64,000 nt of DNA, taken from positions 1 to 64,000 of the forward strand of contig NZ_JAJUWY010000007.1 in assembly GCF_021390425.1 (NCBI RefSeq), in the 5' to 3' direction. A program made the translations under genes and the position numbers. This stretch comes from Lysobacter sp. GX 14042 (GTDB taxonomy: Bacteria > Pseudomonadota > Gammaproteobacteria > Xanthomonadales > Xanthomonadaceae). The notes under the pieces were generated by a model that did not search any database, was not told the DNA's origin, and saw only the letters and a program-made list of their open reading frames with translations. Of this stretch, positions 1-64,000 are shown one piece after another (position 1 is the first letter of the stretch; each line of letters begins with the position of its first letter).

Positions 1-14
1 CTAGTGAGGCGGTA

Positions 15-528
15 ATGGATTACCACCCTGCTTCCGAGGCGGTAACGCCGGTCGGCCGCCCCTTGCGCCTGCTCGACCAAGTTCGTGCAGCCTGCCGGGT
101 TCGGCATTACAGCCTGCGCAACGAGCGCGCGTACGTTGGTTGGACCCGGCGCTTCATTCTCGCCAACGGCAAGCGCCACCCCGGGACATGGGCGCAGAAG
201 AGGTCACGGCCTTCCTGACCCGGCTGACCACTCAGGGGCAGGTGGCAGCCAGTACCCAGAACCAGGCGCTCTCGGCGCTCTTGTTTCTGTATCGCCAGGT
301 ATTGGACACCGACCTTCCCTGGCTGGAAGGAATCGTCCGGGCCAAGCGCCCGGCCAGGGTTCCGGTGGTCCTGACCCGCGAGGAGATCACCCGCCTGCTG
401 GCAGCGCTCGAGGGGCCGCACTGGGACATGGGCGCACTCATGTATGGCGCGGGGCTCCGGCTGATGGAATGCGTACGCCTGCGGGTGAAGGATGTCGACT
501 TTGCGCGGCGGGAGATCGTCGTGAGGCC
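15..528 (+). pseudogene. integron-type tyrosine integrase remnant (frameshifted, C-terminally truncated)
   Basis: The N-terminal SAM-like DNA-binding half of an integron/XerC-type tyrosine recombinase is recognisable. One frame from about 57 gives RLLDQVRAACRVRHYSLR and a GWTRRFI stretch. Near 180-190 the reading moves to the next frame (one base lost or two gained) and continues as MGAEEVTAFLTRL and RVPVVLTREEITRLLAALEG. The box I arginine region (GAGLRLMECVRLRVKDVDF) is present. Homology stops abruptly near 528 just after REIVVR, so the HxxR and catalytic Tyr are missing. It cannot encode a working recombinase. The deletion joint lies under 100 bp before the MATE gene. No attI or attC site was recognised, and the window start may cut off more of this locus. 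Confidence 0.8.
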
Positions 529-615
529 TGGCGCTGCCGCGATGGGCGACACTGGCGGCCGCGCTCGCCGCCCCGGGGCTCACGGGGCGGCCTGACAGGA
601 GGCGTCGTCCACTCA

Positions 616-1965
616 ATGGATTTCACCCGGGGCTCCATCCCGCCGAAGCTGTTCCGCTTCTCCCTTCCCATCCTGCTGGCCAACCTGCTGCAGGCCTCGA
701 TGCAGCTGGTCAACGGCTTGTGGGTCGGGAACCTGCTGGGCAGCGAGGCATTCGCGGCGGTGACGGTGGGCACGACGCTGCTGGTCGTGGTGCTGGCCTT
801 CGTGCTGGGCATGAACAACGCGACCCTGACCATCTTCGCGCAGCTGCGTGGCGCCGGCGACGGGCGCGCGATCGACGCCTACCTGGGCGGTTTCGTCCTC
901 ATCCTGGGCGTCTTGTCGCTGATCGTGGGGGTGGCGGGCCATGCGTTCGCCGAGTCGCTGCTCGTCGTGCTCAATACGCCGGCGCCGATCATGGAGGAGG
1001 CGAGGGGCTACCTGCAGGTGAGCTTTCTCGGGACGGTGTTCCTGGTGGGCTACAACTTCATCGGCACGATGCTGCGGGCCTTCGGGGACAGCCGGACGCC
1101 GCTGTATTTCGTGCTGCTGGCGACGGTGCTCGCGGCCATCATCACCCCGCTGCTCATCGTGGGGCGGGGCATGGGCGTGAACGGCGCCGCCTGGGCGGTG
1201 GTGCTGGCGCAGGCGGCGGCGTTCCTCTACAGCCTGTGGTACCTGGCGCGCAGCTCCGGGCGTTACCGGCTGCGGCCGCAGCGGCCGAAGTTCGCGCAGC
1301 TGCGGACGATCCTGGAGCTGGGTATTCCGTCGGGCGTGCAGATGATCGTCATCTATGCCGGCATGACGGTGATCCTGTCGTTGGTGAACGCCTTCGGCGC
1401 GGACGTGGTGGCCGGCTTCGGTGCCGCCCAGCGACTGGACAGCATCATCCTGCTGCCGGCGATCGCGCTGGGTACCGCGGTGAACGCGATGGCGGCGCAG
1501 AACATCGGCGCCGGACAGTGGGGCCGGGTGGAGCAGATCTCGCGGGTGGGAGTGCTCCACAACGTGGGCGTCATGACGGCGATCGCGGTCGTGCTGCTGG
1601 TCTGGGCCGAGCCGTTGGTCCGTCTGTTCATCCGCGACGAGGGCAGCGTCGCGTTCGGCGTGTCCTACCTGCGCACGATCGCGCTGTTCTACCCCTTCCT
1701 CGGCCTGAACTTCATCTTCAACGGGGTGGTCCGCGGCTCGGGCGCGATGGTCCAGGTGCTGGCGCTGAACATCATTTCGCTGTGGATCCTGCGCGTGCCG
1801 CTGGCGTACTGGATGGCGTCGCTGTACGGCGAGCGCGGCATCGCGCTGGGCATGGGCATCGGTTTCCTGCTCAGCAGCCTGTTTTCCGCCGCGTATTACC
1901 GCTGGGGTGGGTGGCGCGACAGGCAGCTGTTCCGGGAGTCGTCGGCACCGGCCGGTCCTGGCTGA
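616..1965 (+). CDS. MATE family efflux transporter
   Basis: This is a 449-residue polytopic inner-membrane protein of the multidrug and toxic compound extrusion family, which uses Na+ or H+ antiport to export drugs and other cations. About twelve hydrophobic segments are visible in two similar halves; each half opens with a family-like stretch (FSLPILLANLLQASMQLVN near residue 15 and LELGIPSGVQMIVIYAGM near 235). The frame is open much further upstream, but that part belongs to the integrase remnant. ATG 616 is chosen because AGGAGG lies at 597-602 and the MATE homology begins at once. Its TGA is directly followed, with no gap, by the stop codon of the convergent serine hydrolase. The substrate cannot be read from sequence. 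Confidence 0.93.
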   Translation: MDFTRGSIPPKLFRFSLPILLANLLQASMQLVNGLWVGNLLGSEAFAAVTVGTTLLVVVLAFVLGMNNATLTIFAQLRGAGDGRAIDAYLGGFVLILGVLSLIVGVAGHAFAESLLVVLNTPAPIMEEARGYLQVSFLGTVFLVGYNFIGTMLRAFGDSRTPLYFVLLATVLAAIITPLLIVGRGMGVNGAAWAVVLAQAAAFLYSLWYLARSSGRYRLRPQRPKFAQLRTILELGIPSGVQMIVIYAGMTVILSLVNAFGADVVAGFGAAQRLDSIILLPAIALGTAVNAMAAQNIGAGQWGRVEQISRVGVLHNVGVMTAIAVVLLVWAEPLVRLFIRDEGSVAFGVSYLRTIALFYPFLGLNFIFNGVVRGSGAMVQVLALNIISLWILRVPLAYWMASLYGERGIALGMGIGFLLSSLFSAAYYRWGGWRDRQLFRESSAPAGPG

Positions 1966-3204
1966 TCAGCCGCGCCCGGGCGGCGCCTGGCGTTCCAATG
2001 TTTCGGCATCCACCGCCTGCTTGATTGCGTCGACAAAGTCCCGCCGGGCTTTCACCAGCTCGCTGGAGGTCGCGCGCGGCCACGCCGCCAGCTGCACGAT
2101 GACCAGGTCCCGCGAGGGATCGACGTAGACCATCTGGCCGAAGATGCCGACCGCCGAGTAGCTGCCGTCGGTGTCGGTCCACCACTGGTAGCCATAGCCG
2201 CGTTCCGGTGCGTCCTCGCTGCCGTGCCCTTGCACCGCGCCCTGCATCCAGGCCTCGGCGATCACCGACTCGCCGTCGATGCGGCCGCCCTCGAGCATGA
2301 ACTGGCCCAAGCGGGCGTAGTCCTCCAGTGTTGCCGACAGCCCGCTGCCACCGGTGTTGCTGCCGTCGCACTCGTCGCGGATCCAGGTCGCGTCGGCGGC
2401 CATGCCGTAGGGCTTCCAGATCGTGTCCGACAGGTAGTGGGCGAGCGGGTGGCCGGTGGCGCGCTCGACCACGATGCCGAGCAGGTCGGTCTCGGCGGTG
2501 TTGTAGTTCCAGTGCGTGCCGGGCGCCCACTGCCGCGGCAACCCGCGCAGGTAGGACAGCACGTGCGCCTGGCCGTCGACGCAGGCGCCGCGGTACATCT
2601 GCGCCACGTCCGACTGGTCGTCGGCGTAGTCCTCGTTCCAGCGCACCCCCGAGGTCATGGTCAGCAGCTGGCGTACGGTGACCCCGTCATAGGCGCTGCC
2701 GGCGAGCTCGTGGATGTAGGTCGGCAGGGTGTCGTCCAGGCTGCCGATATCCCCCTGCTGCAGGGCAATGCCAAGCAGGGTGGAGGTGACCGACTTGGCG
2801 ACCGAGAACGACTCCCAGCGGTCGTCCGGTCCGAAGCCGAGGCCATGGCGCTGCAGGCGCACCTTGCCGTCGTGCAGCACCATCAGGCCGGCAACGTGGT
2901 GGCGGTCCATGTAGCCGTCCAGCGCGTCGTCGTCCAGCCAGGCGCTGCCGGAGAGGGGCAGCGGCTCGCCGGCGGGCAGTTCGCGCACCTGCATGCCATG
3001 GGAGGCAACGTCGCTGGGGAATTGCGCCTGCATCCGCCGGAACCCGGCCTCGCGCTCGGCCTGCGACCAGAACAGCACGGCCTCGCGTTGTTCGCCGATG
3101 GTGGGTTCCGGTGCGCGGGTGCCCGTCGTGCCGCCGGTCGTGCAGCCCAGCAGGGCAAGGGCCAAGGTGGCGGCGAGCAGGTGGTGGAAGCGGGAAGGGG
3201 ACAT
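1966..3204 (-). CDS. serine hydrolase (beta-lactamase/penicillin-binding fold) lipoprotein
   Basis: A 412-residue protein. It starts with a lipoprotein signal (LALALLGC, lipidated Cys near residue 22), so it is probably anchored in the cell envelope. The SxxK nucleophile motif is visible as SVAK within FSVAKSVTSTLLG, and a YNT in HWNYNTAETDLLG matches the YxN-type motif. This family covers esterases, D-peptidases and class C-like beta-lactamases, so the substrate is open. The chosen ATG at 3204 puts the signal peptide at the N terminus; an in-frame ATG 27 codons upstream would bury it. No good ribosome site is visible before 3204. The gene is monocistronic on the minus strand and ends flush against the MATE gene. 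Confidence 0.88.
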   Translation of the reverse strand: MSPSRFHHLLAATLALALLGCTTGGTTGTRAPEPTIGEQREAVLFWSQAEREAGFRRMQAQFPSDVASHGMQVRELPAGEPLPLSGSAWLDDDALDGYMDRHHVAGLMVLHDGKVRLQRHGLGFGPDDRWESFSVAKSVTSTLLGIALQQGDIGSLDDTLPTYIHELAGSAYDGVTVRQLLTMTSGVRWNEDYADDQSDVAQMYRGACVDGQAHVLSYLRGLPRQWAPGTHWNYNTAETDLLGIVVERATGHPLAHYLSDTIWKPYGMAADATWIRDECDGSNTGGSGLSATLEDYARLGQFMLEGGRIDGESVIAEAWMQGAVQGHGSEDAPERGYGYQWWTDTDGSYSAVGIFGQMVYVDPSRDLVIVQLAAWPRATSSELVKARRDFVDAIKQAVDAETLERQAPPGRG

Positions 3205-3283
3205 GGCGCTGTGAAGGAGAAGAGGCCGCCGCAGTTTACCGGCGGACGCCGGCTTCCACCCTTCGAGGTAGGAGGTCTTCGCC

Positions 3284-3720
3284 ATGAGCGATCTGCCCGA
3301 ACGCTCCATCGGTGCGGCCTGGAGAGGGCGAGCCACCGCTCGACGATGCGGCACTGGCCGGGCTGCAGCGGGAGATCCTGGGCGATTCGACCACGCTGAC
3401 ACCTGTCCAATGTCATCCGGCGCACCATCACCGAGCAGATGCGTGAGGAGTCGCGTTACCTGCGCAGCCATGCACAGGCACGTGCGGCCCTGAAGGAGAT
3501 CGTGGAGATGCCCGACCATCAGGCGGACCGGGTGTTGCGCTCGATAGAACAGAGTCAGGGCAGGCTCAGCAATGTACGGGCCAGCGAAATGCCGATTCTG
3601 CAAAAGCCCGGGATCTGGGACGACATCGTCGGCGCGGTTGGACGGGCGTTTGACGATGGCCCGCCGTTCGACGCTCACGTTGTCCGGCGGTACCGCCCGG
3701 GTCGGCCCGCCGGAAAGTGA
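3284..3720 (+). pseudogene. decayed ORF of unknown family upstream of frmR
   Basis: A strong ribosome site (AGGAGG 3270-3275) precedes ATG 3284 (MSDLPERSIGAAW), but no single frame continues. Coding-like sequence can be followed in one frame as DDAALAGLQREILGDSTTLT (about 3345-3405), then in another as SNVIRRTITEQMREESRYL to the stop at 3720, ending with RYRPGRPAGK. At least two frame changes are needed. The later part is charged and helical (AALKEIVEMPDHQADRVLRS). I do not recognise the family. With the spacer on each side it fills the 580-bp stretch 3205-3784 that otherwise holds only the frmR control region. It could also be one intact short gene from ATG 3439 (93 aa), but the ribosome site then has no use. 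Confidence 0.45.
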
Positions 3721-3748
3721 CCGGGCAAGGCGCCTTGGCGTAAAGGCG

Positions 3749-3770
3749 GATATACTCCCCCCCACTATTC
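3749..3770 (+). promoter_or_regulatory. FrmR operator / frm promoter candidate
   Basis: A run of seven C is flanked by AT-rich sequence (GATATACT-C7-ACTATTC) 15 bp before the frmR start. A G/C tract between short AT-rich arms is the known layout of CsoR/RcnR/FrmR operators, and E. coli FrmR binds such a site in its own promoter. TATACT at 3751-3756 could be the -10 element, so a bound repressor would cover it. No convincing -35 was seen. Confidence 0.6.
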
Positions 3771-3784
3771 GTTCGACTGTCGCC

Positions 3785-5222
<1,438 letters not shown>

Positions 5223-5232
5223 GCAGGAGCTG

Positions 5233-5270
5233 CCCTCACCCCAACCCTCTCCCGCGAGCGGGAGAGGGGG
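5233..5270 (+). repeat. REP-like palindrome, family A copy 1
   Basis: CCCTCTCCCGC (5245-5255), GA, GCGGGAGAGGG (5258-5268) is a perfect 11-bp inverted repeat with a two-base loop, preceded by CCCTCACCCCAAC. It sits between frmA and fghA. Related copies are at 40326 and 63243. Such elements occur between genes in xanthomonads; here it may also form an mRNA hairpin that lowers or stabilises part of the operon transcript. Confidence 0.75.
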
Positions 5271-5294
5271 TAATGCAATTGGAGGTTTTATCCC

Positions 5295-6125
5295 ATGGAG
5301 CGCATCGAACACCACGCCTGCTTCGGCGGCTGGCAGGACGTCTACCGGCACCGGTCGAAGGTGCTGGGCTGCGACATGACCGTCGGCGTGTACCTGCCAC
5401 CGCAGGCGCAGGAGGGTCCCTGCCCGGTGCTGTACTGGCTGAGCGGACTGACCTGCAACGAGCAGAACTTCGTCACCAAGGCCGGCGCGCAGCGCTACGC
5501 GGCCGAGCACGGGATCATCCTGGTCGCGCCGGATACCAGCCCGCGCGGCGAGGACGTGGCCGATGACGAGGCGTATGACCTGGGCAAGGGCGCGGGCTTC
5601 TACCTCAACGCCACCCGTGATCCGTGGGCGAAGCACTACCGGATGTACGACTACATCGTCGAGGAGCTGCCGGCCTGGGTGGAGGCCAACCTGCCGGCCA
5701 GCGGCGCGCGCGCGATCAGCGGGCATTCGATGGGCGGGCATGGCGCACTGGTGATCGCGCTGCGCAATCCCGGTCGCTACCGCAGCGTCTCGGCGTTCTC
5801 GCCCATCGTCGCGCCAACGCAGGTGCCCTGGGGCGAGAAGGCCTTCAGCACCTACCTGGGCGAGGACCGCGAAGCCTGGAAGCAGTACGACGCAGTCGAG
5901 CTGGTGAAGGCCGCGCAGGAGAAGCTGCCGCTGCTGGTCGACCAGGGCGGGGGCGACGACTTCCTGGCCGGGCAACTGCGCCCGGAGCTGCTGCGCGACG
6001 CCTGCGAGGCCGCCGGCCACCCGCTGACCCTGCGCATGCAGCCGGGTTACGACCACAGCTACTACTTCATCTCCAGCTTCATCGGCGAGCACCTCGCCCA
6101 CCATGCCCGCGCACTGAAGGGCTGA
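5295..6125 (+). CDS. fghA: S-formylglutathione hydrolase
   Basis: A 276-residue alpha/beta hydrolase (esterase D type) that splits S-formylglutathione into formate and glutathione, the second step after FrmA. The nucleophile is Ser145 in GHSMGGHG. The acid and base are in [10 protein letters not shown] and [11 protein letters not shown] near the C terminus. GGAGG at about 5281 precedes ATG 5295. Family-typical length and an early [11 protein letters not shown] motif make the call secure. The gene lies 72 bp after frmA, past a REP-like hairpin, and only 3 bp before the DNA-glycosylase homologue, so all are likely co-transcribed. Confidence 0.96.
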
Positions 6126-6128
6126 GCC

Positions 6129-6593
6129 ATGCGGCTGTGGTCCCTGCATCCGGCCCACCTGGACCGCCAGGGACTCACGGCGCTGTGGCGGGAGGGACTG
6201 CTTGCGCGTGCGGTGCTGTCGGGCCGCACGCGCGGCTATCGCAACCACCCGCAGCTGGAGCGGTTCCGGGCGCAGCCGGAGCCGCTGGCGGCGCTGGATG
6301 CCTACCTCGCCGCGGTCGTGGACGAAGCGGTCGTGCGCGGCTACCGCTATGACCGCGGCAAGCTCGGTCCGGTGCTTGTCGTGCCGCCGGTCGAGGTGGC
6401 GCAGGGGCAGCTCGGGTTCGAGTGGCAGCACCTGATGGGCAAGCTGGCACGGCGCAGCCCCGACTGGTACGCCGCGCAGCAGGCGAGCGGGCCGCCGCGC
6501 TGCCACCCCTGCCTGATGGTCGTGCCGGGGCCGGTCGCGGGCTGGGAGCGCGGAAACGCCAGCGCGCCCGCTACGCCAGGTGGAAGTCGGTGA
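6129..6593 (+). CDS. pyrimidine dimer DNA glycosylase/endonuclease V family protein
   Basis: A 154-residue protein starting MRLWSLHPAHLDRQGLTALW, the hallmark opening of the T4 endonuclease V-like family; members excise cyclobutane pyrimidine dimers or act in related base repair. The following LLARAVLSGRTRGYRNHPQL also fits the family. The start is 3 bp after the fghA stop, so translational coupling with formaldehyde detoxification is likely. The C-terminal 30 residues (ERGNASAPATPGGSR) look unstructured, and the gene's last 23 bp overlap the end of the convergent Dph6-like gene. Activity on dimers is inferred from the family only. Confidence 0.82.
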   Translation: MRLWSLHPAHLDRQGLTALWREGLLARAVLSGRTRGYRNHPQLERFRAQPEPLAALDAYLAAVVDEAVVRGYRYDRGKLGPVLVVPPVEVAQGQLGFEWQHLMGKLARRSPDWYAAQQASGPPRCHPCLMVVPGPVAGWERGNASAPATPGGSR

Positions 6594-7242
6594 AGGCGAA
6601 GCGGTCCTCGCGCAGGACCGTTTCGCCCCGTTGCAGCCGCAGGGGGCGCTGGAACATCGGCCCGTCGGTGACCAGGGTGTGGAACTCGCCGTCCTCGCCG
6701 CAGGGGTCGCAGCCGTCGGGGAGCCTGGCCAGCAGTGCCGCGTCGAAGCGGCATCCGGCGTAGCGTGCGTCCAGCTGGGTGGTGTCCACGCAGCACAGCC
6801 ACGGCTGCAGTCCGCCGGCGATCATCTCCCGCGCCAGTCGCCCGGTGTCGGCGCCGAACAGCGGGGTCGTGATTTCCCAGCCATGGCGCCGGCACAGTGC
6901 CTCGCGCCACGCCCGCACGTCGGCCAGCTTCAGGTCGCCATAGGCGATGGTGGCCAGCCCCGGCCAGCGCCGGGTGGCCTCCGCGAGGGTGGCGGCGAAC
7001 GCCGCCTCGTACGCGGCGTTGTCGGCGCCGGCGTGGATTGTCGATTCCAGTACCGGCAGGCCGACCGCGGCCGCCTGCGCATGCAGCACGTCGCGGCGGA
7101 TGCCATGCATGGCGACGCGACCGTAGTCGGCCGTGACGGTGGTCAGCAGGCCGACCACGCGGACGTCGTCGTGGGCGCGCAGGTGCTGCAGGGTCCAGGC
7201 GGCGTCTTTCCCGCCGCTCCAGGCCAAGAGGAGGTTCTTCAT
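6571..7242 (-). CDS. Dph6-related ATP pyrophosphatase
   Basis: A 223-residue PP-loop ATPase: the N terminus MKNLLLAWSGGKDAAWTLQ contains the SGGKD adenylation loop. Conserved blocks YGDLKLADVRAWREALCRRHG and LPDGCDPCGEDGEFHTLVTDGP are typical of the diphthine-ammonia ligase (Dph6)-like family. Bacteria lack diphthamide, so bacterial members have an unknown ATP-dependent amidation or thiolation role. ATG 7242 is preceded on its own strand by a spacer holding a family B palindrome. It converges with, and overlaps by 23 bp, the glycosylase homologue. Confidence 0.85.
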   Translation of the reverse strand: MKNLLLAWSGGKDAAWTLQHLRAHDDVRVVGLLTTVTADYGRVAMHGIRRDVLHAQAAAVGLPVLESTIHAGADNAAYEAAFAATLAEATRRWPGLATIAYGDLKLADVRAWREALCRRHGWEITTPLFGADTGRLAREMIAGGLQPWLCCVDTTQLDARYAGCRFDAALLARLPDGCDPCGEDGEFHTLVTDGPMFQRPLRLQRGETVLREDRFAFTDFHLA

Positions 7243-7273
7243 GGGGGCATTGTGCCGGCCCGGACGTCCACGG

Positions 7274-7293
7274 GTTCCCGCGTGCGCGGGAAC
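7274..7293 (-). repeat. REP-like palindrome, family B copy 1
   Basis: GTTCCCGC (7274-7281), GTGC, GCGGGAAC (7286-7293) is a perfect 8-bp inverted repeat followed by GAC. It lies in the 70-bp gap between two minus-strand genes. Its reverse complement matches the core of the copy at 37500 (CCCGCGCACGCGGG). Confidence 0.7.
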
Positions 7294-7312
7294 GACGGTG
7301 GTGCGTACTGCG

Positions 7313-7657
7313 TCAGGCGGCGGTGACGTTGCGCAGTTCCCAGGCGTGGCCGGCCAGCCAGCGCAGGCGCTGCTGCAGCAACTGGCCGGACAGGGTGGTG
7401 GTGGCGATCAACTCCATGCGCAGGTCGTCCTGGCGGCCGGTGACGGTCGCGTCCGGGTCGGTCGCGCCCAGGGCCGGGTCGACCTCGTCGGGCTCGTCCT
7501 GCTTGAGCCGCCAGCGCTCGAACAGCGCGTCGCTGCGCAGGGCCTGCTGCAGTTCCGCGGCGAAGCCTTCGGCGCTGACCGCGGTGAACGAGAGCTCCGG
7601 GTCGCTGCCGCGGGCGCGGTGGGCGTCGGGAAGGTGGATGTAGAAACGCGTACCCAT
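7313..7657 (-). CDS. conserved hypothetical protein (114 aa)
   Basis: A soluble acidic protein with no signal peptide or membrane segment, starting MGTRFYIHLPDAHRARGSD. AGGAGG lies just upstream of the ATG on the minus strand, so the start is well supported even though the frame is open for eight more codons. The C-terminal half (LRMELIATTTLSGQLLQQRL, WELRNVTAA) looks like a compact mixed alpha/beta fold. I do not recognise a family. It stands 70 bp upstream of the Dph6-like gene on the same strand and may be transcribed with it. Confidence 0.75.
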   Translation of the reverse strand: MGTRFYIHLPDAHRARGSDPELSFTAVSAEGFAAELQQALRSDALFERWRLKQDEPDEVDPALGATDPDATVTGRQDDLRMELIATTTLSGQLLQQRLRWLAGHAWELRNVTAA

Positions 7658-7768
7658 GGTGGCCTCCTGTGCGGGGGCCACTGTAGGACGTGGGCGCGGC
7701 GATGAATGTGAACAGGGCCGCCCGGCGAAGGGCGGCCCCGTGCCATGCCATCGGGAACCGGCCGGTCC

Positions 7769-10700
7769 TCAGTCGATCTGCAGCCAGTGCTGGTGCGACT
7801 TCGGGCAGTGGCCGACGCCGGTCGGTCCGAACTCGGCGCCGAACTGCACCCCGCTGCCATGGTGCTGCCAGTAGAAGGTCGGCGCCGGCACCGCGCGGTT
7901 GCCGATCTCGGCCATGTCGGCCCCGACGTCGAACAGCCGCCCGCCAACCATCACGTAGCGGGTGTCGGCGGTGGCGCGGATGTCCTCAAGCGGGTTGGAA
8001 TCCAGCACCACCAGGTCGGCCTTCTTTCCGGCCTCCAGCGAGCCGATGTCCCCGGCCAGGCCGATGTAGTCGGCGCCGTCGATGGTCGCCGCGCGCAGTG
8101 CCTCGAAGTTGCTGAAGCCGCCCTGCTCAAGCATCCAGATCTCCCAGTGCGGGCTCAGGCCCTGCAGCTGGCCGTGGCCACCGACCTGGATCCTGACCCC
8201 GGCATCGCGCAGCACCTTGGCGGCCTTGGCCACCTCGATGTGCCAGTAGTCCCAGTCCGGGGCGGTCTCGCGCCGGATGGAGCGGGCGTCCAGGGTCTCG
8301 CGGGGAAAGAAGCGGTTGAGCTTCGGGTCTTCCCACACGTTGTCGCGGGCGTACCACCAGTACTCGCCCGACAGTCCGCCGTAGTTCACCACCAGGGTCG
8401 GGGTGTTGCGCACGTCGGTCTGCGACCACAGCTCGACCACGTCCCTGTACAGCGGGGCGACCGGGATGTTGTGCTCGATGCCGGTGACGCCGTCCAGGAT
8501 CATGGTCATGTTGTGGTGGAAGGTCGAGCCGCCTTCCTCGACCACCAGCATGCCCAGCTCGCGCGCGGCGGTGTTGATCTGCTGGCGCTGGTTGCGCCGC
8601 GGCTGGTTGTAGCTCTTCACCGAGAACGCACCGTTGCCCTGCATCCGCCGCAGGTGGCTGCGCGCATCGTCGAGCGAGTCGACCACGACCTTGGAGCCGC
8701 CATCGGCGCCGTACAGGACGGTGCCGGTGGAGAACACCCGCGGGCCGACCATCATCCCGGCCTTCTGAAGCTCGGCCTCGGAGAACACGAACTCGGTGGT
8801 CGCCGAGGGGTCGTGCAGGGTGGTGATGCCGAAGGCCAGGTTGGCGTAGTAGGCCCAGTTCTGCTGCGGCACCACGCCGCCGCCGAAGTGCGAGGCGTGG
8901 GCGTGCACGTCGATGTAGCCCGGCACGATGGTCTTGCCGCTGGCGTCGATCACGTTGGCGCCGGCCGGCACCTCGACCGAACCCGACGGGCCGACCGCGG
9001 CGATGGTGTCGCCGCGCAGCACGATGGTGCCGCCTTCGATCACCTCCCGGGTGTCCTCGGCATCGCGCATGGTGATGATCCGCGCGTTGGTGAAGGCCAC
9101 CACCTGGTCCGGTGCATCCACTGGCGCGGTCAGCCCCACCGGCACGCCACCGCCATGCACCGGCTCGGCGATGTCGGCGCCGCCGGCGAGGAAGCCGAAG
9201 CTCTCGTCCAGGCTGCGCGAGTGGTAGCGGTCGCCGACCATCCAGTGCAGCGACTTCGAGTCCGCCGCCCAGTGCAGGTAGCTGCCGACATCGGCGCTGA
9301 CCCGCGCGACCGGGATCGCCCTGGTCTCCTTGCTCAGCTCGACCGCCTTGCCGGTGTGCACCATCGGCGCGACATAGGCGTTGAACAGCTCGGTGAAGGC
9401 GACCCACTCGCCGTCCGGGCTGACCTGCACCGAGTCGACGTACTTCAGGTCGAACAGTTCGCGCGGGTCCTCGCCGTGCAGGCCGACCGACATCAGCTTC
9501 TTCTCCATGCCGCCGCCGGCCAGGTACAGCACCCGGGTGCCGTCGGCGCTGAACTGCGGTGCCTGGCCGTTGTCGGCGACCTTGACCGGCGTGCCGCCGG
9601 AAGCCGGCATGACGTAGATGCCGCGGTCGCCCGACCACAGGCTGCCGGTCAGGCTGCCGCCGCCGGAGCGGGCGTAGACCACGCGCTTGCCGTCGGGCGA
9701 GAACCGCGGGTGGTAGTAGAAGCCCGGTTCATCGGTCAGCTTGCGCCCGGTGCTGCTGCCGCCGGCATTGCGCAGGTACAGCGCGCCCAGGCCGGCGTCG
9801 CTCCAGGTGGTGTAGAGCAGCTGGCGGCCATCCGGGCTGAAGCTGGGCTCGTACTCGTACACGCCTTCGTTGCCGGTCAGCCGGCGCGGCTCGCCACCGG
9901 GCAGCGGCTTGCGCCACAGCTTGCCCAGGGCGTGGAACACCAGGGTGTCGCCCTGGGTCGAGGTGGCGACGTCGCGGATCATCTTCGGTGCGAACCGGCC
10001 TTCCTCGATCCCGCGCTCGAAACGCAGCGGATCGATCACCTTCTGCTCGACCCGGGCGGTGAACGGGATCTGCCGGGCCTCGCCGTTGCCCATGTCGATC
10101 CGCCACAGCTTGCCCTGGGCCCAGGCCACCACCGACCTGGAGTCCGGGGTCCAGCCGAAGCCGGTGTACGGTCCGAAGATCGACCACGCCTCCTGCTGGT
10201 CGTGCGCCAGGCCATCCCAGACCGGCCGCACCTGGCCGCTGGCCAGGTCGAGCGCGTGCAGCACCGACTTCTCGCGCACCCGCTTGACGAAGGCCAGCGA
10301 CTTGCCGTCGGGCGAGGGCACCGGGCGCACCGCGCCGCCGGGGCTGGCGACCAGGGTATCGATCGCGCCGGTCTCGCGGTCCAGCCGCTTGATCGCGTAG
10401 ATCACCCCGTGCGGGTCGCGGTTGTACTCGAACTGTGGACCCGGGCTGACGTCCTGGGAAAAGTAGACGTAGCGGCCGTCGGGCGAAACCGCCGGTTCGC
10501 CCAGGTCCTGTTGCTCGTTGCGCTTCTCGACCAGTTGCAGGCCCTTGCCGCCGCCGGCGGCGTGGTACATCCACAGCTCGCCGGCACCCAGCGAGCGGCG
10601 CGAGGTGAAGTGCTTGCGGCCGATCAGGAAGTGCCCGTCGGGGGTCCATGCCGGCGTGTTGAGCAGGCGGAAGTCCTCGTCGCTGACCTGCACCGGGTCA

Positions 10701-11119
10701 CTGCCGTCGGCGGCGATGGTCCACAGGTTGTTGCCGCCGCCGCGGTCGGAGGTGAAGGCGATCCGCTTGCCGTCCGGCGACCAGCGCGGCTGGATGTCCC
10801 AGGCCATGCCGGAGGTGATCCGGGTCGCGCTGCCGCCGTCGATCGGCAGCCGGTACAGGTCGCCCAGCAGCGCGAACACCAGCTCGCGGCCATCGGGGGA
10901 GACATCCACGTCCATCCAGGTGCCTTCGTCGGTTTCGAAGGCGATGGTCTTCGACGCGCCGGGCGGGTTGTCTACATCCCAGGTGTCCTTGTCGGTCTGC
11001 CCGTCCGGGGCGTCGCGGTGCTGGGGAGCCGGTTGCGTCGGGGGCTGGGCCGCGGCGGGCAGGGCGAGGGTGGCGGACAGGGCGCTGGACAGCGCCAGCA
11101 CGAGCAGGCGTCGGGTCAT
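7769..11119 (-). CDS. exported TolB-like beta-propeller/amidohydrolase fusion protein
   Basis: A 1116-residue protein with a Sec signal (LLVLALSSALSATLALPAAAQ). Residues about 50-640 hold many PD40/WD40-like repeats, each with an SPDG or similar turn (VSPDGRELVFALLG, SPDGKRIAFTSDRGG, FSPDGRQLLYTTW). Residues about 660-1110 form an amidohydrolase: a composite beta-sandwich, then the metal motif HAHAS in YIDVHAHASHFGGG, and a late KADLVVLDSNPLEDI that closes the fold. Such fusions are usually called amidohydrolase family proteins; peptide or cyclic-imide hydrolysis in the periplasm is plausible but not shown. ATG 11119 is chosen because the signal peptide starts there; an ATG nine codons upstream is less likely. 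It lies about 100 bp downstream of the two other amidohydrolase genes on the same strand. Confidence 0.88.
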   Translation of the reverse strand: MTRRLLVLALSSALSATLALPAAAQPPTQPAPQHRDAPDGQTDKDTWDVDNPPGASKTIAFETDEGTWMDVDVSPDGRELVFALLGDLYRLPIDGGSATRITSGMAWDIQPRWSPDGKRIAFTSDRGGGNNLWTIAADGSDPVQVSDEDFRLLNTPAWTPDGHFLIGRKHFTSRRSLGAGELWMYHAAGGGKGLQLVEKRNEQQDLGEPAVSPDGRYVYFSQDVSPGPQFEYNRDPHGVIYAIKRLDRETGAIDTLVASPGGAVRPVPSPDGKSLAFVKRVREKSVLHALDLASGQVRPVWDGLAHDQQEAWSIFGPYTGFGWTPDSRSVVAWAQGKLWRIDMGNGEARQIPFTARVEQKVIDPLRFERGIEEGRFAPKMIRDVATSTQGDTLVFHALGKLWRKPLPGGEPRRLTGNEGVYEYEPSFSPDGRQLLYTTWSDAGLGALYLRNAGGSSTGRKLTDEPGFYYHPRFSPDGKRVVYARSGGGSLTGSLWSGDRGIYVMPASGGTPVKVADNGQAPQFSADGTRVLYLAGGGMEKKLMSVGLHGEDPRELFDLKYVDSVQVSPDGEWVAFTELFNAYVAPMVHTGKAVELSKETRAIPVARVSADVGSYLHWAADSKSLHWMVGDRYHSRSLDESFGFLAGGADIAEPVHGGGVPVGLTAPVDAPDQVVAFTNARIITMRDAEDTREVIEGGTIVLRGDTIAAVGPSGSVEVPAGANVIDASGKTIVPGYIDVHAHASHFGGGVVPQQNWAYYANLAFGITTLHDPSATTEFVFSEAELQKAGMMVGPRVFSTGTVLYGADGGSKVVVDSLDDARSHLRRMQGNGAFSVKSYNQPRRNQRQQINTAARELGMLVVEEGGSTFHHNMTMILDGVTGIEHNIPVAPLYRDVVELWSQTDVRNTPTLVVNYGGLSGEYWWYARDNVWEDPKLNRFFPRETLDARSIRRETAPDWDYWHIEVAKAAKVLRDAGVRIQVGGHGQLQGLSPHWEIWMLEQGGFSNFEALRAATIDGADYIGLAGDIGSLEAGKKADLVVLDSNPLEDIRATADTRYVMVGGRLFDVGADMAEIGNRAVPAPTFYWQHHGSGVQFGAEFGPTGVGHCPKSHQHWLQID

Positions 11120-11223
11120 GGCAGGCACACGGTGACGGATGATCACGGCAGCCTAGCCCGGCGCCGGCGCCGCCCGCGCAGGCTGGAAGTCCCGGACGGT
11201 GTGCCGAACATGGCGGCTACGGC

Positions 11224-12560
11224 TCAGCTGCCCGCGGGCGGATACGCCCGCGGCAGCCCACCCTGGTCGGCGGCCACCTGCGGCCGCAGGTAACGGTCGC
11301 GCAGCTCGGTCTGCCGGCTGCGCATCTCGATCGGCCGGCCATCCATCCACACCTGCAGCGCGACCGAGGCCACGTCCAGCGGATCGCCGGTCCACAGCAC
11401 CAGGTCGGCGCGCTGCCCCGCGGCGATTCGGCCCATGCGGCCGGCCACCCCCAGCGCCTGTGCCGGCACGGTGGTCAGCCCGGCCAGGCCGGCCTCCCAG
11501 GGCAGGCCGTTGGCCACCGCGTTGCCGGCCAGCTGGCGCACCTTGCGCGCGTTGTGCGAGGCATCGCCGCTCTGGGTGAAGCCGACCTCCACGCCGGCCG
11601 CGGCCAGCCGCGCGGCGTTCTCCATGGTGGCGCCGACCTGGTCGAAACTGTCGGGCAGGTTGGCCAGCGGGTCGACGAAGACCGGCACCTTCGCCGCGGC
11701 CAGTGCCGGGGCCACGCGCCAGGCCTCGGCGCCGCCGGAGATCGCGATGTCGACCCCCTTGTCGCCGGCCCAGCGCAGCAGCTGGTGGATGTCGGCGGCA
11801 CGGTCGATGTTGACCATCAGCCGGCCCTTGCCGTCGAGGAAGGCAGCCAGGGCCTTGCGCCCGGCGGGGGTGAGCATCGCCGCGTGCGAATCGGCGGCGA
11901 TGCGGCCGCGGGCCTCGTCGACGAGCTGGTCGAGCAGCATCCACTGCGCGGCGCGCGAGTTGCCGCTCAGCCGCGCGGCGTCGGAGCCGAGGTCGACGAA
12001 CAGCAGCTTCGGCCCGGCCGGGTCGATGCTGCCGTCCAGCCGCATCACCGCGCCCTGGCCGCCGATGATCGAGCCACCCTGCCCGCTGGAGGCGCCCAGC
12101 AGGGTCCAGCCGATCCCCTCGGTACGGGTGACCGGCAGCAGCACCGAATCCGGGTTGTAGGCCAGGGTCACGTCGAACTCCGGCCGTACGTCCATGCGCT
12201 CGCCACCCAGCCCGGCGCGGTTGTCGACCGTGGACTGCTCGCCCGACACCTCCTCGATGCCGATGCCGGTGATCCCGCCGAACAGGGTCGGCGACAGCGG
12301 CCGCCCCTGGGCGTCGATCACCTCCGCACCGGCCGGCGCGGCCAGGCCGCTGCCGACCTGGGCGATGGTGTTGCCGCGGACCAGCACGTCCGCGCCCTGC
12401 AGCGTGCCCTGCGGCCCGGCGGTATGCACGGTGGCATTGCGGATCAGCAGCGACGGCCCGGCGGGGGCGGCGTCCTGGGCGAAGGCGCCGGCGGCGGCCA
12501 GGGCCAGGCCGGCGGCCAGCAGGCTGCGGCGGGCAGTGCGCCCGAGAATCCCGATGCGGT

Positions 12561-12564
<4 letters not shown>
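11224..12564 (-). CDS. exported amidohydrolase-like protein lacking the metal-binding HxH
   Basis: A 446-residue protein with a Sec signal (SLLAAGLALAAAGAFAQ) and the amidohydrolase beta-sandwich (LLIRNATVHTAGPQGTLQGA, closing near the end with GQRADLVLWTGDPLDVAS). Where active relatives have a GLID-HxH metal motif this one reads LSPTLFGGITGIG, and the later HxH strand reads LMVNIDRAADI. Metal binding is therefore probably lost and the protein may be a pseudoenzyme partner of its neighbour. It starts with GTG in a GTGA overlap with the stop of the upstream gene 12561-14021, which implies coupled translation and roughly equal amounts. Confidence 0.85.
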
Positions 12565-14021
<1,457 letters not shown>

Positions 14022-14181
14022 CGTTTTTCCCCGGTCGAAAGTGGCCGGCGCAGGGCCAGACACCGCACCCTAGCCGCAGCCCGGAGGGGTGCCAAGCCAA
14101 CCGACGGCATGGGGCGTGGCGGTTGACCTTGCCTTGTCGGGCGGCTGCTACCGTGGCCGTCCCCGATACAGGAGCACGGAC

Positions 14182-14736
14182 ATGAGCGGGACCGGGATCG
14201 TCAGCGCCGCCGAGGTCGTGGAGTTCTGGCGCCAGGCCGGTGCGGAAAAGTGGTTCCGCGGCGGGCCGGACTTCGACGCCCTGTGCCGCGAGCGCCTGCT
14301 GGCCACCCACATGGCGGCTTCGCGGGCGGAACTGGCCGACTGGGAGGCCGACGCCGGGGGCTCGCTGGCGCTGGTGCTGCTGCTGGACCAGATCCCGCGC
14401 AACGTCTTCCGCGGCAGTGCCCATGCCTACGCGACCGATCCACTGGCGCGCGCGGTGGCCGAGCGGGCGATCGGCCACGGCCACGACATGCAGGCCGAGC
14501 CGGGCCTGCGCTTCTTCTACTACCTGCCGTTCACCCACTCCGAGGCACTGCTGGACCAGCAGCGTGCGGTCGAGCTGCACCGCGCGCTGGAAGGGCCGGA
14601 CGCCGACAAGTGGGCCGTCCACCACCACGGGATCATCGAGCGCTTCGGCCGTTTCCCGCACCGCAACGCGTTGTTCGGGCGCGCCAGCACGCCGGTCGAG
14701 CAGGCGTGGCTGGAGGAGGGCGGGTTCCGGGGGTAA
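14182..14736 (+). CDS. DUF924 family protein
   Basis: A 184-residue, helix-rich soluble protein of the DUF924 family, whose members resemble TPR-like folds; the biochemical role is unknown. Typical blocks are VVEFWRQAGAEKWF, LVLLLDQIPRNVFRGSAHAY, FFYYLPFTHSE and ERFGRFPHRN. ATG 14182 has AGGAG at 14169-14173. The frame is open 31 codons upstream, but that part is not family-like. It diverges from the amidohydrolase operon across about 160 bp and its TAA is immediately followed by the stop of the convergent glutaredoxin gene. Confidence 0.9.
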   Translation: MSGTGIVSAAEVVEFWRQAGAEKWFRGGPDFDALCRERLLATHMAASRAELADWEADAGGSLALVLLLDQIPRNVFRGSAHAYATDPLARAVAERAIGHGHDMQAEPGLRFFYYLPFTHSEALLDQQRAVELHRALEGPDADKWAVHHHGIIERFGRFPHRNALFGRASTPVEQAWLEEGGFRG

Positions 14737-15672
14737 TCAATACCGCGGAATGCTGCTGTCCACGTCCTGCGCCCAGGCATCGATGCCGCCGGCGACGTTG
14801 TAGACCCGGGTGAAACCCAGGCCGCGGAAATGCTCGGCCGCCGAGCCGCTGCGCTGGCCGCTGTGGCACAGGAAGGCGATCTCGGTGTCCTTCGGCAGCT
14901 TCTCCAGCTCGGCGGCGCCACCGCCCTCGCGGTCCAGGGTGCGGAACGGCACGTTGACCGAGGCCTGCCCGCGCTCGCTGGCCGGACGCACGTCCACCAG
15001 CACCAGCTCGCCGGCCCCGGCCTTCCGTGCGGCCTCGGCGGGCGCCAGCGGCTTGACCTTCGGCGGGGCATTGGGGTTCTCGATCACCAGCCCGCGGCCG
15101 CGCTCATCGTCGACCCAGTCGATCGACAGCCCGCGCGCGCGCTGGGCGCTGGCCAGGTCGAACTGCACCTTCAGGCCGGCCGCCTCGCTGGTGATCGCCG
15201 AAGGGTCCACCGGGGCCAGCTGCAGGCGGGCGTTGTAGCGCGGGTCGATGTCGACCTGGAGCACGTAGCCCTCGCCGGCATTGTCGATCGACTGGCGCAG
15301 CATCTCCGCGGCCGCCTCGCCGATGGTGATCGCCGGCGGGGTACGGTCGGGGGCGGGCACGCCCAGCGCGCTGTACAGCTCGCCGGAGTTGGCCATCTGC
15401 TCGATGATGTCGCTGCCGCCGACCAGCTCGCCCTGGATGTAGAGCTGCGGGATGGTCGGCCACTGGCCAAAGGCCTTGATGCCTTCGCGGATGTCCTGGT
15501 CGGCCAGCACGTTGACGTGGGCGTACTCCACGCCGGTGGCGCCCAGTGCGCCGACCGCCTTGGCCGAGAAGCCGCACTGCGGCGCGCCCGGCTCACCCTT
15601 CATGAACAGGACGACGCGGTTGTCGTTCAGGAGGCTTTCGATGCGCGAGCGCAGGGCGGGGTCGAGCTGCAT
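14737..15672 (-). CDS. Grx4-type monothiol glutaredoxin fused to A-type-like and rhodanese domains
   Basis: A 311-residue cytosolic fusion. Residues 1-105 are a monothiol glutaredoxin with the CGFS active site (GAPQCGFSAKAVGAL) used to bind and pass on [2Fe-2S] clusters. Residues about 115-215 resemble an A-type (IscA-like) carrier up to the ENPNAP segment, but none of the three cluster cysteines is there. Residues about 220-310 are a rhodanese-like domain with the catalytic loop FLCHSGQRSGSA. ATG 15672 gives a family-like N terminus (MQLDPALRSRIESLL); the open frame upstream belongs to the opposite-strand gene. A role in Fe-S cluster or sulfur trafficking follows from the families; it ends flush with the DUF924 gene. 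Confidence 0.9.
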   Translation of the reverse strand: MQLDPALRSRIESLLNDNRVVLFMKGEPGAPQCGFSAKAVGALGATGVEYAHVNVLADQDIREGIKAFGQWPTIPQLYIQGELVGGSDIIEQMANSGELYSALGVPAPDRTPPAITIGEAAAEMLRQSIDNAGEGYVLQVDIDPRYNARLQLAPVDPSAITSEAAGLKVQFDLASAQRARGLSIDWVDDERGRGLVIENPNAPPKVKPLAPAEAARKAGAGELVLVDVRPASERGQASVNVPFRTLDREGGGAAELEKLPKDTEIAFLCHSGQRSGSAAEHFRGLGFTRVYNVAGGIDAWAQDVDSSIPRY

Positions 15673-15733
15673 GGCAATGGATCCGTCACACGTGGGGAAG
15701 CCGGCAGTGTAACGAGCGCATGCTGAGGCTGGC

Positions 15734-16522
15734 ATGATCCAGGTCATGGCCCCTCCCGACCTGCACCGCCCGCCGCGTCGCCCGCATGCGTGGCTGCCGG
15801 TCGCGGCCGCCTCGCAGCTGCTGGTGGGGCTGGCGTGGTGGCAGTGGGGCTGGCCGGCCGGCGTGGCGCTGCTGCTGGCCACCCACGGGGTGTTCTTCTG
15901 GGGGGTGATGAAGCCCGGCTCGCGGCTGTTCGCGCCCGTGCTGACGCGCCTGCCCACGCGCGAGCCCGTCGTCTGGCTGACCATCGACGATGGCCCGTCG
16001 GATGACACCGGGCCGATCCTGGACCTGCTCGATGCCCACGCTGCGAAGGCGACTTTCTTCCTGGTCGGCGAGCGCGCCGCGCGGCGGCCGGAGCTGGTGC
16101 GCGAGATCGTCCGCCGTGGCCACGAGGTCGGCAACCACAGCCAGCGGCACCCGCAGGCCTGGTTCTGGGCGCTGGGGCCGCGCCGGATGCGCCGCGAGGT
16201 GGCCGAAGCGCAAGGCGTGCTGACCGCGCTGGCCGGCACCCCGCCGCGGTGGTTCCGGGCGGTGGTCGGCATGGCCAATCCGTTCCTGGCCGCGCCGTTG
16301 CGCGAGCACGGGCTGGCGCGGGTGGCCTGGAGTGCACGTGGATTCGACGCGCTGGAGCCGGAGCCGCGGAAGGTCGTGGCGCGGATCGGGCGCGACCTGC
16401 GGCCGGGCGCGATCGTGCTGCTGCACGAAGGTGCGGGACACGGGCGCAATGTCGAGGTCCTGGGATTGCTGCTGGAGCGGGTGGCGGAGCTTGGCTACCG
16501 GTGTGTGGTGCCGGAGCCGTGA
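15734..16522 (+). CDS. polysaccharide deacetylase family protein, membrane-anchored
   Basis: A 262-residue protein. Residues about 20-60 form two hydrophobic stretches (LPVAAASQLLVGLAWWQWG and a GVALLLATHGVFFWG segment), then comes a NodB-type carbohydrate esterase domain. The metal and catalytic Asp pair is in WLTIDDGPSDDT and the His ligands in HEVGNHSQRHP; IVLLHEG closes the domain. It probably removes N- or O-acetyl groups from an envelope glycan in the periplasm. The start could also be the ATG five codons later (MAPPDLHRP). Its last 28 bp overlap the convergent methyltransferase gene. Confidence 0.88.
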   Translation: MIQVMAPPDLHRPPRRPHAWLPVAAASQLLVGLAWWQWGWPAGVALLLATHGVFFWGVMKPGSRLFAPVLTRLPTREPVVWLTIDDGPSDDTGPILDLLDAHAAKATFFLVGERAARRPELVREIVRRGHEVGNHSQRHPQAWFWALGPRRMRREVAEAQGVLTALAGTPPRWFRAVVGMANPFLAAPLREHGLARVAWSARGFDALEPEPRKVVARIGRDLRPGAIVLLHEGAGHGRNVEVLGLLLERVAELGYRCVVPEP

Positions 16523-17244
16523 GGCCTGGCCACGACCAGCCAGTTGTTGAACGGCGTGCGCCCGTACAACGGCGTGAACCGGCTCTCCAGTCCCGCGGCG
16601 TCAAAGCTCGCGCGCAGCAGGTCCGGGTCCGGATAGCGGCCGGGCGCCGTGCCCATCCAGCCCACCACGCGTGAGAACACGTCCACCGCGCGGGTGATCC
16701 GGGCGCGCCGGCTGCCATCGGCCAGGCCGGTGCGGATCACCAGCCGGGAGCCGGGCACGAGCAGGCCGGTCACCTTCTCCAGCAGCCGCTGCTGTGCCGT
16801 TGCCGGCATGAATTGCAGCACGTCGAGCAACGCGACGTTGCCGCGGTGGCCGAGGCTGGCCAGGTCGAATGCGGGGTCGGCGAGGTCCCGCGCCTCGAGC
16901 ACCACCTCATGCAGGCCGGCGCGGCCGGCGGCCCGCCGCCCGCGCTGGATCTTGGCCGCGTCCAGGTCGATGCCGTGGTAGGCCATCTGCTGGCCGTCGG
17001 CGCGCAGCGCGTGCGCCAGCAGGCCCAGGCCGCAGCCCAGGTCGAGCACCGGCGCACCGCTTCCGCGCAATGCTTCGCAGACCCCGGGATAGAGCGGGTC
17101 GCTGGCGAGTTTGGCGCGGGTGTAGTGCAGGTCCCAGCGGTTGCCATACCAGCGCTCGGGCGCGAATGCGGCGGAAATGCTGCGCACGCGGTCCGGCGGC
17201 ACCGGGCGGGTGATGCCGGGCTCCGGCCCCGCCGCCACGCTCAT
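16495..17244 (-). CDS. class I SAM-dependent methyltransferase
   Basis: A 249-residue cytosolic methyltransferase. Motif I is VLDLGCGLGLLAHAL, followed by GIDLDAAKI (motif II acidic end) and NVALLDVLQFM (motif IV). The N-terminal ERWYGNRWDLHYTRAKLASD resembles methyltransferases linked to lipid or aryl-polyene-type modification, but the substrate is not readable. Its ATG overlaps the TGA of the SGNH hydrolase gene (ATGA at 17241-17244), so the two are translationally coupled and likely act on related molecules. Confidence 0.88.
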   Translation of the reverse strand: MSVAAGPEPGITRPVPPDRVRSISAAFAPERWYGNRWDLHYTRAKLASDPLYPGVCEALRGSGAPVLDLGCGLGLLAHALRADGQQMAYHGIDLDAAKIQRGRRAAGRAGLHEVVLEARDLADPAFDLASLGHRGNVALLDVLQFMPATAQQRLLEKVTGLLVPGSRLVIRTGLADGSRRARITRAVDVFSRVVGWMGTAPGRYPDPDLLRASFDAAGLESRFTPLYGRTPFNNWLVVARPHGSGTTHR

Positions 17245-17870
17245 CCGGCCAGCAGCCTGCGCGCGACCGGCAGGGCCCGCTCGACCCACAGCGCGTACAT
17301 CGCCGCCGAAGGGTGCAGGCCGTCGTCGACCCGCATCGATCCATCGGCGCCCTGCTCGCGGCTGATGCCGGTGATGTCGACGAAGGCCGCCCCGTGCTCG
17401 TTGCACAGTTCGGCGGCGACCGCGTTGTATTCGTCGATTTCGGCGGCGACCGTGGCCGCCTCGCGCCCCTGCTGCGTGGCGAACGGGGTGACGCCCCAGT
17501 CCGGGATCGACAGCACCAGCACCCGCGACGGGGCGTCTCCAGCCAGCCGGATCGCCCGCCGCAGCAGTTCGTGGAACTCGCCGCGGTAATCGACGGCGCT
17601 GCGCCCGCGGTACTGGTTGTTGACCCCGATCAGCAGCGAGACGAAGTCGTACCGCCCCAGCGGCGGGGTCGCGAGGTCCATCGCGGTGGACAGCTCGTCG
17701 GTGGTCCAGCCGGTGGTCGCCAGGGTGCGCGGGAACTCCAGCGGAATGCCTTCCCCGCGCAGGGCGAGGGTGAGGCGCACCGGCCAGCGATCGGCGGACG
17801 CGATGCCCTCGCCGATGGTGTAGCTGTCGCCCAGGGCGAGATAGGTCAGGGCGTGCGGGTCGGTGGCCAT
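17241..17870 (-). CDS. SGNH/GDSL hydrolase
   Basis: A 209-residue esterase/lipase fold. Block I (LTYLALGDSYTIGEG) carries the Ser; block III reads LLIGVNNQYRG with the Asn; the terminal DGLHPSAAMY supplies the Asp and His. No signal peptide is seen, so it appears cytosolic. AGGAG sits before ATG 17870. It lies 12 bp after the aminotransferase gene and overlaps the methyltransferase gene, giving a three-gene operon. Substrates in this family are acyl esters of many kinds. Confidence 0.9.
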   Translation of the reverse strand: MATDPHALTYLALGDSYTIGEGIASADRWPVRLTLALRGEGIPLEFPRTLATTGWTTDELSTAMDLATPPLGRYDFVSLLIGVNNQYRGRSAVDYRGEFHELLRRAIRLAGDAPSRVLVLSIPDWGVTPFATQQGREAATVAAEIDEYNAVAAELCNEHGAAFVDITGISREQGADGSMRVDDGLHPSAAMYALWVERALPVARRLLAG

Positions 17871-17882
17871 GTCGGGCTCCTG

Positions 17883-19139
17883 TCAGGCGACCGCGCCGCG
17901 GCGGCGTGCGCCGGCAGCGGTCGCGGCGCGGCGGGCGAGCACCCGGTCGATGCGCGCGAAGACCTCGCGCAGCACGTCGGGCTCGGGCAGCAGGGTGACG
18001 CGGAAATGGTCGCGCCAAGTGACGTTGAAGCTGGAACCGGGAACCACCAGCACCCCCTCGCTGTCCAGCAGCTCCAGGGCAAAGGCGTGGTCGTCGAAAC
18101 CCTCTGCCGCGGCGCCCACCACCCGCGGGAAGGCATACAGCGCGGCGGCGGGCGCCACCAGCTCCAGGTGTCCGCTGGCGGCGACCGACTCGATGACCGC
18201 GCGCCGCGCCTCGTGCAGCCGCCCACCGGGCGCGCACAGCGGGGCGATGGTGTCCTCGCCGTGCAGCGCGGCGCCGATGGCGAACTGGCCCGGCACGTTC
18301 GCGCACAGCCGCAACGCGCCCAGCAGGTCCATGGCGTGGTGGAAGCCGCCGGTGGCCACCGGGTCGCCGGACAGCACCGCCCAGCCGATCCGCCAGCCGC
18401 AGGCGCGGTGGACCTTGCTCAGCCCGCCCAGCGACAGGCACGGCACGTCGCCGGCCAGGGGGGCGAGCGGCTGGAACGGCGCGCCGTCGTACAGGATCGA
18501 GTCGTAGATCTCGTCGGCCATCAGCAACAGGCCGTTGCGGGCGGCGATGGCGACGATGCGCTCCAGCAGCGCCCGCGGGTAGCTGGCGCCGGTCGGGTTG
18601 TTCGGGTTGATCAGCACGATCGCGCGGGTGCGCGCGGTGAGCTTCGCCTCGATCTCGTCGGGGTCGGGCAGGAAGCCGTGGTCGGGGCGGCAGCCGTAGT
18701 ACACCGGCACCCCGTCATTGAGGATCGTCGCCGCGGACCATAGCGGGTAGTCCGGCGAGGGCAGCAGCACCTCGTCGCCGGGGTCGAGCAGGGCGCGCAG
18801 CGACAGGTCGATCAGCTCGCTCACCCCGTTGCCGACGAAGACCCGCTCCGGGCTGGCGTTGGGCGTGCCGCGGGTGCGGTGGAAGGCGGCGATCGCCTCG
18901 CGCGCGGCCGGCAGCCCCTGCTGGTGGGTGTACGGGTCGGCCTGGGCGATGTTGCCGGCCACCGCCTGCTGCAGGTGGGCCGGCGCCCGGAACCCGAATG
19001 CCCCCGGATTGCCGATGTTGAGCTTGATCAGGCTGCGGCCGGCCGCCTCGAGCTCGCGGGCGCGGCGGGCAAGTTCGCCGCGGATCTCGTAGCGGACCTC
19101 GGACAGGCGGGTGCGGGTCTTCAGGATCGGAGCGGACAC
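17883..19139 (-). CDS. class I/II aminotransferase, AlaA-like (alanine-type)
   Basis: A 418-residue PLP enzyme closely resembling E. coli AlaA (YfbQ) along its length: YEIRGELARRARELEAAG, KLNIGNPGAFGF, GNGVSELIDLSLRALL, INPNNPTGASYPRALLERI, ADEIYDSILYD, LGGLSKVHRACGWRIGW with the PLP lysine, LRLCANVPGQFAIGAALHG and PGGRLHEARR. AlaA makes alanine from pyruvate and glutamate. The start taken is GTG 19139 (MSAPILKTRTRLSE), which fits the AlaA N terminus; the long upstream open frame runs through the rsgA promoter and gene antisense. It heads an operon with the SGNH hydrolase and methyltransferase. Confidence 0.9.
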   Translation of the reverse strand: MSAPILKTRTRLSEVRYEIRGELARRARELEAAGRSLIKLNIGNPGAFGFRAPAHLQQAVAGNIAQADPYTHQQGLPAAREAIAAFHRTRGTPNASPERVFVGNGVSELIDLSLRALLDPGDEVLLPSPDYPLWSAATILNDGVPVYYGCRPDHGFLPDPDEIEAKLTARTRAIVLINPNNPTGASYPRALLERIVAIAARNGLLLMADEIYDSILYDGAPFQPLAPLAGDVPCLSLGGLSKVHRACGWRIGWAVLSGDPVATGGFHHAMDLLGALRLCANVPGQFAIGAALHGEDTIAPLCAPGGRLHEARRAVIESVAASGHLELVAPAAALYAFPRVVGAAAEGFDDHAFALELLDSEGVLVVPGSSFNVTWRDHFRVTLLPEPDVLREVFARIDRVLARRAATAAGARRRGAVA

Positions 19140-19206
19140 GGCAGTGCGGCGCAGGGGCAAGGCCGCCAGCCTATCGAAATGCAGGCGCTGCGTGGGCGGC
19201 CGCGGA

Positions 19207-19212
19207 TAGAAT
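19207..19212 (+). promoter_or_regulatory. -10-like element for rsgA
   Basis: TAGAAT lies 32 bp before the rsgA ATG in the 105-bp gap that separates rsgA from the divergent aminotransferase gene. The same TAGAAT precedes maeB and aceE in this window. No clear -35 was identified. Confidence 0.35.
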
Positions 19213-19244
19213 CCGGCCATGGACTCCGGCATGCCACCCCGCAC

Positions 19245-20297
19245 ATGAGTGATCCCCGCGCCCTGCAGGTGATCGGCTGGCCCCTGGACGAGCAGGGACG
19301 ACCCGCGGTCACGCAGTGGCGCGAGTGCCTCCAGGACCATCCGGGGGCGCGGCCGGCCCGGGTGGTCGAGCAGCACCGCAGCGGTTACGTGGTGGCCGAC
19401 GGGCCGGAAAACAGCTTTCCGGTGGAGTCGCCGCCGGAATGGCAGCGCCCGCCCAGCTACCGCAAGGGCGGCATCCCGCCGGAGGCGCGCGCGGCGGTGG
19501 GCGACTGGGTGCTGGTGGAGCGCTCCGGCGACGTCATCCAGATCGTCGCCCTGCTGCCGCGCCACAGCGCGATCAAGCGTGCCGCGGCCGGCGAGCACTA
19601 CCGCCAGCAACTGATCGCCGCCAACGTCGACACCGTGTTCGTGGTCTGTGGCCTGGATGCGGACTTCAACCCGCGCCGCATCGAGCGCTACCTGCTGCTG
19701 GTCAAGGGCAGCGGCGCGCAGGCGGTGGTGGTGCTGACCAAGGCCGATCGCGCCGGGGACGTGCCCGGCGCGGTGGCCACGATCGCCGGGCTGGCCAGTG
19801 CCGACATCCCGGTGCGCGCGATCAACGCCCGCGATCCCGACAGCGTCGCCGCCCTGCGGCCGTGGCTGCAGCCGGGCCGCACCGTGGTGGTGGTGGGCAG
19901 CTCGGGGGCCGGCAAGTCCACGCTCACCAACACCCTGCTGGGCAGCGACCGGATGAAGACCGCCGAGGTGCGGCAGACGGACTCGCGCGGACGCCACACC
20001 ACCACCCACCGCGCGCTGTTCCCGCTGCCCGGTGGCGCCTGCCTGATCGACACCCCCGGCATGCGCGAACTCAAGCCGACCGGCGAAGAGGACGTCGCCG
20101 ACAACTTCGCCGACATCGAGGCGCTGACCTTGGCCTGCCGCTTCCGCGACTGCCGGCACCTGAAGGAACCCGGCTGCGCGGTACTCGCGGCGGTCACCGC
20201 CGGCGAGCTGGACCCGCAGCGGCTGGCCAACTACCGCAAGCTGGGCGGCGAAGTCGCCGGCGCGGCCGCCAGCCTGGCCGGCCGCAGGGGGCAATAG
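19245..20297 (+). CDS. rsgA: ribosome small-subunit-dependent GTPase RsgA
   Basis: A 350-residue circularly permuted GTPase that checks and releases factors during late 30S ribosome maturation. The order is an OB-fold (about 30-115), then G4 (VLTKAD), G1 (GSSGAGKSTL), G3 (DTPGMREL), and a C-terminal zinc knuckle with cysteines in LACRFRDCRHLKEPGC. The permuted motif order is diagnostic. ATG 19245 begins MSDPRALQVIGWP; the open frame upstream is antisense to the aminotransferase gene. Its TAG stop lies inside the left arm of an inverted repeat at 20291. Confidence 0.95.
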   Translation: MSDPRALQVIGWPLDEQGRPAVTQWRECLQDHPGARPARVVEQHRSGYVVADGPENSFPVESPPEWQRPPSYRKGGIPPEARAAVGDWVLVERSGDVIQIVALLPRHSAIKRAAAGEHYRQQLIAANVDTVFVVCGLDADFNPRRIERYLLLVKGSGAQAVVVLTKADRAGDVPGAVATIAGLASADIPVRAINARDPDSVAALRPWLQPGRTVVVVGSSGAGKSTLTNTLLGSDRMKTAEVRQTDSRGRHTTTHRALFPLPGGACLIDTPGMRELKPTGEEDVADNFADIEALTLACRFRDCRHLKEPGCAVLAAVTAGELDPQRLANYRKLGGEVAGAAASLAGRRGQ

Positions 20298-20376
20298 CCG
20301 CAGGCGTATTGCGGCGGATGCCCGGTTTGTGCCGCCGTGTGCCATCCGGCGCACTACGTCGCTTTGCGGCTATTGC
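20291..20376 (+). repeat. inverted repeat with 12-bp perfect arms between rsgA and the DUF1704 gene
   Basis: GCAATAGCCGCA (20291-20302) and TGCGGCTATTGC (20365-20376) are exact inverse copies separated by 62 bp that contain further GC-rich partial pairings (GCGGCGGATG against CATCCGGCGC). The right arm carries a GCGGCTAT half-site like those at 25754 and 35017. It might be a terminator-like or mobile palindromic element, or an operator for the downstream gene, which starts 42 bp later. Confidence 0.6.
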
Positions 20377-20417
20377 GCCTTACCAGGTGTGGACACGGGG
20401 CCGGGTAGGGTCCGCCC

Positions 20418-21677
20418 ATGCCGCACGCCACGCCCGACATCGCCCATCACGCCACGCTCGATGCGCGGCTGGTCGAGGCCGCCTCGGGCATCAAGCTGCT
20501 GACCCTGGCCAGCTGGCCTTCGGAGGTCGTCGGCGGGTTCCTCGCCGACCAGCGCCGTGGCGTCACCCGGATGCCCGAGGTGGCGTACCCCCGGCACGAC
20601 TTCACCGCCGAACGGCGCGAGCTTGCGGCGATTGCCTCGGAAGCCGACCCGGACCACCCGCTGGGCCAGTACCTGGTCGAGTCCGCGCGCAGCTGGGATA
20701 CCGCCGCGCGGCTGTGCGAATGCCTCGGGACCGACAGCGCGACCGGCCTGTCGATCGAGCTGTACGGGCATCCGGAGTCGCCGCTGCCGGGCCAGGGCCC
20801 CGGCGTGCGCTGGGCCGCGCGCAAGTTCATCGCGGTGGCCGACGAGCTCGATCGCGAACTGGTATCGCCGGCCGAACAGTGGCCGGTGTCCGCCACCGCG
20901 CTGGCCCTGCAACTGCAGCGTGACCTGGACGAGTTCTTCAACGACCGGGTCATCGAGGTGGTGCTGGATCCCGGCCTGGTGGCCAAGGCCGCCGCCGGGG
21001 CAACCCGCATCCGCCTGCGCACCGGTGCGGCCTTCACCGAGTACGACCGCCACCAGCTGCGCGAGCACGAGGCCTTCGTGCATTCCATCACCGCGCTCAA
21101 CGGCGGTGCGCAGCCGGTGCTGGGCAGCCTGGGCCTGTCCTCTCCGCGGGTCACCGCGACCCAGGAGGGGTTGGCGACCTTCGCCGAGCAGGCCACCGGC
21201 ACCCTCGACATCGAACGCATCAAGCGGCTCAGCCTGCGGGTGGAGGCGGTGGCGATGGCGCTGGACGGCGCCGACTTCATCGACGTGTTCCGCTACTTCC
21301 TCGACGCCGGGCAGGCGCCGGAGGAGGGCGCGGCCTCGGCGCAGCGGGTGTTCCGCGGGGTGCCGGTGGGCGGCGGGGCGGCCTTCACCAAGGACACCGT
21401 GTACCTGCGCGGGCTGGTCGGGGTGCACACCTTCTACCGCTGGGCGCTGCGCACCCGGCAGCTGCGCCTGGGACGCTGGCTGTTCGCCGGCAAGATGACC
21501 CTGGGCGACGTGCAGCGCTTCGCACCGCTGTTCGAGGCCGGGGTGCTGCTGCCACCGCGCTGGATCCCGCCCTGGCTGGCGCGGGCCAACGGACTGGCCG
21601 GAATGCTGGCGTTCTCGCTGTTCGCCAACCGCATCCGACTGCAGGCGATCGACGACGCGGGGTTCCTGGATATCTGA
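20418..21677 (+). CDS. DUF1704 'QEGLA' metallopeptidase-like protein (flavohemoglobin expression-modulating family)
   Basis: A 419-residue cytosolic protein. The defining QEGLA motif is in VTATQEGLATFAEQ, and an HExxxH zinc-binding motif precedes it (REHEAFVHSITALN). This family (DUF1704) is related to the MATCAP tyrosine carboxypeptidases of eukaryotes; bacterial members are annotated as modulating flavohemoglobin expression, and their substrate is unknown. ATG 20418 fits the family. Its last codons (DDAGFLDI and stop) are repeated, with small changes, at 35103, on the far side of the gamma-glutamyl/D-amino-acid cluster. Confidence 0.87.
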   Translation: MPHATPDIAHHATLDARLVEAASGIKLLTLASWPSEVVGGFLADQRRGVTRMPEVAYPRHDFTAERRELAAIASEADPDHPLGQYLVESARSWDTAARLCECLGTDSATGLSIELYGHPESPLPGQGPGVRWAARKFIAVADELDRELVSPAEQWPVSATALALQLQRDLDEFFNDRVIEVVLDPGLVAKAAAGATRIRLRTGAAFTEYDRHQLREHEAFVHSITALNGGAQPVLGSLGLSSPRVTATQEGLATFAEQATGTLDIERIKRLSLRVEAVAMALDGADFIDVFRYFLDAGQAPEEGAASAQRVFRGVPVGGGAAFTKDTVYLRGLVGVHTFYRWALRTRQLRLGRWLFAGKMTLGDVQRFAPLFEAGVLLPPRWIPPWLARANGLAGMLAFSLFANRIRLQAIDDAGFLDI

Positions 21678-21680
21678 CTG
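21654..21680 (+). repeat. left copy of a 27-bp direct repeat bracketing the 13.4-kb cluster
   Basis: The 27 bp from GACGCGGGG to TATCTGACTG cover the last seven codons and stop of the DUF1704 gene plus three bases. They match 35103-35129 at 25 of 27 positions; only the ninth (G/A) and fourteenth (T/C) bases differ. The right copy would read DAGFPDI-stop in the same frame. This is what an insertion at a gene's 3' end with a duplicated target or att core would leave. Confidence 0.6.
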
Positions 21681-21689
21681 GCCGCCGGT

Positions 21690-22625
21690 TCAGGCTTTCA
21701 CGCGCGTGCACGGTGGCGGCGTGGTGGCATCGGTCCCGCGCCTGGCGGCGGCGAGCGATGTCCGGAAGTGCTGGAGGAACGCTTCGGCGGCATGGGACGG
21801 CGGCCGGTCTTCCAGGTACACGCACTCGATCTGGAACCGGATCGCTGGATCGAGTGGACGGAAGTCGAGTCCGGCCGTTGCGCTCGCGGTGGCGGTGAAC
21901 TCGTCGACGATGCTCATGCCGGCCCCGCAGCGGGTGAGCGCCGCGGCCAGGTAATAGGTCTGGTTGGAAACCACCTCGCGGATGTCCACGCCGTGCTGTT
22001 CCAGCTCCCGTTCCAGCAGGTCGCTGATCGGGCCGCTGTTGGCCAGCCCGACCATGTCGCGGCCGGTCAGCCGGCCAAGCGCTACCCGTTCGCCCGGATT
22101 GGGGAATGCCGTCTTCTCGAACAGCAGCATGAGCTCTCCGGTCCCCAGCCGACGGCGCTGGATACGCGGGTGCATGGGCGGGGTATAGGCGAGGGCGATG
22201 TCGCACTCGCGCTCGTACAGCGCCCTGAAGATGTCGTCGTGGTGCAGCGTCTGGACGTCGAAGGTGACCTGCGGGAACTGCTGGCGGCAGCGCGCGATGG
22301 CGTGCGGGGCGACGTGCAGCCCCAGCGATGGCACCACCGCCAGGCGCACATGGCCGCCGTCCATGTTGCGGATGTTGGCCACGGTCTTGCGCAGCGACCC
22401 CATGCGCTCGAAGATTTCCTTGACCTCCGCGAACAGCGCATGTGCCTCGTCGGTGGCCACCAGCCTCCCGCGGACCAGGGTGAACAGTTCGAAGCCCAGC
22501 TGGTTCTGGGCATGGTGGAGCACCTTGCTCACCGATGGCTGGGATACGTGGAGGGACCTGGCCGCGGCGCTGATAGAGCCGGTGGTGTAGACCGCATAGA
22601 AGACTTCGATGTGGCGCAGGCGCAT
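21690..22625 (-). CDS. LysR family transcriptional regulator
   Basis: A 311-residue regulator. Residues 1-60 form the winged helix-turn-helix (RHIEVFYAVYTTGSISAAAR, LHVSQPSVSKVLHHAQNQLG), followed by a linker helix and a periplasmic-binding-like effector domain (about 90-295). It is the last gene on the minus strand of the cluster, 17 bp after dadA, and most likely controls it, with a D-amino acid or glutamate-type compound as co-inducer (inferred). The inverted repeats at 25754 and 35017 are candidate binding sites. The stop is 12 bp from the end of the DUF1704 gene. Confidence 0.92.
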   Translation of the reverse strand: MRLRHIEVFYAVYTTGSISAAARSLHVSQPSVSKVLHHAQNQLGFELFTLVRGRLVATDEAHALFAEVKEIFERMGSLRKTVANIRNMDGGHVRLAVVPSLGLHVAPHAIARCRQQFPQVTFDVQTLHHDDIFRALYERECDIALAYTPPMHPRIQRRRLGTGELMLLFEKTAFPNPGERVALGRLTGRDMVGLANSGPISDLLERELEQHGVDIREVVSNQTYYLAAALTRCGAGMSIVDEFTATASATAGLDFRPLDPAIRFQIECVYLEDRPPSHAAEAFLQHFRTSLAAARRGTDATTPPPCTRVKA

Positions 22626-22642
22626 CGCTAGAGGTTAGGCCA

Positions 22643-23896
22643 TCACCCTCGGCCTGGCCACGGCGTGGTGCCCGCCTCGCCCAGCGCCAGGGCAACCGCG
22701 CGCTCGGCGCTGCCCATGGCCAGAGTCCAGCCGAGCATGCCGTGGCCGACGTTGCAGGTCAGGCCTTCGCGGGCGTTTGCGATGATCGGGACCGAGTCGG
22801 GCGTGGCAGGCCGGAGGCCGGCCCATCGGTGCAGGATGCGGGTGTAGTCGCCCGCGTCGGGCAGTGACTGCCGCGCCAGGTCCAGCATCTGCCCGAAACG
22901 GGCCGGGTCCACGGCCGGGTCCCAGTCGTTGATGTCGGCCAAGCCGGCGATCCGGAGCCGGTCGCCCAGGCGGCAGAACACGAGCTTGCGCGCGGTGTCG
23001 GTGATGCTGGTGGCGGGTGCCCGCGGGCCGCACGGAACAGTGAGGGAATGGCCCTTGATCGCCATCAGGGGCAGGCGGATGCCCAACGGCCGCAGCAGTG
23101 CCGCGCTGTCAATGCCGGCGCATACGATCAGCTTCCGGGCTTGGATCACCTCGCCCTCGCGCGAGGACAGCAGCCATTCGCCGGCGCTGCGCCGGATCGA
23201 CTCGAGGCTGAAGCCGAACCGGGCCTGCAGCGGATACCGGCCGCGCATCGTGTCCAGGAGCCCGGCGGAGAAACGCCACGGATCGCCGACCGCCTCGTCC
23301 GGCGAGTACACCGCGCCGCGGATCCCCTCCACCTGCGCGAGTGCGGGTTCGACATCGCTGGCGGCCTCCGCGTCCAGCAGGACCTGCCGCACGCCATGGG
23401 CACGCTTGAGCTCCACCATCTTCGCGCCGGCGCGAAGCGCGGCATCGTTGAAGTACAGGTGGAGCTTGCCGGCGACGTGGTGCTGGAAATCGATCGGATG
23501 GCGTTCGAGCAGTGCCTGCATCGCCTGCCGCGAGTCGCGCGCCAGGGCGAGCGTATGCAGCGTGTTGCGGCGCAAGCGGGAGCCATTGGCGTTGGCCAGC
23601 AGGGACAGCCCCCAGCGCCAGATCGCCGGGTGCCCGTTGAGCCGGAGGCGGAACGCCGGGTCGCTGCCGGCCAGCAGGCCCGGGATCTGCTTCCACAGCG
23701 ACGGACCTGCCATCGCATCGGTGTACGCGTAGCTGAGCTGGGCCCCGTTGGCGTACGAAGCGCCCAGTCCCGGCCCCTCGGCGCGGTCCACCAGTTCCAC
23801 CGACAGGCCACGCCGGACGGCGGCCCAGGCGGTCGCCACGCCGACCACGCCGGCGCCTACGACGGTGATGTCACAGGGTCGGGAGTGCGGAGCCAT
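22643..23896 (-). CDS. dadA: D-amino acid dehydrogenase (DadA-like FAD oxidoreductase)
   Basis: A 417-residue flavoprotein. The dinucleotide fold is at the N terminus (ITVVGAGVVGVATAWAAVRRG), followed by the DadA signature YANGAQLSYAYTDAMAGPS and later LPLMAIKGHSLTVP, RHW-like HRWAGLRPATPDSVPIIA and NVGHGMLGWTLAMGSA. DadA enzymes oxidise D-amino acids to 2-oxo acids and ammonia and pass electrons to the respiratory chain at the inner membrane. The ATG lies inside the 3' end of the upstream ggt gene (26-bp overlap), so the two are coupled. No strong ribosome site is visible. Amino-acid preference is unknown. Confidence 0.88.
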   Translation of the reverse strand: MAPHSRPCDITVVGAGVVGVATAWAAVRRGLSVELVDRAEGPGLGASYANGAQLSYAYTDAMAGPSLWKQIPGLLAGSDPAFRLRLNGHPAIWRWGLSLLANANGSRLRRNTLHTLALARDSRQAMQALLERHPIDFQHHVAGKLHLYFNDAALRAGAKMVELKRAHGVRQVLLDAEAASDVEPALAQVEGIRGAVYSPDEAVGDPWRFSAGLLDTMRGRYPLQARFGFSLESIRRSAGEWLLSSREGEVIQARKLIVCAGIDSAALLRPLGIRLPLMAIKGHSLTVPCGPRAPATSITDTARKLVFCRLGDRLRIAGLADINDWDPAVDPARFGQMLDLARQSLPDAGDYTRILHRWAGLRPATPDSVPIIANAREGLTCNVGHGMLGWTLAMGSAERAVALALGEAGTTPWPGRG

Positions 23897-25634
23897 CGTC
23901 GCGGGTGGGGTTCGGGGGAGTGGTGGGAATGGCAACGCCCTCGCGGCGCGGGTCGGCCGCCCCGTGCAGGCGGCCGGAACGCAGCTGGACGCCATGCAGG
24001 CCGGAATCCTCGCCGCTGCCGGGCCGGACCCGCACGCCCAGTTCCTCCAGTGCCTGCCGCAGCGCTGGCGCGAGCGCGTCGGCTTCGCCGTCATGGCGTT
24101 CGCCGCGCGCCACCAGGTTGGGAAGCGCGATGGCCTGGTCCAGCGGCAGGTCCCAGAACAGCCAGCCGAGCAGGGTCTTGCCGATGTAGGCCGGGATCGC
24201 GTTGCCACCGGGCGAGCCGATCGCACCGGCAAAGTTGCCTTGCGGATCGAGCACGATCACCGGCGACATGGACGATCGCGGCCGCTTCCCCGGGGCAATC
24301 GCATTGGCGGCCGCGCCGCCCGGCTGCCAGGAGAAATCGGTGAGCTGGTTGTTGAGCAGCATTCCACCCACCACGCGGCCGGAGCCGAAGTACGATTCGA
24401 TGGTGGTGGTCATGGACACTGCGTTGCCTTCGCCGTCCACCACCACGAAGTGGCTGGTGCCGGCCGGCTCGGCGGTGTCGTCGCCGGCATTGGCGGGGGC
24501 TCCCGCGGGCACGCCGGGGGAAACCGCCCCGGCGGCGGCGCGCTCGCCGAGCAGGCGCCGGCGGCTGTCGAGATAGTCCGGATTGAGCATGCCCTCGATC
24601 GGCACCTCCACGAAATCCGGGTCGCCCACGTAGTGGTCGCGATCGGCGTACATCAGCCGGCTGGCCTCGGCGAAGGTCAGCCAGGCCAGCGGGTCGTCGG
24701 GCGAGCGTCCGGCGATGTCGGTGCCTTCAAGCAGCAACAGCAGCTGCAGCAACCCGACCCCGCTGGAGGGTGGTGGCGGCACGCACACCACGTGGGCTCG
24801 GATGGTCCGGCACAGCGGCCGCACCTTTTCCGCCCGGTAGCCGGCGAGATCCTCCGCGCGCATCGGCGAAGGCCCCGGCGGCTCCTGGATACGCCCCAGC
24901 AGGGCCTCGGCAAGCGGTCCGGTCTGCAGGGCGGCGGCGCCACGGGTGGCGACCTCCTGCAGGCTGCGTGCATAGGCGGGGTTGCGCATGACCTCGCCGA
25001 TCCGCAGCGGCTGGCCACCGGGCCCCGAGAAGAGCCTGGCCACGTCCGGTGCAGAGGCCTGCGGAAAGTTTCCGACGATGTGCCGGTGCAGGCGCGGAGT
25101 GACGCTGAAGCCGGTGGTGGCCGTTTCCGCCGCTGCCGAGAACAGCGTCGACCATGGAAGCCGGCCATGGTCGGCGTGCGCGGCCTCCAGCGCCGGCAGC
25201 ACGCCCGGAACCCCGGTGGCGCGCCCGCTGAGCATGGCCTCCGAACGCGGTAACGGATCTCCGGCGGAATCCAGGAACAGGGCGGCGTCGGCGCCGGAGG
25301 GCGCCCGTTCGCGGCCGAGGTAGGCATCGACTTGGCCGTCGCGTGCCCGGTAATGGAGCAGGAACGCTCCCCCGGCCAATCCCGAACTCTGCGGCTCCAC
25401 CAGGCCGAGCATGGCCTGCACCGCGATGGCGGCATCGATCGCACTCCCGCCGCCCTGCAGCACGTCCACGCCTGCGCGTGTGGCAAGCGGGTGCGCACTG
25501 CTCACCATTCCGCCGCCGCCGGACGATGGAGCCGGCGGATCCTCCCGCAAGCGGGCTGGCGAACACGCTGCAAGCAGCGCGCCGGCAAGCGTCGCCAGCA
25601 CCGCGAATGCGCGTGCCCGGCGCCGGATATGCAT
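23871..25634 (-). CDS. ggt: gamma-glutamyltransferase, lipoprotein form
   Basis: A 587-residue Ntn-hydrolase precursor. It begins with a lipoprotein signal (LATLAGALLAACS; lipidated Cys near residue 24), unlike the usual soluble periplasmic enzyme. GGT features: GGGSAIDAAIAVQAMLGLVEP, the self-cleavage and catalytic Thr at AGTSHFVVVDGEGNAVS, then SYFGSGRVVGGMLLNNQL and SSMSPVIVLDPQGN. GGTs cut or transfer gamma-glutamyl groups from glutathione, gamma-glutamyl peptides or poly-gamma-glutamate. ATG 25634 gives the lipobox; an ATG 22 codons upstream is less likely. It heads the minus-strand operon ggt-dadA-lysR. Confidence 0.92.
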   Translation of the reverse strand: MHIRRRARAFAVLATLAGALLAACSPARLREDPPAPSSGGGGMVSSAHPLATRAGVDVLQGGGSAIDAAIAVQAMLGLVEPQSSGLAGGAFLLHYRARDGQVDAYLGRERAPSGADAALFLDSAGDPLPRSEAMLSGRATGVPGVLPALEAAHADHGRLPWSTLFSAAAETATTGFSVTPRLHRHIVGNFPQASAPDVARLFSGPGGQPLRIGEVMRNPAYARSLQEVATRGAAALQTGPLAEALLGRIQEPPGPSPMRAEDLAGYRAEKVRPLCRTIRAHVVCVPPPPSSGVGLLQLLLLLEGTDIAGRSPDDPLAWLTFAEASRLMYADRDHYVGDPDFVEVPIEGMLNPDYLDSRRRLLGERAAAGAVSPGVPAGAPANAGDDTAEPAGTSHFVVVDGEGNAVSMTTTIESYFGSGRVVGGMLLNNQLTDFSWQPGGAAANAIAPGKRPRSSMSPVIVLDPQGNFAGAIGSPGGNAIPAYIGKTLLGWLFWDLPLDQAIALPNLVARGERHDGEADALAPALRQALEELGVRVRPGSGEDSGLHGVQLRSGRLHGAADPRREGVAIPTTPPNPTRDDGSALPTL

Positions 25635-25753
25635 GGACAACAGGCCGTCTCCCGCAAGTGGGTGGGTGCAGTTTCCGGCAACAGGCCGGCCGGTGCGCAA
25701 AGCCTAAACCGCGGCCGCGGGAGCGGACCTCATTTTGATTCCAGCGGGCACAA

Positions 25754-25783
25754 CCTGCGGTTATGGGGCGCCATAACCGCAGG
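25754..25783 (+). promoter_or_regulatory. perfect 13-bp inverted repeat in the divergent ggt/ggt promoter region
   Basis: CCTGCGGTTATGG (25754-25766), GGCG, CCATAACCGCAGG (25771-25783). It lies about midway in the 235 bp between the two divergent ggt genes (starts 25634 and 25870), the expected place for an operator acting on both. The GCGGTTATGG half-site resembles GCGGCTATG at 35025 and GCGGCTATT at 20366. Binding by the cluster's LysR protein is inferred. Confidence 0.65.
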
Positions 25784-25869
25784 GTATGTGCTGCCCCAGC
25801 ATTGATGGGGGGCACCCGGCGGGGATTTATGCATGGTGGTGGGCGACCGTTGCCCTGGGAGGAGGAAGC

Positions 25870-27600
25870 ATGGTCTGGAGCGTTGCACGCAGGGGTGCCG
25901 TGCTTGTTGCCGGCTGTCTTTTTGCACTGTCGCTGGCCGCGCCGGCGCAGACCCGCCAGCTGCTCAACTACGAAGCCATCCACAAGCCGGAGGTGGGCAG
26001 CGCCGGCATGGTGGTCAGCCAGAACGAGGCGGCCAGCAGGGCCGGTGCCCAGGTCCTGCGCGACGGCGGCAATGCCGTCGATGCCGCCGTGGCGACCGCC
26101 TTCGTGCTGGCCGTGACCCTGCCGCGGGCGGGCAACATCGGCGGGGACGGGTTCATGTTGATCCACCTGGCCGACGGGGATCGCTACACCGCCATCGACT
26201 ACCGTTCGGCGGCACCGGCGCTGGCGACCCTGGACGCCTATGTTGGCGCTGACGGTGGGCTCGACGGCCATTCCGCGGGCATCCGTGCGGCGGGCGTGCC
26301 GGGCACCGTGGCCGGCCTCGCGCTGGCCCATGAAAAGTACGGCCGCCTGCCCTGGAAGCGGTTGCTGGAGCCGGCGATCGAGATGGCCGGGCAGGGAATC
26401 GTGCTGACCGCCGACGAGGCGTTCGCGTTGGACTGGGGCCGGGAGCGGCTGGCGCGCAGCGCGGCGGGGGCCGCGGTGTTCCTGCGTCCCGGCGGGGAAG
26501 CGTTGGGCGCGGGCGAGCGGCTGGTGCAGCCCGACCTGGCCTGGACGCTGCGCCGCATCGCGGAGCATGGCGCCCGGGATTTCTATCGCGGGCAGATCGC
26601 CGACCGCCTCGACGCAGGCATGCGCGCTCACGGAGGATTGCTGCGCAAGCAGGACCTGGCGGGCTACCAGGCGATCGAGCGGCCGGCGCTGCGCAGCACC
26701 TACCGCGGCGTCGGGGTGGTGACGATGCCACCTGCCAGCGGTGGCGGGGCGGGCATCGTCGGGATCCTCAACGTGCTCGAGCATTTCGACCTGCCCTCGA
26801 TGGGGGCCGGATCGGCCGACGCGCTGCACCTGTTCGCCGAGGCCAGCAAGCTGTCCTGGCGCGACCGGCTGGCGCATGTCGGTGATACCGGCTTTCACCC
26901 GGTGCCGTTGCGTGGCCTGGTCGACAAGCGGTATGCGGCCGAGCGCGCCGCCCTGGTGCGGATGGATCGCGCCAGCCCGGCGGCCGAAGTGGAAGCGGGG
27001 GATCCCTGGGCGCACGAGAGTCCCCAGACCACCCATTTCTCGGTCGTCGATGCCGACGGCAACGTGGTCAGCAACACCTACACCCTCGGCGCCGATTTCG
27101 GTTCGGGAGTGATGGTGGAGGGAACCGGGTTCCTGCTCGGGAACCTGATCGGCAACTTCTCGCTGCGCGCGCAGCTGGAGGCGCGGCGCGAGGGCGGCAC
27201 CGCACCGCCCAATGCGCTGCAGCCCGGGCGGCGGCCGGTATCCAGCATGGCGCCGACGATGCTGGTGCGCGACGGCAAACCGTGGCTGGTGACGGGAAGC
27301 CCCGGCGGCAACACGATCCCCGGAACGATCGCGCAGACGGTCATCGACGTGGTCGATTTCGGCATGAATGTCGCCGAAGCCACGATGGCTCCGAGGGTGC
27401 ACCAGCACATGTCCGGCGAAGGCGCGCTCCAGGTCGAGCGCGGCCTGAGCCCGGACACGCTGCGGCTCCTGGAGGGCCGCGGCCACGGCATTTCGTCCGG
27501 ACAGACGATCGGCAGCACCCAGATGCTGCTGATCGGCCCTGGCCGGGTCGAGGGAGCGGCCGACCCCCGAAGGCCCGGGGCGGCGGCCATCGCGCAATAG
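25870..27600 (+). CDS. ggt: gamma-glutamyltransferase, secreted form
   Basis: A 576-residue second GGT with a cleavable Sec signal (AVLVAGCLFALSLAAPAQT), so it should be free in the periplasm or outside. Family marks are GGNAVDAAVATAFVLAVTLP, GNIGGDGFMLIHLADG, the catalytic Thr at PQTTHFSVVDADGNVVSNTY, and RRPVSSMAPTMLVRDGKP. ATG 25870 follows GGAGGAGG closely; the upstream open frame crosses the operator. It diverges from the lipoprotein GGT and is followed after 87 bp by the TonB receptor gene. The two GGTs differ clearly and are not a recent duplication. Confidence 0.93.
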   Translation: MVWSVARRGAVLVAGCLFALSLAAPAQTRQLLNYEAIHKPEVGSAGMVVSQNEAASRAGAQVLRDGGNAVDAAVATAFVLAVTLPRAGNIGGDGFMLIHLADGDRYTAIDYRSAAPALATLDAYVGADGGLDGHSAGIRAAGVPGTVAGLALAHEKYGRLPWKRLLEPAIEMAGQGIVLTADEAFALDWGRERLARSAAGAAVFLRPGGEALGAGERLVQPDLAWTLRRIAEHGARDFYRGQIADRLDAGMRAHGGLLRKQDLAGYQAIERPALRSTYRGVGVVTMPPASGGGAGIVGILNVLEHFDLPSMGAGSADALHLFAEASKLSWRDRLAHVGDTGFHPVPLRGLVDKRYAAERAALVRMDRASPAAEVEAGDPWAHESPQTTHFSVVDADGNVVSNTYTLGADFGSGVMVEGTGFLLGNLIGNFSLRAQLEARREGGTAPPNALQPGRRPVSSMAPTMLVRDGKPWLVTGSPGGNTIPGTIAQTVIDVVDFGMNVAEATMAPRVHQHMSGEGALQVERGLSPDTLRLLEGRGHGISSGQTIGSTQMLLIGPGRVEGAADPRRPGAAAIAQ

Positions 27601-27687
27601 CAACGGCAACGGCAGCGGTCGCTGGACGGCAGCGGTGTCCGGCGTGGCCATGACAAGGAACCGGATGGTTCGTGGGAGCAAAGACAG

Positions 27688-30600
27688 ATGAAGACGTATC
27701 GGAAGACCGTACTCGCCATGGTCGTGGGCGCGACCCTTGCCGGCACGCCGGCTTTCGCGCAGACCCCGCCGGCGGTGGAGCCCGACGCCACCCGGCCGCC
27801 AGCGAACGATGATGCGCAGCCCCGGGCCGCGGACCGGGCCACCGGGCAGGATCCGGCCGGGCGCATGGCCGAGCTGGACCAGGTGGTCGTCGTCGGAAGC
27901 CGCTTTGCCGGCAACAACGAAGCGGGCATGGTCCCGGTCGCGGTGATGGACGAGGCGGAGATCGAGGCCACCGGGGCGGTGTCGGGCGAGGAGCTGCTGC
28001 GCAGCCTGCCGCAGGTGGGCGACATGATGTTCGACAACACGGACACGGCCGCCAACATCAATGCCGCGCGCGGCGACATCGGTTCGGTGAACCTGCGCAA
28101 CCTGGGTACCGGCAACACCCTGCTGCTGGTCAATGGCAGGCGCATGGTCCCGCATCCGGGAACCCAGACGGAAAACCTGGTGCCGCGCCAGACCGCCAAC
28201 ATGAATGCGGTCCCGCTGTACGGGGTGCGGCAGATGGAGGTCCTGATGGGCGGCGCCTCGGCGCTGTACGGGTCGGATGCCGTGGCCGGCGTGCTGAACG
28301 TGGTGATGGATACCCATTTCCAGGGCTTGGAGGTGCAGGCTCAGTACGGAGGGTCGGAAGACATCGACCTGCGACAGGGCAACCTCAACTTCAAGGCCGG
28401 CAGCTGGTTCAACGATGGCCGCACGCGGGTCACCCTGCTGGGTGGCCACACCTACCGCTCCGAGGTGGCAGCCAGCGAACATCCACTCACCGCCGACATG
28501 GATCGCCGCGCGCTCCTGCAGGGGACGTCGCTCGAAGGGCATCTTTCGTTCGACGACCGCTACACCACCACTTCATGGGGCGCCTTCCAGACCGTGGGCG
28601 GGGTTCCCGTCGCAAGGGACGGCACGCCGCTCACCAGCGCCAGCGGCTACTTCAACATCCAGCCGCCGGAGCACCGCTGCGGGGTGGAACTTGATTCGGG
28701 CGTGTGCATGCAGACCGGCGGCTTCAACTCCAGCCTGGACCGTCCGCTGCGCTTCAATGCGCTCACCCAGCGCAACATCCTGGGCGGGGTGGGCAGGAGC
28801 AACCTGTTCGGAACGGTCGAACAGGACATCAATGACGATTTCGTCGCCTTCGGCGAAGTCAGCTATTACCAGGCGAAGTTCGAAAGCATGCGCGAACAGG
28901 CGGCGTCACTGGGCGCGGCGCCGATGATCGTGCCCGCGTCCAACTACTACAACCCGTTCGGCGCCATGTACCTGCCGGACGGGTCGCCCAACCCCAACCG
29001 CCTGCCCGGCATCGATGCACCGGAGGAAGGGCTGGACCTGCGGATCACGAGCTACCGTGCCACCGACACCTCGCGCCCGTACGAGGTCAACGATGACTCC
29101 TATCGGGTCCTGGGCGGAGTACGTGGCTACCTGGGCGGCTTCGACTGGGAAAGCGCGGTGCTGTACTCGCGTGCCACCACCGAGGACATCCAGCACGGCT
29201 CGATCAGCAACACGCTGTTCGCCGAGGCGCTGGCGCGCTCCGACCCGGGCGCCTACAACCCGTTCAACGGCGGCGACCCGGGTGACTGGACCGGCGTGGA
29301 TGGCACCCCGAGCGATGCCGCGACGATCGCCGGCTTCACCGTGCCGGTGCGCCGGTACAGCACCGCCAGCCTGTTCCAGGTCGACTCCAGGTTCCTCCAC
29401 GAGCAGATCTTCAGCCTGCCGGCTGGCGACGTGGGCCTGGCCTTCGGTGCGGAGTGGCGGCGGGAGAGCCTGTCGGACCAGCGTGATCCACGGCTGAATG
29501 GGGACATCACCTACACCAACCCGATGACCGGGGAGGTCACCAGTGACGTGTTGGGCGCCAGCCCGTCGGCGAGCAACTCCGGATCCCGGAACGTGGCCTC
29601 GTTCTATACCGAACTCGCGGTGCCGGTCGTCTCACCGCAGATGCAGGTGCCGCTGGTCCGCAGCCTTGACCTGCAGCTGGCCGGCCGCTGGGAGAAGTAC
29701 TCCGACTTCGGCTGGGTCGCCAATCCGAAGGTCGCCCTGGCCTGGACGGTGACCGATGACTTCATGGTGCGCGGCAACTGGGCCCAGAGCTTCCTGGCAC
29801 CCAACATCCTGCAGCTCTATGCCGATGGCGCCACCGTCAGCAACACCCGCACCGACTATTACGTATGCGAGGCCGACATCCGGGCCGGGCGGATCGAAAG
29901 CTTCTCGCAGTGCGGCCGCTCATCCAGTACCCAGGCGGAGCGCAGCGGCAACCGCGAGCTGCAACCGGAGACCTCCGATGCCTATTCGGTTGGTTTCGTC
30001 TTCCAGCCGACGTTCCTGCCCCAGGGTGCCGGCAAGCTGACCCTGACCGCGGACTACTGGGTGATCGAACAGGAGGACGTCATCGGCATCCTCGGCGAGC
30101 AGGCCCAGCTGGCACTGGACTACCTGGCGCGCATGCAGGGCTCGTCCAACCCGAACGTGATCAGGAACGATCCGGATGACACCAGGGTGGCGGACTTCGA
30201 GGGAACCGGGCTGGACCCGGTCGGTACGGTCAGCCTGGTGTACGACCGCTACATCAACCGGCTTCCCCGCACCACGCGCGGGATCGACTTCGGCCTGACC
30301 CAGCGTATTACCACTGACCACGCCGGCACGTTCAACCTCAGCGCCAACGCCTCGCGCCTGATCGAGCGCACCCAGGATCCGGTGCCCGACGAGCAGATGA
30401 TCCTGGAGGCGCAGCAGGCCGGGATCATCAATGACGGGTTCCGCCTCAGCAGCGCCGGCAACCTGCTGGGCATCAACGGCTCGCCGGAGTGGCGGGCGAC
30501 GTTCAACGCCTCGTGGCGCCAGGGCGACTGGCTCACCGGCACGCACGTGCGCTACGTGGGGCCATTCGAGACCACCGGTGTGCTGCACGACGACGGCAGC

Positions 30601-30819
30601 CGCATGCGGATCCCGAGCTGGACCACCGCCAACCTGTACCTGGAGCGCCGCTTCGAAGGGCTGGGCAACTTCCTCGACGGTTCCCGTGTCCGGCTCACGG
30701 TGCGCAACGTGGCCGATCGCGATCCGCCGATCTCGGGCACGGCGATCGGTTTCTACTCCTCGGTGCATAACGTGCTGGGGCGTGGCTACTACCTGACCTT
30801 GACCAAATCGTTTGACTGA
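27688..30819 (+). CDS. TonB-dependent outer-membrane receptor
   Basis: A 1043-residue outer-membrane transporter. Residues 1-25 are a signal peptide (TLAGTPAFAQ); a proline-rich linker follows to about 60; the TonB box is in LDQVVVVGSRF. The plug (about 80-210) has GSVNLRNLGTGNTLLLVNGR and MEVLMGGASALYGSDAVAGV; the rest is a 22-strand-type barrel ending GRGYYLTLTKSFD. The size and plug match the large receptors of xanthomonads and sphingomonads that import oligopeptides and glycans rather than small siderophores. No SusD partner is present. Position between a GGT and a serine hydrolase suggests a peptide-like ligand. Confidence 0.94.
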   Translation: MKTYRKTVLAMVVGATLAGTPAFAQTPPAVEPDATRPPANDDAQPRAADRATGQDPAGRMAELDQVVVVGSRFAGNNEAGMVPVAVMDEAEIEATGAVSGEELLRSLPQVGDMMFDNTDTAANINAARGDIGSVNLRNLGTGNTLLLVNGRRMVPHPGTQTENLVPRQTANMNAVPLYGVRQMEVLMGGASALYGSDAVAGVLNVVMDTHFQGLEVQAQYGGSEDIDLRQGNLNFKAGSWFNDGRTRVTLLGGHTYRSEVAASEHPLTADMDRRALLQGTSLEGHLSFDDRYTTTSWGAFQTVGGVPVARDGTPLTSASGYFNIQPPEHRCGVELDSGVCMQTGGFNSSLDRPLRFNALTQRNILGGVGRSNLFGTVEQDINDDFVAFGEVSYYQAKFESMREQAASLGAAPMIVPASNYYNPFGAMYLPDGSPNPNRLPGIDAPEEGLDLRITSYRATDTSRPYEVNDDSYRVLGGVRGYLGGFDWESAVLYSRATTEDIQHGSISNTLFAEALARSDPGAYNPFNGGDPGDWTGVDGTPSDAATIAGFTVPVRRYSTASLFQVDSRFLHEQIFSLPAGDVGLAFGAEWRRESLSDQRDPRLNGDITYTNPMTGEVTSDVLGASPSASNSGSRNVASFYTELAVPVVSPQMQVPLVRSLDLQLAGRWEKYSDFGWVANPKVALAWTVTDDFMVRGNWAQSFLAPNILQLYADGATVSNTRTDYYVCEADIRAGRIESFSQCGRSSSTQAERSGNRELQPETSDAYSVGFVFQPTFLPQGAGKLTLTADYWVIEQEDVIGILGEQAQLALDYLARMQGSSNPNVIRNDPDDTRVADFEGTGLDPVGTVSLVYDRYINRLPRTTRGIDFGLTQRITTDHAGTFNLSANASRLIERTQDPVPDEQMILEAQQAGIINDGFRLSSAGNLLGINGSPEWRATFNASWRQGDWLTGTHVRYVGPFETTGVLHDDGSRMRIPSWTTANLYLERRFEGLGNFLDGSRVRLTVRNVADRDPPISGTAIGFYSSVHNVLGRGYYLTLTKSFD

Positions 30820-30840
30820 GGCCGGCCACTGCACGGTGCC

Positions 30841-30858
30841 GGGCGGCGCATGCCGCCC
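30841..30858 (+). other. hairpin between the TonB receptor and serine hydrolase genes
   Basis: GGGCGGC (30841-30847), GCAT, GCCGCCC (30852-30858) is a perfect 7-bp stem 22 bp after the receptor stop and 27 bp before the next start. There is no T-tract, so it is more likely to shape the mRNA between the two genes than to end transcription. Confidence 0.5.
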
Positions 30859-30885
30859 GCCCGGCGGGCCGCCGAGGGGAGTGGA

Positions 30886-32046
30886 ATGAAAAGAAGGAAC
30901 CTCGCCAATCGTGTCCCTGCACCCTTCGCGGCCCTGCTGCTGGCGCTGTCGGCGCTGGTCCCTGCCTGGGCCGGGGAAATCGGGGAGAAGCTCGGCGCAC
31001 TCATGGCAGAGCACGATGCCGTCGGCCTGGCCGTGGTGGTGGTCAGGGACAACGACCTGGTCTACCGCGACAGCCTGGGCTGGAAGGATCGGGAGGCGCG
31101 CCTGCCCCTCAAGGGGGACGACGTATTCCGGATCGCGTCCATATCCAAATCGTTCGCCGCCACTTCAGTGCTGCAGCTGGTCGAACAGGAAAAGCTGTCG
31201 CTGGATGACGATGTCGGCGGGCTGCTTGGATTCCCGGTCCGCAATCCCGGATTTCCCGAGCACGTGATCACCCTGCGGATGCTGCTGAACCACACCTCCT
31301 CGATCACCGACCGCCAGCAGTACGGCAGCCTGGACCTCATCAACCCGCAGGCCAGCGCAACCTGGACGGAAAGCTACTCCGCGCATGCCCCGGGGGACCA
31401 CTACGAATACTCCAACCTGGGCTACAACATGGTCGGTGCGATCATCGAGCGGGCCTCGGGGCAGCGGTTCGACAGGTACGTGGGCGAGCACGTGCTCGAG
31501 CCCCTGGGGCTGTACGGTGGGCATTGGCCCGACGTGCTGGAGGCGGGTCGTTTCGCGCAGATCTACCGCTACCGCGTAGGCGAGGGCTTCGTGCGCTCGG
31601 AAGCCGCGTACGCGCTGCTGGGCGAGCGGCTGGACGACTACCGGCTGGGCTACAGCGCACCGCTGTTCTCCCCCACCGGCGGACTGAAGATCTCGGCGCC
31701 GGACCTCGCCCGGTACATGCTCATGCACATGAACCAGGGCGAGTGGGGCGGCGTGCGGATCATCAGCCCCGAACACGCTGCCCTGATGCAGTCCCCGACG
31801 ACCCCGATCGACGGGGATGCCGGCTACGGCCTGGCCTTGCGCACCGACCGGAACCTGGTCCCCGGGGTCACCCTGACCGGCCATACCGGCTCTGCCTACG
31901 GGCTGTACAGCTCCATGTTCTTCGACCCCGAGCGCAAGTACGGCTTCATCGTGATCACCAACGGCGCCAGGGATCCAGGGATCCGGGAGGCGGTGAACCG
32001 GGCGCTGTACGAGCATTTCATCGCCCCGCTCAGCGCCAGAAATTGA
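30886..32046 (+). CDS. exported serine hydrolase (beta-lactamase/D-aminopeptidase family)
   Basis: A 386-residue protein with a Sec signal ending LVPAWAG. All three motifs of the penicillin-recognising fold are present: SxxK as SISK (IASISKSFAATSV), YxN as YSN (HYEYSNLGYNMVG) and HxG as HTG (TGHTGSAYG). Relatives include D-aminopeptidases, D,D-carboxypeptidases, esterases and class C beta-lactamases. Its context (GGTs, D-amino-acid dehydrogenase, D-aminoacylase) favours a D-peptide or D-amino-acid ester substrate; this is inferred. GAGGGGAG precedes ATG 30886. Its end overlaps the convergent gltS by 17 bp. Confidence 0.9.
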   Translation: MKRRNLANRVPAPFAALLLALSALVPAWAGEIGEKLGALMAEHDAVGLAVVVVRDNDLVYRDSLGWKDREARLPLKGDDVFRIASISKSFAATSVLQLVEQEKLSLDDDVGGLLGFPVRNPGFPEHVITLRMLLNHTSSITDRQQYGSLDLINPQASATWTESYSAHAPGDHYEYSNLGYNMVGAIIERASGQRFDRYVGEHVLEPLGLYGGHWPDVLEAGRFAQIYRYRVGEGFVRSEAAYALLGERLDDYRLGYSAPLFSPTGGLKISAPDLARYMLMHMNQGEWGGVRIISPEHAALMQSPTTPIDGDAGYGLALRTDRNLVPGVTLTGHTGSAYGLYSSMFFDPERKYGFIVITNGARDPGIREAVNRALYEHFIAPLSARN

Positions 32047-33226
32047 TGAACCCGGTGATGATCAGCGCGTTGGTGAAGTCGATGAAGAACGCCCCGACCA
32101 GCGGGGCCACCAGGAAGGCGCGCGGCGCGGTGCCGTAGCGTTCCACCAGTGCGCGCATCACCGCCATCGCGTTGGCGGTGGTGCCCAGCATGAAGCCGAT
32201 GAAGCCGCCACCCATGACCGCTGCGTCGTAATCGCGCCCCATGACCCGGAAGACCACGACGCAGAACGCCACCACCGCGCCCACCTGCAATGCCAGGTTC
32301 AGCACCAGGGGCAGTGCCAGCCCAGCCAGCTCCCAAAGCTTGAGGTCCATCAGGGCCACCGACAGGAACAGCGCCAGGCACACGTTGCCGATCAGGTCGG
32401 TGGTGGACACCGGAAGGCCGACCCAGCCGGTCCAGTCATCCAGGTTGCGGATGGCCGCGCCCACCAGCATCGCACCCACGTAGGCGGGCAGGGTGATGCC
32501 GGTCGAGGAGATCAGGCCGCTGACCCATGCACCCAGCCACATGGCGATCAGCAGCGTCACGATGCTCTTGAGGGCGTTGAATTCCCGGACCGCCTCGGAC
32601 GGGCCTGGAGAAATCGTCGTTTCGGGTTCCACCGCGGCCCGTGCCTGCGGCCGGGGATGGGACAGGTTGAAGCGGCGGATCAGCACCGTGATGGCCGGGC
32701 CGCCCACCAGCCCACCCAGCACGATGCCGGCCATCGCCGAAGCGACCGCGATCGATTCCGCGCCGCGTACCCCGGCTTCTTCGAACAGGGGCGCGAAAGC
32801 CAGCCCCGTGGCCGGCCCGCCGGTGAGGGTGGTCGAACCGGCCAGCACCCCGAACAGCGGATGCAGGTCGAAGCCCACCGCCACCGCCATCCCCAGCAGG
32901 TTCTGGAACACCGCGAAGCCGCTGGCCAGGCCCAGGAAGACCATCACCTGGGCGCCACTGATCTTCAGCAGCCTGAGGCTCGCGTTCATGCCGATCGTGG
33001 TGAAGAAGGCGACCATCAGCGGTGCCTGCAGGCCGGTGTCGAGCACGAACAGCGTGGTGTCCCGGGTGTGTGCGATCCACGCCACGATGGCGAAGACCAG
33101 TCCGCCGATCACCGGCGGCGGGAGGTTGTACCTGCCAAGCACCGGTATCCACCGGCACAGGCCGTAGCCCAGGAACAGGGCCACGCCCGCGAGGGCAAGG
33201 GTCTGTACCGCATCAAGTTGCAGCAT
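32030..33226 (-). CDS. gltS: sodium/glutamate symporter GltS
   Basis: A 398-residue inner-membrane carrier, the length of E. coli GltS, with about ten hydrophobic segments in two inverted halves and a charged central loop (PETTISPGPSEAVREFNALK). Family blocks include GYGLCRWIPVLGRYNLPPPV, LAGSTTLTGGPATGLAFAP and GGGFIGFMLGTTANAMAVM, the glycine- and serine-rich re-entrant motifs. GltS takes up glutamate with Na+; the E. coli protein also handles D-glutamate. AGGAG is a few bases before the ATG on its strand. It lies 18 bp after the deacylase gene, with which it forms an operon. Confidence 0.94.
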   Translation of the reverse strand: MLQLDAVQTLALAGVALFLGYGLCRWIPVLGRYNLPPPVIGGLVFAIVAWIAHTRDTTLFVLDTGLQAPLMVAFFTTIGMNASLRLLKISGAQVMVFLGLASGFAVFQNLLGMAVAVGFDLHPLFGVLAGSTTLTGGPATGLAFAPLFEEAGVRGAESIAVASAMAGIVLGGLVGGPAITVLIRRFNLSHPRPQARAAVEPETTISPGPSEAVREFNALKSIVTLLIAMWLGAWVSGLISSTGITLPAYVGAMLVGAAIRNLDDWTGWVGLPVSTTDLIGNVCLALFLSVALMDLKLWELAGLALPLVLNLALQVGAVVAFCVVVFRVMGRDYDAAVMGGGFIGFMLGTTANAMAVMRALVERYGTAPRAFLVAPLVGAFFIDFTNALIITGFINFWR

Positions 33227-33244
33227 CGATAGGAGCTCCTGTCG

Positions 33245-34903
33245 TCAATCGGGTGGCAACCGGGCCCGGTCGCAGGTGCCCGCGGGCGGGCGGTGGCGCA
33301 GGACGCGTCCCGGCAGCGCGTCCGCCGCGCTGCCCCGGTCGATCATGGCCACGCCATTGACGAACAGGTATTCCACGCCCCTGGACGGGACCGCCGGCTC
33401 CAGGTAGGAGGCCGCGGGGGCGTAGCGGGCAGGGTCGAACACCACCACGTCGGCGTAATATCCGCCGCGCAGGTAGCCGCGGTCCTCCAGGCCGAAGGTG
33501 GTGGCGCTGAGGCCGGTGGAGCGGTGGATGAACGCCTGCAGGTCGATCACCCCGTCTTCCACCACGTATCGGGCGTATTTTTCCGGGAAGGTGGCGTACT
33601 GGCGTGGATGCCCGTCGCCGCCGTCGGAGGCGGTCAGCATCCAAGGCTGCTGCATCAGCGCCTTCACGTCGTCCGCGTGCATGTTGAAGGAAGCGATCTT
33701 GCGTGCCGAGCCGCTGCCGTCCGGACCGCCATGGCGGATGATTCTCAGCGCCGCGTCCACCGGCTCCAGTTCCCACGCTTCGGACATCTGCGCCAGCGTC
33801 CTGCCGGACCATGGCCAGCCGTCGCCGATCATCAGCACCGCGCCCGCTCCGCCGCGGCGGCGCAGGTTCTCCCCCATCTCGCCGCGGATGCGGTTCGCGG
33901 TGGCCGGGTCGTCGAGCCGGGTGAGCAGCGCGTCGCGGCCGCCGTCCTGCGACCAGCGCGGCAGCAGGGCGGCCTCGATGCCGGTGGCCGAGGCCAGCCA
34001 CGGGTACTGGTCGGCGGTCACCTGGAGGCCATCCGCACGCGCGCGATCGATGCGGTCGATGATCTTCCCTGCGCTTCCATGCACGTCCGTCCCAAGCGCC
34101 TTGAGGTGCGCGATGTGCACCGGAATCCGCGCCCGGCGGCCGATCTCGAGCACTTCCGCGATCGACCCCATCAGTCCGATCGAGTAGCTGGACTCGTCCC
34201 GCTGGTGGGTGTCGTAGACGCCGCCGCGCACTGCGGCCTCCGTGGCCAGCGCCACCACCTCGTCGGTGGTCGCGAAGCTCTGGGGCGCATAGAACAGGCC
34301 GGTGGAAAGACCCAGGGCGCCCTGGCACATCGCCTCGGCCACCAGGCGGCGCATCTGCTGCAGTTCCCCGTCGTCCGGCGCGCGGTCCGTGTTGCCGAGC
34401 ACCCGGCGCCTCACCGGCCCCAACCCGACGTAGGCGGCGATATTCGTGCCCACCCCGTGGTCCTCGAACCACTCACGCTGCCCGGCGATGTCCGGCGTGC
34501 CGCCTCCGTCTACTCCGATGAAGATGGTGCTGACTCCCTGGTACAGCCACGGCAGGTTGCGCCGGACCCGCGGATCGGGGGAGCGGATGTGGCTGTAGGG
34601 ATGGGTATGGGGATCGATGAAGCCCGGCGCCACGATCATCCCGCGCGCGTCGATGGTGCGCGCAGCCCGGTAGCGGCCTTCCAGGTCCTGGCCCACCTCG
34701 ACGACCCGGTCCCCGGCGATCGCGATGTCGGCCGTGCGGGCGGGGTTGTCGCTGCCGTCGAACACGGTGCCGCCCGCAATCAGCAGGTCTGCCGTGCCGG
34801 CGGGCGGTGCAGGGTGCAGCCCGGAACAGGCGGTGAGCAACAGCGCGGCCGCCAGCAGGCCGGCGGGCTGGGCGGTTCGCGCGGGGCGGCGTGGACGGGA
34901 CAT
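33245..34903 (-). CDS. N-acyl-D-amino-acid deacylase (D-aminoacylase) family lipoprotein
   Basis: A 552-residue amidohydrolase of the D-aminoacylase subgroup, made as a lipoprotein (LLAAALLLTACSG). Metal motif HTHPYSH sits in PGFIDPHTHPYSHIRS; subgroup blocks are GALGLSTGLFYAPQSFATTD, the THQRDESSYSIG region, IPVHIAHLKALG and LTASDGGDG with the late Asp; YYADVVVFDPARYAP closes the sandwich. Such enzymes free D-amino acids from N-acyl-D-amino acids, and some act on N-acyl-D-glutamate. ATG 34903 follows GAGG and gives the lipobox. First gene of a two-gene operon with gltS, so released D-glutamate could be imported at once (inferred). Confidence 0.9.
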   Translation of the reverse strand: MSRPRRPARTAQPAGLLAAALLLTACSGLHPAPPAGTADLLIAGGTVFDGSDNPARTADIAIAGDRVVEVGQDLEGRYRAARTIDARGMIVAPGFIDPHTHPYSHIRSPDPRVRRNLPWLYQGVSTIFIGVDGGGTPDIAGQREWFEDHGVGTNIAAYVGLGPVRRRVLGNTDRAPDDGELQQMRRLVAEAMCQGALGLSTGLFYAPQSFATTDEVVALATEAAVRGGVYDTHQRDESSYSIGLMGSIAEVLEIGRRARIPVHIAHLKALGTDVHGSAGKIIDRIDRARADGLQVTADQYPWLASATGIEAALLPRWSQDGGRDALLTRLDDPATANRIRGEMGENLRRRGGAGAVLMIGDGWPWSGRTLAQMSEAWELEPVDAALRIIRHGGPDGSGSARKIASFNMHADDVKALMQQPWMLTASDGGDGHPRQYATFPEKYARYVVEDGVIDLQAFIHRSTGLSATTFGLEDRGYLRGGYYADVVVFDPARYAPAASYLEPAVPSRGVEYLFVNGVAMIDRGSAADALPGRVLRHRPPAGTCDRARLPPD

Positions 34904-35016
34904 CGGAGCCTCGCTGGTCGGGTATTGGCCACGGCCCGCAGGACGGCGGCCGGGCGCAGGTTCGTCCATCTTCATCGCTGCCGTGCGAGGTCACCATTGA
35001 AATAGGGCCAGTCCTG

Positions 35017-35033
35017 CATAGCCCGCGGCTATG
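35017..35033 (+). promoter_or_regulatory. LysR-type palindrome upstream of the deacylase-gltS operon
   Basis: CATAGCC (35017-35023), CGC, GGCTATG (35027-35033). The core ATA-N9-TAT fits the T-N11-A rule for LysR-type boxes. It lies 114 bp before the deacylase start within the 304-bp gap 34904-35207. The GCGGCTATG half matches the GCGGTTATG half-site of the ggt operator at 25754. The rest of the gap holds the right direct repeat and the maeB promoter; no gene was seen. Confidence 0.55.
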
Positions 35034-35102
35034 TGTCGCGTTCGGCGGGGATGGACGCGCGGACCGGCCGGAGTCGTTGCCGCCCAGCCAAGGGCCATCA
35101 CG

Positions 35103-35129
35103 GACGCGGGATTCCCGGATATCTGACTG
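35103..35129 (+). repeat. right copy of the 27-bp direct repeat bracketing the 13.4-kb cluster
   Basis: This stretch matches the end of the DUF1704 gene (21654-21680) at 25 of 27 bases and reads DAGFPDI-stop in the corresponding frame, preceded by GCCATC where the gene has GCGATC. It is not part of any gene here. It lies between the deacylase promoter and the maeB promoter. Confidence 0.6.
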
Positions 35130-35168
35130 TTGGCCCGGAACGGCACGCCCGGGATGGCGGGCGGCCGC

Positions 35169-35174
35169 TAGAAT
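35169..35174 (+). promoter_or_regulatory. -10-like element for maeB
   Basis: TAGAAT 33 bp before the maeB start, immediately outside the right direct repeat. It matches the elements before rsgA and aceE. A -35 is not clear. Confidence 0.35.
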
Positions 35175-35207
35175 CGGGAGTTTCCGCCCCGCACGCCGCA
35201 GCCGTCC

Positions 35208-37490
35208 ATGTCCAGCCCCGAAGACCTCAAGCAAGCCGCCCTCGACTACCACCGCCAGGCCCCGGCCGGGAAGATCCGGGTCACCGCGACCAAGGCGATG
35301 GTCACCCAGCGCGACCTGGCGCTGGCGTACTCGCCGGGCGTGGCCTATCCCTGCGAGGCGATCGTGGCGGACCCGGGCGCGGCCCGTGACTACACCGCCC
35401 GCGGCAACCTGGTGGCGGTAGTGTCCAACGGTACCGCGGTCCTTGGCCTGGGCGACATCGGGCCGCTGGCCAGCAAGCCGGTGATGGAAGGCAAGGGCGT
35501 GCTGTTCCAGAAGTTCGCCGGGATCGACGTGTTCGACATCGAGATCGACGAGCGCGATCCCGACAGGCTGGTCGACATCATCGCCAGCCTGGAGCCGACC
35601 TTCGGCGGCATCAACCTGGAGGACATCAAGGCCCCGGAATGCTTCATCGTCGAGCGCAAGCTGCGCGAGCGGATGAAGATTCCGGTGTTCCACGACGACC
35701 AGCACGGCACTGCGATCATCGTCGGCGCCGCGGTGCTCAACGCGCTGAAGGTCGCCGGCAAGGACATCGGCCAGGTGCGGGTGGCCACCACCGGCGCCGG
35801 CGCGGCGGGCATCGCCTGCCTGGACATGCTGGTCGCGCTGGGGGTGAACCCGGAGAACATCCTGGCCTTCGACCGCGAAGGAGTGATCCACAGCGGCCGG
35901 GCGGACCTGGACGAGGGCAAGGCCCGTTATGCCCGGGACACCGGCAAGCGCACGCTGGCGGAGATCGTCGAGGGCGCCGACGTGTTCCTGGGCCTGTCGG
36001 CCGGCGGCATCCTCAAGCCGGAGATGGTCGCCAGCATGGCCGGGCGGCCGATCATCCTGGCGCTGGCCAACCCGCACCCGGAGATCCTGCCCGAGGCCGC
36101 CAAGGCGGTGCGACCGGACGCGATCATCGCCACCGGCCGCTCGGACTACCCCAATCAGGTCAACAACGCGGTCTGCTTCCCGTACCTGTTCCGCGGTGCG
36201 CTGGATGTTGGTGCCACCGTGATCAACGAGGCGATGAAGCTCGCCTGCGTGCACGCCATCGCCGAGCTGGCGCAGAAGGAGGCCTCGGACCTGGGCGCCG
36301 CCTATGGCGGCGAGGTGCCGACCTTCGGCCCGGAGTACCTGATCCCGCGTCCGTTCGACCAGCGGCTGATGGTCGAGCTGTCGGCCGCGGTGGCCCAGGC
36401 GGCGATGGACTCGGGCGTGGCCAGCCGGCCGCTGGCCGACATGGACGGCTACCGCGAGCAGCTGCGCCAGTTCATCCACCGCACCGGGCTGGTGATGAAG
36501 CCGGTCTACGACCGTGCCCGCGCCGACCGCAAGCGGGTGGCCTACGCCGAGGGCGAGGAGCCCGTGGTGCTGCGGGCGGTCCAGACCGTGGTCGACGAGG
36601 GCCTGGCGCGGCCGATCCTGATCGGCCGCCCGGAAGTCATCAACGCCCGCATCGAGAAGCTCGGCCTGCGCCTGCGCGAGGGCGTGGACTTCGAGCTGAC
36701 CAACATCAACGATGACCCGCGCTTCCCCGAGTACTGGCAGCAGTACCACGCACTGACCGAGCGCCGCGGGGTGACCATCGACGCGGCCAAGAACCTGGTG
36801 CGCTCGCGGCCGGCGCTGATCGCCGCGCTGATGGTCGAGCGCGGCGAGGCCGACGCGCTGATCTGCGGCATCGTCGGCCGCTTCCACAAGAAGCTGGGCT
36901 ACCTGCGCAGCATCTTCGATTTCGACCGCGGAGTGACCGGCACCGCGGCGATGACCGGGGTGATCAACGATGCCGGGGCGTGGTTCTTCCTCGACACCCA
37001 CGTGCAGTACGACCCGAGCGCCGAGCAGATCGCCGAGGCGACCATGCAGGCGTCCTACCGGCTGAAGCTGTTCGGGGTGGAGGCCAAGGTCGCGCTGCTG
37101 TCGCACTCCAACTTCGGCAGCCACGACAACCCGTCGGCGCAGAAGATGCGCCAGGTCCGCGAGATCCTCGCCCAGCGCTTCCCGAAGCTGGAGGTGGACG
37201 GCGAGATGATGGCCGACACCGCCTGGAACGATGCCCTGCGCCGCCGGGTCTTCCCCAACACCACGCTGTCGGGCCGGGCAAACCTGTTCGTGTTGCCCAA
37301 CCTGGACGCGGCCAACATCACCTACAACATGTTCCGGGTGGCCACCGACGGCGTGGCGATCGGCCCGATCCTGATGGGCCTGGACAAGCCGGCGCACATC
37401 CTGACCCCCGACGCGACCTCGCGCCGCGTGGTCAACCTGACCGCCATCGCCGCCATGGACGCCCAGATCCGCGCCGCCCGCCGCGGGTGA
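35208..37490 (+). CDS. maeB: NADP-dependent malic enzyme (malic enzyme-phosphotransacetylase-like fusion)
   Basis: A 760-residue cytosolic enzyme that decarboxylates malate to pyruvate and makes NADPH. Residues about 1-420 are the malic enzyme: [15 protein letters not shown], the catalytic region [37 protein letters not shown], nucleotide fold [17 protein letters not shown] and the [10 protein letters not shown] loop. Residues about 430-755 are a phosphotransacetylase-like domain ([36 protein letters not shown]), which is regulatory in E. coli MaeB. The length equals the family norm. It is followed by aceE, so malate carbon can pass to acetyl-CoA. Confidence 0.96.
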
Positions 37491-37499
37491 CGTCCAGGC

Positions 37500-37525
37500 C
37501 GTCATCCCGCGCACGCGGGCATCCA
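37500..37525 (+). repeat. REP-like palindrome, family B copy 2
   Basis: CGTCATCCCGC, GCAC, GCGGGCATCCA. The perfect core is CCCGC (37506-37510) and GCGGG (37515-37519) around GCAC. It starts about 10 bp after the maeB stop. Its core is the reverse complement of the copy at 7274. Confidence 0.65.
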
Positions 37526-37551
37526 CCCGGCGGGGAAAACCCGCCCGCTGA

Positions 37552-37557
37552 TAGAAT
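37552..37557 (+). promoter_or_regulatory. -10-like element for aceE
   Basis: TAGAAT 55 bp before the aceE ATG, after the family B palindrome, so aceE probably has its own promoter rather than depending on maeB. No clear -35. Confidence 0.35.
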
Positions 37558-37612
37558 CCAACGAACCGCATTCCCCCACATACCGAGGCGCGGCCAAGGG
37601 GCCGCGAGGCGC

Positions 37613-40318
37613 ATGACCACGACGTACGAAAGCCCGTTCGCAGCCCTGTTCCAGGACGATCCCGATCCCGCCGAGACCCAGGAATGGATCGACTCGGTCA
37701 CTGCCGTCATCCAGAACGACGGTGCCCAGCGCGCCCACCAGCTGCTGCAGGGGATGGTCGAGGTCACCCGCCGCGCCGGCGCCCACCTGCCGTTCGCCCC
37801 CACCACCGAGTACATCAACACCATCCCGCCGCACATGGAGGCCAAGAGCCCCGGTGACCACGCGCTGGAGTGGAAGATCCGCTCGATCATCCGCTGGAAC
37901 GCCATGGCCATGGTGGTCCGCGCCAACCGCAAGCCGGGCGACCTGGGCGGCCACATCGCCAGCTTCGCCTCCGGCGCGACCCTGTACGACGTGGGTTTCA
38001 ACCACTTCTGGCGCGCCCCGTCGGAGGACCACCCGGGTGACCTGCTGTACATCCAGGGCCACAGTTCGCCGGGCATCTACGCGCGCTCCTTCCTGGAAGG
38101 CCGCATCAGCGAGGAGCAGCTGGACTGCTTCCGCATGGAGACCGGGGGCAAGGGGCTGCCGTCCTACCCGCACCCGTGGCTGATGCCGGACTACTGGCAG
38201 ACCCCGACCGTCTCCATGGGCCTGGGCCCGATCGCCGCCATCTACCAGGCGCGCAACTGGAAGTACCTGGAGGCCCGCGGCCTGATGCCGAAGACCGACC
38301 GCAAGGTCTGGTGCTTCCTGGGCGACGGCGAGACCGACGAGCCCGAGTCCCTGGGCGCGATCTCGGTGGCCGGCCGCGAGGGCTTGGACAACCTGGTCTT
38401 CGTCATCAACTGCAACCTGCAGCGCCTGGACGGCCCGGTGCGTGGCAACGGCAAGATCATCCAGGAACTGGAAGGCGTGTTCCGCGGCGCCGGCTGGAAC
38501 GTGATCAAGAACATCTGGGGCAGCTACTGGGATCCGCTGCTGGCCCGCGACACCAGCGGCAAGCTGCGCCAGCTGATGATGGAAACCGTCGACGGCGAGT
38601 ACCAGAACTGCAAGGCCTTCGGCGGCGCGTACACCCGCGAGCACTTCTTCGGCAAGTACCCGGAGACCGCACAGCTGGTCGCCAACCTGAGCGATGAAGA
38701 CATCTGGCGCCTCAACCGTGGTGGCCACGACCCGCACAAGGTCTACGCCGCCTACGACCAGGCGGTGAACACCAGGGGCATGCCGACCGTGATCCTGGCC
38801 AAGACGGTCAAGGGCTACGGCATGGGCGCGTCGGGCGAGGCACTGAACCCGACCCACCAGACCAAGAAGATGGACGACGAGGCGGTGAAGCTGTTCCGCG
38901 ACCGCTTCAACCTGCCGATCAGCGACGAGCAGCTGGCCGACGGCCAGGTGCCGTTCTACCACCCCGGCGAGGATTCCGAGGAAGTCCAGTACATGAAGGC
39001 TCGCCGGGCCGAGCTGGGCGGCCACCTGCCGCAGCGCCGGCGCAAGGCCAGCCAGAGCCTGAAGGTGCCGGGGCTGAACACCTTCGAGCGCCTGCTCAAG
39101 GGCACCGGCGACCGCGAGATCAGCACCACCATGGCCTTCGTGCAGGCGATGAACATCACCCTGCGCGACAAGCAGGTCGGCCCGCGCATCGTGCCGATCG
39201 TCGCCGACGAGGCGCGCACCTTCGGCATGGAGGGCATGTTCCGCCAGATCGGCATCTACGCCCCGCACGGCCAGAAGTACAAGCCGGTCGACCGCGACCA
39301 GCTGATGTACTACCGCGAGGACCAGTCCGGCCAGGTGCTGCAGGAAGGCATCACCGAGGCCGGCGCCTTCGCCAGCTGGATGGCCGCGGCGACCAGCTAC
39401 TCGACCAACGACCTGCAGCTGCTGCCCTGCTACATCTACTACTCGATGTTCGGCTTCCAGCGCGTCGGCGACGCCGCCTGGCAGGCCGGCGACATGCGCG
39501 CGCGCGGCTTCCTGCTGGGCGGCACCGCCGGCCGCACCACGCTGAATGGTGAAGGCCTGCAGCACGAGGACGGCCAGAGCCAGGTCCAGGCCGGCCTGAT
39601 CCCCAACGTGCGCAGCTACGACCCCTCCTTCAGCTACGAGGTCGTTACCCTGTTCCAGCACGGCATGAAGCGCATGCTCCAGGACCAGGTCGACGAGTAC
39701 TGGTACCTGACCCTGATGAACGAGAACTACACCCACCCGGAGATGCCCGAGGGCAGCGCCGAGGGGATCATCAAGGGCATGTACCTGCTGAAGGACGGCG
39801 GCAAGCCGGGCAAGGACGACAGGCGCGTCCAGCTGATGGGCAGCGGCACCATCCTCAACGAGGTGATCGCCGCCGCGGAGCTGCTGGAGAAGGACTTCGG
39901 CGTCACCGCCGACATCTGGTCGTGCCCCAGCTTCAACGAGCTGGCCCGCGACGGCCACGACGCCCACCGCGCGGCCGCCCTCCACCCGGAGGCCAAGAAG
40001 CCGCGCAAGCCGTACGTGACCGAACTGCTGGAAGGCCGCCAGGGCCCGGCGGTCGCCGCCACCGACTACGTGCGCCTGTTCGCCGAGCAGATCCGCGCCT
40101 TCGTGCCGATGCGCTACACCGTGCTGGGCACCGACGGCTACGGCCGCTCCGACACCCGTGCCAACCTGCGCTCGCACTTCGAGGTGGACCGTTACCACGT
40201 GGCGCACGCCGCGATCGTCGCCCTGGCCGCGGAGGGCAGGATGACTGCCAAGGACGTGGCGCGGGCGATCAAGGAGTACGGGATCGATACTGACAAGCCG
40301 AACCCGCTGCTGGCGTAA
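37613..40318 (+). CDS. aceE: pyruvate dehydrogenase E1 component, homodimeric type
   Basis: A 901-residue thiamine-diphosphate enzyme that decarboxylates pyruvate and transfers the acetyl group to the lipoyl arm of E2. The TPP/Mg motif runs from GDGETDEPESLGAISVAG to INCNLQRLDGPVRGNGKI. Other AceE blocks are IQGHSSPGIYARSFLEGR, LAKTVKGYGMGASGEALNPT, YYSMFGFQRVGDAAWQAGDM and TDGYGRSDTRANLRSHFEVD. ATG 37613 has GAGG upstream; the open frame before it runs antisense-free through the spacer but is unlike AceE. E2 and E3 genes are not adjacent; the next gene is unrelated. Confidence 0.97.
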   Translation: MTTTYESPFAALFQDDPDPAETQEWIDSVTAVIQNDGAQRAHQLLQGMVEVTRRAGAHLPFAPTTEYINTIPPHMEAKSPGDHALEWKIRSIIRWNAMAMVVRANRKPGDLGGHIASFASGATLYDVGFNHFWRAPSEDHPGDLLYIQGHSSPGIYARSFLEGRISEEQLDCFRMETGGKGLPSYPHPWLMPDYWQTPTVSMGLGPIAAIYQARNWKYLEARGLMPKTDRKVWCFLGDGETDEPESLGAISVAGREGLDNLVFVINCNLQRLDGPVRGNGKIIQELEGVFRGAGWNVIKNIWGSYWDPLLARDTSGKLRQLMMETVDGEYQNCKAFGGAYTREHFFGKYPETAQLVANLSDEDIWRLNRGGHDPHKVYAAYDQAVNTRGMPTVILAKTVKGYGMGASGEALNPTHQTKKMDDEAVKLFRDRFNLPISDEQLADGQVPFYHPGEDSEEVQYMKARRAELGGHLPQRRRKASQSLKVPGLNTFERLLKGTGDREISTTMAFVQAMNITLRDKQVGPRIVPIVADEARTFGMEGMFRQIGIYAPHGQKYKPVDRDQLMYYREDQSGQVLQEGITEAGAFASWMAAATSYSTNDLQLLPCYIYYSMFGFQRVGDAAWQAGDMRARGFLLGGTAGRTTLNGEGLQHEDGQSQVQAGLIPNVRSYDPSFSYEVVTLFQHGMKRMLQDQVDEYWYLTLMNENYTHPEMPEGSAEGIIKGMYLLKDGGKPGKDDRRVQLMGSGTILNEVIAAAELLEKDFGVTADIWSCPSFNELARDGHDAHRAAALHPEAKKPRKPYVTELLEGRQGPAVAATDYVRLFAEQIRAFVPMRYTVLGTDGYGRSDTRANLRSHFEVDRYHVAHAAIVALAAEGRMTAKDVARAIKEYGIDTDKPNPLLA

Positions 40319-40325
40319 TTCCGAT

Positions 40326-40352
40326 GCCCCTCTCCCGCTTGCGGGAGGGGGG
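40326..40352 (+). repeat. REP-like palindrome, family A copy 2
   Basis: GCCCCTCTCCCGC, TT, GCGGGAGGGGGG: a 7-bp perfect core (CTCCCGC/GCGGGAG) with G/C-rich flanks, starting 7 bp after the aceE stop. It may also act as the 3' stem of the aceE mRNA. The rest of the 239-bp gap to the next gene shows only a TATACT at 40522. Confidence 0.7.
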
Positions 40353-40557
40353 TGTGGTGCGGCAAGGGCGCAGCACAGGCCCCGGGACACGCCTCCGCAT
40401 CAACCACGCCGGGGCCGGCAACGGTCGTCCCACGCCGGCTCTCGGCACCTGACGTGCCAGCTTCCGAACAGATGAAGGCGCTGGCATAGCAGTCCAGTCC
40501 GCGCAAGGCACCAGGGCTGGCTATACTCGACGCTCCACTGCGGTTCTGGGGAACGGC

Positions 40558-41277
40558 TTGGGCGGCGAGATCTTCCTGATCGACTTCGAGAACGTGCAGC
40601 CGACCAGCATCGGGCGGCTCAAGCCGGGCGCGTGCCGGATCCACGTGTTCCTCGGCCAGAACCAGAAGAGCGTTCCGGTGGAACTGCCGCAGGCCCTGCA
40701 ACCGTTCGGGGCCGATGCCTGCTACACCCGGATCACCGGCAACGGCCCCAACGCGCTGGATTTCCACATCGCGTTCTACATCGGCCGTCTCGCTTGTGAG
40801 CATCCGTCCGCGCGGTTCACGATCGTTTCGAAGGACACGGGCTTCGACCCGTTGGTGAAACACCTCGCGACGTTGGGGATTGCCTGCAGGCGTGTTGGCG
40901 CGCTGCCAGGGGCTCCGAAGCAGGCGAAGGCTGGCATTGTCGCAACGCCAGTCGCGAAAAAGGCGACCACGCCTGCGTCGAAGGCGCCAGCAAAGCCGAA
41001 CAATGTCGTGGTCACGGTGCTGCCGGAGAAGAACGGCAAGGCGGCTCCGCCTGCGGGCTCCCGGCCAGGCGCCAAGATCAACGAGGACGAGGTGTTGAAG
41101 CGCCTGGAAGGCATGAAAGCGGCCAGGCCGGCGAAACTGAAGACGCTGCAATCTTCGATGCTTGCCTGGTTTACGCCAGCCCTGGCTGCCAGTGAGGTAG
41201 ACACAATCATCAAGAGCCTCGCCGACCGGAAGAAGATCAGGGTCGAAGGGGCGAAGGTCACGTATTCATTGGGTTGA
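40558..41277 (+). CDS. NYN/PIN-like domain protein
   Basis: A 239-residue protein starting with TTG (GGGGAA ribosome site 5 bp before). Residues 1-125 resemble a NYN/PIN-type nuclease fold: acidic residues in EIFLIDFENVQP, ALDFHIAFYIGRL and VSKDTGFDPLVKHLATLG are placed like the metal-binding Asp/Glu of this fold. Residues about 125-180 are an Ala/Lys/Pro-rich linker (ATPVAKKATTPASKAPAKP), and about 185-239 look like a winged helix (SEVDTIIKSLADRKKIRVEG). RNase activity is inferred. A TATACT at 40522-40527 is a possible -10. It is monocistronic. Confidence 0.82.
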   Translation: MGGEIFLIDFENVQPTSIGRLKPGACRIHVFLGQNQKSVPVELPQALQPFGADACYTRITGNGPNALDFHIAFYIGRLACEHPSARFTIVSKDTGFDPLVKHLATLGIACRRVGALPGAPKQAKAGIVATPVAKKATTPASKAPAKPNNVVVTVLPEKNGKAAPPAGSRPGAKINEDEVLKRLEGMKAARPAKLKTLQSSMLAWFTPALAASEVDTIIKSLADRKKIRVEGAKVTYSLG

Positions 41278-41412
41278 AGGCCGGGCCGGAGGGTCCATCA
41301 AGCAACAAGTGCGAAGCCAACCACGGCACGGGCCGCAGAGGGGATGTGCCTCAAGAATCCAGCACCGTGGCCGATCTCCAGGCATCCACCCGTGTCTGAT
41401 CCGGTGCCGCGT

Positions 41413-43164
41413 ATGTCCGTTCAAGCAACGCCTTACGCCTTGGCAGCTGGCCGTGCACGCCGGCGCGCCGTCATTTTCCGGTCGGCCTGGCTGCTGCTGG
41501 CCATCGGACTGACTTGCTTCGCCTGGGCCGCTCCAGCTGCCGCTGCGATGGCGGAGCCCGTCGCGATGACCGGTCAGTGGGCACCGGTCGAGCCGCCGGT
41601 CGCGGCTCCAACGCACCCAGCCGGACCACAACTGCGCAGCTTCGACCCGGGCGCGCTGCATTCGTTCGGTCGCCCGCCGGGTGGCGCGCTTGTGCTGCTG
41701 CATCCCCGCGCCGGCGCATGGCCGGAGGGTCCGCTGGTGTTGTCGATCACCTCGCCCGGATTCCAGCACATCACCCTGCAGCGGCCCGGCGCGCCACCGC
41801 AGGACGCGCGCATGATCGACGCCGGCGAAGGTCGCTGGCCGGGACATGGCCGTCTGGTGTTCGACGTTCCCGAGTTGCCGGCCGGCGGTGAGCCGCTGCG
41901 GCTGCACGTCGATGCGCGCGATGCGATCCCCTCGGCGATGACGTTCGAGCTGCGCAGCGTGTCCGACCACCTGCGGGCCGATGCGCGCTGGCTCGCGTTC
42001 GCGACCGCCTGTCTCACGACGATGGTGGCGACGGCTCTGATCGCGCTGTTTTTCGGCCTGTGCCTGCGCGATGGGGCCTTTGTGCTCTACAGCGTCTACG
42101 TGCTCACCTATGCCGCCATCCAGGGGGCGCAGACCGGTTATTTCATGCATCCGCTCGAGTGGGAGCGCGTGGCCGCCACCGTGCCGGCCTGGGGACGCGC
42201 CGTCACTGCCGTGTCGGTTGTCGCCGCGGTGCTGTTCCTCGACCGCTTCGCACCCCTGGAGCGCTGGCTGTCGTCGATGCGGCGCTGGCTGTGGCTGTAC
42301 TGCGGGCTGATGCTGGTCCTGGTGGCAATGGGGTACATCCCCACGCTGCAGACGACCGCGCGACAGCTGATCAATCCGGTGCTGATCCTCGGCGGCCCGC
42401 TGTTGCTCGGCACTGCCGTGGTCGCAGCGTGGCGGGGATCGCGCTATGCGGCAATTTTCCTGCTCGGCTGGTTGCCGCTGCTGGGCGTGACCGTGCTCGG
42501 CAGCCTGCAGCTCTACGGCATCGCCCGGGGTTGGACATGGAGCGGCGATGCGGCTTTGGCGGCCGGCGCATTCGAGGCGATCGTGCTGTCGCTGGGCCTG
42601 GCTGAACGCGCCGCGTCGGTGCGCCGCCAGCGCGACCAGGCGCAGGCACTGGCCGACCAGGACCCGCTGACCGAGGTACTCAACCGCCGTGCCTGGCAGC
42701 AGAAGGTGCAGGCGCTCATCGCGGCGGGCGGGCCCGGATTGTCCGTGCTGTTCCTGGATATCGATCGCTTCAAGCAGATCAACGACCGCGTTGGCCACGA
42801 CGGCGGCGACCGCGTGCTCAGGCTGTTCGTCGAGGTGCTGCGAAGCGTCCTGCGCGAGCGCGACATGATCGGCCGGTACGGTGGGGAGGAGTTCGTGGTC
42901 GGATTGCCCGCCACCCCCACTGGCGAGGCCTGCGCGGTGGCCGATCGCATCCGTGCCGCACTGCGGGACGCTTCACCCTATGCCGGGATGGACATCGCCT
43001 TCACCGTGAGCGTCGGCGTGGCGACACTGCGGTCCGGAGAGTCGCTGGACGTACTGCTGCGCCGCGCCGACGCTGCGGTGTATGTCGCCAAGGACCGCGG
43101 GCGCGACTGCGTGGTGGTCGGTGAAGGAGAGGCTGTCGGCGATGCCGTAGCGCTCCTCCAATGA
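41413..43164 (+). CDS. diguanylate cyclase with 7TMR-DISM-like membrane sensor
   Basis: A 583-residue protein. A signal-like segment (LLLAIGLTCFAWAAPAAAA) is followed by a periplasmic domain of about 150 residues, then seven hydrophobic segments (about 180-390), a short coiled coil (AERAASVRRQRDQAQALADQ) and a GGDEF domain with the active site YGGEEFVVG and DIDRFKQINDRVGHDGGD. It should make cyclic di-GMP in response to an outer signal. An inhibitory RxxD lies not far before the active loop (RSVLRERDM). ATG 41413 is chosen; the frame is open 23 codons further up. It is 135 bp after the NYN gene. Confidence 0.9.
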   Translation: MSVQATPYALAAGRARRRAVIFRSAWLLLAIGLTCFAWAAPAAAAMAEPVAMTGQWAPVEPPVAAPTHPAGPQLRSFDPGALHSFGRPPGGALVLLHPRAGAWPEGPLVLSITSPGFQHITLQRPGAPPQDARMIDAGEGRWPGHGRLVFDVPELPAGGEPLRLHVDARDAIPSAMTFELRSVSDHLRADARWLAFATACLTTMVATALIALFFGLCLRDGAFVLYSVYVLTYAAIQGAQTGYFMHPLEWERVAATVPAWGRAVTAVSVVAAVLFLDRFAPLERWLSSMRRWLWLYCGLMLVLVAMGYIPTLQTTARQLINPVLILGGPLLLGTAVVAAWRGSRYAAIFLLGWLPLLGVTVLGSLQLYGIARGWTWSGDAALAAGAFEAIVLSLGLAERAASVRRQRDQAQALADQDPLTEVLNRRAWQQKVQALIAAGGPGLSVLFLDIDRFKQINDRVGHDGGDRVLRLFVEVLRSVLRERDMIGRYGGEEFVVGLPATPTGEACAVADRIRAALRDASPYAGMDIAFTVSVGVATLRSGESLDVLLRRADAAVYVAKDRGRDCVVVGEGEAVGDAVALLQ

Positions 43165-43255
43165 TAGGCAGTGGACCGCCCGCTGCCGCTCCGTCGACCG
43201 CTTGCGGCATCATCGGCTTCCCGGGAGCGACACTCCCACCAGCACCGGAGCCGCC

Positions 43256-45124
43256 ATGCGCCGCACCCTCGTCGTATCCGCCCTGTCCCTGGCCCTGCTG
43301 ACCGCCTGCTCGGCGCCCGCACAGACGGGTGCCAACGCCTCGGCTCCCGAGGCCACGTCCGCGCAGGCCAATGCCGCCGCCGAGGACGCCCGGCTCAACG
43401 ACTGGTTCGAGCGCAAGTACGAGGAGCAGCTCCAGTTCAGCCCCATCCAGATGGCGTTCCTCGGCCGCAAGGACCGTTATTCCGAGCTCGACGACATGTC
43501 CCGCGAGGCGGCGGATGCGCAGCTGGCCTGGCAGGTCGCGGCGGTCGAGGAGATGAAGTCGAGCTTCGACTACGACGCACTGGGCGCCGACGCCCGGCTG
43601 TCCTGGGACCTGTTCGAATACCAGATGGAGACCGCCCGGGCGGCGCACCGCTTTGCCGACCACCACTATCCATTCGAACAGATGGGCGGCGCGCAGTCCT
43701 TCCTGCCGACCTTCCTGATCAACTTCCACAAGGTCGAGGACGAGTCCGACTACACCGCCTACATCGCGCGCCTGCGTGAGGTGCCGCGCGCGTTCGGGCA
43801 GCTGATGGAGCAGGTGGAGCGCTCGGCGGAGCTGGGGATCCGGCCACCGCGCTTCGCCCACGAGGGCGTGATCGAGCAGGCCGGCAAGGTCGTCACCGGC
43901 GCGCCGTTCACCGGGGGCGAGGACAGCGCGTTGTGGGCCGATGCACAGGCCAAGGCCGATGCACTGGTGGAGGCCGGCGTGATCGACGCCGCCCGTGCCC
44001 GGGCGCTGAAGGACGAGGCGCGCGCGGCGCTGGTCGAGGCAGTGCAGCCGGCTTTCGACGAGGTGATCGCCTGGTACACGGCCGACCTGCCGAACGCGCT
44101 GGAGAACCCGTCCGGCGTGGGCACCACGCACCCGGACGGCGCGGCGTACTACGCCGAGCGCCTGCGTGCCTCCACCACCACCGACCTGACGGCCGAGCAG
44201 GTCCACCAGATCGGCCTGGAGGAGGTCGTCCGCATCCGCGGCGAAATGGAGGCGCTGAAGGAGCGCGTCGGCTTCGAGGGCGACCTGCAGGCGTTCTTCG
44301 AATTCGTCCGCACCGACCCGCAGTTCAAGTACCCCGATACCGACGCCGGGCGGCAGGCCTACATCGACGATGCCACCGCCGCGATCGAGACCATCAAGGA
44401 GCATCTGCCCGAGTACTTCGGCCTGCTGCCCAAGGCCGACCTGGTGGTAAAGCGCGTGGAGCCGTTCCGCGAAGTCGACGGCGCCGCCCAGCACTACTAT
44501 CCGAGCACGCCGGACGGCTCACGCCCGGGCATCTACTACGCCCACCTGTCCGACATGGACGCGATGCCGAAGACCGAACTGGAGGTCATCGCCTACCACG
44601 AGGGGTTGCCGGGCCATCACATGCAGATCGCCATTGCCCAGGAGCTGGAGGGCATGCCGGAGTTCCGCAAGCAGGCCGGTTTCAGCGCCTATGCCGAAGG
44701 CTGGGGTCTGTACGCGGAGTGGCTGGCGCGCGAGATGCCGGGGACCTACACCGATCCGTACTCCGAATACGGCCGCCTGACCTCGGAGATGTGGCGGGCG
44801 ATCCGCCTGGTGGTCGACACCGGCCTGCACGCCAAAGGCTGGACCCAGCAGCAGGCGGTCGACTTCTTCTCCGAGAACAGCTCGGTCCCGGCGGAGGCGA
44901 TCCAGGCCGAAGTGCGCCGCTACATCACCTGGCCCGGCCAGGCGACCAGCTACAAGATCGGCATGATCCGCATCCAGGAACTGCGCGCGAAGGCCGAGGC
45001 CGAGCTGGGCGACGACTTCGACATCCGCGGCTTCCACGATGCCGTGCTGGACGGTGGCGCCCTGCCGCTGACGCTGCTGGAGCGCAAGGTCGGGCAGTGG
45101 ATCGAGGACCAGAAGCGGGGCTGA
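43256..45124 (+). CDS. DUF885 family lipoprotein (putative peptidase)
   Basis: A 622-residue protein with a lipoprotein signal (LSLALLTACSAP). The DUF885 hallmark HEGLPGHHMQIAIAQE is present, a variant HExxH-type zinc site, with a downstream FSAYAEGWGLYAEWLAREM block that would supply the third ligand. This matches the family seen in many xanthomonads and thought to be metallopeptidases; the substrate is unknown. ATG 43256 gives the lipobox; 18 open codons upstream are ignored. It follows the cyclase gene by 91 bp and precedes the DUF2231 gene by 122 bp. Confidence 0.9.
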   Translation: MRRTLVVSALSLALLTACSAPAQTGANASAPEATSAQANAAAEDARLNDWFERKYEEQLQFSPIQMAFLGRKDRYSELDDMSREAADAQLAWQVAAVEEMKSSFDYDALGADARLSWDLFEYQMETARAAHRFADHHYPFEQMGGAQSFLPTFLINFHKVEDESDYTAYIARLREVPRAFGQLMEQVERSAELGIRPPRFAHEGVIEQAGKVVTGAPFTGGEDSALWADAQAKADALVEAGVIDAARARALKDEARAALVEAVQPAFDEVIAWYTADLPNALENPSGVGTTHPDGAAYYAERLRASTTTDLTAEQVHQIGLEEVVRIRGEMEALKERVGFEGDLQAFFEFVRTDPQFKYPDTDAGRQAYIDDATAAIETIKEHLPEYFGLLPKADLVVKRVEPFREVDGAAQHYYPSTPDGSRPGIYYAHLSDMDAMPKTELEVIAYHEGLPGHHMQIAIAQELEGMPEFRKQAGFSAYAEGWGLYAEWLAREMPGTYTDPYSEYGRLTSEMWRAIRLVVDTGLHAKGWTQQQAVDFFSENSSVPAEAIQAEVRRYITWPGQATSYKIGMIRIQELRAKAEAELGDDFDIRGFHDAVLDGGALPLTLLERKVGQWIEDQKRG

Positions 45125-45246
45125 TCCCCGCTGGCCATGACGGGGTGCAGCGCCGTAGCGCGGAGCGTTCCACCGCCTTCGCCCCGCCTCCACGACCGAT
45201 ATGCTGGTGTGTCCCCGCATTCAGCCGCGCCTTATGGAGGTGCCAC

Positions 45247-45675
45247 ATGGCCGTCATCCACGACCGGACCCGCTTGCGGTCGGTCCACCCGTTCCATGCC
45301 TTCTTCGTCGCCGGCATGGTTCCGCTGTTCCTGGGCGCGCTGCTGTGCGACTGGACCTACTCCGGCAGCGCCCACATCCAGTGGAGCAACTTCGCCTCCT
45401 GGTTGATCGTCGGGGCGATGGTGCTGTGCGGCATCGCGCTGGTGTTCGCGATCGTCGACCTGGTCCGCGTGCGCGGGCGCGATGGCCGCACGCTGCTGCA
45501 GCTGCTGGTGGTGGCCGCCACGTTCGTACTCGGCTTCATCAACGCGCTGGTCCACGGCCAGGATGCATGGGCGATCATGCCCGAGGCTCCCTGGCTGTCA
45601 TTGCTGGTGTTCCTGCTCGCCTGCGTGGCGGCGTGGCTCGCCTTCTCCGGTCGCCGCGTGGGAGGTGTGGAATGA
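45247..45675 (+). CDS. DUF2231 family membrane protein
   Basis: A 142-residue inner-membrane protein with four hydrophobic segments (FFVAGMVPLFLGALLCDWTY, a WLIVGAMVLCGIALVFAIV segment, LLVVAATFVLGFINALVHG and SLLVFLLACVAAWLAF) and the VHPFHAFF start typical of DUF2231. GGAGG lies just before ATG 45247. Its stop overlaps the start of the sorbosone dehydrogenase gene (ATGA 45672-45675). Such pairs occur elsewhere; the membrane protein may pass electrons from the periplasmic dehydrogenase (inferred). Confidence 0.88.
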   Translation: MAVIHDRTRLRSVHPFHAFFVAGMVPLFLGALLCDWTYSGSAHIQWSNFASWLIVGAMVLCGIALVFAIVDLVRVRGRDGRTLLQLLVVAATFVLGFINALVHGQDAWAIMPEAPWLSLLVFLLACVAAWLAFSGRRVGGVE

Positions 45676-46958
45676 ACCGTTCGATCCTGTTTTCCGCCGT
45701 CGCCGCTTCGGTCCTGCTGGCCGCCTGCGGAAGCGAGCCGCCGCCGCCGAATCACGGTACCAATCCGACCCTCGGGGAATACGAGCGCGGATTGCTGCCC
45801 AGCATGGTCATCGCCAGCCCGGCCGAGTGGGGTGATCGCCAGCCGGTGGTGCCGGACGGCTACCAGGTCTCGGCCATCGCCACCGACCTGGGCATCCCGC
45901 GCCAGACACTGGTACTGCCCAACGGCGACATCCTGGTGGCGGAAGGACGGGGCGGCAACGCGCCGTCGCTCAAGCCCAAGGACATCATTGCCGGGCCGAT
46001 CAAGTCGGCGGGCACCACTTCGGTCGACAGCGGAAACCGCCTGACCCTGCTGCGCGATGCCGACGGCGACGGCACCTACGAGCTGCAGACCGTGTTCGCC
46101 GGCAACCTCGACGCGCCGTACGGGCTGGCGCTGGTGGGCGACCAGTTGTATGTCGCCAACCAGGGCGAGGTGGTCCGCTTCGACTATAGCGTCGGCCAGA
46201 CCCGCGCCAGCGGCGAGCCGGTCACGGTCACTCCGCTGCCCTCGGAGATCAACCACCACTGGACCAAGGCGATGACGGCGAGTGCGGACGGCCGCTTCCT
46301 CTACGTCGGCATCGGCTCCAACAGCAACATCACCGAGCGCGGCATGACCGCCGAGCAGAACCGCGCGGTGGTATGGGAGATCGACCCGCAGACCGGGATG
46401 CACCGCGAGTACGCCAGCGGCCTGCGCAATCCCACCGCGCTGGCCATCCAGCCCGGTACCGGCCAGTTGTGGGCGGTGGTGAACGAGCGCGACGAGCTTG
46501 GGCCCAACCTGGTGCCCGACTACCTGACCGCGGTGCGCGAAGGCGGCTTCTACGGCTGGCCCTACGCCTACTGGGGTCCTAACGAGGATCCGCGGGTGAA
46601 GCCGCAGGACCCGGAAAAGGTCGCCTCGACCATCACCCCGGACTACAGCCTGGGCTCGCACGTGGCCTCGCTCGGGGTGGACTTCTCGGTGCCGGCGATG
46701 GGCGCGGAATTCGCCGAGGGCGCGTTCGTCGGCATGCACGGCAGCTGGAACCGCAGCGTGCCGGTCGGCTACAAGGTGGTGTTCGTGCCGTTCCGCAACG
46801 GCATGCCCGTTGGCGATCCCATCGACTTCGTCACCGGCTTCCGCGACGACGACAACACCTATGGCCGTCCGGTCGGGGTGACGGTCGACCCACGCGGTGC
46901 GCTGATCGTGGCCGACGACCTGTCAAATACGATCTGGCGCGTGACCCCGGTCCGCTGA
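45672..46958 (+). CDS. PQQ-dependent sugar dehydrogenase / sorbosone dehydrogenase family lipoprotein
   Basis: A 428-residue lipoprotein (VAASVLLAACGSE) with a six-bladed propeller of the glucose/sorbosone dehydrogenase family: LVLPNGDILVAEGRGG, LRDADGDGTYELQTVF, LDAPYGLALVGDQLYVANQG, YASGLRNPTALAIQPGTGQL and VGVTVDPRGALIVADD. Such enzymes oxidise sugars or aldehydes in the periplasm with PQQ; no PQQ biosynthesis gene is in the window. It is translationally coupled with the DUF2231 gene, and its last 36 bp overlap the convergent small gene. Confidence 0.88.
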   Translation: MNRSILFSAVAASVLLAACGSEPPPPNHGTNPTLGEYERGLLPSMVIASPAEWGDRQPVVPDGYQVSAIATDLGIPRQTLVLPNGDILVAEGRGGNAPSLKPKDIIAGPIKSAGTTSVDSGNRLTLLRDADGDGTYELQTVFAGNLDAPYGLALVGDQLYVANQGEVVRFDYSVGQTRASGEPVTVTPLPSEINHHWTKAMTASADGRFLYVGIGSNSNITERGMTAEQNRAVVWEIDPQTGMHREYASGLRNPTALAIQPGTGQLWAVVNERDELGPNLVPDYLTAVREGGFYGWPYAYWGPNEDPRVKPQDPEKVASTITPDYSLGSHVASLGVDFSVPAMGAEFAEGAFVGMHGSWNRSVPVGYKVVFVPFRNGMPVGDPIDFVTGFRDDDNTYGRPVGVTVDPRGALIVADDLSNTIWRVTPVR

Positions 46959-47300
46959 ACCGGCGGCGCACGGGGGAACCGGGCCACCGGCATCCACGCA
47001 CAGGTGGATGTGGGCCAGGCCCGGTACCTGCCGGCTGTCGCCACTGTCGAGGGTGAAGCGCTTCAGCGGGTGCAGCCCGCACGCGGCCGGGTTCCCGCAG
47101 CCGCGGGGATAGACCGTGTAGTGGCAGTGCCCGCTGACGCTGCGCAGGCACTCGAAATGGCCCACGCCGGCATGCACCACCACGCGGCTGTACAGGATCT
47201 CGGCATTGCCGTGGCGCAGGTGGTGGACGAAGGTGCCGCCGCCGAAATCGACGCCGACCAGCGACAGCACGAAAGCACACAACGCAAGCAACGTGTTCAT
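46923..47300 (-). CDS. small cysteine-rich exported protein in a two-component operon
   Basis: A 125-residue protein with a hydrophobic N terminus (MNTLLALCAFVLSLVGVDFG) that can act as a signal peptide or anchor. At least six cysteines follow (HFECLRSVSGHCHY, PRGCGNPAACGL, HIHLCVDAG, PPCAAG), which suggests disulfides in the periplasm, and there are several His. GAGG precedes ATG 47300. It lies 23 bp after the response regulator gene on the same strand, so it is likely part of the sensor operon. No family recognised. Confidence 0.72.
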   Translation of the reverse strand: MNTLLALCAFVLSLVGVDFGGGTFVHHLRHGNAEILYSRVVVHAGVGHFECLRSVSGHCHYTVYPRGCGNPAACGLHPLKRFTLDSGDSRQVPGLAHIHLCVDAGGPVPPCAAGSADRGHAPDRI

Positions 47301-47323
47301 GGGTCACCTCGAAGAAGCCGGGT

Positions 47324-48112
47324 TCACATGTGCCGGAACAGCGCCATGAACGCCGCGCTGACGGCGAGGGTCTCGGGGCGCGACTTCAGCCGCACGGTGC
47401 CGCGGCCGCTGTCGTCGCGGACCACGCCGGCGATCGCCCGCAGGTTGACGATCGTCGAGCGGTGGATCTGCTTGAAGCTGTTGGCATCGAGCACCGCCAG
47501 CAGGTCCTTGATCGGCGTGCGCAGCAGCGCCTCGCCGTCGGCGGTGACGACGCTGGTGTACTTGTTGTCGGCGCGGAAGTAGGCGACGTCGTCGACCAGG
47601 ATCAACCGGGTCTCGCGGCCGGCGCTGGCGGTCAGCCAGGTCAGCGGCAGTGGCGCGTCGTCCCCCCGCCGTTGCAGACCCGGGTGCGCGCCCAGGCGTT
47701 CCAGCAGGCCGGCCAGTGCCGCGGCCTCGTTGTTGCCGCTGCGCGCCTGCAGCCGCTCGACGGTCGCGGCCAGGCGCCCGGGCTTGATCGGCTTGAGCAG
47801 GTAGTCGACCGCGCCATGCTCGAACGCATCCACCGCGTACTGGTCATAGGCGGTCACGAACACGATCTGCGTCGCGGGGCTCGCCTCGACCGCGGCGGCC
47901 GCGACTTCCAGCCCGCTCAGGCCGGGCATGCGGATGTCGAGGAAGGCGACGTCCGGGCGGTGGTCGGCGAGCGCTTCGACCGCACTGGCGCCGTCCTCGC
48001 ACTCGGCCACGACCCGCAGCTGCGGCCAGGCGGTGGCGAGCTGGTCGAGCAGGGCACGGCGCAGCAGCGCCTCGTCCTCGGCGACGATGCAGGTTGGCGC
48101 GTGCTCAGGCAT
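47324..48112 (-). CDS. LytR/AlgR-family response regulator (LytTR DNA-binding)
   Basis: A 262-residue regulator. The receiver domain (1-120) has the acidic pair AEDEA, phospho-acceptor Asp59 in VAFLDIRMPGLSG, Thr in FVTAYDQYAVDAF and Lys in LLKPIKPGRL. The LytTR domain (about 155-260) contains VDDVAYFRADNKYTSVVTAD and FKQIHRSTIVNLRAI. Its ATG overlaps the kinase stop by 8 bp (48105-48112). Targets are usually direct repeats near envelope genes; none was identified. Confidence 0.93.
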   Translation of the reverse strand: MPEHAPTCIVAEDEALLRRALLDQLATAWPQLRVVAECEDGASAVEALADHRPDVAFLDIRMPGLSGLEVAAAAVEASPATQIVFVTAYDQYAVDAFEHGAVDYLLKPIKPGRLAATVERLQARSGNNEAAALAGLLERLGAHPGLQRRGDDAPLPLTWLTASAGRETRLILVDDVAYFRADNKYTSVVTADGEALLRTPIKDLLAVLDANSFKQIHRSTIVNLRAIAGVVRDDSGRGTVRLKSRPETLAVSAAFMALFRHM

Positions 48113-49373
48113 GGACGGCCTCGCGTTCGGAGCGGGCGGGGACCGAAATGGTGGCCGCGACGCCGGCCGGGAAGTTGGCGACCACCGCCAGCGACGCAGT
48201 ACCGCCGAATGCCAGCCGCAGCCGCTCGCGTACGTTCTTCAGACCGATGCCGGTGCCGGTGGTCCTGGAGTTGAAGCCGTCGCCATCGTCGGCCACCGTC
48301 ACCGCCACCTCGCCGTCGCTGCCGCGCGCACGGATCCACACGGTGCCGCCGCCGGTGCGTGGTTCCAGCCCGTGCTTGATCGCGTTCTCGACCAATACCT
48401 GCAGCATCATCGGCGGCAGCGCGGTCGCGCGCAGCGGTTCGGGGACGTCGATCTGCACGCCCAGGCGCGGGCCCATGCGGATCTTCAGGATCTCCAGGTA
48501 GGCGATCGCGCGCTCGAGCTCGGCGCCGAGGGTCGACATCGCCTCGTCGGCGCTCGGCAGCGAGTGCCGCAGGTACTGGATCAGGTGGCCGAGCATCTCG
48601 TCGGCGCGCGCCGGGTCGCCGCGGGTCAGCAGCTGTGCGCTGGCCAGGGTGTTGTAGAGGAAGTGCGGCTCGACCTGGGCGTGCAGCAGGTTCAGCCTGG
48701 CGACGGTGAGTTCCTTCTCGGTCGCGGTCTGCGCGGCATCGGCCTTCTCGCCGCGGCGGCGCTCGGCGACCCGGCGGCTGATCGCGCGGGTGATCGCCTC
48801 GGCGTTCTCGTAGTTGGTGGCGTCGTCGACCAGGAACCAGTCGCTCCAGGCCGGGCTTTCCGGCTCGCAGATCAGGGTGACGCTGCCGCTGTCGTCGCCC
48901 GGGGTGACGGTGGCGAGGATCTGGTTGCGCGGAATCCCGAACCACCACAGCAGCGGGTTCCAGCGGCCCAGCGAGTGCTCGCCGTAGCTCTTGGGCCGAC
49001 CGACCCGGGCGCGGACCTGCAGGCTGTCGCGGGCGCTCTCGACGTGCTCGATGCGTGGCAACTCGCGGATTGCCGCGTCCAGCAGGTCGAACGCCTCCCC
49101 GGCCTCGAACGGGATCTCGACCTGCCGGCGCTGGCGGTTGGCCAGGGTCGACTTGTCGATGCGCCCGGCGATCAGCCGCACCCGGCCCAGGTGCGAGAGC
49201 GCGCCGGCGACCACCAGCGCCATGGTGATCATGCCGGCGAGCACGACCGGCCATTCGATCCAGCCGATCAGCGGCAGGCTGGACCACAGCGACGCCACCA
49301 GGACGATCGCCAGCAGCCAGGCGATGGCGAGGCGCAGGACGAAGAAGATGCTCTTGATCACGGGCGGGTCCAT
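48105..49373 (-). CDS. LytS-type sensor histidine kinase
   Basis: A 422-residue membrane kinase. Two hydrophobic segments are at the N terminus (LRLAIAWLLAIVLVASLW and VVLAGMITMALVVAGALSHL), followed by a sensor or linker region of about 150 residues. The phospho-acceptor region is LHAQVEPHFLYNTLASAQLL and the ATP lid has ENAIKHGLEP and TGIGLKNVRERL, as in the LytS/YehU group. It pairs with the LytTR regulator downstream in an overlapping arrangement. The stimulus is unknown. It diverges from an ABC transporter operon across 138 bp, which may be its target. Confidence 0.92.
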   Translation of the reverse strand: MDPPVIKSIFFVLRLAIAWLLAIVLVASLWSSLPLIGWIEWPVVLAGMITMALVVAGALSHLGRVRLIAGRIDKSTLANRQRRQVEIPFEAGEAFDLLDAAIRELPRIEHVESARDSLQVRARVGRPKSYGEHSLGRWNPLLWWFGIPRNQILATVTPGDDSGSVTLICEPESPAWSDWFLVDDATNYENAEAITRAISRRVAERRRGEKADAAQTATEKELTVARLNLLHAQVEPHFLYNTLASAQLLTRGDPARADEMLGHLIQYLRHSLPSADEAMSTLGAELERAIAYLEILKIRMGPRLGVQIDVPEPLRATALPPMMLQVLVENAIKHGLEPRTGGGTVWIRARGSDGEVAVTVADDGDGFNSRTTGTGIGLKNVRERLRLAFGGTASLAVVANFPAGVAATISVPARSEREAVHA

Positions 49374-49511
49374 GGAGGTCGATTGCGGCCGAGCATAGCG
49401 AGCGGGAACCCGGTGGAGCCGGCCGGTCCGACCAGTCGCCGGATGCGCCGACGAAACGCGGCCAGGGCGGATCGGCGGCATGATGACGGGCGGTGTGCTC
49501 CAGTACGTCCG

Positions 49512-50186
49512 ATGCTCCGGATCCACGACCTGCACAAGAGTTACCCCACCCCGCAGGGCCTGCTGCCGGTGCTGCAGGGCGTCGACCTGCGGCTGGAGCG
49601 CGGCGGCAGCCTGGCGTTGATGGGCGAGTCGGGCAGCGGCAAGAGCACGCTGCTGCACCTGGTCGCCGGCCTGGACCGGGCCGACCGCGGGCACATCCAC
49701 GCCGATGGCCGCGCCCTGCATGCGATGGGCGAGCGGCAGCTGGCACAGTGGCGGCGCTGCGGCATCGGCCTCATCTTCCAGCAGTTCAACCTGGTCGGCA
49801 GCCTGACCGTGGCCGATAACCTGGCGTTCCAGGCGCGCCTGGCGGGGCGCCACGATCCACGCTGGGAGGCGGAGCTGGTGGAGCGGCTCGGCCTCGGGGC
49901 GATACTCGGGCGCTATCCGGAGCAGCTGTCCGGTGGCCAGCAGCAGCGCGTGGCGCTGGGTCGTGCGCTGGCCTCCAGGCCGCCCCTGGTGCTGGCCGAC
50001 GAGCCCACCGGCAACCTGGACGAGGCCACTGCCGACCAGGTGCTCGCCCTGCTATTGGCACTGGTGGAGGGCAGCGGTGCCACGCTGCTGATGGTGACCC
50101 ACAGCCCGCAGGTCGCCGCACGGCTGCAACGCACGGTGGTGTTGCGCGCCGGGCGGGTGCATCCGGGGCCAGGCGACGTGCCGTGA
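49512..50186 (+). CDS. ABC transporter ATP-binding protein (LolD/MacB-like)
   Basis: A 224-residue ATPase with Walker A GESGSGKST, Q-loop IFQQFNLVGSLTVADNL, signature LSGGQQQRVALGRAL and Walker B LVLADEPTGNLDEAT. This type powers MacB/FtsX-like extractors that move lipids, lipoproteins or peptides out of the inner membrane. ATG 49512 is used; the frame is open upstream. Its stop overlaps the GTG of the permease gene. With the permease and the AttH-like lipoprotein it forms an AttEFGH-like set. Confidence 0.94.
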   Translation: MLRIHDLHKSYPTPQGLLPVLQGVDLRLERGGSLALMGESGSGKSTLLHLVAGLDRADRGHIHADGRALHAMGERQLAQWRRCGIGLIFQQFNLVGSLTVADNLAFQARLAGRHDPRWEAELVERLGLGAILGRYPEQLSGGQQQRVALGRALASRPPLVLADEPTGNLDEATADQVLALLLALVEGSGATLLMVTHSPQVAARLQRTVVLRAGRVHPGPGDVP

Positions 50187-52645
50187 GCGTGGTCGGCTGG
50201 ACGCTGCGCGCGCTGCTGGGCCACTGGCGCCGGCACCCGGTGCAGTTCTTCAGTCTGTTTGCCGGCCTGTGGCTGGCCACCGCGTTGCTGACCGGCGTGC
50301 AGGCGCTCAACGGCCAGGCGCGCAAAAGTTACGCGCTGGCCAGCGCGCTGGTCGGCGGTCCGCCGCAGCTGCGGCTGGAAGCGGTCGACGGGCGGCCGCT
50401 GCCGCAGGCGGCCTTCAGCGAACTGCGGCGGCAGGGTTGGCCGGTCTCGCCGGTGCTGGAAGGCCGGGTCGGGCTGGCCGACGGCGGGCGCCGGTTGCGG
50501 GTCACCGGGATCGAGCCGGTCAGCCTGCCCGACGGCAGCCGGATGGCCGGCGAGTCGACCGGGGCGTCGGCGGTGATCGATTTCATCTCGCCGCCCGGCG
50601 AAACCTGGATCGCGCCGCAGACCCTGTCCGAGCTCGGGCTGCGGGCGGGTGACACGCCGTTGCTGGACAACGGCGAGCGCCTGCCGCCGTTGCAACCGCG
50701 CGGGCGGATGGCGCCGGGGACGCTGCTGGTCGACATCGGCGTGGCCCAGCGCCTGCTGCGCGCGCCGGGGGAACTCACCCGCCTGCTGCTGCCTGCCGAC
50801 GCGGAAGGCGCGTTGCCGCCACCCTGGAGTACCCGCTTGCGCTGGAACCGCCCGGGCGAGAACGAACTCGACCGCCTCGCCGACAGCTTCCACCTCAATC
50901 TGACCGCGCTGGGATTGCTGGCCTTTGCCGTCGGCCTGTTCATCGTGCACGCGGCAATCGGGCTGGCGCTGGAGCAGCGTCGGCCGCTGTTACGGACCCT
51001 GCGGGCGACCGGGGTCGAGGTCCGCGTGCTGTTGCTGGCACTGGTGCTGGAACTCGGTGCATTGGCCTTGCTTGGCGGCCCGGCGGGGGTGTTGAGCGGC
51101 TACCTGCTGGCCAGTGCGCTGCTGCCGGACGTCGCCGCCAGCCTGCGCGGGCTGTATGGCGCCGAGGTTGGCGGGACACTCGCGCTCAGTCCGGCGTGGT
51201 GGCTGGCCGGCATCGGACTGGCGGTGCTGGGCGCCCTGCTGGCCGGCGCCAGCAGCCTGTGGCGGGCCGCGCGGCTGCCGCTGCTGGCACTGGCCGGCAG
51301 CGAGGCCTGGGTCCAGGCGCATCGCGCCTGGTTGCGGCGCCAGGGCGCGCTCGCGGCGATCGCGGCCGTGGTCGCGCTGCTGGCTTGGGCGCTGGGTGAC
51401 AGCCTCGCCAGCGGCTTCGTGCTGCTCGGAAGCCTGTTGCTGGCGGCCGCGCTGGCCCTGCCGTTGATGCTGGGCGGCCTGTTGCGGCTGCTGCCGGTAC
51501 GCGGCCGTTCGCCGCTGGCCGGCTGGTTCCTCGCCGACTGCCGGCAGCAGCTTCCGGCGCTGAGCCTGGCGCTGATGGCCCTGCTGCTCGCGGTGGCCGC
51601 GAACGTCGGCGCCGGCAGCATGACCGAAGGCTTCCGCTGGACCTTCACCGGCTGGCTCGACCAGCGGCTGGCCGCCGAGTTGTACGTGCGCCCGCTGGAC
51701 CAGGCGCAGGCTGCGGCGGTCACCGCCTGGCTGAATGCCGAGCCCCGGGCGGGCACGGTTACCCGGGTCATCGACCTGGAGGTGGACGTGGGCGGCAGCC
51801 CGGTCGAGGTGTCCGGCATCCCCGACGACCCGCTGTACCGCGAGCACTGGCCGCTGCTGGCGTCCGCGGCTGCACCCTGGGACGCGCTCGCGGACGGCGG
51901 GACGCTGATGCTGAGCGAGCAGCTGGCACGGCGGCTGGGCGTGGGCGTGGGTGACCTGCTCGCGCTGCCGGGTGCCTCCGGCCCCTGGCAGGCCCGGATC
52001 GTCGCGGTCTATGCCGACTACGGCAACCCGCGCGGGCACGTGCTGGTCGGCCTGGACGAATTGCGCCGCCACTGGCCCGGGGCGCCGGTCACCCGGCTCG
52101 CAGTGCGGGTCCACCCGGCGGCGGTCGATGGCCTCGCCCTGCGCCTGCAGCAGGCGTTCGGCCTCGGCGATGACCGGGTGATCGACCAGGCGCGGCTGAA
52201 GGGCTGGGCCACCCAGGTGTTCGAGCGCACCTTCAGCGCCACCACCGCGCTCAACACCCTGACCCTGGGGGTGGCCGGCGTCGCGTTGTTCATCGCCCTG
52301 CTGACCCAGGCCGAGGGGAGGCTGGCGCAGCTGGCGCCGCTGTGGGCGGCCGGCGTCACCCGTGCGCGCCTGATGCAGCTCAACGCCGCGCAGACCTGGT
52401 TGCTGGCCGGATTGACCCTGCTGCTGGCGCTGCCGCTGGGCATCCTGCTGGCGTGGTGCCTGGTGGCGGTGATCAACGTGCAGGCATTCGGCTGGCGGTT
52501 GCCGCTGCAGGTGTTTCCCGGCCAGTTGCTGCGCCTGGCTGGCTGGGGTGCGCTGGCGACGCTGCTCGCCTCCGCCCTGCCGCTGTGGAAGCTGTGGCGC
52601 AGCCGGCCGGTCGAACTGCTGGGGGCCTTTGCCAATGAACGTTAG
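50183..52645 (+). CDS. FtsX-like ABC transporter permease
   Basis: An 820-residue permease starting with GTG in a GTGA overlap with the ATPase gene. One segment is near the N terminus (FFSLFAGLWLATALLTGVQ), then a periplasmic domain (about 40-240), a first FtsX block (LGLLAFAVGLFIVHAAIGLA onward), central segments, a second periplasmic domain (about 480-660) and a final FtsX block (TLGVAGVALFIALLTQAEGR to the C terminus). It has the two-block architecture of permeases in AttF/AttG-like systems, joined in one chain. The substrate is likely lipophilic (inferred). Confidence 0.92.
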   Translation: MSVVGWTLRALLGHWRRHPVQFFSLFAGLWLATALLTGVQALNGQARKSYALASALVGGPPQLRLEAVDGRPLPQAAFSELRRQGWPVSPVLEGRVGLADGGRRLRVTGIEPVSLPDGSRMAGESTGASAVIDFISPPGETWIAPQTLSELGLRAGDTPLLDNGERLPPLQPRGRMAPGTLLVDIGVAQRLLRAPGELTRLLLPADAEGALPPPWSTRLRWNRPGENELDRLADSFHLNLTALGLLAFAVGLFIVHAAIGLALEQRRPLLRTLRATGVEVRVLLLALVLELGALALLGGPAGVLSGYLLASALLPDVAASLRGLYGAEVGGTLALSPAWWLAGIGLAVLGALLAGASSLWRAARLPLLALAGSEAWVQAHRAWLRRQGALAAIAAVVALLAWALGDSLASGFVLLGSLLLAAALALPLMLGGLLRLLPVRGRSPLAGWFLADCRQQLPALSLALMALLLAVAANVGAGSMTEGFRWTFTGWLDQRLAAELYVRPLDQAQAAAVTAWLNAEPRAGTVTRVIDLEVDVGGSPVEVSGIPDDPLYREHWPLLASAAAPWDALADGGTLMLSEQLARRLGVGVGDLLALPGASGPWQARIVAVYADYGNPRGHVLVGLDELRRHWPGAPVTRLAVRVHPAAVDGLALRLQQAFGLGDDRVIDQARLKGWATQVFERTFSATTALNTLTLGVAGVALFIALLTQAEGRLAQLAPLWAAGVTRARLMQLNAAQTWLLAGLTLLLALPLGILLAWCLVAVINVQAFGWRLPLQVFPGQLLRLAGWGALATLLASALPLWKLWRSRPVELLGAFANER

Positions 52646-53690
52646 GGTGCTCGCCTTGGTGCTGGTCCTGCTGGGCGGCTGCGCGGAGCCGGCGCCGACG
52701 ACCGAGGGCTTCGCCGGGCTGGGGCGGGAGAGCGGAGGCTTCGCCCGGGTGCTGCCCGGCAGGCCACTCGCGTTTCCCGCCGATCACGGCGCACACCCCG
52801 ACTTCCGCATCGAATGGTGGTATCTCACCGCCAATCTCGAGGATGCGGAGGGCAACGACTATGGCGTGCAGTGGACGCTGTTCCGCAGCGCGCTGCGCCC
52901 GGGTGCGGACGAGCCTGGCTGGGGCAACGGCAACCTGTTCATGGGGCACGCGGGGGTGACCGGCGAAGGCGTCCACCGCGCCGCCGAACGCCTGGCCCGT
53001 GGCGGAGTGGGGCAGGCCGGGGTCGATGCAGTGCCGTTCCGCGCCTGGATCGATGACTGGACACTCGGCGGCGATCCGGAGGCGGGCATGCAGGTGCAGG
53101 CCCATGGCCGGGATTTTGCCTACCGCCTGGCACTGGACCCGCGCGGCCCGCTGGTGCTGCAGGGCGACGCCGGCTACAGCCGCAAGTCGGCCGACGGGCA
53201 GGCCTCCTACTACTACAGCCAGCCCTTCCTGCACGCCACCGGCACGTTGGAGATCGACGGTCGGCAAGTCGAAGTCAATGGCCCGGCCTGGATGGACCGC
53301 GAATGGAGCAGCCAGCCGCTGGCCGGCGACCAGCTCGGCTGGGACTGGTTCTCGCTGCGGCTGGACGACGGGGCCCGCCTGATGGCGTTCCAGCTGCGCC
53401 ACCGCGATGGCGGCCGGTACCTGAGCGGGACCTGGATCGCGCCCGATGGCCGCGCGAGCGCGCTTGACGGCAGTGTGATCAAGCTGCGGCCACTGGGGTG
53501 GACCACGGTGGCCGGGCGCGAGCTGCCGACGCGCTGGTCGCTGTCGGTGCCAGGCCACCTCGCGCAGGTCGAGCTGGCCACAGTCAATCCGCAGGCGTGG
53601 ATGGACCTGGACACACCCTACTGGGAAGGGCCGGTGCGGGTGCACGGCGGCGCCAGTGGGGTCGGCTTTCTCGAGATGACCGGGTACTGA
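52635..53690 (+). CDS. AttH/CrtC-like lipocalin-domain lipoprotein
   Basis: A 351-residue lipoprotein (LALVLVLLGGCAEP) of the carotenoid 1,2-hydratase/AttH family. The family mark is DFRIEWWYLTANL, followed by QWTLFRSALRP, YYYSQPFLHATGTL, GPAWMDREWSSQPL and GWDWFSLRLDDGARLMAFQL; two lipocalin-like barrels are expected. It overlaps the permease gene by 11 bp, so it acts with this transporter, as AttH does with AttEFG in Agrobacterium. No carotenoid genes are nearby, so hydratase activity is unlikely. It may bind or modify a lipid-like substrate. Confidence 0.9.
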   Translation: MNVRVLALVLVLLGGCAEPAPTTEGFAGLGRESGGFARVLPGRPLAFPADHGAHPDFRIEWWYLTANLEDAEGNDYGVQWTLFRSALRPGADEPGWGNGNLFMGHAGVTGEGVHRAAERLARGGVGQAGVDAVPFRAWIDDWTLGGDPEAGMQVQAHGRDFAYRLALDPRGPLVLQGDAGYSRKSADGQASYYYSQPFLHATGTLEIDGRQVEVNGPAWMDREWSSQPLAGDQLGWDWFSLRLDDGARLMAFQLRHRDGGRYLSGTWIAPDGRASALDGSVIKLRPLGWTTVAGRELPTRWSLSVPGHLAQVELATVNPQAWMDLDTPYWEGPVRVHGGASGVGFLEMTGY

Positions 53691-53777
53691 GCGCGCCCGC
53701 GCTTGAGCTTCGCGCCGCAGCCCCCAACCATTGGATGTTCCATCGCCGGCCCCGCCCTCAGTTGCAGGAGTCCCCCC

Positions 53778-54227
53778 ATGCACCAGTACAGCAAGAACCC
53801 CGACGCAATCGCCCGGCTCACCCCGGAGCAGTATCGCGTCACCCAGCAGAGCGGCACCGAACCGCCCGGCACCGGCGAGTACCTGTCCAACAAGGCACCG
53901 GGCATCTACGTCGACGTGGTCTCCGGCGAGCCGCTGTTCGCCTCGTCCGACAAGTTCGAGTCCGGCTGCGGCTGGCCGAGCTTCACCAGGCCGATCGAGC
54001 CGGCCCATGTCGCCGAACTGCGCGATACCACCCACGGCATGATCCGCACCGAGGTGCGCTCGACCCGTGGCGACAGCCATCTGGGGCACGTGTTTCCCGA
54101 TGGACCGCCGGACCGCGGGGGACTGCGCTACTGCATCAACTCCGCGGCGCTGCGCTTCATTCCGCGCGAGCGGATGGAGGCCGAGGGCTACGGCGATTAC
54201 CTTGACCAGGTGGAGGACATCCGATGA
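53778..54227 (+). CDS. msrB: peptide-methionine (R)-S-oxide reductase MsrB, zinc-free type
   Basis: A 149-residue cytosolic enzyme that reduces the R epimer of methionine sulfoxide. The catalytic Cys119 is in [11 protein letters not shown] and a likely resolving Cys64 in ESGCGWPSF. The four zinc cysteines of E. coli MsrB (46, 49, 95, 98) are Asp, Ser, Ser and Gly here, so this is the form without structural zinc. GCAGGAG precedes ATG 53778. Its stop overlaps the msrA start (ATGA 54224-54227), giving a coupled pair that repairs both epimers. Confidence 0.95.
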
Positions 54228-54727
54228 ACACCGAACGCGCGGTACTGGCGGGTGGCTGTTTCTGGGGCATGCAGGACCTGATCCGCAAGCGGCCCGGGGT
54301 GCTCTCCACCCGGGTCGGCTACAGCGGTGGCGACGTGCCGAACGCGACCTACCGCAACCACGGCACGCATGCCGAGTCGATCGAGGTCGTGTTCGATCCG
54401 GAGATCGTCGGTTATCGCGACCTGCTGGAGTTCTTCTTCCAGATGCACGACCCGACTACCGAGGACCGGCAGGGCAACGACATCGGCAGTTCCTACCGTT
54501 CGGCGATCTTCTACACCTCCCCGGAGCAGAAGCAGGTGGCCGAGGACACCATCGCCGATGTCGACGCCTCCGGGCTGTGGCCGGGCAAGGTGGTGACCCG
54601 GGTCGAGCCGGTGGGTGACTTCTGGGAAGCCGAGCCGGAGCACCAGGACTACCTGGAGCGGCTGCCGGACGGCTACACCTGCCACTTCGTGCGGCCGGAC
54701 TGGAAGCTGCCGCGGCGCCAGGGCTGA
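54224..54727 (+). CDS. msrA: peptide-methionine (S)-S-oxide reductase MsrA
   Basis: A 167-residue cytosolic enzyme that reduces the S epimer of methionine sulfoxide. The catalytic Cys12 lies in [32 protein letters not shown] and [21 protein letters not shown] are family blocks. It lacks an N-terminal extension and no fused MsrB is present, but it is translationally coupled with msrB. A bidirectional terminator follows 36 bp after its stop. Confidence 0.96.
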
Positions 54728-54762
54728 AGCGACGCGGCCATAACGGCCGGGGCGCAACAGAA

Positions 54763-54795
54763 ACAAGGCGGCCAGATGGCCGCCTTGTCTGTTTC
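54763..54795. terminator. bidirectional rho-independent terminator
   Basis: ACAAGGCGGCC (54763-54773), AGAT, GGCCGCCTTGT (54778-54788) is a perfect 11-bp stem, with CTGTTTCC after it and GAAA before it, between the convergent msrA and the small lipoprotein gene. T-rich flanks on both strands suit termination from either side. Confidence 0.7.
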
Positions 54796-54810
54796 CATGA
54801 ACGGCGGGGC

Positions 54811-55164
54811 TTACCGCTGGAGGTCGCGATCGGCCTCGTTGATTTCCTGCTCGATCTCCTCGCCGGTGTCCTCGAGGGGATCGTTCTCCATGTACTCGCG
54901 GTCCACCGCGCCGTCACGGACGCGGTCGTCGGCGCGGTATGGATCGTTGACATCACCCATGGTGCGCACGTCGCGATCGCTGCGGTCGAGCGCGTCGTCC
55001 TGCAGGCGCGGGGTGTTCTCGTCGAGGATCGGCTCCGCCGCAGCGGTGGTTGCCGGGGTGTCGACGCGGTCGTCGGCGGTATGGACGCCTGCCTCGCCAC
55101 AGGCGGCGAGCGCCAGGGTGCCGGCGAGTGCAAGGGCGAGGGCCGGGGTGTTGAATCGGGTCAC
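54811..55164 (-). CDS. small acidic lipoprotein (117 aa), unknown
   Basis: Starts with GTG after a strong AGAGGAGAAG ribosome site. The signal is a lipobox type (LALAGTLALAACGEAG, Cys near residue 22). The mature part is very acidic and repetitive in Asp/Glu/Arg (DRSDRDVRTMGDVNDPYRAD, EDTGEEIEQEINEADRD) with no hydrophobic core, so it is probably disordered. No family is recognised. It is monocistronic and its composition recalls the small hydrophilic proteins at 57.6-61.3 kb. Confidence 0.8.
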   Translation of the reverse strand: MTRFNTPALALALAGTLALAACGEAGVHTADDRVDTPATTAAAEPILDENTPRLQDDALDRSDRDVRTMGDVNDPYRADDRVRDGAVDREYMENDPLEDTGEEIEQEINEADRDLQR

Positions 55165-55293
55165 GGTCTTCTCCTCTGGCGGCCCTCTCGCGAGAGCCAT
55201 CGGGTGGCGCCAGGAACACCCTGGCATGGTCCGGGAGGCTCGCAGGCTGCCCGTTAAACTCGGGCTAAGCGCGGGTGAAGGGTGCGTGGGCGT

Positions 55294-56022
55294 TCAGTTC
55301 AGCGGTGGATCGCTGTCGCTGCTGTCATCGCGACCGCTGCCATACCAGAACGCCCGCTCGCGGCCGGGCCGCACCTCCCGCTGGCCGAGTACGCCGAAAC
55401 GCAGGAACAGCCGTGCGTGCTCCAGCACCCCATGGGTGCGCAGCTTCCGCCCGGAGGTGGTGACCGTCTCGCGCAGCACCACGCAGTGCCCGAGCCGGCG
55501 CAGCGCCCGCACGAACGCCAGGTCCTCGCCGGCCGAACGGGACTCGTCGAACCCGCCTGCGGCCTCGTAGGCCGGCCGGGTGCAGAACAGGAAGGCGCCG
55601 CCGGCGATTCCCGCGATGCGGAACAGTGGCGCGGCCACGCGCTGCAACCGCCGTGCACGTGCCGGCGCATCGCCGCCCAGCACCACGCTGGCGCCGCCAC
55701 CGGCCGCGCCCGCGCTCAGCGCCCGCATGGCGGCCTCCAGCACCGGGGCATTGATCCGGGTGTCGGCGTCGACGAAGAACAGCCACGCGCCGCGGGCCTG
55801 CCGCGCTCCGGCGTTGCGGGTGGCGGCGATCTGCCGGTAGTGGACCGATACCACGATTGCGCCGTGCTTGCGCGCCACCGCGGCAGTGGCGTCGGTCGAG
55901 CCGTCGTCGACCACCAGGACCTCGTGCGCCAGCCCGGCGGCGCCGGCCGCTTCGGCGATCGCCTGCAGCGTGCCGCCCAGCAGCGCCTCCTCGTTCCAGG
56001 CAGGGACGACGAAGGAGATCAT
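55294..56022 (-). CDS. family 2 glycosyltransferase
   Basis: A 242-residue GT-A fold enzyme: ISFVVPAWNEEALLGGTLQA at the N terminus, LVVDDGSTDAT, the DxD-type FFVDADTRI, and GGFDESRSAGEDLAFVRALR with the acidic acceptor-side motif. One hydrophobic patch (IAGIAGGAFLFC) may bind the membrane. ATG 56022 overlaps the esterase stop by 4 bp. The long open frame upstream is antisense-like and not family-related. Donor and acceptor are unknown; transfer to a lipid or exported glycan is plausible. Confidence 0.88.
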   Translation of the reverse strand: MISFVVPAWNEEALLGGTLQAIAEAAGAAGLAHEVLVVDDGSTDATAAVARKHGAIVVSVHYRQIAATRNAGARQARGAWLFFVDADTRINAPVLEAAMRALSAGAAGGGASVVLGGDAPARARRLQRVAAPLFRIAGIAGGAFLFCTRPAYEAAGGFDESRSAGEDLAFVRALRRLGHCVVLRETVTTSGRKLRTHGVLEHARLFLRFGVLGQREVRPGRERAFWYGSGRDDSSDSDPPLN

Positions 56023-56885
56023 CTGCCGGGCATCATGGCGGCGACCGCCGACATCGCCGCGGGCAGCACGCTGCCGTGGCCTTCGCCCTCGATCAGCTCG
56101 AACCGGCAATCGGCGCCGAGGCCGGACAGCCGCTCGGCGAACGCGCTGGTGTAGTCGATCATGTGCGGCTCGCCCAGCAGCGCGGCCGCCTGTTCGCCTT
56201 CGATCCGGACGGGCTTTTCCGGGCCGACCCGTTGTTCCTCCGAGCCCACAGTCAGCAGCACCCGGCGGCCGCGGAGCGCGTCGCCGGCATGCCGGTCCAG
56301 TTCGGTGAAGATCCGCTTCCCGTCCCACCACAGCGACGGGCTCGCCGCCGCCCAGGCGCAGAACAGGTCCGGCCGCCGCACCAGCGTGTCGAGCACGAAC
56401 AGTCCGCTGAGCGAATGCCCGGCCAGCACTTGCGCGGACGGATCGACTGGCAGCTGTTCCGCGGCCAGGGGTTGCAGCGTGCCGGCCAGGAGATCGAGGA
56501 ATCGCCCGCAGTCGCCGTCATGGCCCCATTCGCCGCCCCCTCTCGGAGCCGGCACCCCGCCGTGCGCGGGCGGGGTGAAGTCCCGCCGCCGCAATCCCTG
56601 GTCGACAGGGCCTGCGCCTTGCCAGCCGAGGCCGATCACCACCACCGAATCCGCGCGGTCCGCCGCGTCGAGTGCCTGTTGCATGGGCCCCCAGGTCGTG
56701 GGCGCATCCAGCAGCCACAGCAGCGGGAAGCCACCGGGCGGGGGGTCGGCGGCCGGCAGGTGCAACTGGAAGGCATGGTCGGTGCCGGTGTCGGGTTCGA
56801 AACTGGCCATCGGTTGGGGTGCGCTGGCAACAGGGTGTTCCAAGGTCGCGGCGACCCCGTGAACGCGCCGCTTAATGATCGGCAA
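56019..56885 (-). CDS. alpha/beta-hydrolase (IroE/Fes-like esterase family)
   Basis: A 288-residue hydrolase with the nucleophile in LAGHSLSGLFVLDTLVRRP and the His in EGEGHGSVLPA; FCAWAAASPSLWWDGKRI is typical of the IroE/enterochelin-esterase-like group. No signal peptide is visible. The start is uncertain: TTG 56885 gives a complete first strand, while ATG 56810 (MASFEPDTG) would shorten it by 25 residues. It is coupled to the glycosyltransferase gene by an ATGA overlap. A siderophore role is not supported, because no siderophore gene is near. Confidence 0.82.
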   Translation of the reverse strand: MPIIKRRVHGVAATLEHPVASAPQPMASFEPDTGTDHAFQLHLPAADPPPGGFPLLWLLDAPTTWGPMQQALDAADRADSVVVIGLGWQGAGPVDQGLRRRDFTPPAHGGVPAPRGGGEWGHDGDCGRFLDLLAGTLQPLAAEQLPVDPSAQVLAGHSLSGLFVLDTLVRRPDLFCAWAAASPSLWWDGKRIFTELDRHAGDALRGRRVLLTVGSEEQRVGPEKPVRIEGEQAAALLGEPHMIDYTSAFAERLSGLGADCRFELIEGEGHGSVLPAAMSAVAAMMPGR

Positions 56886-56913
56886 CCTGGAGGCCGCCGG
56901 TGGGCGCGCAGCG

Positions 56914-56940
56914 CTTGGATTGTGGCGGGCGGCGCATACC
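56914..56940 (+). promoter_or_regulatory. sigma32-like promoter for the Hsp20 gene
   Basis: CTTGGA (56914-56919), 13 bp, CGCATACC (56933-56940) resembles the heat-shock sigma32 consensus CTTGAA-N13/14-CCCCATNT, 50 bp before the hsp20 start. Confidence 0.4.
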
Positions 56941-56990
56941 TCTGTGGACAGGAGCGGACCAGCCGCTCAAGACGATATGAGGAGAAAGGC

Positions 56991-57455
56991 ATGAACCAGA
57001 TCAACCGCCAGCGGGGCAACTGGCCCCGCAGCCAGGATCCGATGGGCCAGCTGTTCGACCGCCTGTTCGACGGCAGCCTGTTCAACGACAGCAGCAGCGA
57101 CGAGTCTTCCGTGGTGACCAGCCAGTGGGTGCCGCGGGTGGACATCAAGGAGGAGACCGGCCGTTTCGTCCTGTACGCCGACATCCCCGGGGTGGACCCG
57201 GCCGACATCGAGGTACAGATGGACAAGGGCCTGCTCACCATCAAGGGCGAGCGGACCAGCGCCAGCAAGGAAGAGGGTGAGCGCTTCTCGCGCGTCGAGC
57301 GCCGGCATGGCGTGTTCCACCGCCGCTTCGCGTTGCCCGACAGCGCCGATCCCGAGGGCATCACCGCCCACGGTGAGCACGGGGTGCTGGAGATCGTGAT
57401 CCCGAAGCGCCCGGAGACCACGCCGCGGCGGATCCAGGTCGGGAATCGCGGCTGA
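56991..57455 (+). CDS. Hsp20/alpha-crystallin family small heat-shock protein
   Basis: A 154-residue ATP-independent chaperone that holds unfolding proteins. The N-terminal arm (PMGQLFDRLFDGSLF) precedes an alpha-crystallin domain from about residue 45 (VPRVDIKEETGRFVLYADIP, VDPADIEVQMDKGLLTIKGE) with the closing GVLEIVIPKRPE and a short C-terminal tail (RRIQVGNRG). GAGGAGAAAG precedes ATG 56991. A sigma32-like promoter upstream and a terminator at 57520 make it a single-gene transcript. Confidence 0.95.
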   Translation: MNQINRQRGNWPRSQDPMGQLFDRLFDGSLFNDSSSDESSVVTSQWVPRVDIKEETGRFVLYADIPGVDPADIEVQMDKGLLTIKGERTSASKEEGERFSRVERRHGVFHRRFALPDSADPEGITAHGEHGVLEIVIPKRPETTPRRIQVGNRG

Positions 57456-57519
57456 TTCCCTCCGGAGTCCACCCGGGTGCGGCCAAGGGTCTTGCCCGGG
57501 CCAGGCTCGATACCGCTCG

Positions 57520-57555
57520 ACCCGCCAGTTGCCAAGGGCAGCCGGCGGGTTTTTC
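57520..57555 (+). terminator. rho-independent terminator after hsp20
   Basis: ACCCGCC (57520-57526) pairs with GGCGGGT (57544-57550), with an inner TGCC-AAG-GGCA stem, followed by a T run (57550-57554). It lies 64 bp after the hsp20 stop. Confidence 0.7.
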
Positions 57556-57623
57556 CTGTGGGCTTTACGGAGTGGTCACCGGGGCGGGTCGAGCATGGGC
57601 GTCCACCGTACAGGACCAACGCC

Positions 57624-57875
57624 ATGGCCACGCCCCCTCCCACGCCGGGTGATCCGAAGTCCCGGCTGACCCAGCACGCTCCCGACGTGCCGCCCAATGA
57701 CGACCGTGCCGACACCGGCCGCGACACGGGGCTGGAGGGCGGGGCCGACGCGGCCAGCCACACACTCGGTAGCACCAGCGGGGGCGAGCGTGCATCGGCA
57801 GGCCAGGCCGATGAAAACCGCTCCTCGCGCGACCATGGCAACTCGTTGCAGGAACACGACCCGGGAGGACTGTGA
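57624..57875 (+). CDS. small hydrophilic disordered protein (83 aa)
   Basis: Reads MATPPPTPGDPKSRLTQHA and continues with Asp/Gly/Ser-rich sequence (DDRADTGRDTGLEGGADAA, GGERASAGQADENRSSRDHG). There are no cysteines, no signal and almost no large hydrophobic residues, as in hydrophilins. The ribosome site is weak. Its TGA overlaps the ATG of the next small gene (TGATG 57873-57877), which supports both being real and coupled. Function unknown; location after hsp20 hints at stress. Confidence 0.7.
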   Translation: MATPPPTPGDPKSRLTQHAPDVPPNDDRADTGRDTGLEGGADAASHTLGSTSGGERASAGQADENRSSRDHGNSLQEHDPGGL

Positions 57876-58156
57876 TGAACGATCCACGTGAGCAGGACCA
57901 CGATGCCGGCGGGCCCGGCGCCAGTGACCGGAAGCGCGCCTTCGATGCCGATGGCGTGCGCGAGGACGAGCCCACCGCCGAGCGCCTGTTGCGCGAGGCC
58001 GGGCGCGACACGCTGGGCGGTGGGGCAATCGACACCCCGGACGGCGAGCGCACCGAAACGCGGGACCAGCTCGAGGGACTGGGCGGCAGCGGCATCCCTG
58101 CAGTGGACGATGTGCGCAGTGACGTGCCCGACGACGAGTTGAGGGAGAACCGCTGA
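57875..58156 (+). CDS. small acidic hydrophilic protein (93 aa)
   Basis: A charged protein (NDPREQDHDAGGPGASDRKR, VREDEPTAERLLREAGRDT, DDVRSDVPDDELRENR) with short amphipathic stretches and no membrane segment. GGGAGG at 57863-57868 is 6 bp before ATG 57875; a GTG one codon upstream is too close to it. It overlaps the preceding small gene and ends 3 bp before the SDR gene, so the three form an operon. No family recognised. Confidence 0.75.
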   Translation: MNDPREQDHDAGGPGASDRKRAFDADGVREDEPTAERLLREAGRDTLGGGAIDTPDGERTETRDQLEGLGGSGIPAVDDVRSDVPDDELRENR

Positions 58157-58159
58157 GCC

Positions 58160-58831
58160 ATGAAGACCGTCCTGATCACCGGTGCCAACCGCGGCATCGG
58201 GCTCGCCCTGGCCCGGCAGTACATCGAGCGTGGCGACCGGGTCATCGGCGTGTGCCGCCACTCCAGTGACGAGCTGGAAGCCACCGGCGCGCGGGTCGAA
58301 GCCGGCGTTGACGTGACCGATGGCGCGGCGGTTGCCCGACTGGCCTCGCGGCTGGAAGGCGAGTCGATCGACGTGCTGCTGCTCAATGCCGGCGTGCTGG
58401 TGCGCGACGCCTTGGGCAGCCTGGACGAGGACGCCTTCGAGGCGATGCGGCTGCAGTTCGAGGTGAACACCATCGGCCCGTTGCGGGTGGTGCAGGCCTT
58501 GCTGGACCGGCTGCACGACGGCTCCAGCGTGGCGATCATCACCAGCCGCATGGGCTCCATGGCCGACAACGGGTCGGGCGGGTCCTACGGCTACCGTGCT
58601 TCCAAGGCGGCGGTCAATGCGGTCGGCAAATCGCTGGCGGTCGACCTGGCGCCGCGCGGGATCGCGGTACTGCTGCTGCACCCGGGCTACGTGGCCACCG
58701 ACATGGTGGGTGGCAAGGGCGACGTGCAGCCGGCGCAGGCCGCCGCCGGGCTCATCGAGCGCATCGACGAGCTCGGGCTGGACGACAGCGGCAGCTTCTG
58801 GCACGCGAAGGGGGACCCGCTCCCCTGGTAG
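58160..58831 (+). CDS. short-chain dehydrogenase/reductase
   Basis: A 223-residue SDR with cofactor motif TGANRGIGLALARQY, the LLLNAGVL motif in place of NNAG, and the catalytic YRASK in GGSYGYRASKAAVNAVGKSL; a Ser is in IITSRMGSMAD. It resembles bacterial homologues of the CsgA/sniffer type, which act on carbonyl compounds. The substrate is unknown. It is 3 bp after the small acidic gene and likely co-transcribed with the two small hydrophilic proteins. Confidence 0.9.
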   Translation: MKTVLITGANRGIGLALARQYIERGDRVIGVCRHSSDELEATGARVEAGVDVTDGAAVARLASRLEGESIDVLLLNAGVLVRDALGSLDEDAFEAMRLQFEVNTIGPLRVVQALLDRLHDGSSVAIITSRMGSMADNGSGGSYGYRASKAAVNAVGKSLAVDLAPRGIAVLLLHPGYVATDMVGGKGDVQPAQAAAGLIERIDELGLDDSGSFWHAKGDPLPW

Positions 58832-59104
58832 CTGGAGGCGCTGGTGGAACACTGTGTTGCGTGACAATGGGTGATCGGGTCGTTAGGGTTGCGTGATTCG
58901 CCGCGCCCTGATGCCGATGCTGCCGCCAGGCAGTGACCGGGGCGCTTTTCCGGCGCAAGACGATCCACCTGCCTGCGGCGCCAATGCGCGCGCCGCGTCC
59001 GACGCCCTTTTCCTGCGTCCCGTCGACCCCTGCCGTCGACTCCGGTCGGTTCGCCTGCGCCCTGCAGGCACCCATGCCTGCCCTGACCGGAGGACCCACT
59101 GCCC

Positions 59105-60802
59105 GTGGATGGTTTCTCGTTCTACCAGCTCCAGACCTCGACCGTGCTGTTGCTGCTGCTTGCGTTCTACGGCGGCACCTTCCTGTTGTCGATGCGGATC
59201 GGGCGCAAGAGCGAGAACGTCGACGGGTACATGAATTCCACCGGCGCGGTCGGCTTCGGCATCTCCGCCGCCAGCATGACCGCGACCTGGATCTGGGCCG
59301 CCTCGTTCTATGCCGCCGCCACCTCCGGCTACAAGTACGGCATCTCCGGGCCGATCCACTACGGGCTGTGGGGGGCGCTGATGATCCTGTTCATCTATCC
59401 CTTCGGCATGCGCTTCCGCAAGCTGGCGCCCGAGGCGCACACCTTGGCGGAGATCATCCACGCCCGCCACGGACGTTCCAGCCAGCTGATCCTCGCCGGC
59501 TCGAACATCGTCGGCAGCCTGATCAGCCTGATGGCCAACTTCACCGCCGCCGGCGCGCTGGTGGCGATGCTCTCGCCGCTGGAGTTCGTGCACGGGGTAC
59601 TGATCGCCGGCGTCGGCACGCTCGCGTACACGCTGTGGTCCGGGTTCCGGGCCTCGGTGCTGACCGACGTGGTGCAGGTGGCGGCGATGCTGGGCGCGGC
59701 CGCGATCATCATTCCGGCGGTGTTCTTCAGTGCCGGCGGCACCGAGGTGGTCAGCCAGGGCTGGGACCGCTTCACCGCCGAGCAGGCCAGCCTGTTCTCG
59801 AAGACCGCGTTCCTGGAGCAGGGCGCACCGTACTTCGCCGCGGTGCTCGCCTATGCGATCGGCAACCAGACCATTGCCCAGCGGCTGTTCGCGGTGCGCG
59901 AGGACATGATCAAGCCGACCTTCATCTCGGCCACCATCTCCTACGGGGCGACGGTGATCGGCCTGGGCATGCTCGGCGTGGTCGCCTTGATGGTGGGCCT
60001 GGAGCCGGCCGGGGGCGACCACAACAACCTGATCCCGCAGATGGCCTCGAACTATCTCAGCCCGGTGCTGATCGGGGTGTTCTTCGTCATGGTCATCGGC
60101 TCGCTGTCCTCGACCGCGGACTCGGACCTGGCGGCGCTGTCGTCGATCGTCATGGCCGACATCTACGGCCGCAACCTGGCCCGAGGCCGGGTCGATCCCA
60201 GGGTCATGCTGTGGGTCGGCCGCCTGACCATGATCGCGGCGACCACCGCGGGCCTGGTGTTCGCCAGCTACCGCATCGACATCCTCGCGCTGCTGGTGTT
60301 CGTCGGCGCGCTGTGGGGCTCGATCGTGTTCCCGGTGATCGCCAGCCTGTACTGGCCGAAGGTCGACAACCGGGCATTCACCGTCTCGGTGCTGGTCTCG
60401 CTGGTGGTGTTCTGCGCGGTGCGTTTCGGGCTGGTGCCGCTGGACGGGACGGGCGCGCTGCTGCTGGAGGCGTTCGCGACCATCGGTGCCGGCGTGGTGC
60501 TGGGGCTGATGGCCTTCGGCTTCTTCGGCATCAGGGCCGGGCTGTTGGTCGGCATCGGTGCCGCGCTGGGCCTCGCCCCGTTCACCCTGGGCTTTCTGCG
60601 TGACTACACGGTGTTGCTGAGCTCGCTCAACGCCTACGGCGTGAGCACCGTGGTCTGCACCCTGCTGAGCATTCGCAGCAACGAGGACTTCGACTTCGAC
60701 CTGATCCGCCGGCGGGTCACCGCCTTCCACGAGCAAGACCACGGCGCCGTTGAGCCGGGCATGGACGTGGCGCATGGCGCCGGCCAGCCCGGCCGCGCCT
60801 GA
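59105..60802 (+). CDS. sodium:solute symporter (SSS) family transporter
   Basis: A 565-residue inner-membrane protein starting with GTG, about 11 bp after GGAGG. Roughly thirteen hydrophobic segments follow the SSS pattern; the family signature region is GSLSSTADSDLAALSSIVMA near residue 340, and GFGISAASMTATWIWAASFY lies in the first core helix. The C terminus (DFDLIRRRVTAFHEQDHG) is soluble and acidic. Na+-driven uptake of an organic solute such as a carboxylate or urea-like compound is probable; the exact substrate is unknown. A 43-residue membrane protein gene follows 23 bp downstream. Confidence 0.92.
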   Translation: MDGFSFYQLQTSTVLLLLLAFYGGTFLLSMRIGRKSENVDGYMNSTGAVGFGISAASMTATWIWAASFYAAATSGYKYGISGPIHYGLWGALMILFIYPFGMRFRKLAPEAHTLAEIIHARHGRSSQLILAGSNIVGSLISLMANFTAAGALVAMLSPLEFVHGVLIAGVGTLAYTLWSGFRASVLTDVVQVAAMLGAAAIIIPAVFFSAGGTEVVSQGWDRFTAEQASLFSKTAFLEQGAPYFAAVLAYAIGNQTIAQRLFAVREDMIKPTFISATISYGATVIGLGMLGVVALMVGLEPAGGDHNNLIPQMASNYLSPVLIGVFFVMVIGSLSSTADSDLAALSSIVMADIYGRNLARGRVDPRVMLWVGRLTMIAATTAGLVFASYRIDILALLVFVGALWGSIVFPVIASLYWPKVDNRAFTVSVLVSLVVFCAVRFGLVPLDGTGALLLEAFATIGAGVVLGLMAFGFFGIRAGLLVGIGAALGLAPFTLGFLRDYTVLLSSLNAYGVSTVVCTLLSIRSNEDFDFDLIRRRVTAFHEQDHGAVEPGMDVAHGAGQPGRA

Positions 60803-60825
60803 ACCACACGACGGAGGACGACGAA

Positions 60826-60957
60826 ATGAATGACATCCTGATGACCGCCTACATCCTGGTCTGGCCGATCCTGGTCGCGATCATGATGTTCGTCATGGGC
60901 CGGGCCGTCGTGCGCGATTTCCTGCGCGCCCGGCGGAACGGCGAGGACATGGTCTGA
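60826..60957 (+). CDS. putative transporter small subunit (43 aa)
   Basis: A single-span membrane peptide: MNDILMTAYILVWPILVAIM, then MFVMGRAVVRDFLRARRNGEDMV. It has one hydrophobic helix and a basic cytosolic tail. GGAGG at about 60813-60817 precedes ATG 60826. Similar tiny proteins are encoded next to SSS and NSS transporters and are annotated as small transporter subunits. Placement 23 bp after the symporter gene supports a joint role. Confidence 0.8.
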   Translation: MNDILMTAYILVWPILVAIMMFVMGRAVVRDFLRARRNGEDMV

Positions 60958-61025
60958 CCCGGTGATCGCGGTGAGCTAACGCCCCCGGTGCAAGTCTGGA
61001 CGCGAACCCTGATTGGAGGATCACG

Positions 61026-61334
61026 ATGACCGGCCATGACAACGACCGCGAACGACAGGTAGACCGTGGCCGCAGTGGCCAGCCCGGCGGTGCGTACGCC
61101 GGCGGCGAGGCCAGCGGACACAAGCAGGGGCTCCACCAGCCCGACGACGACAAGCGGGTGGAGGACGCACTCGACACCGTGCGCCTGCGCGACAGTGGCG
61201 CGGCCGTCGAGGATCAGGTCCGCGACAAGCGCGGGAAGGGCGTGCGTGGCGGCTACGACGACTCCGTCGATAGCCAGGCGGGCGACGGCCCGGTGAGTGA
61301 CGAACAGGTCGCCCGTTCCCCCCGCAACACCTGA
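61026..61334 (+). CDS. small hydrophilic protein (102 aa), unknown
   Basis: Gly/Asp/Arg/Gln-rich sequence without hydrophobic core or cysteine (MTGHDNDRERQVDRGRSGQP, DKRVEDALDTVRLRDSGAA, RGKGVRGGYDDSVDSQAG). TGGAGG lies 6-11 bp before ATG 61026. It resembles the proteins at 57.6-58.2 kb in composition, with shared wording such as DTVRLRDSGAA-like amphipathic stretches, but no clear alignment was made. Function unknown; probably intrinsically disordered. Confidence 0.72.
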   Translation: MTGHDNDRERQVDRGRSGQPGGAYAGGEASGHKQGLHQPDDDKRVEDALDTVRLRDSGAAVEDQVRDKRGKGVRGGYDDSVDSQAGDGPVSDEQVARSPRNT

Positions 61335-61425
61335 GGCCCCGACTCCCGGATCGGCCTCAAGACTTTGCGCCTCGTGCCGTTAGGGTCCCGGGGTGTTCCC
61401 GACCGGGAACCTGCAGGAGGCGGGC

Positions 61426-62673
61426 GTGCGGCCGGTAAGCGCGGAAGAGGTCGAAATCGGCAAGCCGCTGCCGTGGTCGGTGTACGACCGCGACGGTGCC
61501 CTGCTGTTCGGGCAGGGCATGGTGGTCGCGGGCGAGGCGCACCTGGGCATCGTGCTTGCGCGCGGCATGATCGTCCCGGAAACCGCCACCAGCGCCGGCC
61601 AGCTGGAGCCCCCGACGGAGGATCTGCCGGACCCGGCGGCCACCAGCGACGGGGACCCGGCTGCGGCCGGGGATGACGATCAGGATGCCGGAGCCGATCC
61701 CGGGCCGGAAGCGGAACCGGAGGGCCTTGGGCTCCCCGGGCTACCGGAAGAACCCCGGCCACCGGTCTTCGCCACCCTGCAGCGCATGCGCGTGGAGCTG
61801 GAGCACCTGCACGCCGCGATCGCCGAGGGCCGTGGCGAGGATCTCGCCCTGCAGGTCCTGGACCTGGCCATCCGGCTGCGCGCGCTGGTCGGCCGCGACG
61901 CCGACGCGGCACTGGCGGCGATGCAGCTGGAAGTGGCCGACGATGCCCACAGCGCCCGGCTGCTGCACGCGGCCACGCTGTGCCAGATGCTGGTGCAGGC
62001 GCTGGAATGGGACGAGGACGAGTCACTCTCGCTGGTCGCTGCCGCACTGACCTTCGATGTCGCGCTCACGCCCATGGCGGCCACCCTCAACCGCCAGGAG
62101 TCGGCGCTCACGCCGGACCAGCGGGCCATGGTCGACGCCCACCCGCAGTTCGGGGTGGAGCTGTTGCGGGTCGCGGGGGTGGACGACGCGGTATGGCTGG
62201 AAGCAATCGCCCACCACCATGAGCGCCTGGACGGCAGCGGCTATCCCGGCGGCCTGCGCGATACCGCGATCTGCCGCGGCGCGCGGTTGCTGGCGATCGT
62301 CGACATCTACTCGGCCATGGTGCGTCCGCGCGCCTGGCGCGAGGCGGTGCATGCCCGCCTCGCCCTGCGCAGCCTGTTCCTTGAGCGTGGCCGGCTGGTG
62401 GACGAGTCGCTTGCCGCCCGGCTGGTGCGCGAGATCGGCGTGTTTCCGCCCGGCACCCCGGTGATGCTGGCCAACGGCGAGGTCGGGGTGGTCTGGCGCC
62501 GTGGCAGCAACGCGACCCACCCGGTGGTCGCCCGGCTGGTGAATGCCAACGGCACCCTTGCGGCGATTCCCGTACGCCGCGACACGGCGCTGGAGGCGTT
62601 CGCGATCACCGCCACGGTGCCGCCGCACAAATACCAGCTGCTGGTCTCCGGCGCGGCCCGGCTGTGGGAGTGA
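61426..62673 (+). CDS. degenerate HD-GYP domain protein
   Basis: A 415-residue protein. The start taken is GTG 61426, which has GCAGGAGG 5 bp upstream; GTG 61393 would add 11 residues without a ribosome site. An N-terminal region (about 1-55) is followed by an acidic linker (DLPDPAATSDGDPAAAGDDD), a helical section, and an HD-GYP-like domain (about 190-340). HHERLDGSGYPGGL and LLAIVDIYSAM are intact, but the HDIGK motif reads TFDVAL, so a metal ligand is lost. It may bind rather than cleave cyclic di-GMP. A C-terminal domain of about 80 residues resembles an HD-GYP companion domain. Confidence 0.85.
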   Translation: MRPVSAEEVEIGKPLPWSVYDRDGALLFGQGMVVAGEAHLGIVLARGMIVPETATSAGQLEPPTEDLPDPAATSDGDPAAAGDDDQDAGADPGPEAEPEGLGLPGLPEEPRPPVFATLQRMRVELEHLHAAIAEGRGEDLALQVLDLAIRLRALVGRDADAALAAMQLEVADDAHSARLLHAATLCQMLVQALEWDEDESLSLVAAALTFDVALTPMAATLNRQESALTPDQRAMVDAHPQFGVELLRVAGVDDAVWLEAIAHHHERLDGSGYPGGLRDTAICRGARLLAIVDIYSAMVRPRAWREAVHARLALRSLFLERGRLVDESLAARLVREIGVFPPGTPVMLANGEVGVVWRRGSNATHPVVARLVNANGTLAAIPVRRDTALEAFAITATVPPHKYQLLVSGAARLWE

Positions 62674-62794
62674 GCATGCCCCGCCGGTACCGGCGCCGCG
62701 CCTGAACAGCCCGCGGCCGCGGCGCGGTCCTTCACTGTTGTTTGCCCGGGCACGCCGGAGACTCTCCCTTCCCATCGAGAGTCCGGAGAATCCC

Positions 62795-63226
62795 ATGAAG
62801 ACGACCACCGCCACCCTGCTGGCCCTGTCGCTGGCCGTCGGCACCGGCATCGGCGCCGCGCAGGCACAGGAGCCGATGAACGAACAGACCGTCCGTAGCA
62901 CCCTGACCGCCCAGGGCTACACCGGGGTCCACGACATCGAGTACAAGGGCGGCCTGTGGAAGGCCGATGCGCGCAGCGCGGACGGCAAACGGCTCGAGGT
63001 GAGCATCGACCCGGCCACCGGCAAGCTCTACCCCAGCACCGCGGTCGCCACGCTGGGTGCCCAGGACATCCGCGCACGGCTCGACGCGGCCGGCTACACC
63101 CGGGTCCGCGACGTGGAGTTCGACGACGGGCTCTGGGAGGCCGAGGCAGTGGACCCGCAGGGCCGGAAGGTCGAGCTGAAGCTGGATCCCGAGAGTGGCG
63201 AGGTGATCGGGAGCAAGCGCGACTGA
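62795..63226 (+). CDS. exported protein with two PepSY domains
   Basis: A 143-residue periplasmic protein. The Sec signal ends GAAQA. Two PepSY-like repeats follow, each with a helix, a GYT and a strand pattern (RSTLTAQGYTGVHDIEYKGG, RARLDAAGYTRVRDVEFDDG), so an internal duplication is clear. PepSY domains often bind and inhibit peptidases, or act as metal-redox partners. GGAGAA lies before ATG 62795. It is single, with no obvious partner nearby. Confidence 0.9.
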   Translation: MKTTTATLLALSLAVGTGIGAAQAQEPMNEQTVRSTLTAQGYTGVHDIEYKGGLWKADARSADGKRLEVSIDPATGKLYPSTAVATLGAQDIRARLDAAGYTRVRDVEFDDGLWEAEAVDPQGRKVELKLDPESGEVIGSKRD

Positions 63227-63242
63227 GTGCCCCCGCCACGGT

Positions 63243-63267
63243 CCTCTCCCGCCGCGAGCGGGAGAGG
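63243..63267. repeat. REP-like palindrome, family A copy 3
   Basis: CCTCTCCCGC (63243-63252), CGCGA, GCGGGAGAGG (63258-63267) is a perfect 10-bp inverted repeat in the 49-bp gap between the convergent PepSY and DUF3297 genes. It could also stop transcription from both sides. Confidence 0.75.
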
Positions 63268-63275
63268 GGAACGGC

Positions 63276-63551
63276 TTACTCGGCGTCCGCGGTCCCGGCT
63301 GCGGGGGTCAGGAAATACGGTTCGACCTTGCCCTTGACCTTCATCGTCATCGGCTGGCCGCGGCGGTCCAGCGCGCGGCCGGCGGCGACCCGCACCCAGC
63401 CTTCGCTGATGCAGTATTCCTCGACGTTGGTGCGCTCCTGGCCATTGAAGCGGATGCCGATGCCGCGGGCGAGCAGCGCCGGGTCGTGGTGCGGGCTGCC
63501 GGGATCGTTGGACAGCCGGTCGGGCGGGGTGTCGTGCTGGGTGTCGGTCAT
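63276..63551 (-). CDS. DUF3297 family protein
   Basis: A 91-residue soluble protein. The family block is RGIGIRFNGQERTNVEEYCI followed by VAAGRALDRRGQPMTMKVKG. ATG 63551 begins MTDTQHDTPPDRLSNDPGSP, as in relatives; an upstream open frame of 18 codons is not family-like. Function unknown in the family. It converges with the PepSY gene and diverges from the cold-shock gene. Confidence 0.9.
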   Translation of the reverse strand: MTDTQHDTPPDRLSNDPGSPHHDPALLARGIGIRFNGQERTNVEEYCISEGWVRVAAGRALDRRGQPMTMKVKGKVEPYFLTPAAGTADAE

Positions 63552-63801
63552 GGTGCTGGAAAGGGCTGCGGCCGTGGCCGCCGATGGGGCCAAGAATAGC
63601 CGCACCGGCGCGGCCGGGCAGGGCGGGTTTGCTGAACGTCGTGCCGGGTGCCGGAACCCGGCACTTGCAGCCGCGGCGCGGCCGGCCTATTGTGCAGGCC
63701 GCTGCTTGCCAGGGTCACCGTGAATCGTGGCCCGATGCCGCAGATCCCACGATCCGCATCATCGTTGCACCTCGCTTGTTCCTTGCAACCAGCACCATCG
63801 C

Positions 63802-63816
63802 CGCAGAATGCGGCAT
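63802..63816 (+). other. 5'-leader hairpin of the cold-shock gene
   Basis: GCCGCA-GAA-TGCGGC (63802-63816) lies 27 bp before the cold-shock ATG. Cold-shock mRNAs often have structured leaders that change with temperature. Whether this one does is unknown. Confidence 0.45.
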
Positions 63817-63843
63817 TCGTTACCTGTTACAAGGATCAAAAAG

Positions 63844-64000
63844 ATGTCCAATCGCGAAACCGGAACCGTCAAGTGGTTCAACGATGCCAAGGGCTTTGGC
63901 TTCATCAGCCGTGAGAATGGCGAGGACGTGTTCGTTCACTTCCGCGCCATCCAGGGCAATGGCTTCAAGTCGCTGCAGGAAGGCCAGAAGGTCAGCTTCA
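63844..64000 (+). CDS. cold-shock protein (CspA family), cut by window end
   Basis: The first 52 codons are present: [36 protein letters not shown] and a QEGQKVSF stretch. The RNP1 (KGFGFI) and RNP2 (VFVHF) nucleic-acid-binding motifs are complete. A full protein would be about 67-70 residues, so the last 15 or so lie outside the window. AAGGATC precedes ATG 63844. It is an RNA chaperone or antiterminator that acts at low temperature or during growth. Confidence 0.95.

Follow-up and report, generated by a model that had tools for sequence, protein, structure and literature searches.

The window, a 64,000-nucleotide stretch of Lysobacter sp. GX 14042 DNA (contig NZ_JAJUWY010000007.1), carries between positions 21690 and 34903 eight genes in which the initial annotation had seen a dedicated system for gamma-glutamyl and D-amino-acid compounds. 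Profile matches recovered all eight families named there, although the labels of the DadA-family oxidoreductase and the amidohydrolase lipoprotein (NAAD) proved softer, both proteins scoring under the cut-offs of the specific models and NAAD being without the Cys metal ligand. As seen in Table 1, three copies of a LysR-type box lie in the locus. The GGT1 and DadA genes overlap, and gaps of 17 bp (DadA-LysR) and 18 bp (NAAD-GltS) separate their neighbors, a spacing consistent with operons. DadA sits within a longer ORF, the first 112 codons of which were taken as outside the gene, and the start of GGT2 was placed at 25870 because the ATG that opens its ORF, at 25786, overlaps a LysR-type box. 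No Rfam family matched in the window at gathering thresholds.

Table 1. Genes and putative regulatory boxes of the locus, in window coordinates.
Feature	Position	Strand	Evidence or remark
LysR-type regulator	21690..22625	-	Pfam LysR_substrate 121 bits, HTH_1 57 bits
DadA-family FAD oxidoreductase	22643..23896	-	DAO domain 204 bits, above Pfam cut-off
GGT1, lipoprotein gamma-glutamyltransferase	23871..25634	-	Pfam G_glu_transpept 444 bits vs cut-off 27
LysR-type box, 1 mismatch	25750..25764	.	GGT1/GGT2 divergent promoter
Second LysR-type box, 1 mismatch	25773..25787	.	23 bp beyond the 25750 box
GGT2, predicted exported GGT-family hydrolase	about 25870..27600	+	Pfam 530 bits
TonB-dependent receptor, 1043 aa	27688..30819	+	Plug and barrel above cut-offs
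Exported S12 (beta-lactamase-fold) serine hydrolase	about 30886..32046	+	Pfam Beta-lactamase 205 bits
GltS sodium/glutamate symporter	32030..33226	-	TIGR00210 323 bits vs cut-off 310.75
NAAD, amidohydrolase lipoprotein	33245..34903	-	Lipobox LTAC; PDB matches 1m7j, 3gip
LysR-type box, exact copy	35018..35032	.	Upstream of NAAD-GltS

The initial annotation had made its proposal depend on conserved co-occurrence in other genomes, and we found the gene set to recur in Lysobacteraceae, Caulobacterales and Sphingomonadales. In a family survey of 198 genomes, the window's own included, NAAD orthologues (≥59% identity) were present in 12 genomes, GGT2 orthologues (≥61%) in 10, all within those 12, and GGT1 orthologues (≥58%) in 8, all within those 10; G022 and G067, in which the GGT1 relative reaches 42% identity and a GGT2 orthologue is missing, were left out of the counts. 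We rejected a chance neighborhood on the basis of this nesting and of the recurrence of the set elsewhere. Equivalent parts are swapped between loci, namely, DadA for DgcN-DgcA and GltS for an SDF carrier, and a single fixed receptor was rejected because at least two receptor types occur. For finer comparison, loci were sampled with the window's GGT2, taking the best 80 of 107 relatives, and scored with analysis-specific bit-score thresholds and a gene finder. Locus counts refer to these 80 named records only, some of which appear to duplicate genomes of the G series (for example, DgcN/DgcA are 100% identical in L067 and L031), and the GGT2 tree adds the window. Weighing against the scavenging reading favored below, L044 and L045 combine NAAD and GltS with DgcN-DgcA, a receptor and a LysR of only distant similarity (32-33%), but have no GGT match. 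QEGLA and malic enzyme border different gene sets of smaller size in L038, L048 and L050 and were therefore rejected as members. In G113, the gene c83 (L038:12131-13477) matched no Pfam family.

The two gamma-glutamyltransferases differ at the donor site. GGT1, with the lipobox LAAC, retains the Thr nucleophile, R114, D433, S462/S463 and Gly-Gly of the family, together with E411 and Q430, in the window copy and in 30/30 other sequences; its score against the NCBI equivalog model was 333.9, under the cut-off of 357.85. The segment from 433 to 462 spans 18 to 24 residues in 30 GGT1 sequences (20 in the window) versus 28 in GGT2. By sequence, GGT1 is a short-lidded lipoprotein with a canonical donor site. 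GGT2 also belongs to the family (TIGR00066, 482 bits vs 357.85) and keeps Thr391, R114, S462 and Gly-Gly in 65/65 sequences. Instead of the usual donor residues D433 and N411, however, it carries N411G and D433N, along with Q430L, when aligned to Escherichia coli GGT. G411 and N433 were invariant in 10/10 orthologues from the whole-protein search and in 65/65 locus sequences, where N411G, but not D433N, is partly conditioned because one of the two locus-finding scan patterns includes Gly411. These residue counts cover gene calls of >450 aa, 65 of 80 for GGT2 and 30 of 32 for GGT1, from the best 80 of 107 loci. A third GGT (C12), with both N411 and D433, is encoded elsewhere in the genome.

In GGTs, N411 plays a part in binding the amino group of the donor. 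A review (PMC8062742) describes D433 as contacting the donor alpha-amino group, N411 as the partner of the lid tyrosine, and Asn433 as typical of class IV cephalosporin acylases. It also gives 82% of hydrolytic activity as retained by the E. coli D433N mutant, so that GGT2 may still take free-amino donors. GGT2 thus shares Asn433 with those acylases and with the E. coli mutants (PMC8062742) but, unlike the acylases, appears to sit in a D-glutamate locus. Asn433 suggests that the substrates of GGT2 are N-blocked gamma-glutamyl compounds.

NAAD is of the same sequence family as Bordetella N-acyl-D-glutamate deacylase (3gip) and D-aminoacylase (1m7j), from which it differs in that the metal-ligand Cys is Asp in 30/31 sequences. 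HxH, two His and the catalytic Asp were kept in 31/31, as were a Lys, a Tyr and an Arg that we read as carboxylate-binding; Arg316, a candidate neighbor of the Arg295-type gamma-carboxylate binder of 3gip, was present in 27/31. According to PMC12017989, a Cys/His/His metal site with a catalytic Asp, the Cys being strictly conserved, defines subtype V D-aminoacylases. With its Cys replaced, NAAD falls outside the metal-site definition of subtype V D-aminoacylases and N-acyl-D-glutamate deacylases, and it scored 162 bits against PRK09061 (cut-off 340). At the sequence level, NAAD is a divergent relative of both enzymes. The S12 hydrolase has the motifs SISK, YSN and HTG; among its relatives in the PDB are an alkaline D-peptidase and a D-Ala-D-Ala carboxypeptidase, but also esterases and beta-lactamases. 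It occurs in 11/45 loci that have the LysR (among the best 80 of 107) and is perhaps an accessory D-peptidase or carboxypeptidase. A receptor shares a stretch with GGT2 in 74/80 loci (best 80 of 107). As for GltS, mutant gltS alleles are reported in PMC12502697 to feed a D-glutamate auxotroph, although this GltS is a mutant, more promiscuous form, which limits the support.

Among the best 80 of 107 loci, 45 GGT2-type loci have an orthologue of the LysR, and 44 of these carry DadA and/or DgcN/DgcA: DadA only in 25, DgcN and/or DgcA only in 18, both systems in 1 and neither in 1. Both Dgc genes are present in 16 of the 18 Dgc-only loci, with DgcN alone in L073 and DgcA alone in L134; over the same best 80, DgcN matched in 18, DgcA in 18 and at least one of them in 19. 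DadA and DgcN/DgcA were found in 0/35 LysR-less loci of this sample, 11 of which are <12 kb, so some gene absences may reflect truncation. A quick search on the GGT2 tree gave at least three changes between DadA and DgcN/DgcA, with only three independent pairs, too few for significance. Two DgcN representatives (513.6 and 521.6 vs 480) and two DgcA representatives (459.8 and 421.5 vs 400) exceeded the NCBIfam equivalog cut-offs. Since DgcN-DgcA is a published D-glutamate route (PMC12363236 and PMC10845958), its exchange for DadA points to D-glutamate as the product, although a wider substrate range stated for dgcN weighs against this. The end product common to these loci is probably D-glutamate. 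The window DadA stayed below both dehydrogenase models compared (PRK00711, 311.3 bits vs 383; a second D-amino-acid dehydrogenase model, 194.4 vs 494), and we propose that it is a D-amino-acid dehydrogenase oxidizing D-glutamate. RidA matched in 9/26 DadA loci (one partial) versus 0/18 Dgc-only loci (best 80 of 107), as suits an imine-producing dehydrogenase; within the window it was unmatched. LysR, in turn, is probably the regulator of a D-glutamate regulon.

LysR-regulated promoters bear boxes of the form T-N11-A. The box found here, ATARCCNNNGGYTAT, has this form at 35018, the only exact copy in the 2.8-Mb genome, and at 25750 and 25773 with one mismatch each, all putative regulator sites. 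Allowing up to one mismatch, the genome holds five copies, the three inside the locus included, and the sister locus L058 has the same box pair, 23 bp apart. A scan of 26 other genomes gave 14 exact copies, of which 13 fall in D-glutamate loci. The exact box was found in 0/11 genomes without such loci, was missing from 3 of the 15 genomes picked for having them (G010, G047 and G172) and was present in only 18/45 LysR loci (best 80 of 107). As the box was derived from these same loci, its presence there is partly circular. It apparently joins the promoters of the locus and places the genes under common regulation. A long perfect palindrome (25754-25783) overlaps two of the boxes; among the intergenic stretches compared, only L058 has it, in a shorter form. 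Together with the recurrence of the set and its swapped equivalents, the promoter-linking box lends support to the dedicated system first proposed.

Taken together, these data make it rather likely that the locus is a LysR-controlled system scavenging D-glutamate from gamma-linked, N-blocked compounds. The TonB receptor would import the compound to the periplasm, where GGT2, its altered donor site presumably tolerating a blocked alpha-amino group, may cleave the gamma-bond of N-acylated glutamate and the canonical GGT1 may release gamma-glutamyl residues whose amino group is free. N-acylated D-glutamate would be deacylated by NAAD, and the S12 hydrolase may trim the ends of D-peptides. GltS would then carry D-glutamate inward for conversion to 2-oxoglutarate by DadA or, in relatives, to L-glutamate by DgcN-DgcA. 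Such compounds would most likely come from the stem peptides of peptidoglycan (L-Ala-gamma-D-Glu-mDAP), and among the ligands initially proposed, peptidoglycan gamma-D-glutamyl peptides appear to fit best, with poly-gamma-glutamate and others as remaining candidates. We put forward more tentatively a dedicated pathway that would carry N-blocked gamma-D-glutamyl peptides from the outer membrane to the cytoplasm. Here a natural D433N/N411G GGT would hydrolyze N-acyl-gamma-D-glutamyl compounds, and an amidohydrolase lipoprotein with the Cys-to-Asp change would finish the release of D-glutamate.

Two known systems invite comparison. The DgcN-DgcA pathway, which Yu et al. reportedly described in the ISME J in 2023, likewise disposes of D-glutamate, and its genes replace DadA in relatives of the locus, but DgcN found no match in the genome of the window. 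In the dguRABC system of Pseudomonas aeruginosa, a DadA-type D-glutamate dehydrogenase is grouped with a regulator, RidA and a periplasmic binding protein. The regulator beside a DadA-type dehydrogenase, and RidA in the 9/26 DadA loci, recall this arrangement; the window, however, has no RidA match, shows no periplasmic binding-protein family among the genes scanned (20418-37490), and adds an outer-membrane receptor and predicted periplasmic hydrolases. It thus lies outside dguRABC as commonly defined.

Other substrates would give the same genes a different meaning. Were the natural substrate poly-gamma-glutamate, from Bacillus slime or capsules, GGT1 would act from the free-amino end and GGT2 within the chain, with D residues passing to DadA. 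The short GGT1 lid segment (20 residues in the window vs 28 in GGT2) fits this, as lid absence is tied to poly-gamma-glutamate hydrolysis in the review (PMC8062742), but a pure glutamate polymer would leave a deacylase-like NAAD and a D-peptidase-like S12 hydrolase little obvious work, and L044 and L045 have NAAD with no GGT match; we regard this substrate as unlikely. General scavenging of gamma-glutamyl peptides and glutathione, with DadA an incidental neighbor, would suit a canonical GGT1, a GltS named after glutamate in general and the hydrolysis still carried out by E. coli D433N GGT, yet GGT2 lacks D433, the donor alpha-amino contact (both points from PMC8062742). The retention of DadA and/or DgcN/DgcA in 44/45 LysR loci (best 80 of 107), one swapped for the other, and the third GGT, with N411 and D433, elsewhere in the genome also argue against this reading, which we hold to be quite improbable; glutathione use as the sole role was rejected.

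A very improbable ligand is a natural product with iso-linked D-glutamate, for example, a microcystin-type peptide of cyanobacteria, where N-acyl-gamma-D-glutamate is likewise present. Microcystin contains such a linkage and is degraded by sphingomonads, and the best 80 of 107 loci include Sphingopyxis, Sphingomonas, Caulobacter, Aquidulcibacter and several lake- or pond-named MAGs. Against it, we know of no microcystin link for the Lysobacteraceae hosts.

Scavenging of D-glutamate from gamma-linked, N-blocked compounds, the reading that we prefer, would bear on a major part of bacterial cell walls and long-lived organic matter, to which D-glutamate contributes. To our knowledge, bacterial uptake of external gamma-linked D-glutamate is poorly defined. 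We found no description of the whole gene set in the titles and abstract openings listed, a search with most subscription journals outside its scope, and the text of a paper on Caulobacter peptidoglycan recycling (PMC13046382) has neither "gamma-glutamyl" nor "D-glutamate." The locus supplies a testable candidate for each step of gamma-linked D-glutamate use, as well as a natural setting for the GGT residue pattern discussed for cephalosporin acylases and engineered mutants (PMC8062742), and the rare DNA box of the regulator might help to locate such loci. If the proposal is true, TonB-rich bacteria would gain a periplasmic route to eat foreign peptidoglycan stem peptides.

Family and position checks confirmed the eight genes where the initial annotation had placed them, with QEGLA and a malic enzyme as flanks. 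The host belongs to the Lysobacteraceae, and its genome measures 2.8 Mb at an estimated completeness of 99.95%. The divergent gap between GGT1 (lipoprotein gamma-glutamyltransferase) and GGT2 (exported GGT-family hydrolase) spans ∼0.15-0.24 kb, according to which start is taken for GGT2. A lack of co-occurrence in other genomes would have refuted the initial reading, and the opposite emerged: among 198 family genomes, the window's own included, the gene set recurs side by side. Orthologues were found in 5 other genomes for the receptor (65-68% identity), 9 for GGT2 (61-79%), 7 for GGT1 (58-62%), and 11 for the D-aminoacylase relative NAAD (59-77%), and they are nested, as all GGT1 genomes carry GGT2 and all GGT2 genomes carry NAAD. 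These counts leave out the 42%-identical GGT1 relatives of G022 and G067, as well as the GGTs at ≤42% found in nearly all genomes; with weak relatives included, GGT2 matches at E 1e-40 in 197/198. In the fetched neighbourhoods the genes adjoin, mostly between QEGLA and the malic enzyme, and in G162, G063, G060, and G010 (L030-L033) the locus receptor shares only 25-28% identity with that of the window.

Positions and orientation of features in the window and its genome
Feature	Position	Direction	Remark
Eight-gene locus	21690..34903		
GGT1-DadA-LysR		leftward	shares intergenic gap with GGT2 unit
GGT2-receptor-S12 hydrolase		rightward	begins in GGT1/GGT2 gap
NAAD-GltS		leftward	
Proposed LysR box, exact	35018-35032		upstream of NAAD-GltS
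Proposed LysR box, 1 mismatch	25750, 25773		GGT1/GGT2 gap
Three amidohydrolase genes in a row	7769-14021	leftward	largest fused to PD40/TolB-like propeller
Second large receptor set (L034)	G000:C19:120401-140400		receptor 44-46% identical

Scanning named genomes with an alignment of ten GGT2 sequences gave 107 relatives; the locus counts that follow refer to the best 80 of these 107. Most of the 80 belong to Lysobacteraceae, Caulobacterales, and Sphingomonadales, plus some unplaced MAGs, and in this set the closest relative of the window's GGT2 is that of Candidatus Luteimonas excrementigallinarum (87%). A receptor lies in the same stretch as GGT2 in 74/80 loci and a LysR orthologue in 45/80. 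These 45 LysR loci include a receptor in 43, NAAD in 33, GGT1 in 31, the S12 hydrolase in 11, and at least one carrier in 34 (GltS 16, SDF-type 19, both in L068). In several Sphingomonas loci the gene order, all on one strand, is LysR-DadA-receptor-NAAD-SDF-GGT2-GGT1; in several Caulobacter loci it is LysR-DgcN-DgcA-receptor-NAAD-SDF-GGT2-GGT1.

Passages of PMC10845958 and PMC12363236 describe DgcN-DgcA as a D-glutamate route. Among the 45 LysR loci, 25 carry DadA only and 18 DgcN and/or DgcA only (DgcN alone in L073, DgcA alone in L134), with both systems in Pseudoxanthomonas yeongjuensis (L067) and neither in Luteimonas granuli (L062); DadA or DgcN/DgcA was found in 0/35 loci lacking LysR. 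Fisher's exact test, which ignores kinship, gave p = 2e-10 for mutual exclusion and p = 6e-22 for the link to LysR. The DadA/Dgc label changes at least three times on a quick GGT2 tree; in three independent tree pairs, Dgc was on average opposite to DadA in 2.6 and showed no difference in 0.4, a test without significance because three pairs are too few. Both DgcN and DgcA of G063 exceed the NCBIfam equivalog cut-offs, and the same holds for DgcN from a Caulobacter MAG and for DgcA from Luteimonas arsenica; the window's genome gave no match to DgcN. RidA-type genes, which would suit an imine-releasing dehydrogenase, match in 9/26 DadA loci (one partial) versus 0/18 Dgc-only loci, and the window gave no match. 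Since the system that swaps with DadA is a D-glutamate route, the swap points to D-glutamate as the compound disposed of.

Smaller D-glutamate sets (LysR-GltS-DgcN, receptor-DadA-GltS, or DgcN alone) also sit beside the malic enzyme in L048, L049, L050, and L038, with QEGLA present in L038, L048, and L050, as if this slot were a hot spot for D-glutamate function. An M14 carboxypeptidase resembling AstE/AspA, which might serve as an alternative gamma-D-glutamyl peptidase, is encoded close to the locus in several Luteimonas (L060-L063, L065, L066, L135) and directly adjoins it in G047 (L024), whose fetched stretch gave no match to GGT1 or DadA. A variant in L046 (G032) and L047 (G072) combines DgcA, DgcN, an S15 peptidase, a GGT, a large putative receptor, and a distant LysR (35-37%), with an exact copy of the proposed LysR box between GGT and LysR; L046 also has GltS.

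Of the best 80 of 107 loci, the 35 without LysR may serve another substrate: 31 have a receptor, and in 6 an ECF sigma and FecR stand beside the receptor-GGT2 pair. Loci L075, L080, L081, L084, L086, and L137 (mostly Caulobacter) carry receptor-GGT2, ECF sigma, FecR, and an MFS transporter with no LysR module; in several of them a gene for a large M14 peptidase is close by. A contig labelled Klebsiella pneumoniae MAG (L133), probably mis-binned or misnamed, carries a GGT2-type gene, a type met elsewhere in this set in Alphaproteobacteria and Lysobacteraceae.

Promoter comparison yielded the box ATARCCNNNGGYTAT, of the T-N11-A form typical of LysR sites. The window's genome has one exact copy, against none of a reversed control pattern; at ≤1 mismatch it has five, of which two lie outside the locus region (C1, C19). 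In 26 further genomes, 14 exact copies were found in 12 of the 15 genomes chosen for D-glutamate loci, 13 of them within such loci (the exception is on G141:C92), and none in the 11 genomes that lack them; for the reversed control, 2 copies were counted. Among the best 80 of 107 loci, the exact box occurs in 18/45 with LysR versus 1/35 without, and no exact copy falls within a query-matched gene. Counting the box in D-glutamate loci is in part circular, as it was derived from them; this reservation does not apply to its scarcity elsewhere. Judging by this predicted box, one regulator seems to tie parts of the locus together.

The two gamma-glutamyltransferases are indeed different, as initially claimed, and differ at donor-site residues. 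In E. coli GGT numbering, aligned to the start of the small subunit, GGT2 retains R114, S462/S463, and the Thr nucleophile and carries N411→G, Q430→L, and D433→N. All 10 orthologues and 65/65 sequences checked have G411 and N433; in these 65, position 430 is Q in 42, L in 18, and E in 5, and position 463 is T in 46. The window's GGT1 and 30/30 others have E411, Q430, and D433, and the lid segment of GGT1 is shorter; the third GGT of the genome (C12) has N411 and D433. N411 takes part in amino binding. According to passages of PMC8062742, N411 partners the lid tyrosine, the D433-equivalent residue contacts the donor's alpha-amino group, and E. coli D433N abolishes transpeptidation, gains glutaryl acylase activity, and keeps 82% of hydrolysis; class IV cephalosporin acylases have Asn at this position, as does GGT2. 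From these residues we infer that GGT1 acts on gamma-glutamyl groups whose amino group is free, and that those with a blocked one are open to GGT2.

By sequence, NAAD shares a family with D-aminoacylase and N-acyl-D-glutamate deacylase. All 31 sequences keep HxH, both His, the catalytic Asp, and a Lys, Tyr, and Arg read as carboxylate-binding, and in 30/31 the metal-ligand Cys is Asp, the exception being the Stenotrophomonas nitritireducens enzyme (L070, 32% identical). As passages of a 2025 study call the metal ligands strictly conserved across three related groups (PMC12017989), a deacylase-like action of NAAD is no more than an inference. Work on Vibrio fischeri supports GltS as a route for D-glutamate: mutant alleles of gltS, the subject of that study in place of the wild type, enabled growth of a D-glutamate auxotroph at very low D-glutamate (PMC12502697).

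Taken singly, TonB-linked scavenging, GGTs, and the catabolism of D-glutamate are already known; the literature searched, partial in coverage, gave no description of this combination as a system. In the window's genome, the second receptor set (L034) also includes ECF sigma, FecR, an amidohydrolase, and an M20-type amidohydrolase, and is repeated in five other fetched loci (L029, L035, L036, L037, L039). In L040 and L041 (G053, G001), two GGT-like genes in tandem accompany a different receptor (36%), a TolB-propeller-like protein, and an SDF-like carrier.

As to the source compound, an absent lid is tied to poly-gamma-glutamate hydrolysis in Bacillus enzymes (passages of PMC8062742). Poly-gamma-glutamate as the only theme of such loci is disfavoured, because L044 and L045 carry DgcN-DgcA, NAAD, GltS, receptor, S12 enzyme, and a distant LysR with no GGT match. 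Relatives of the S12 hydrolase include D-peptidases, but esterases and beta-lactamases too. Peptidoglycan stem peptides, which contain N-acylated, gamma-linked D-glutamate, would suit GGT2, NAAD, and the S12 enzyme.
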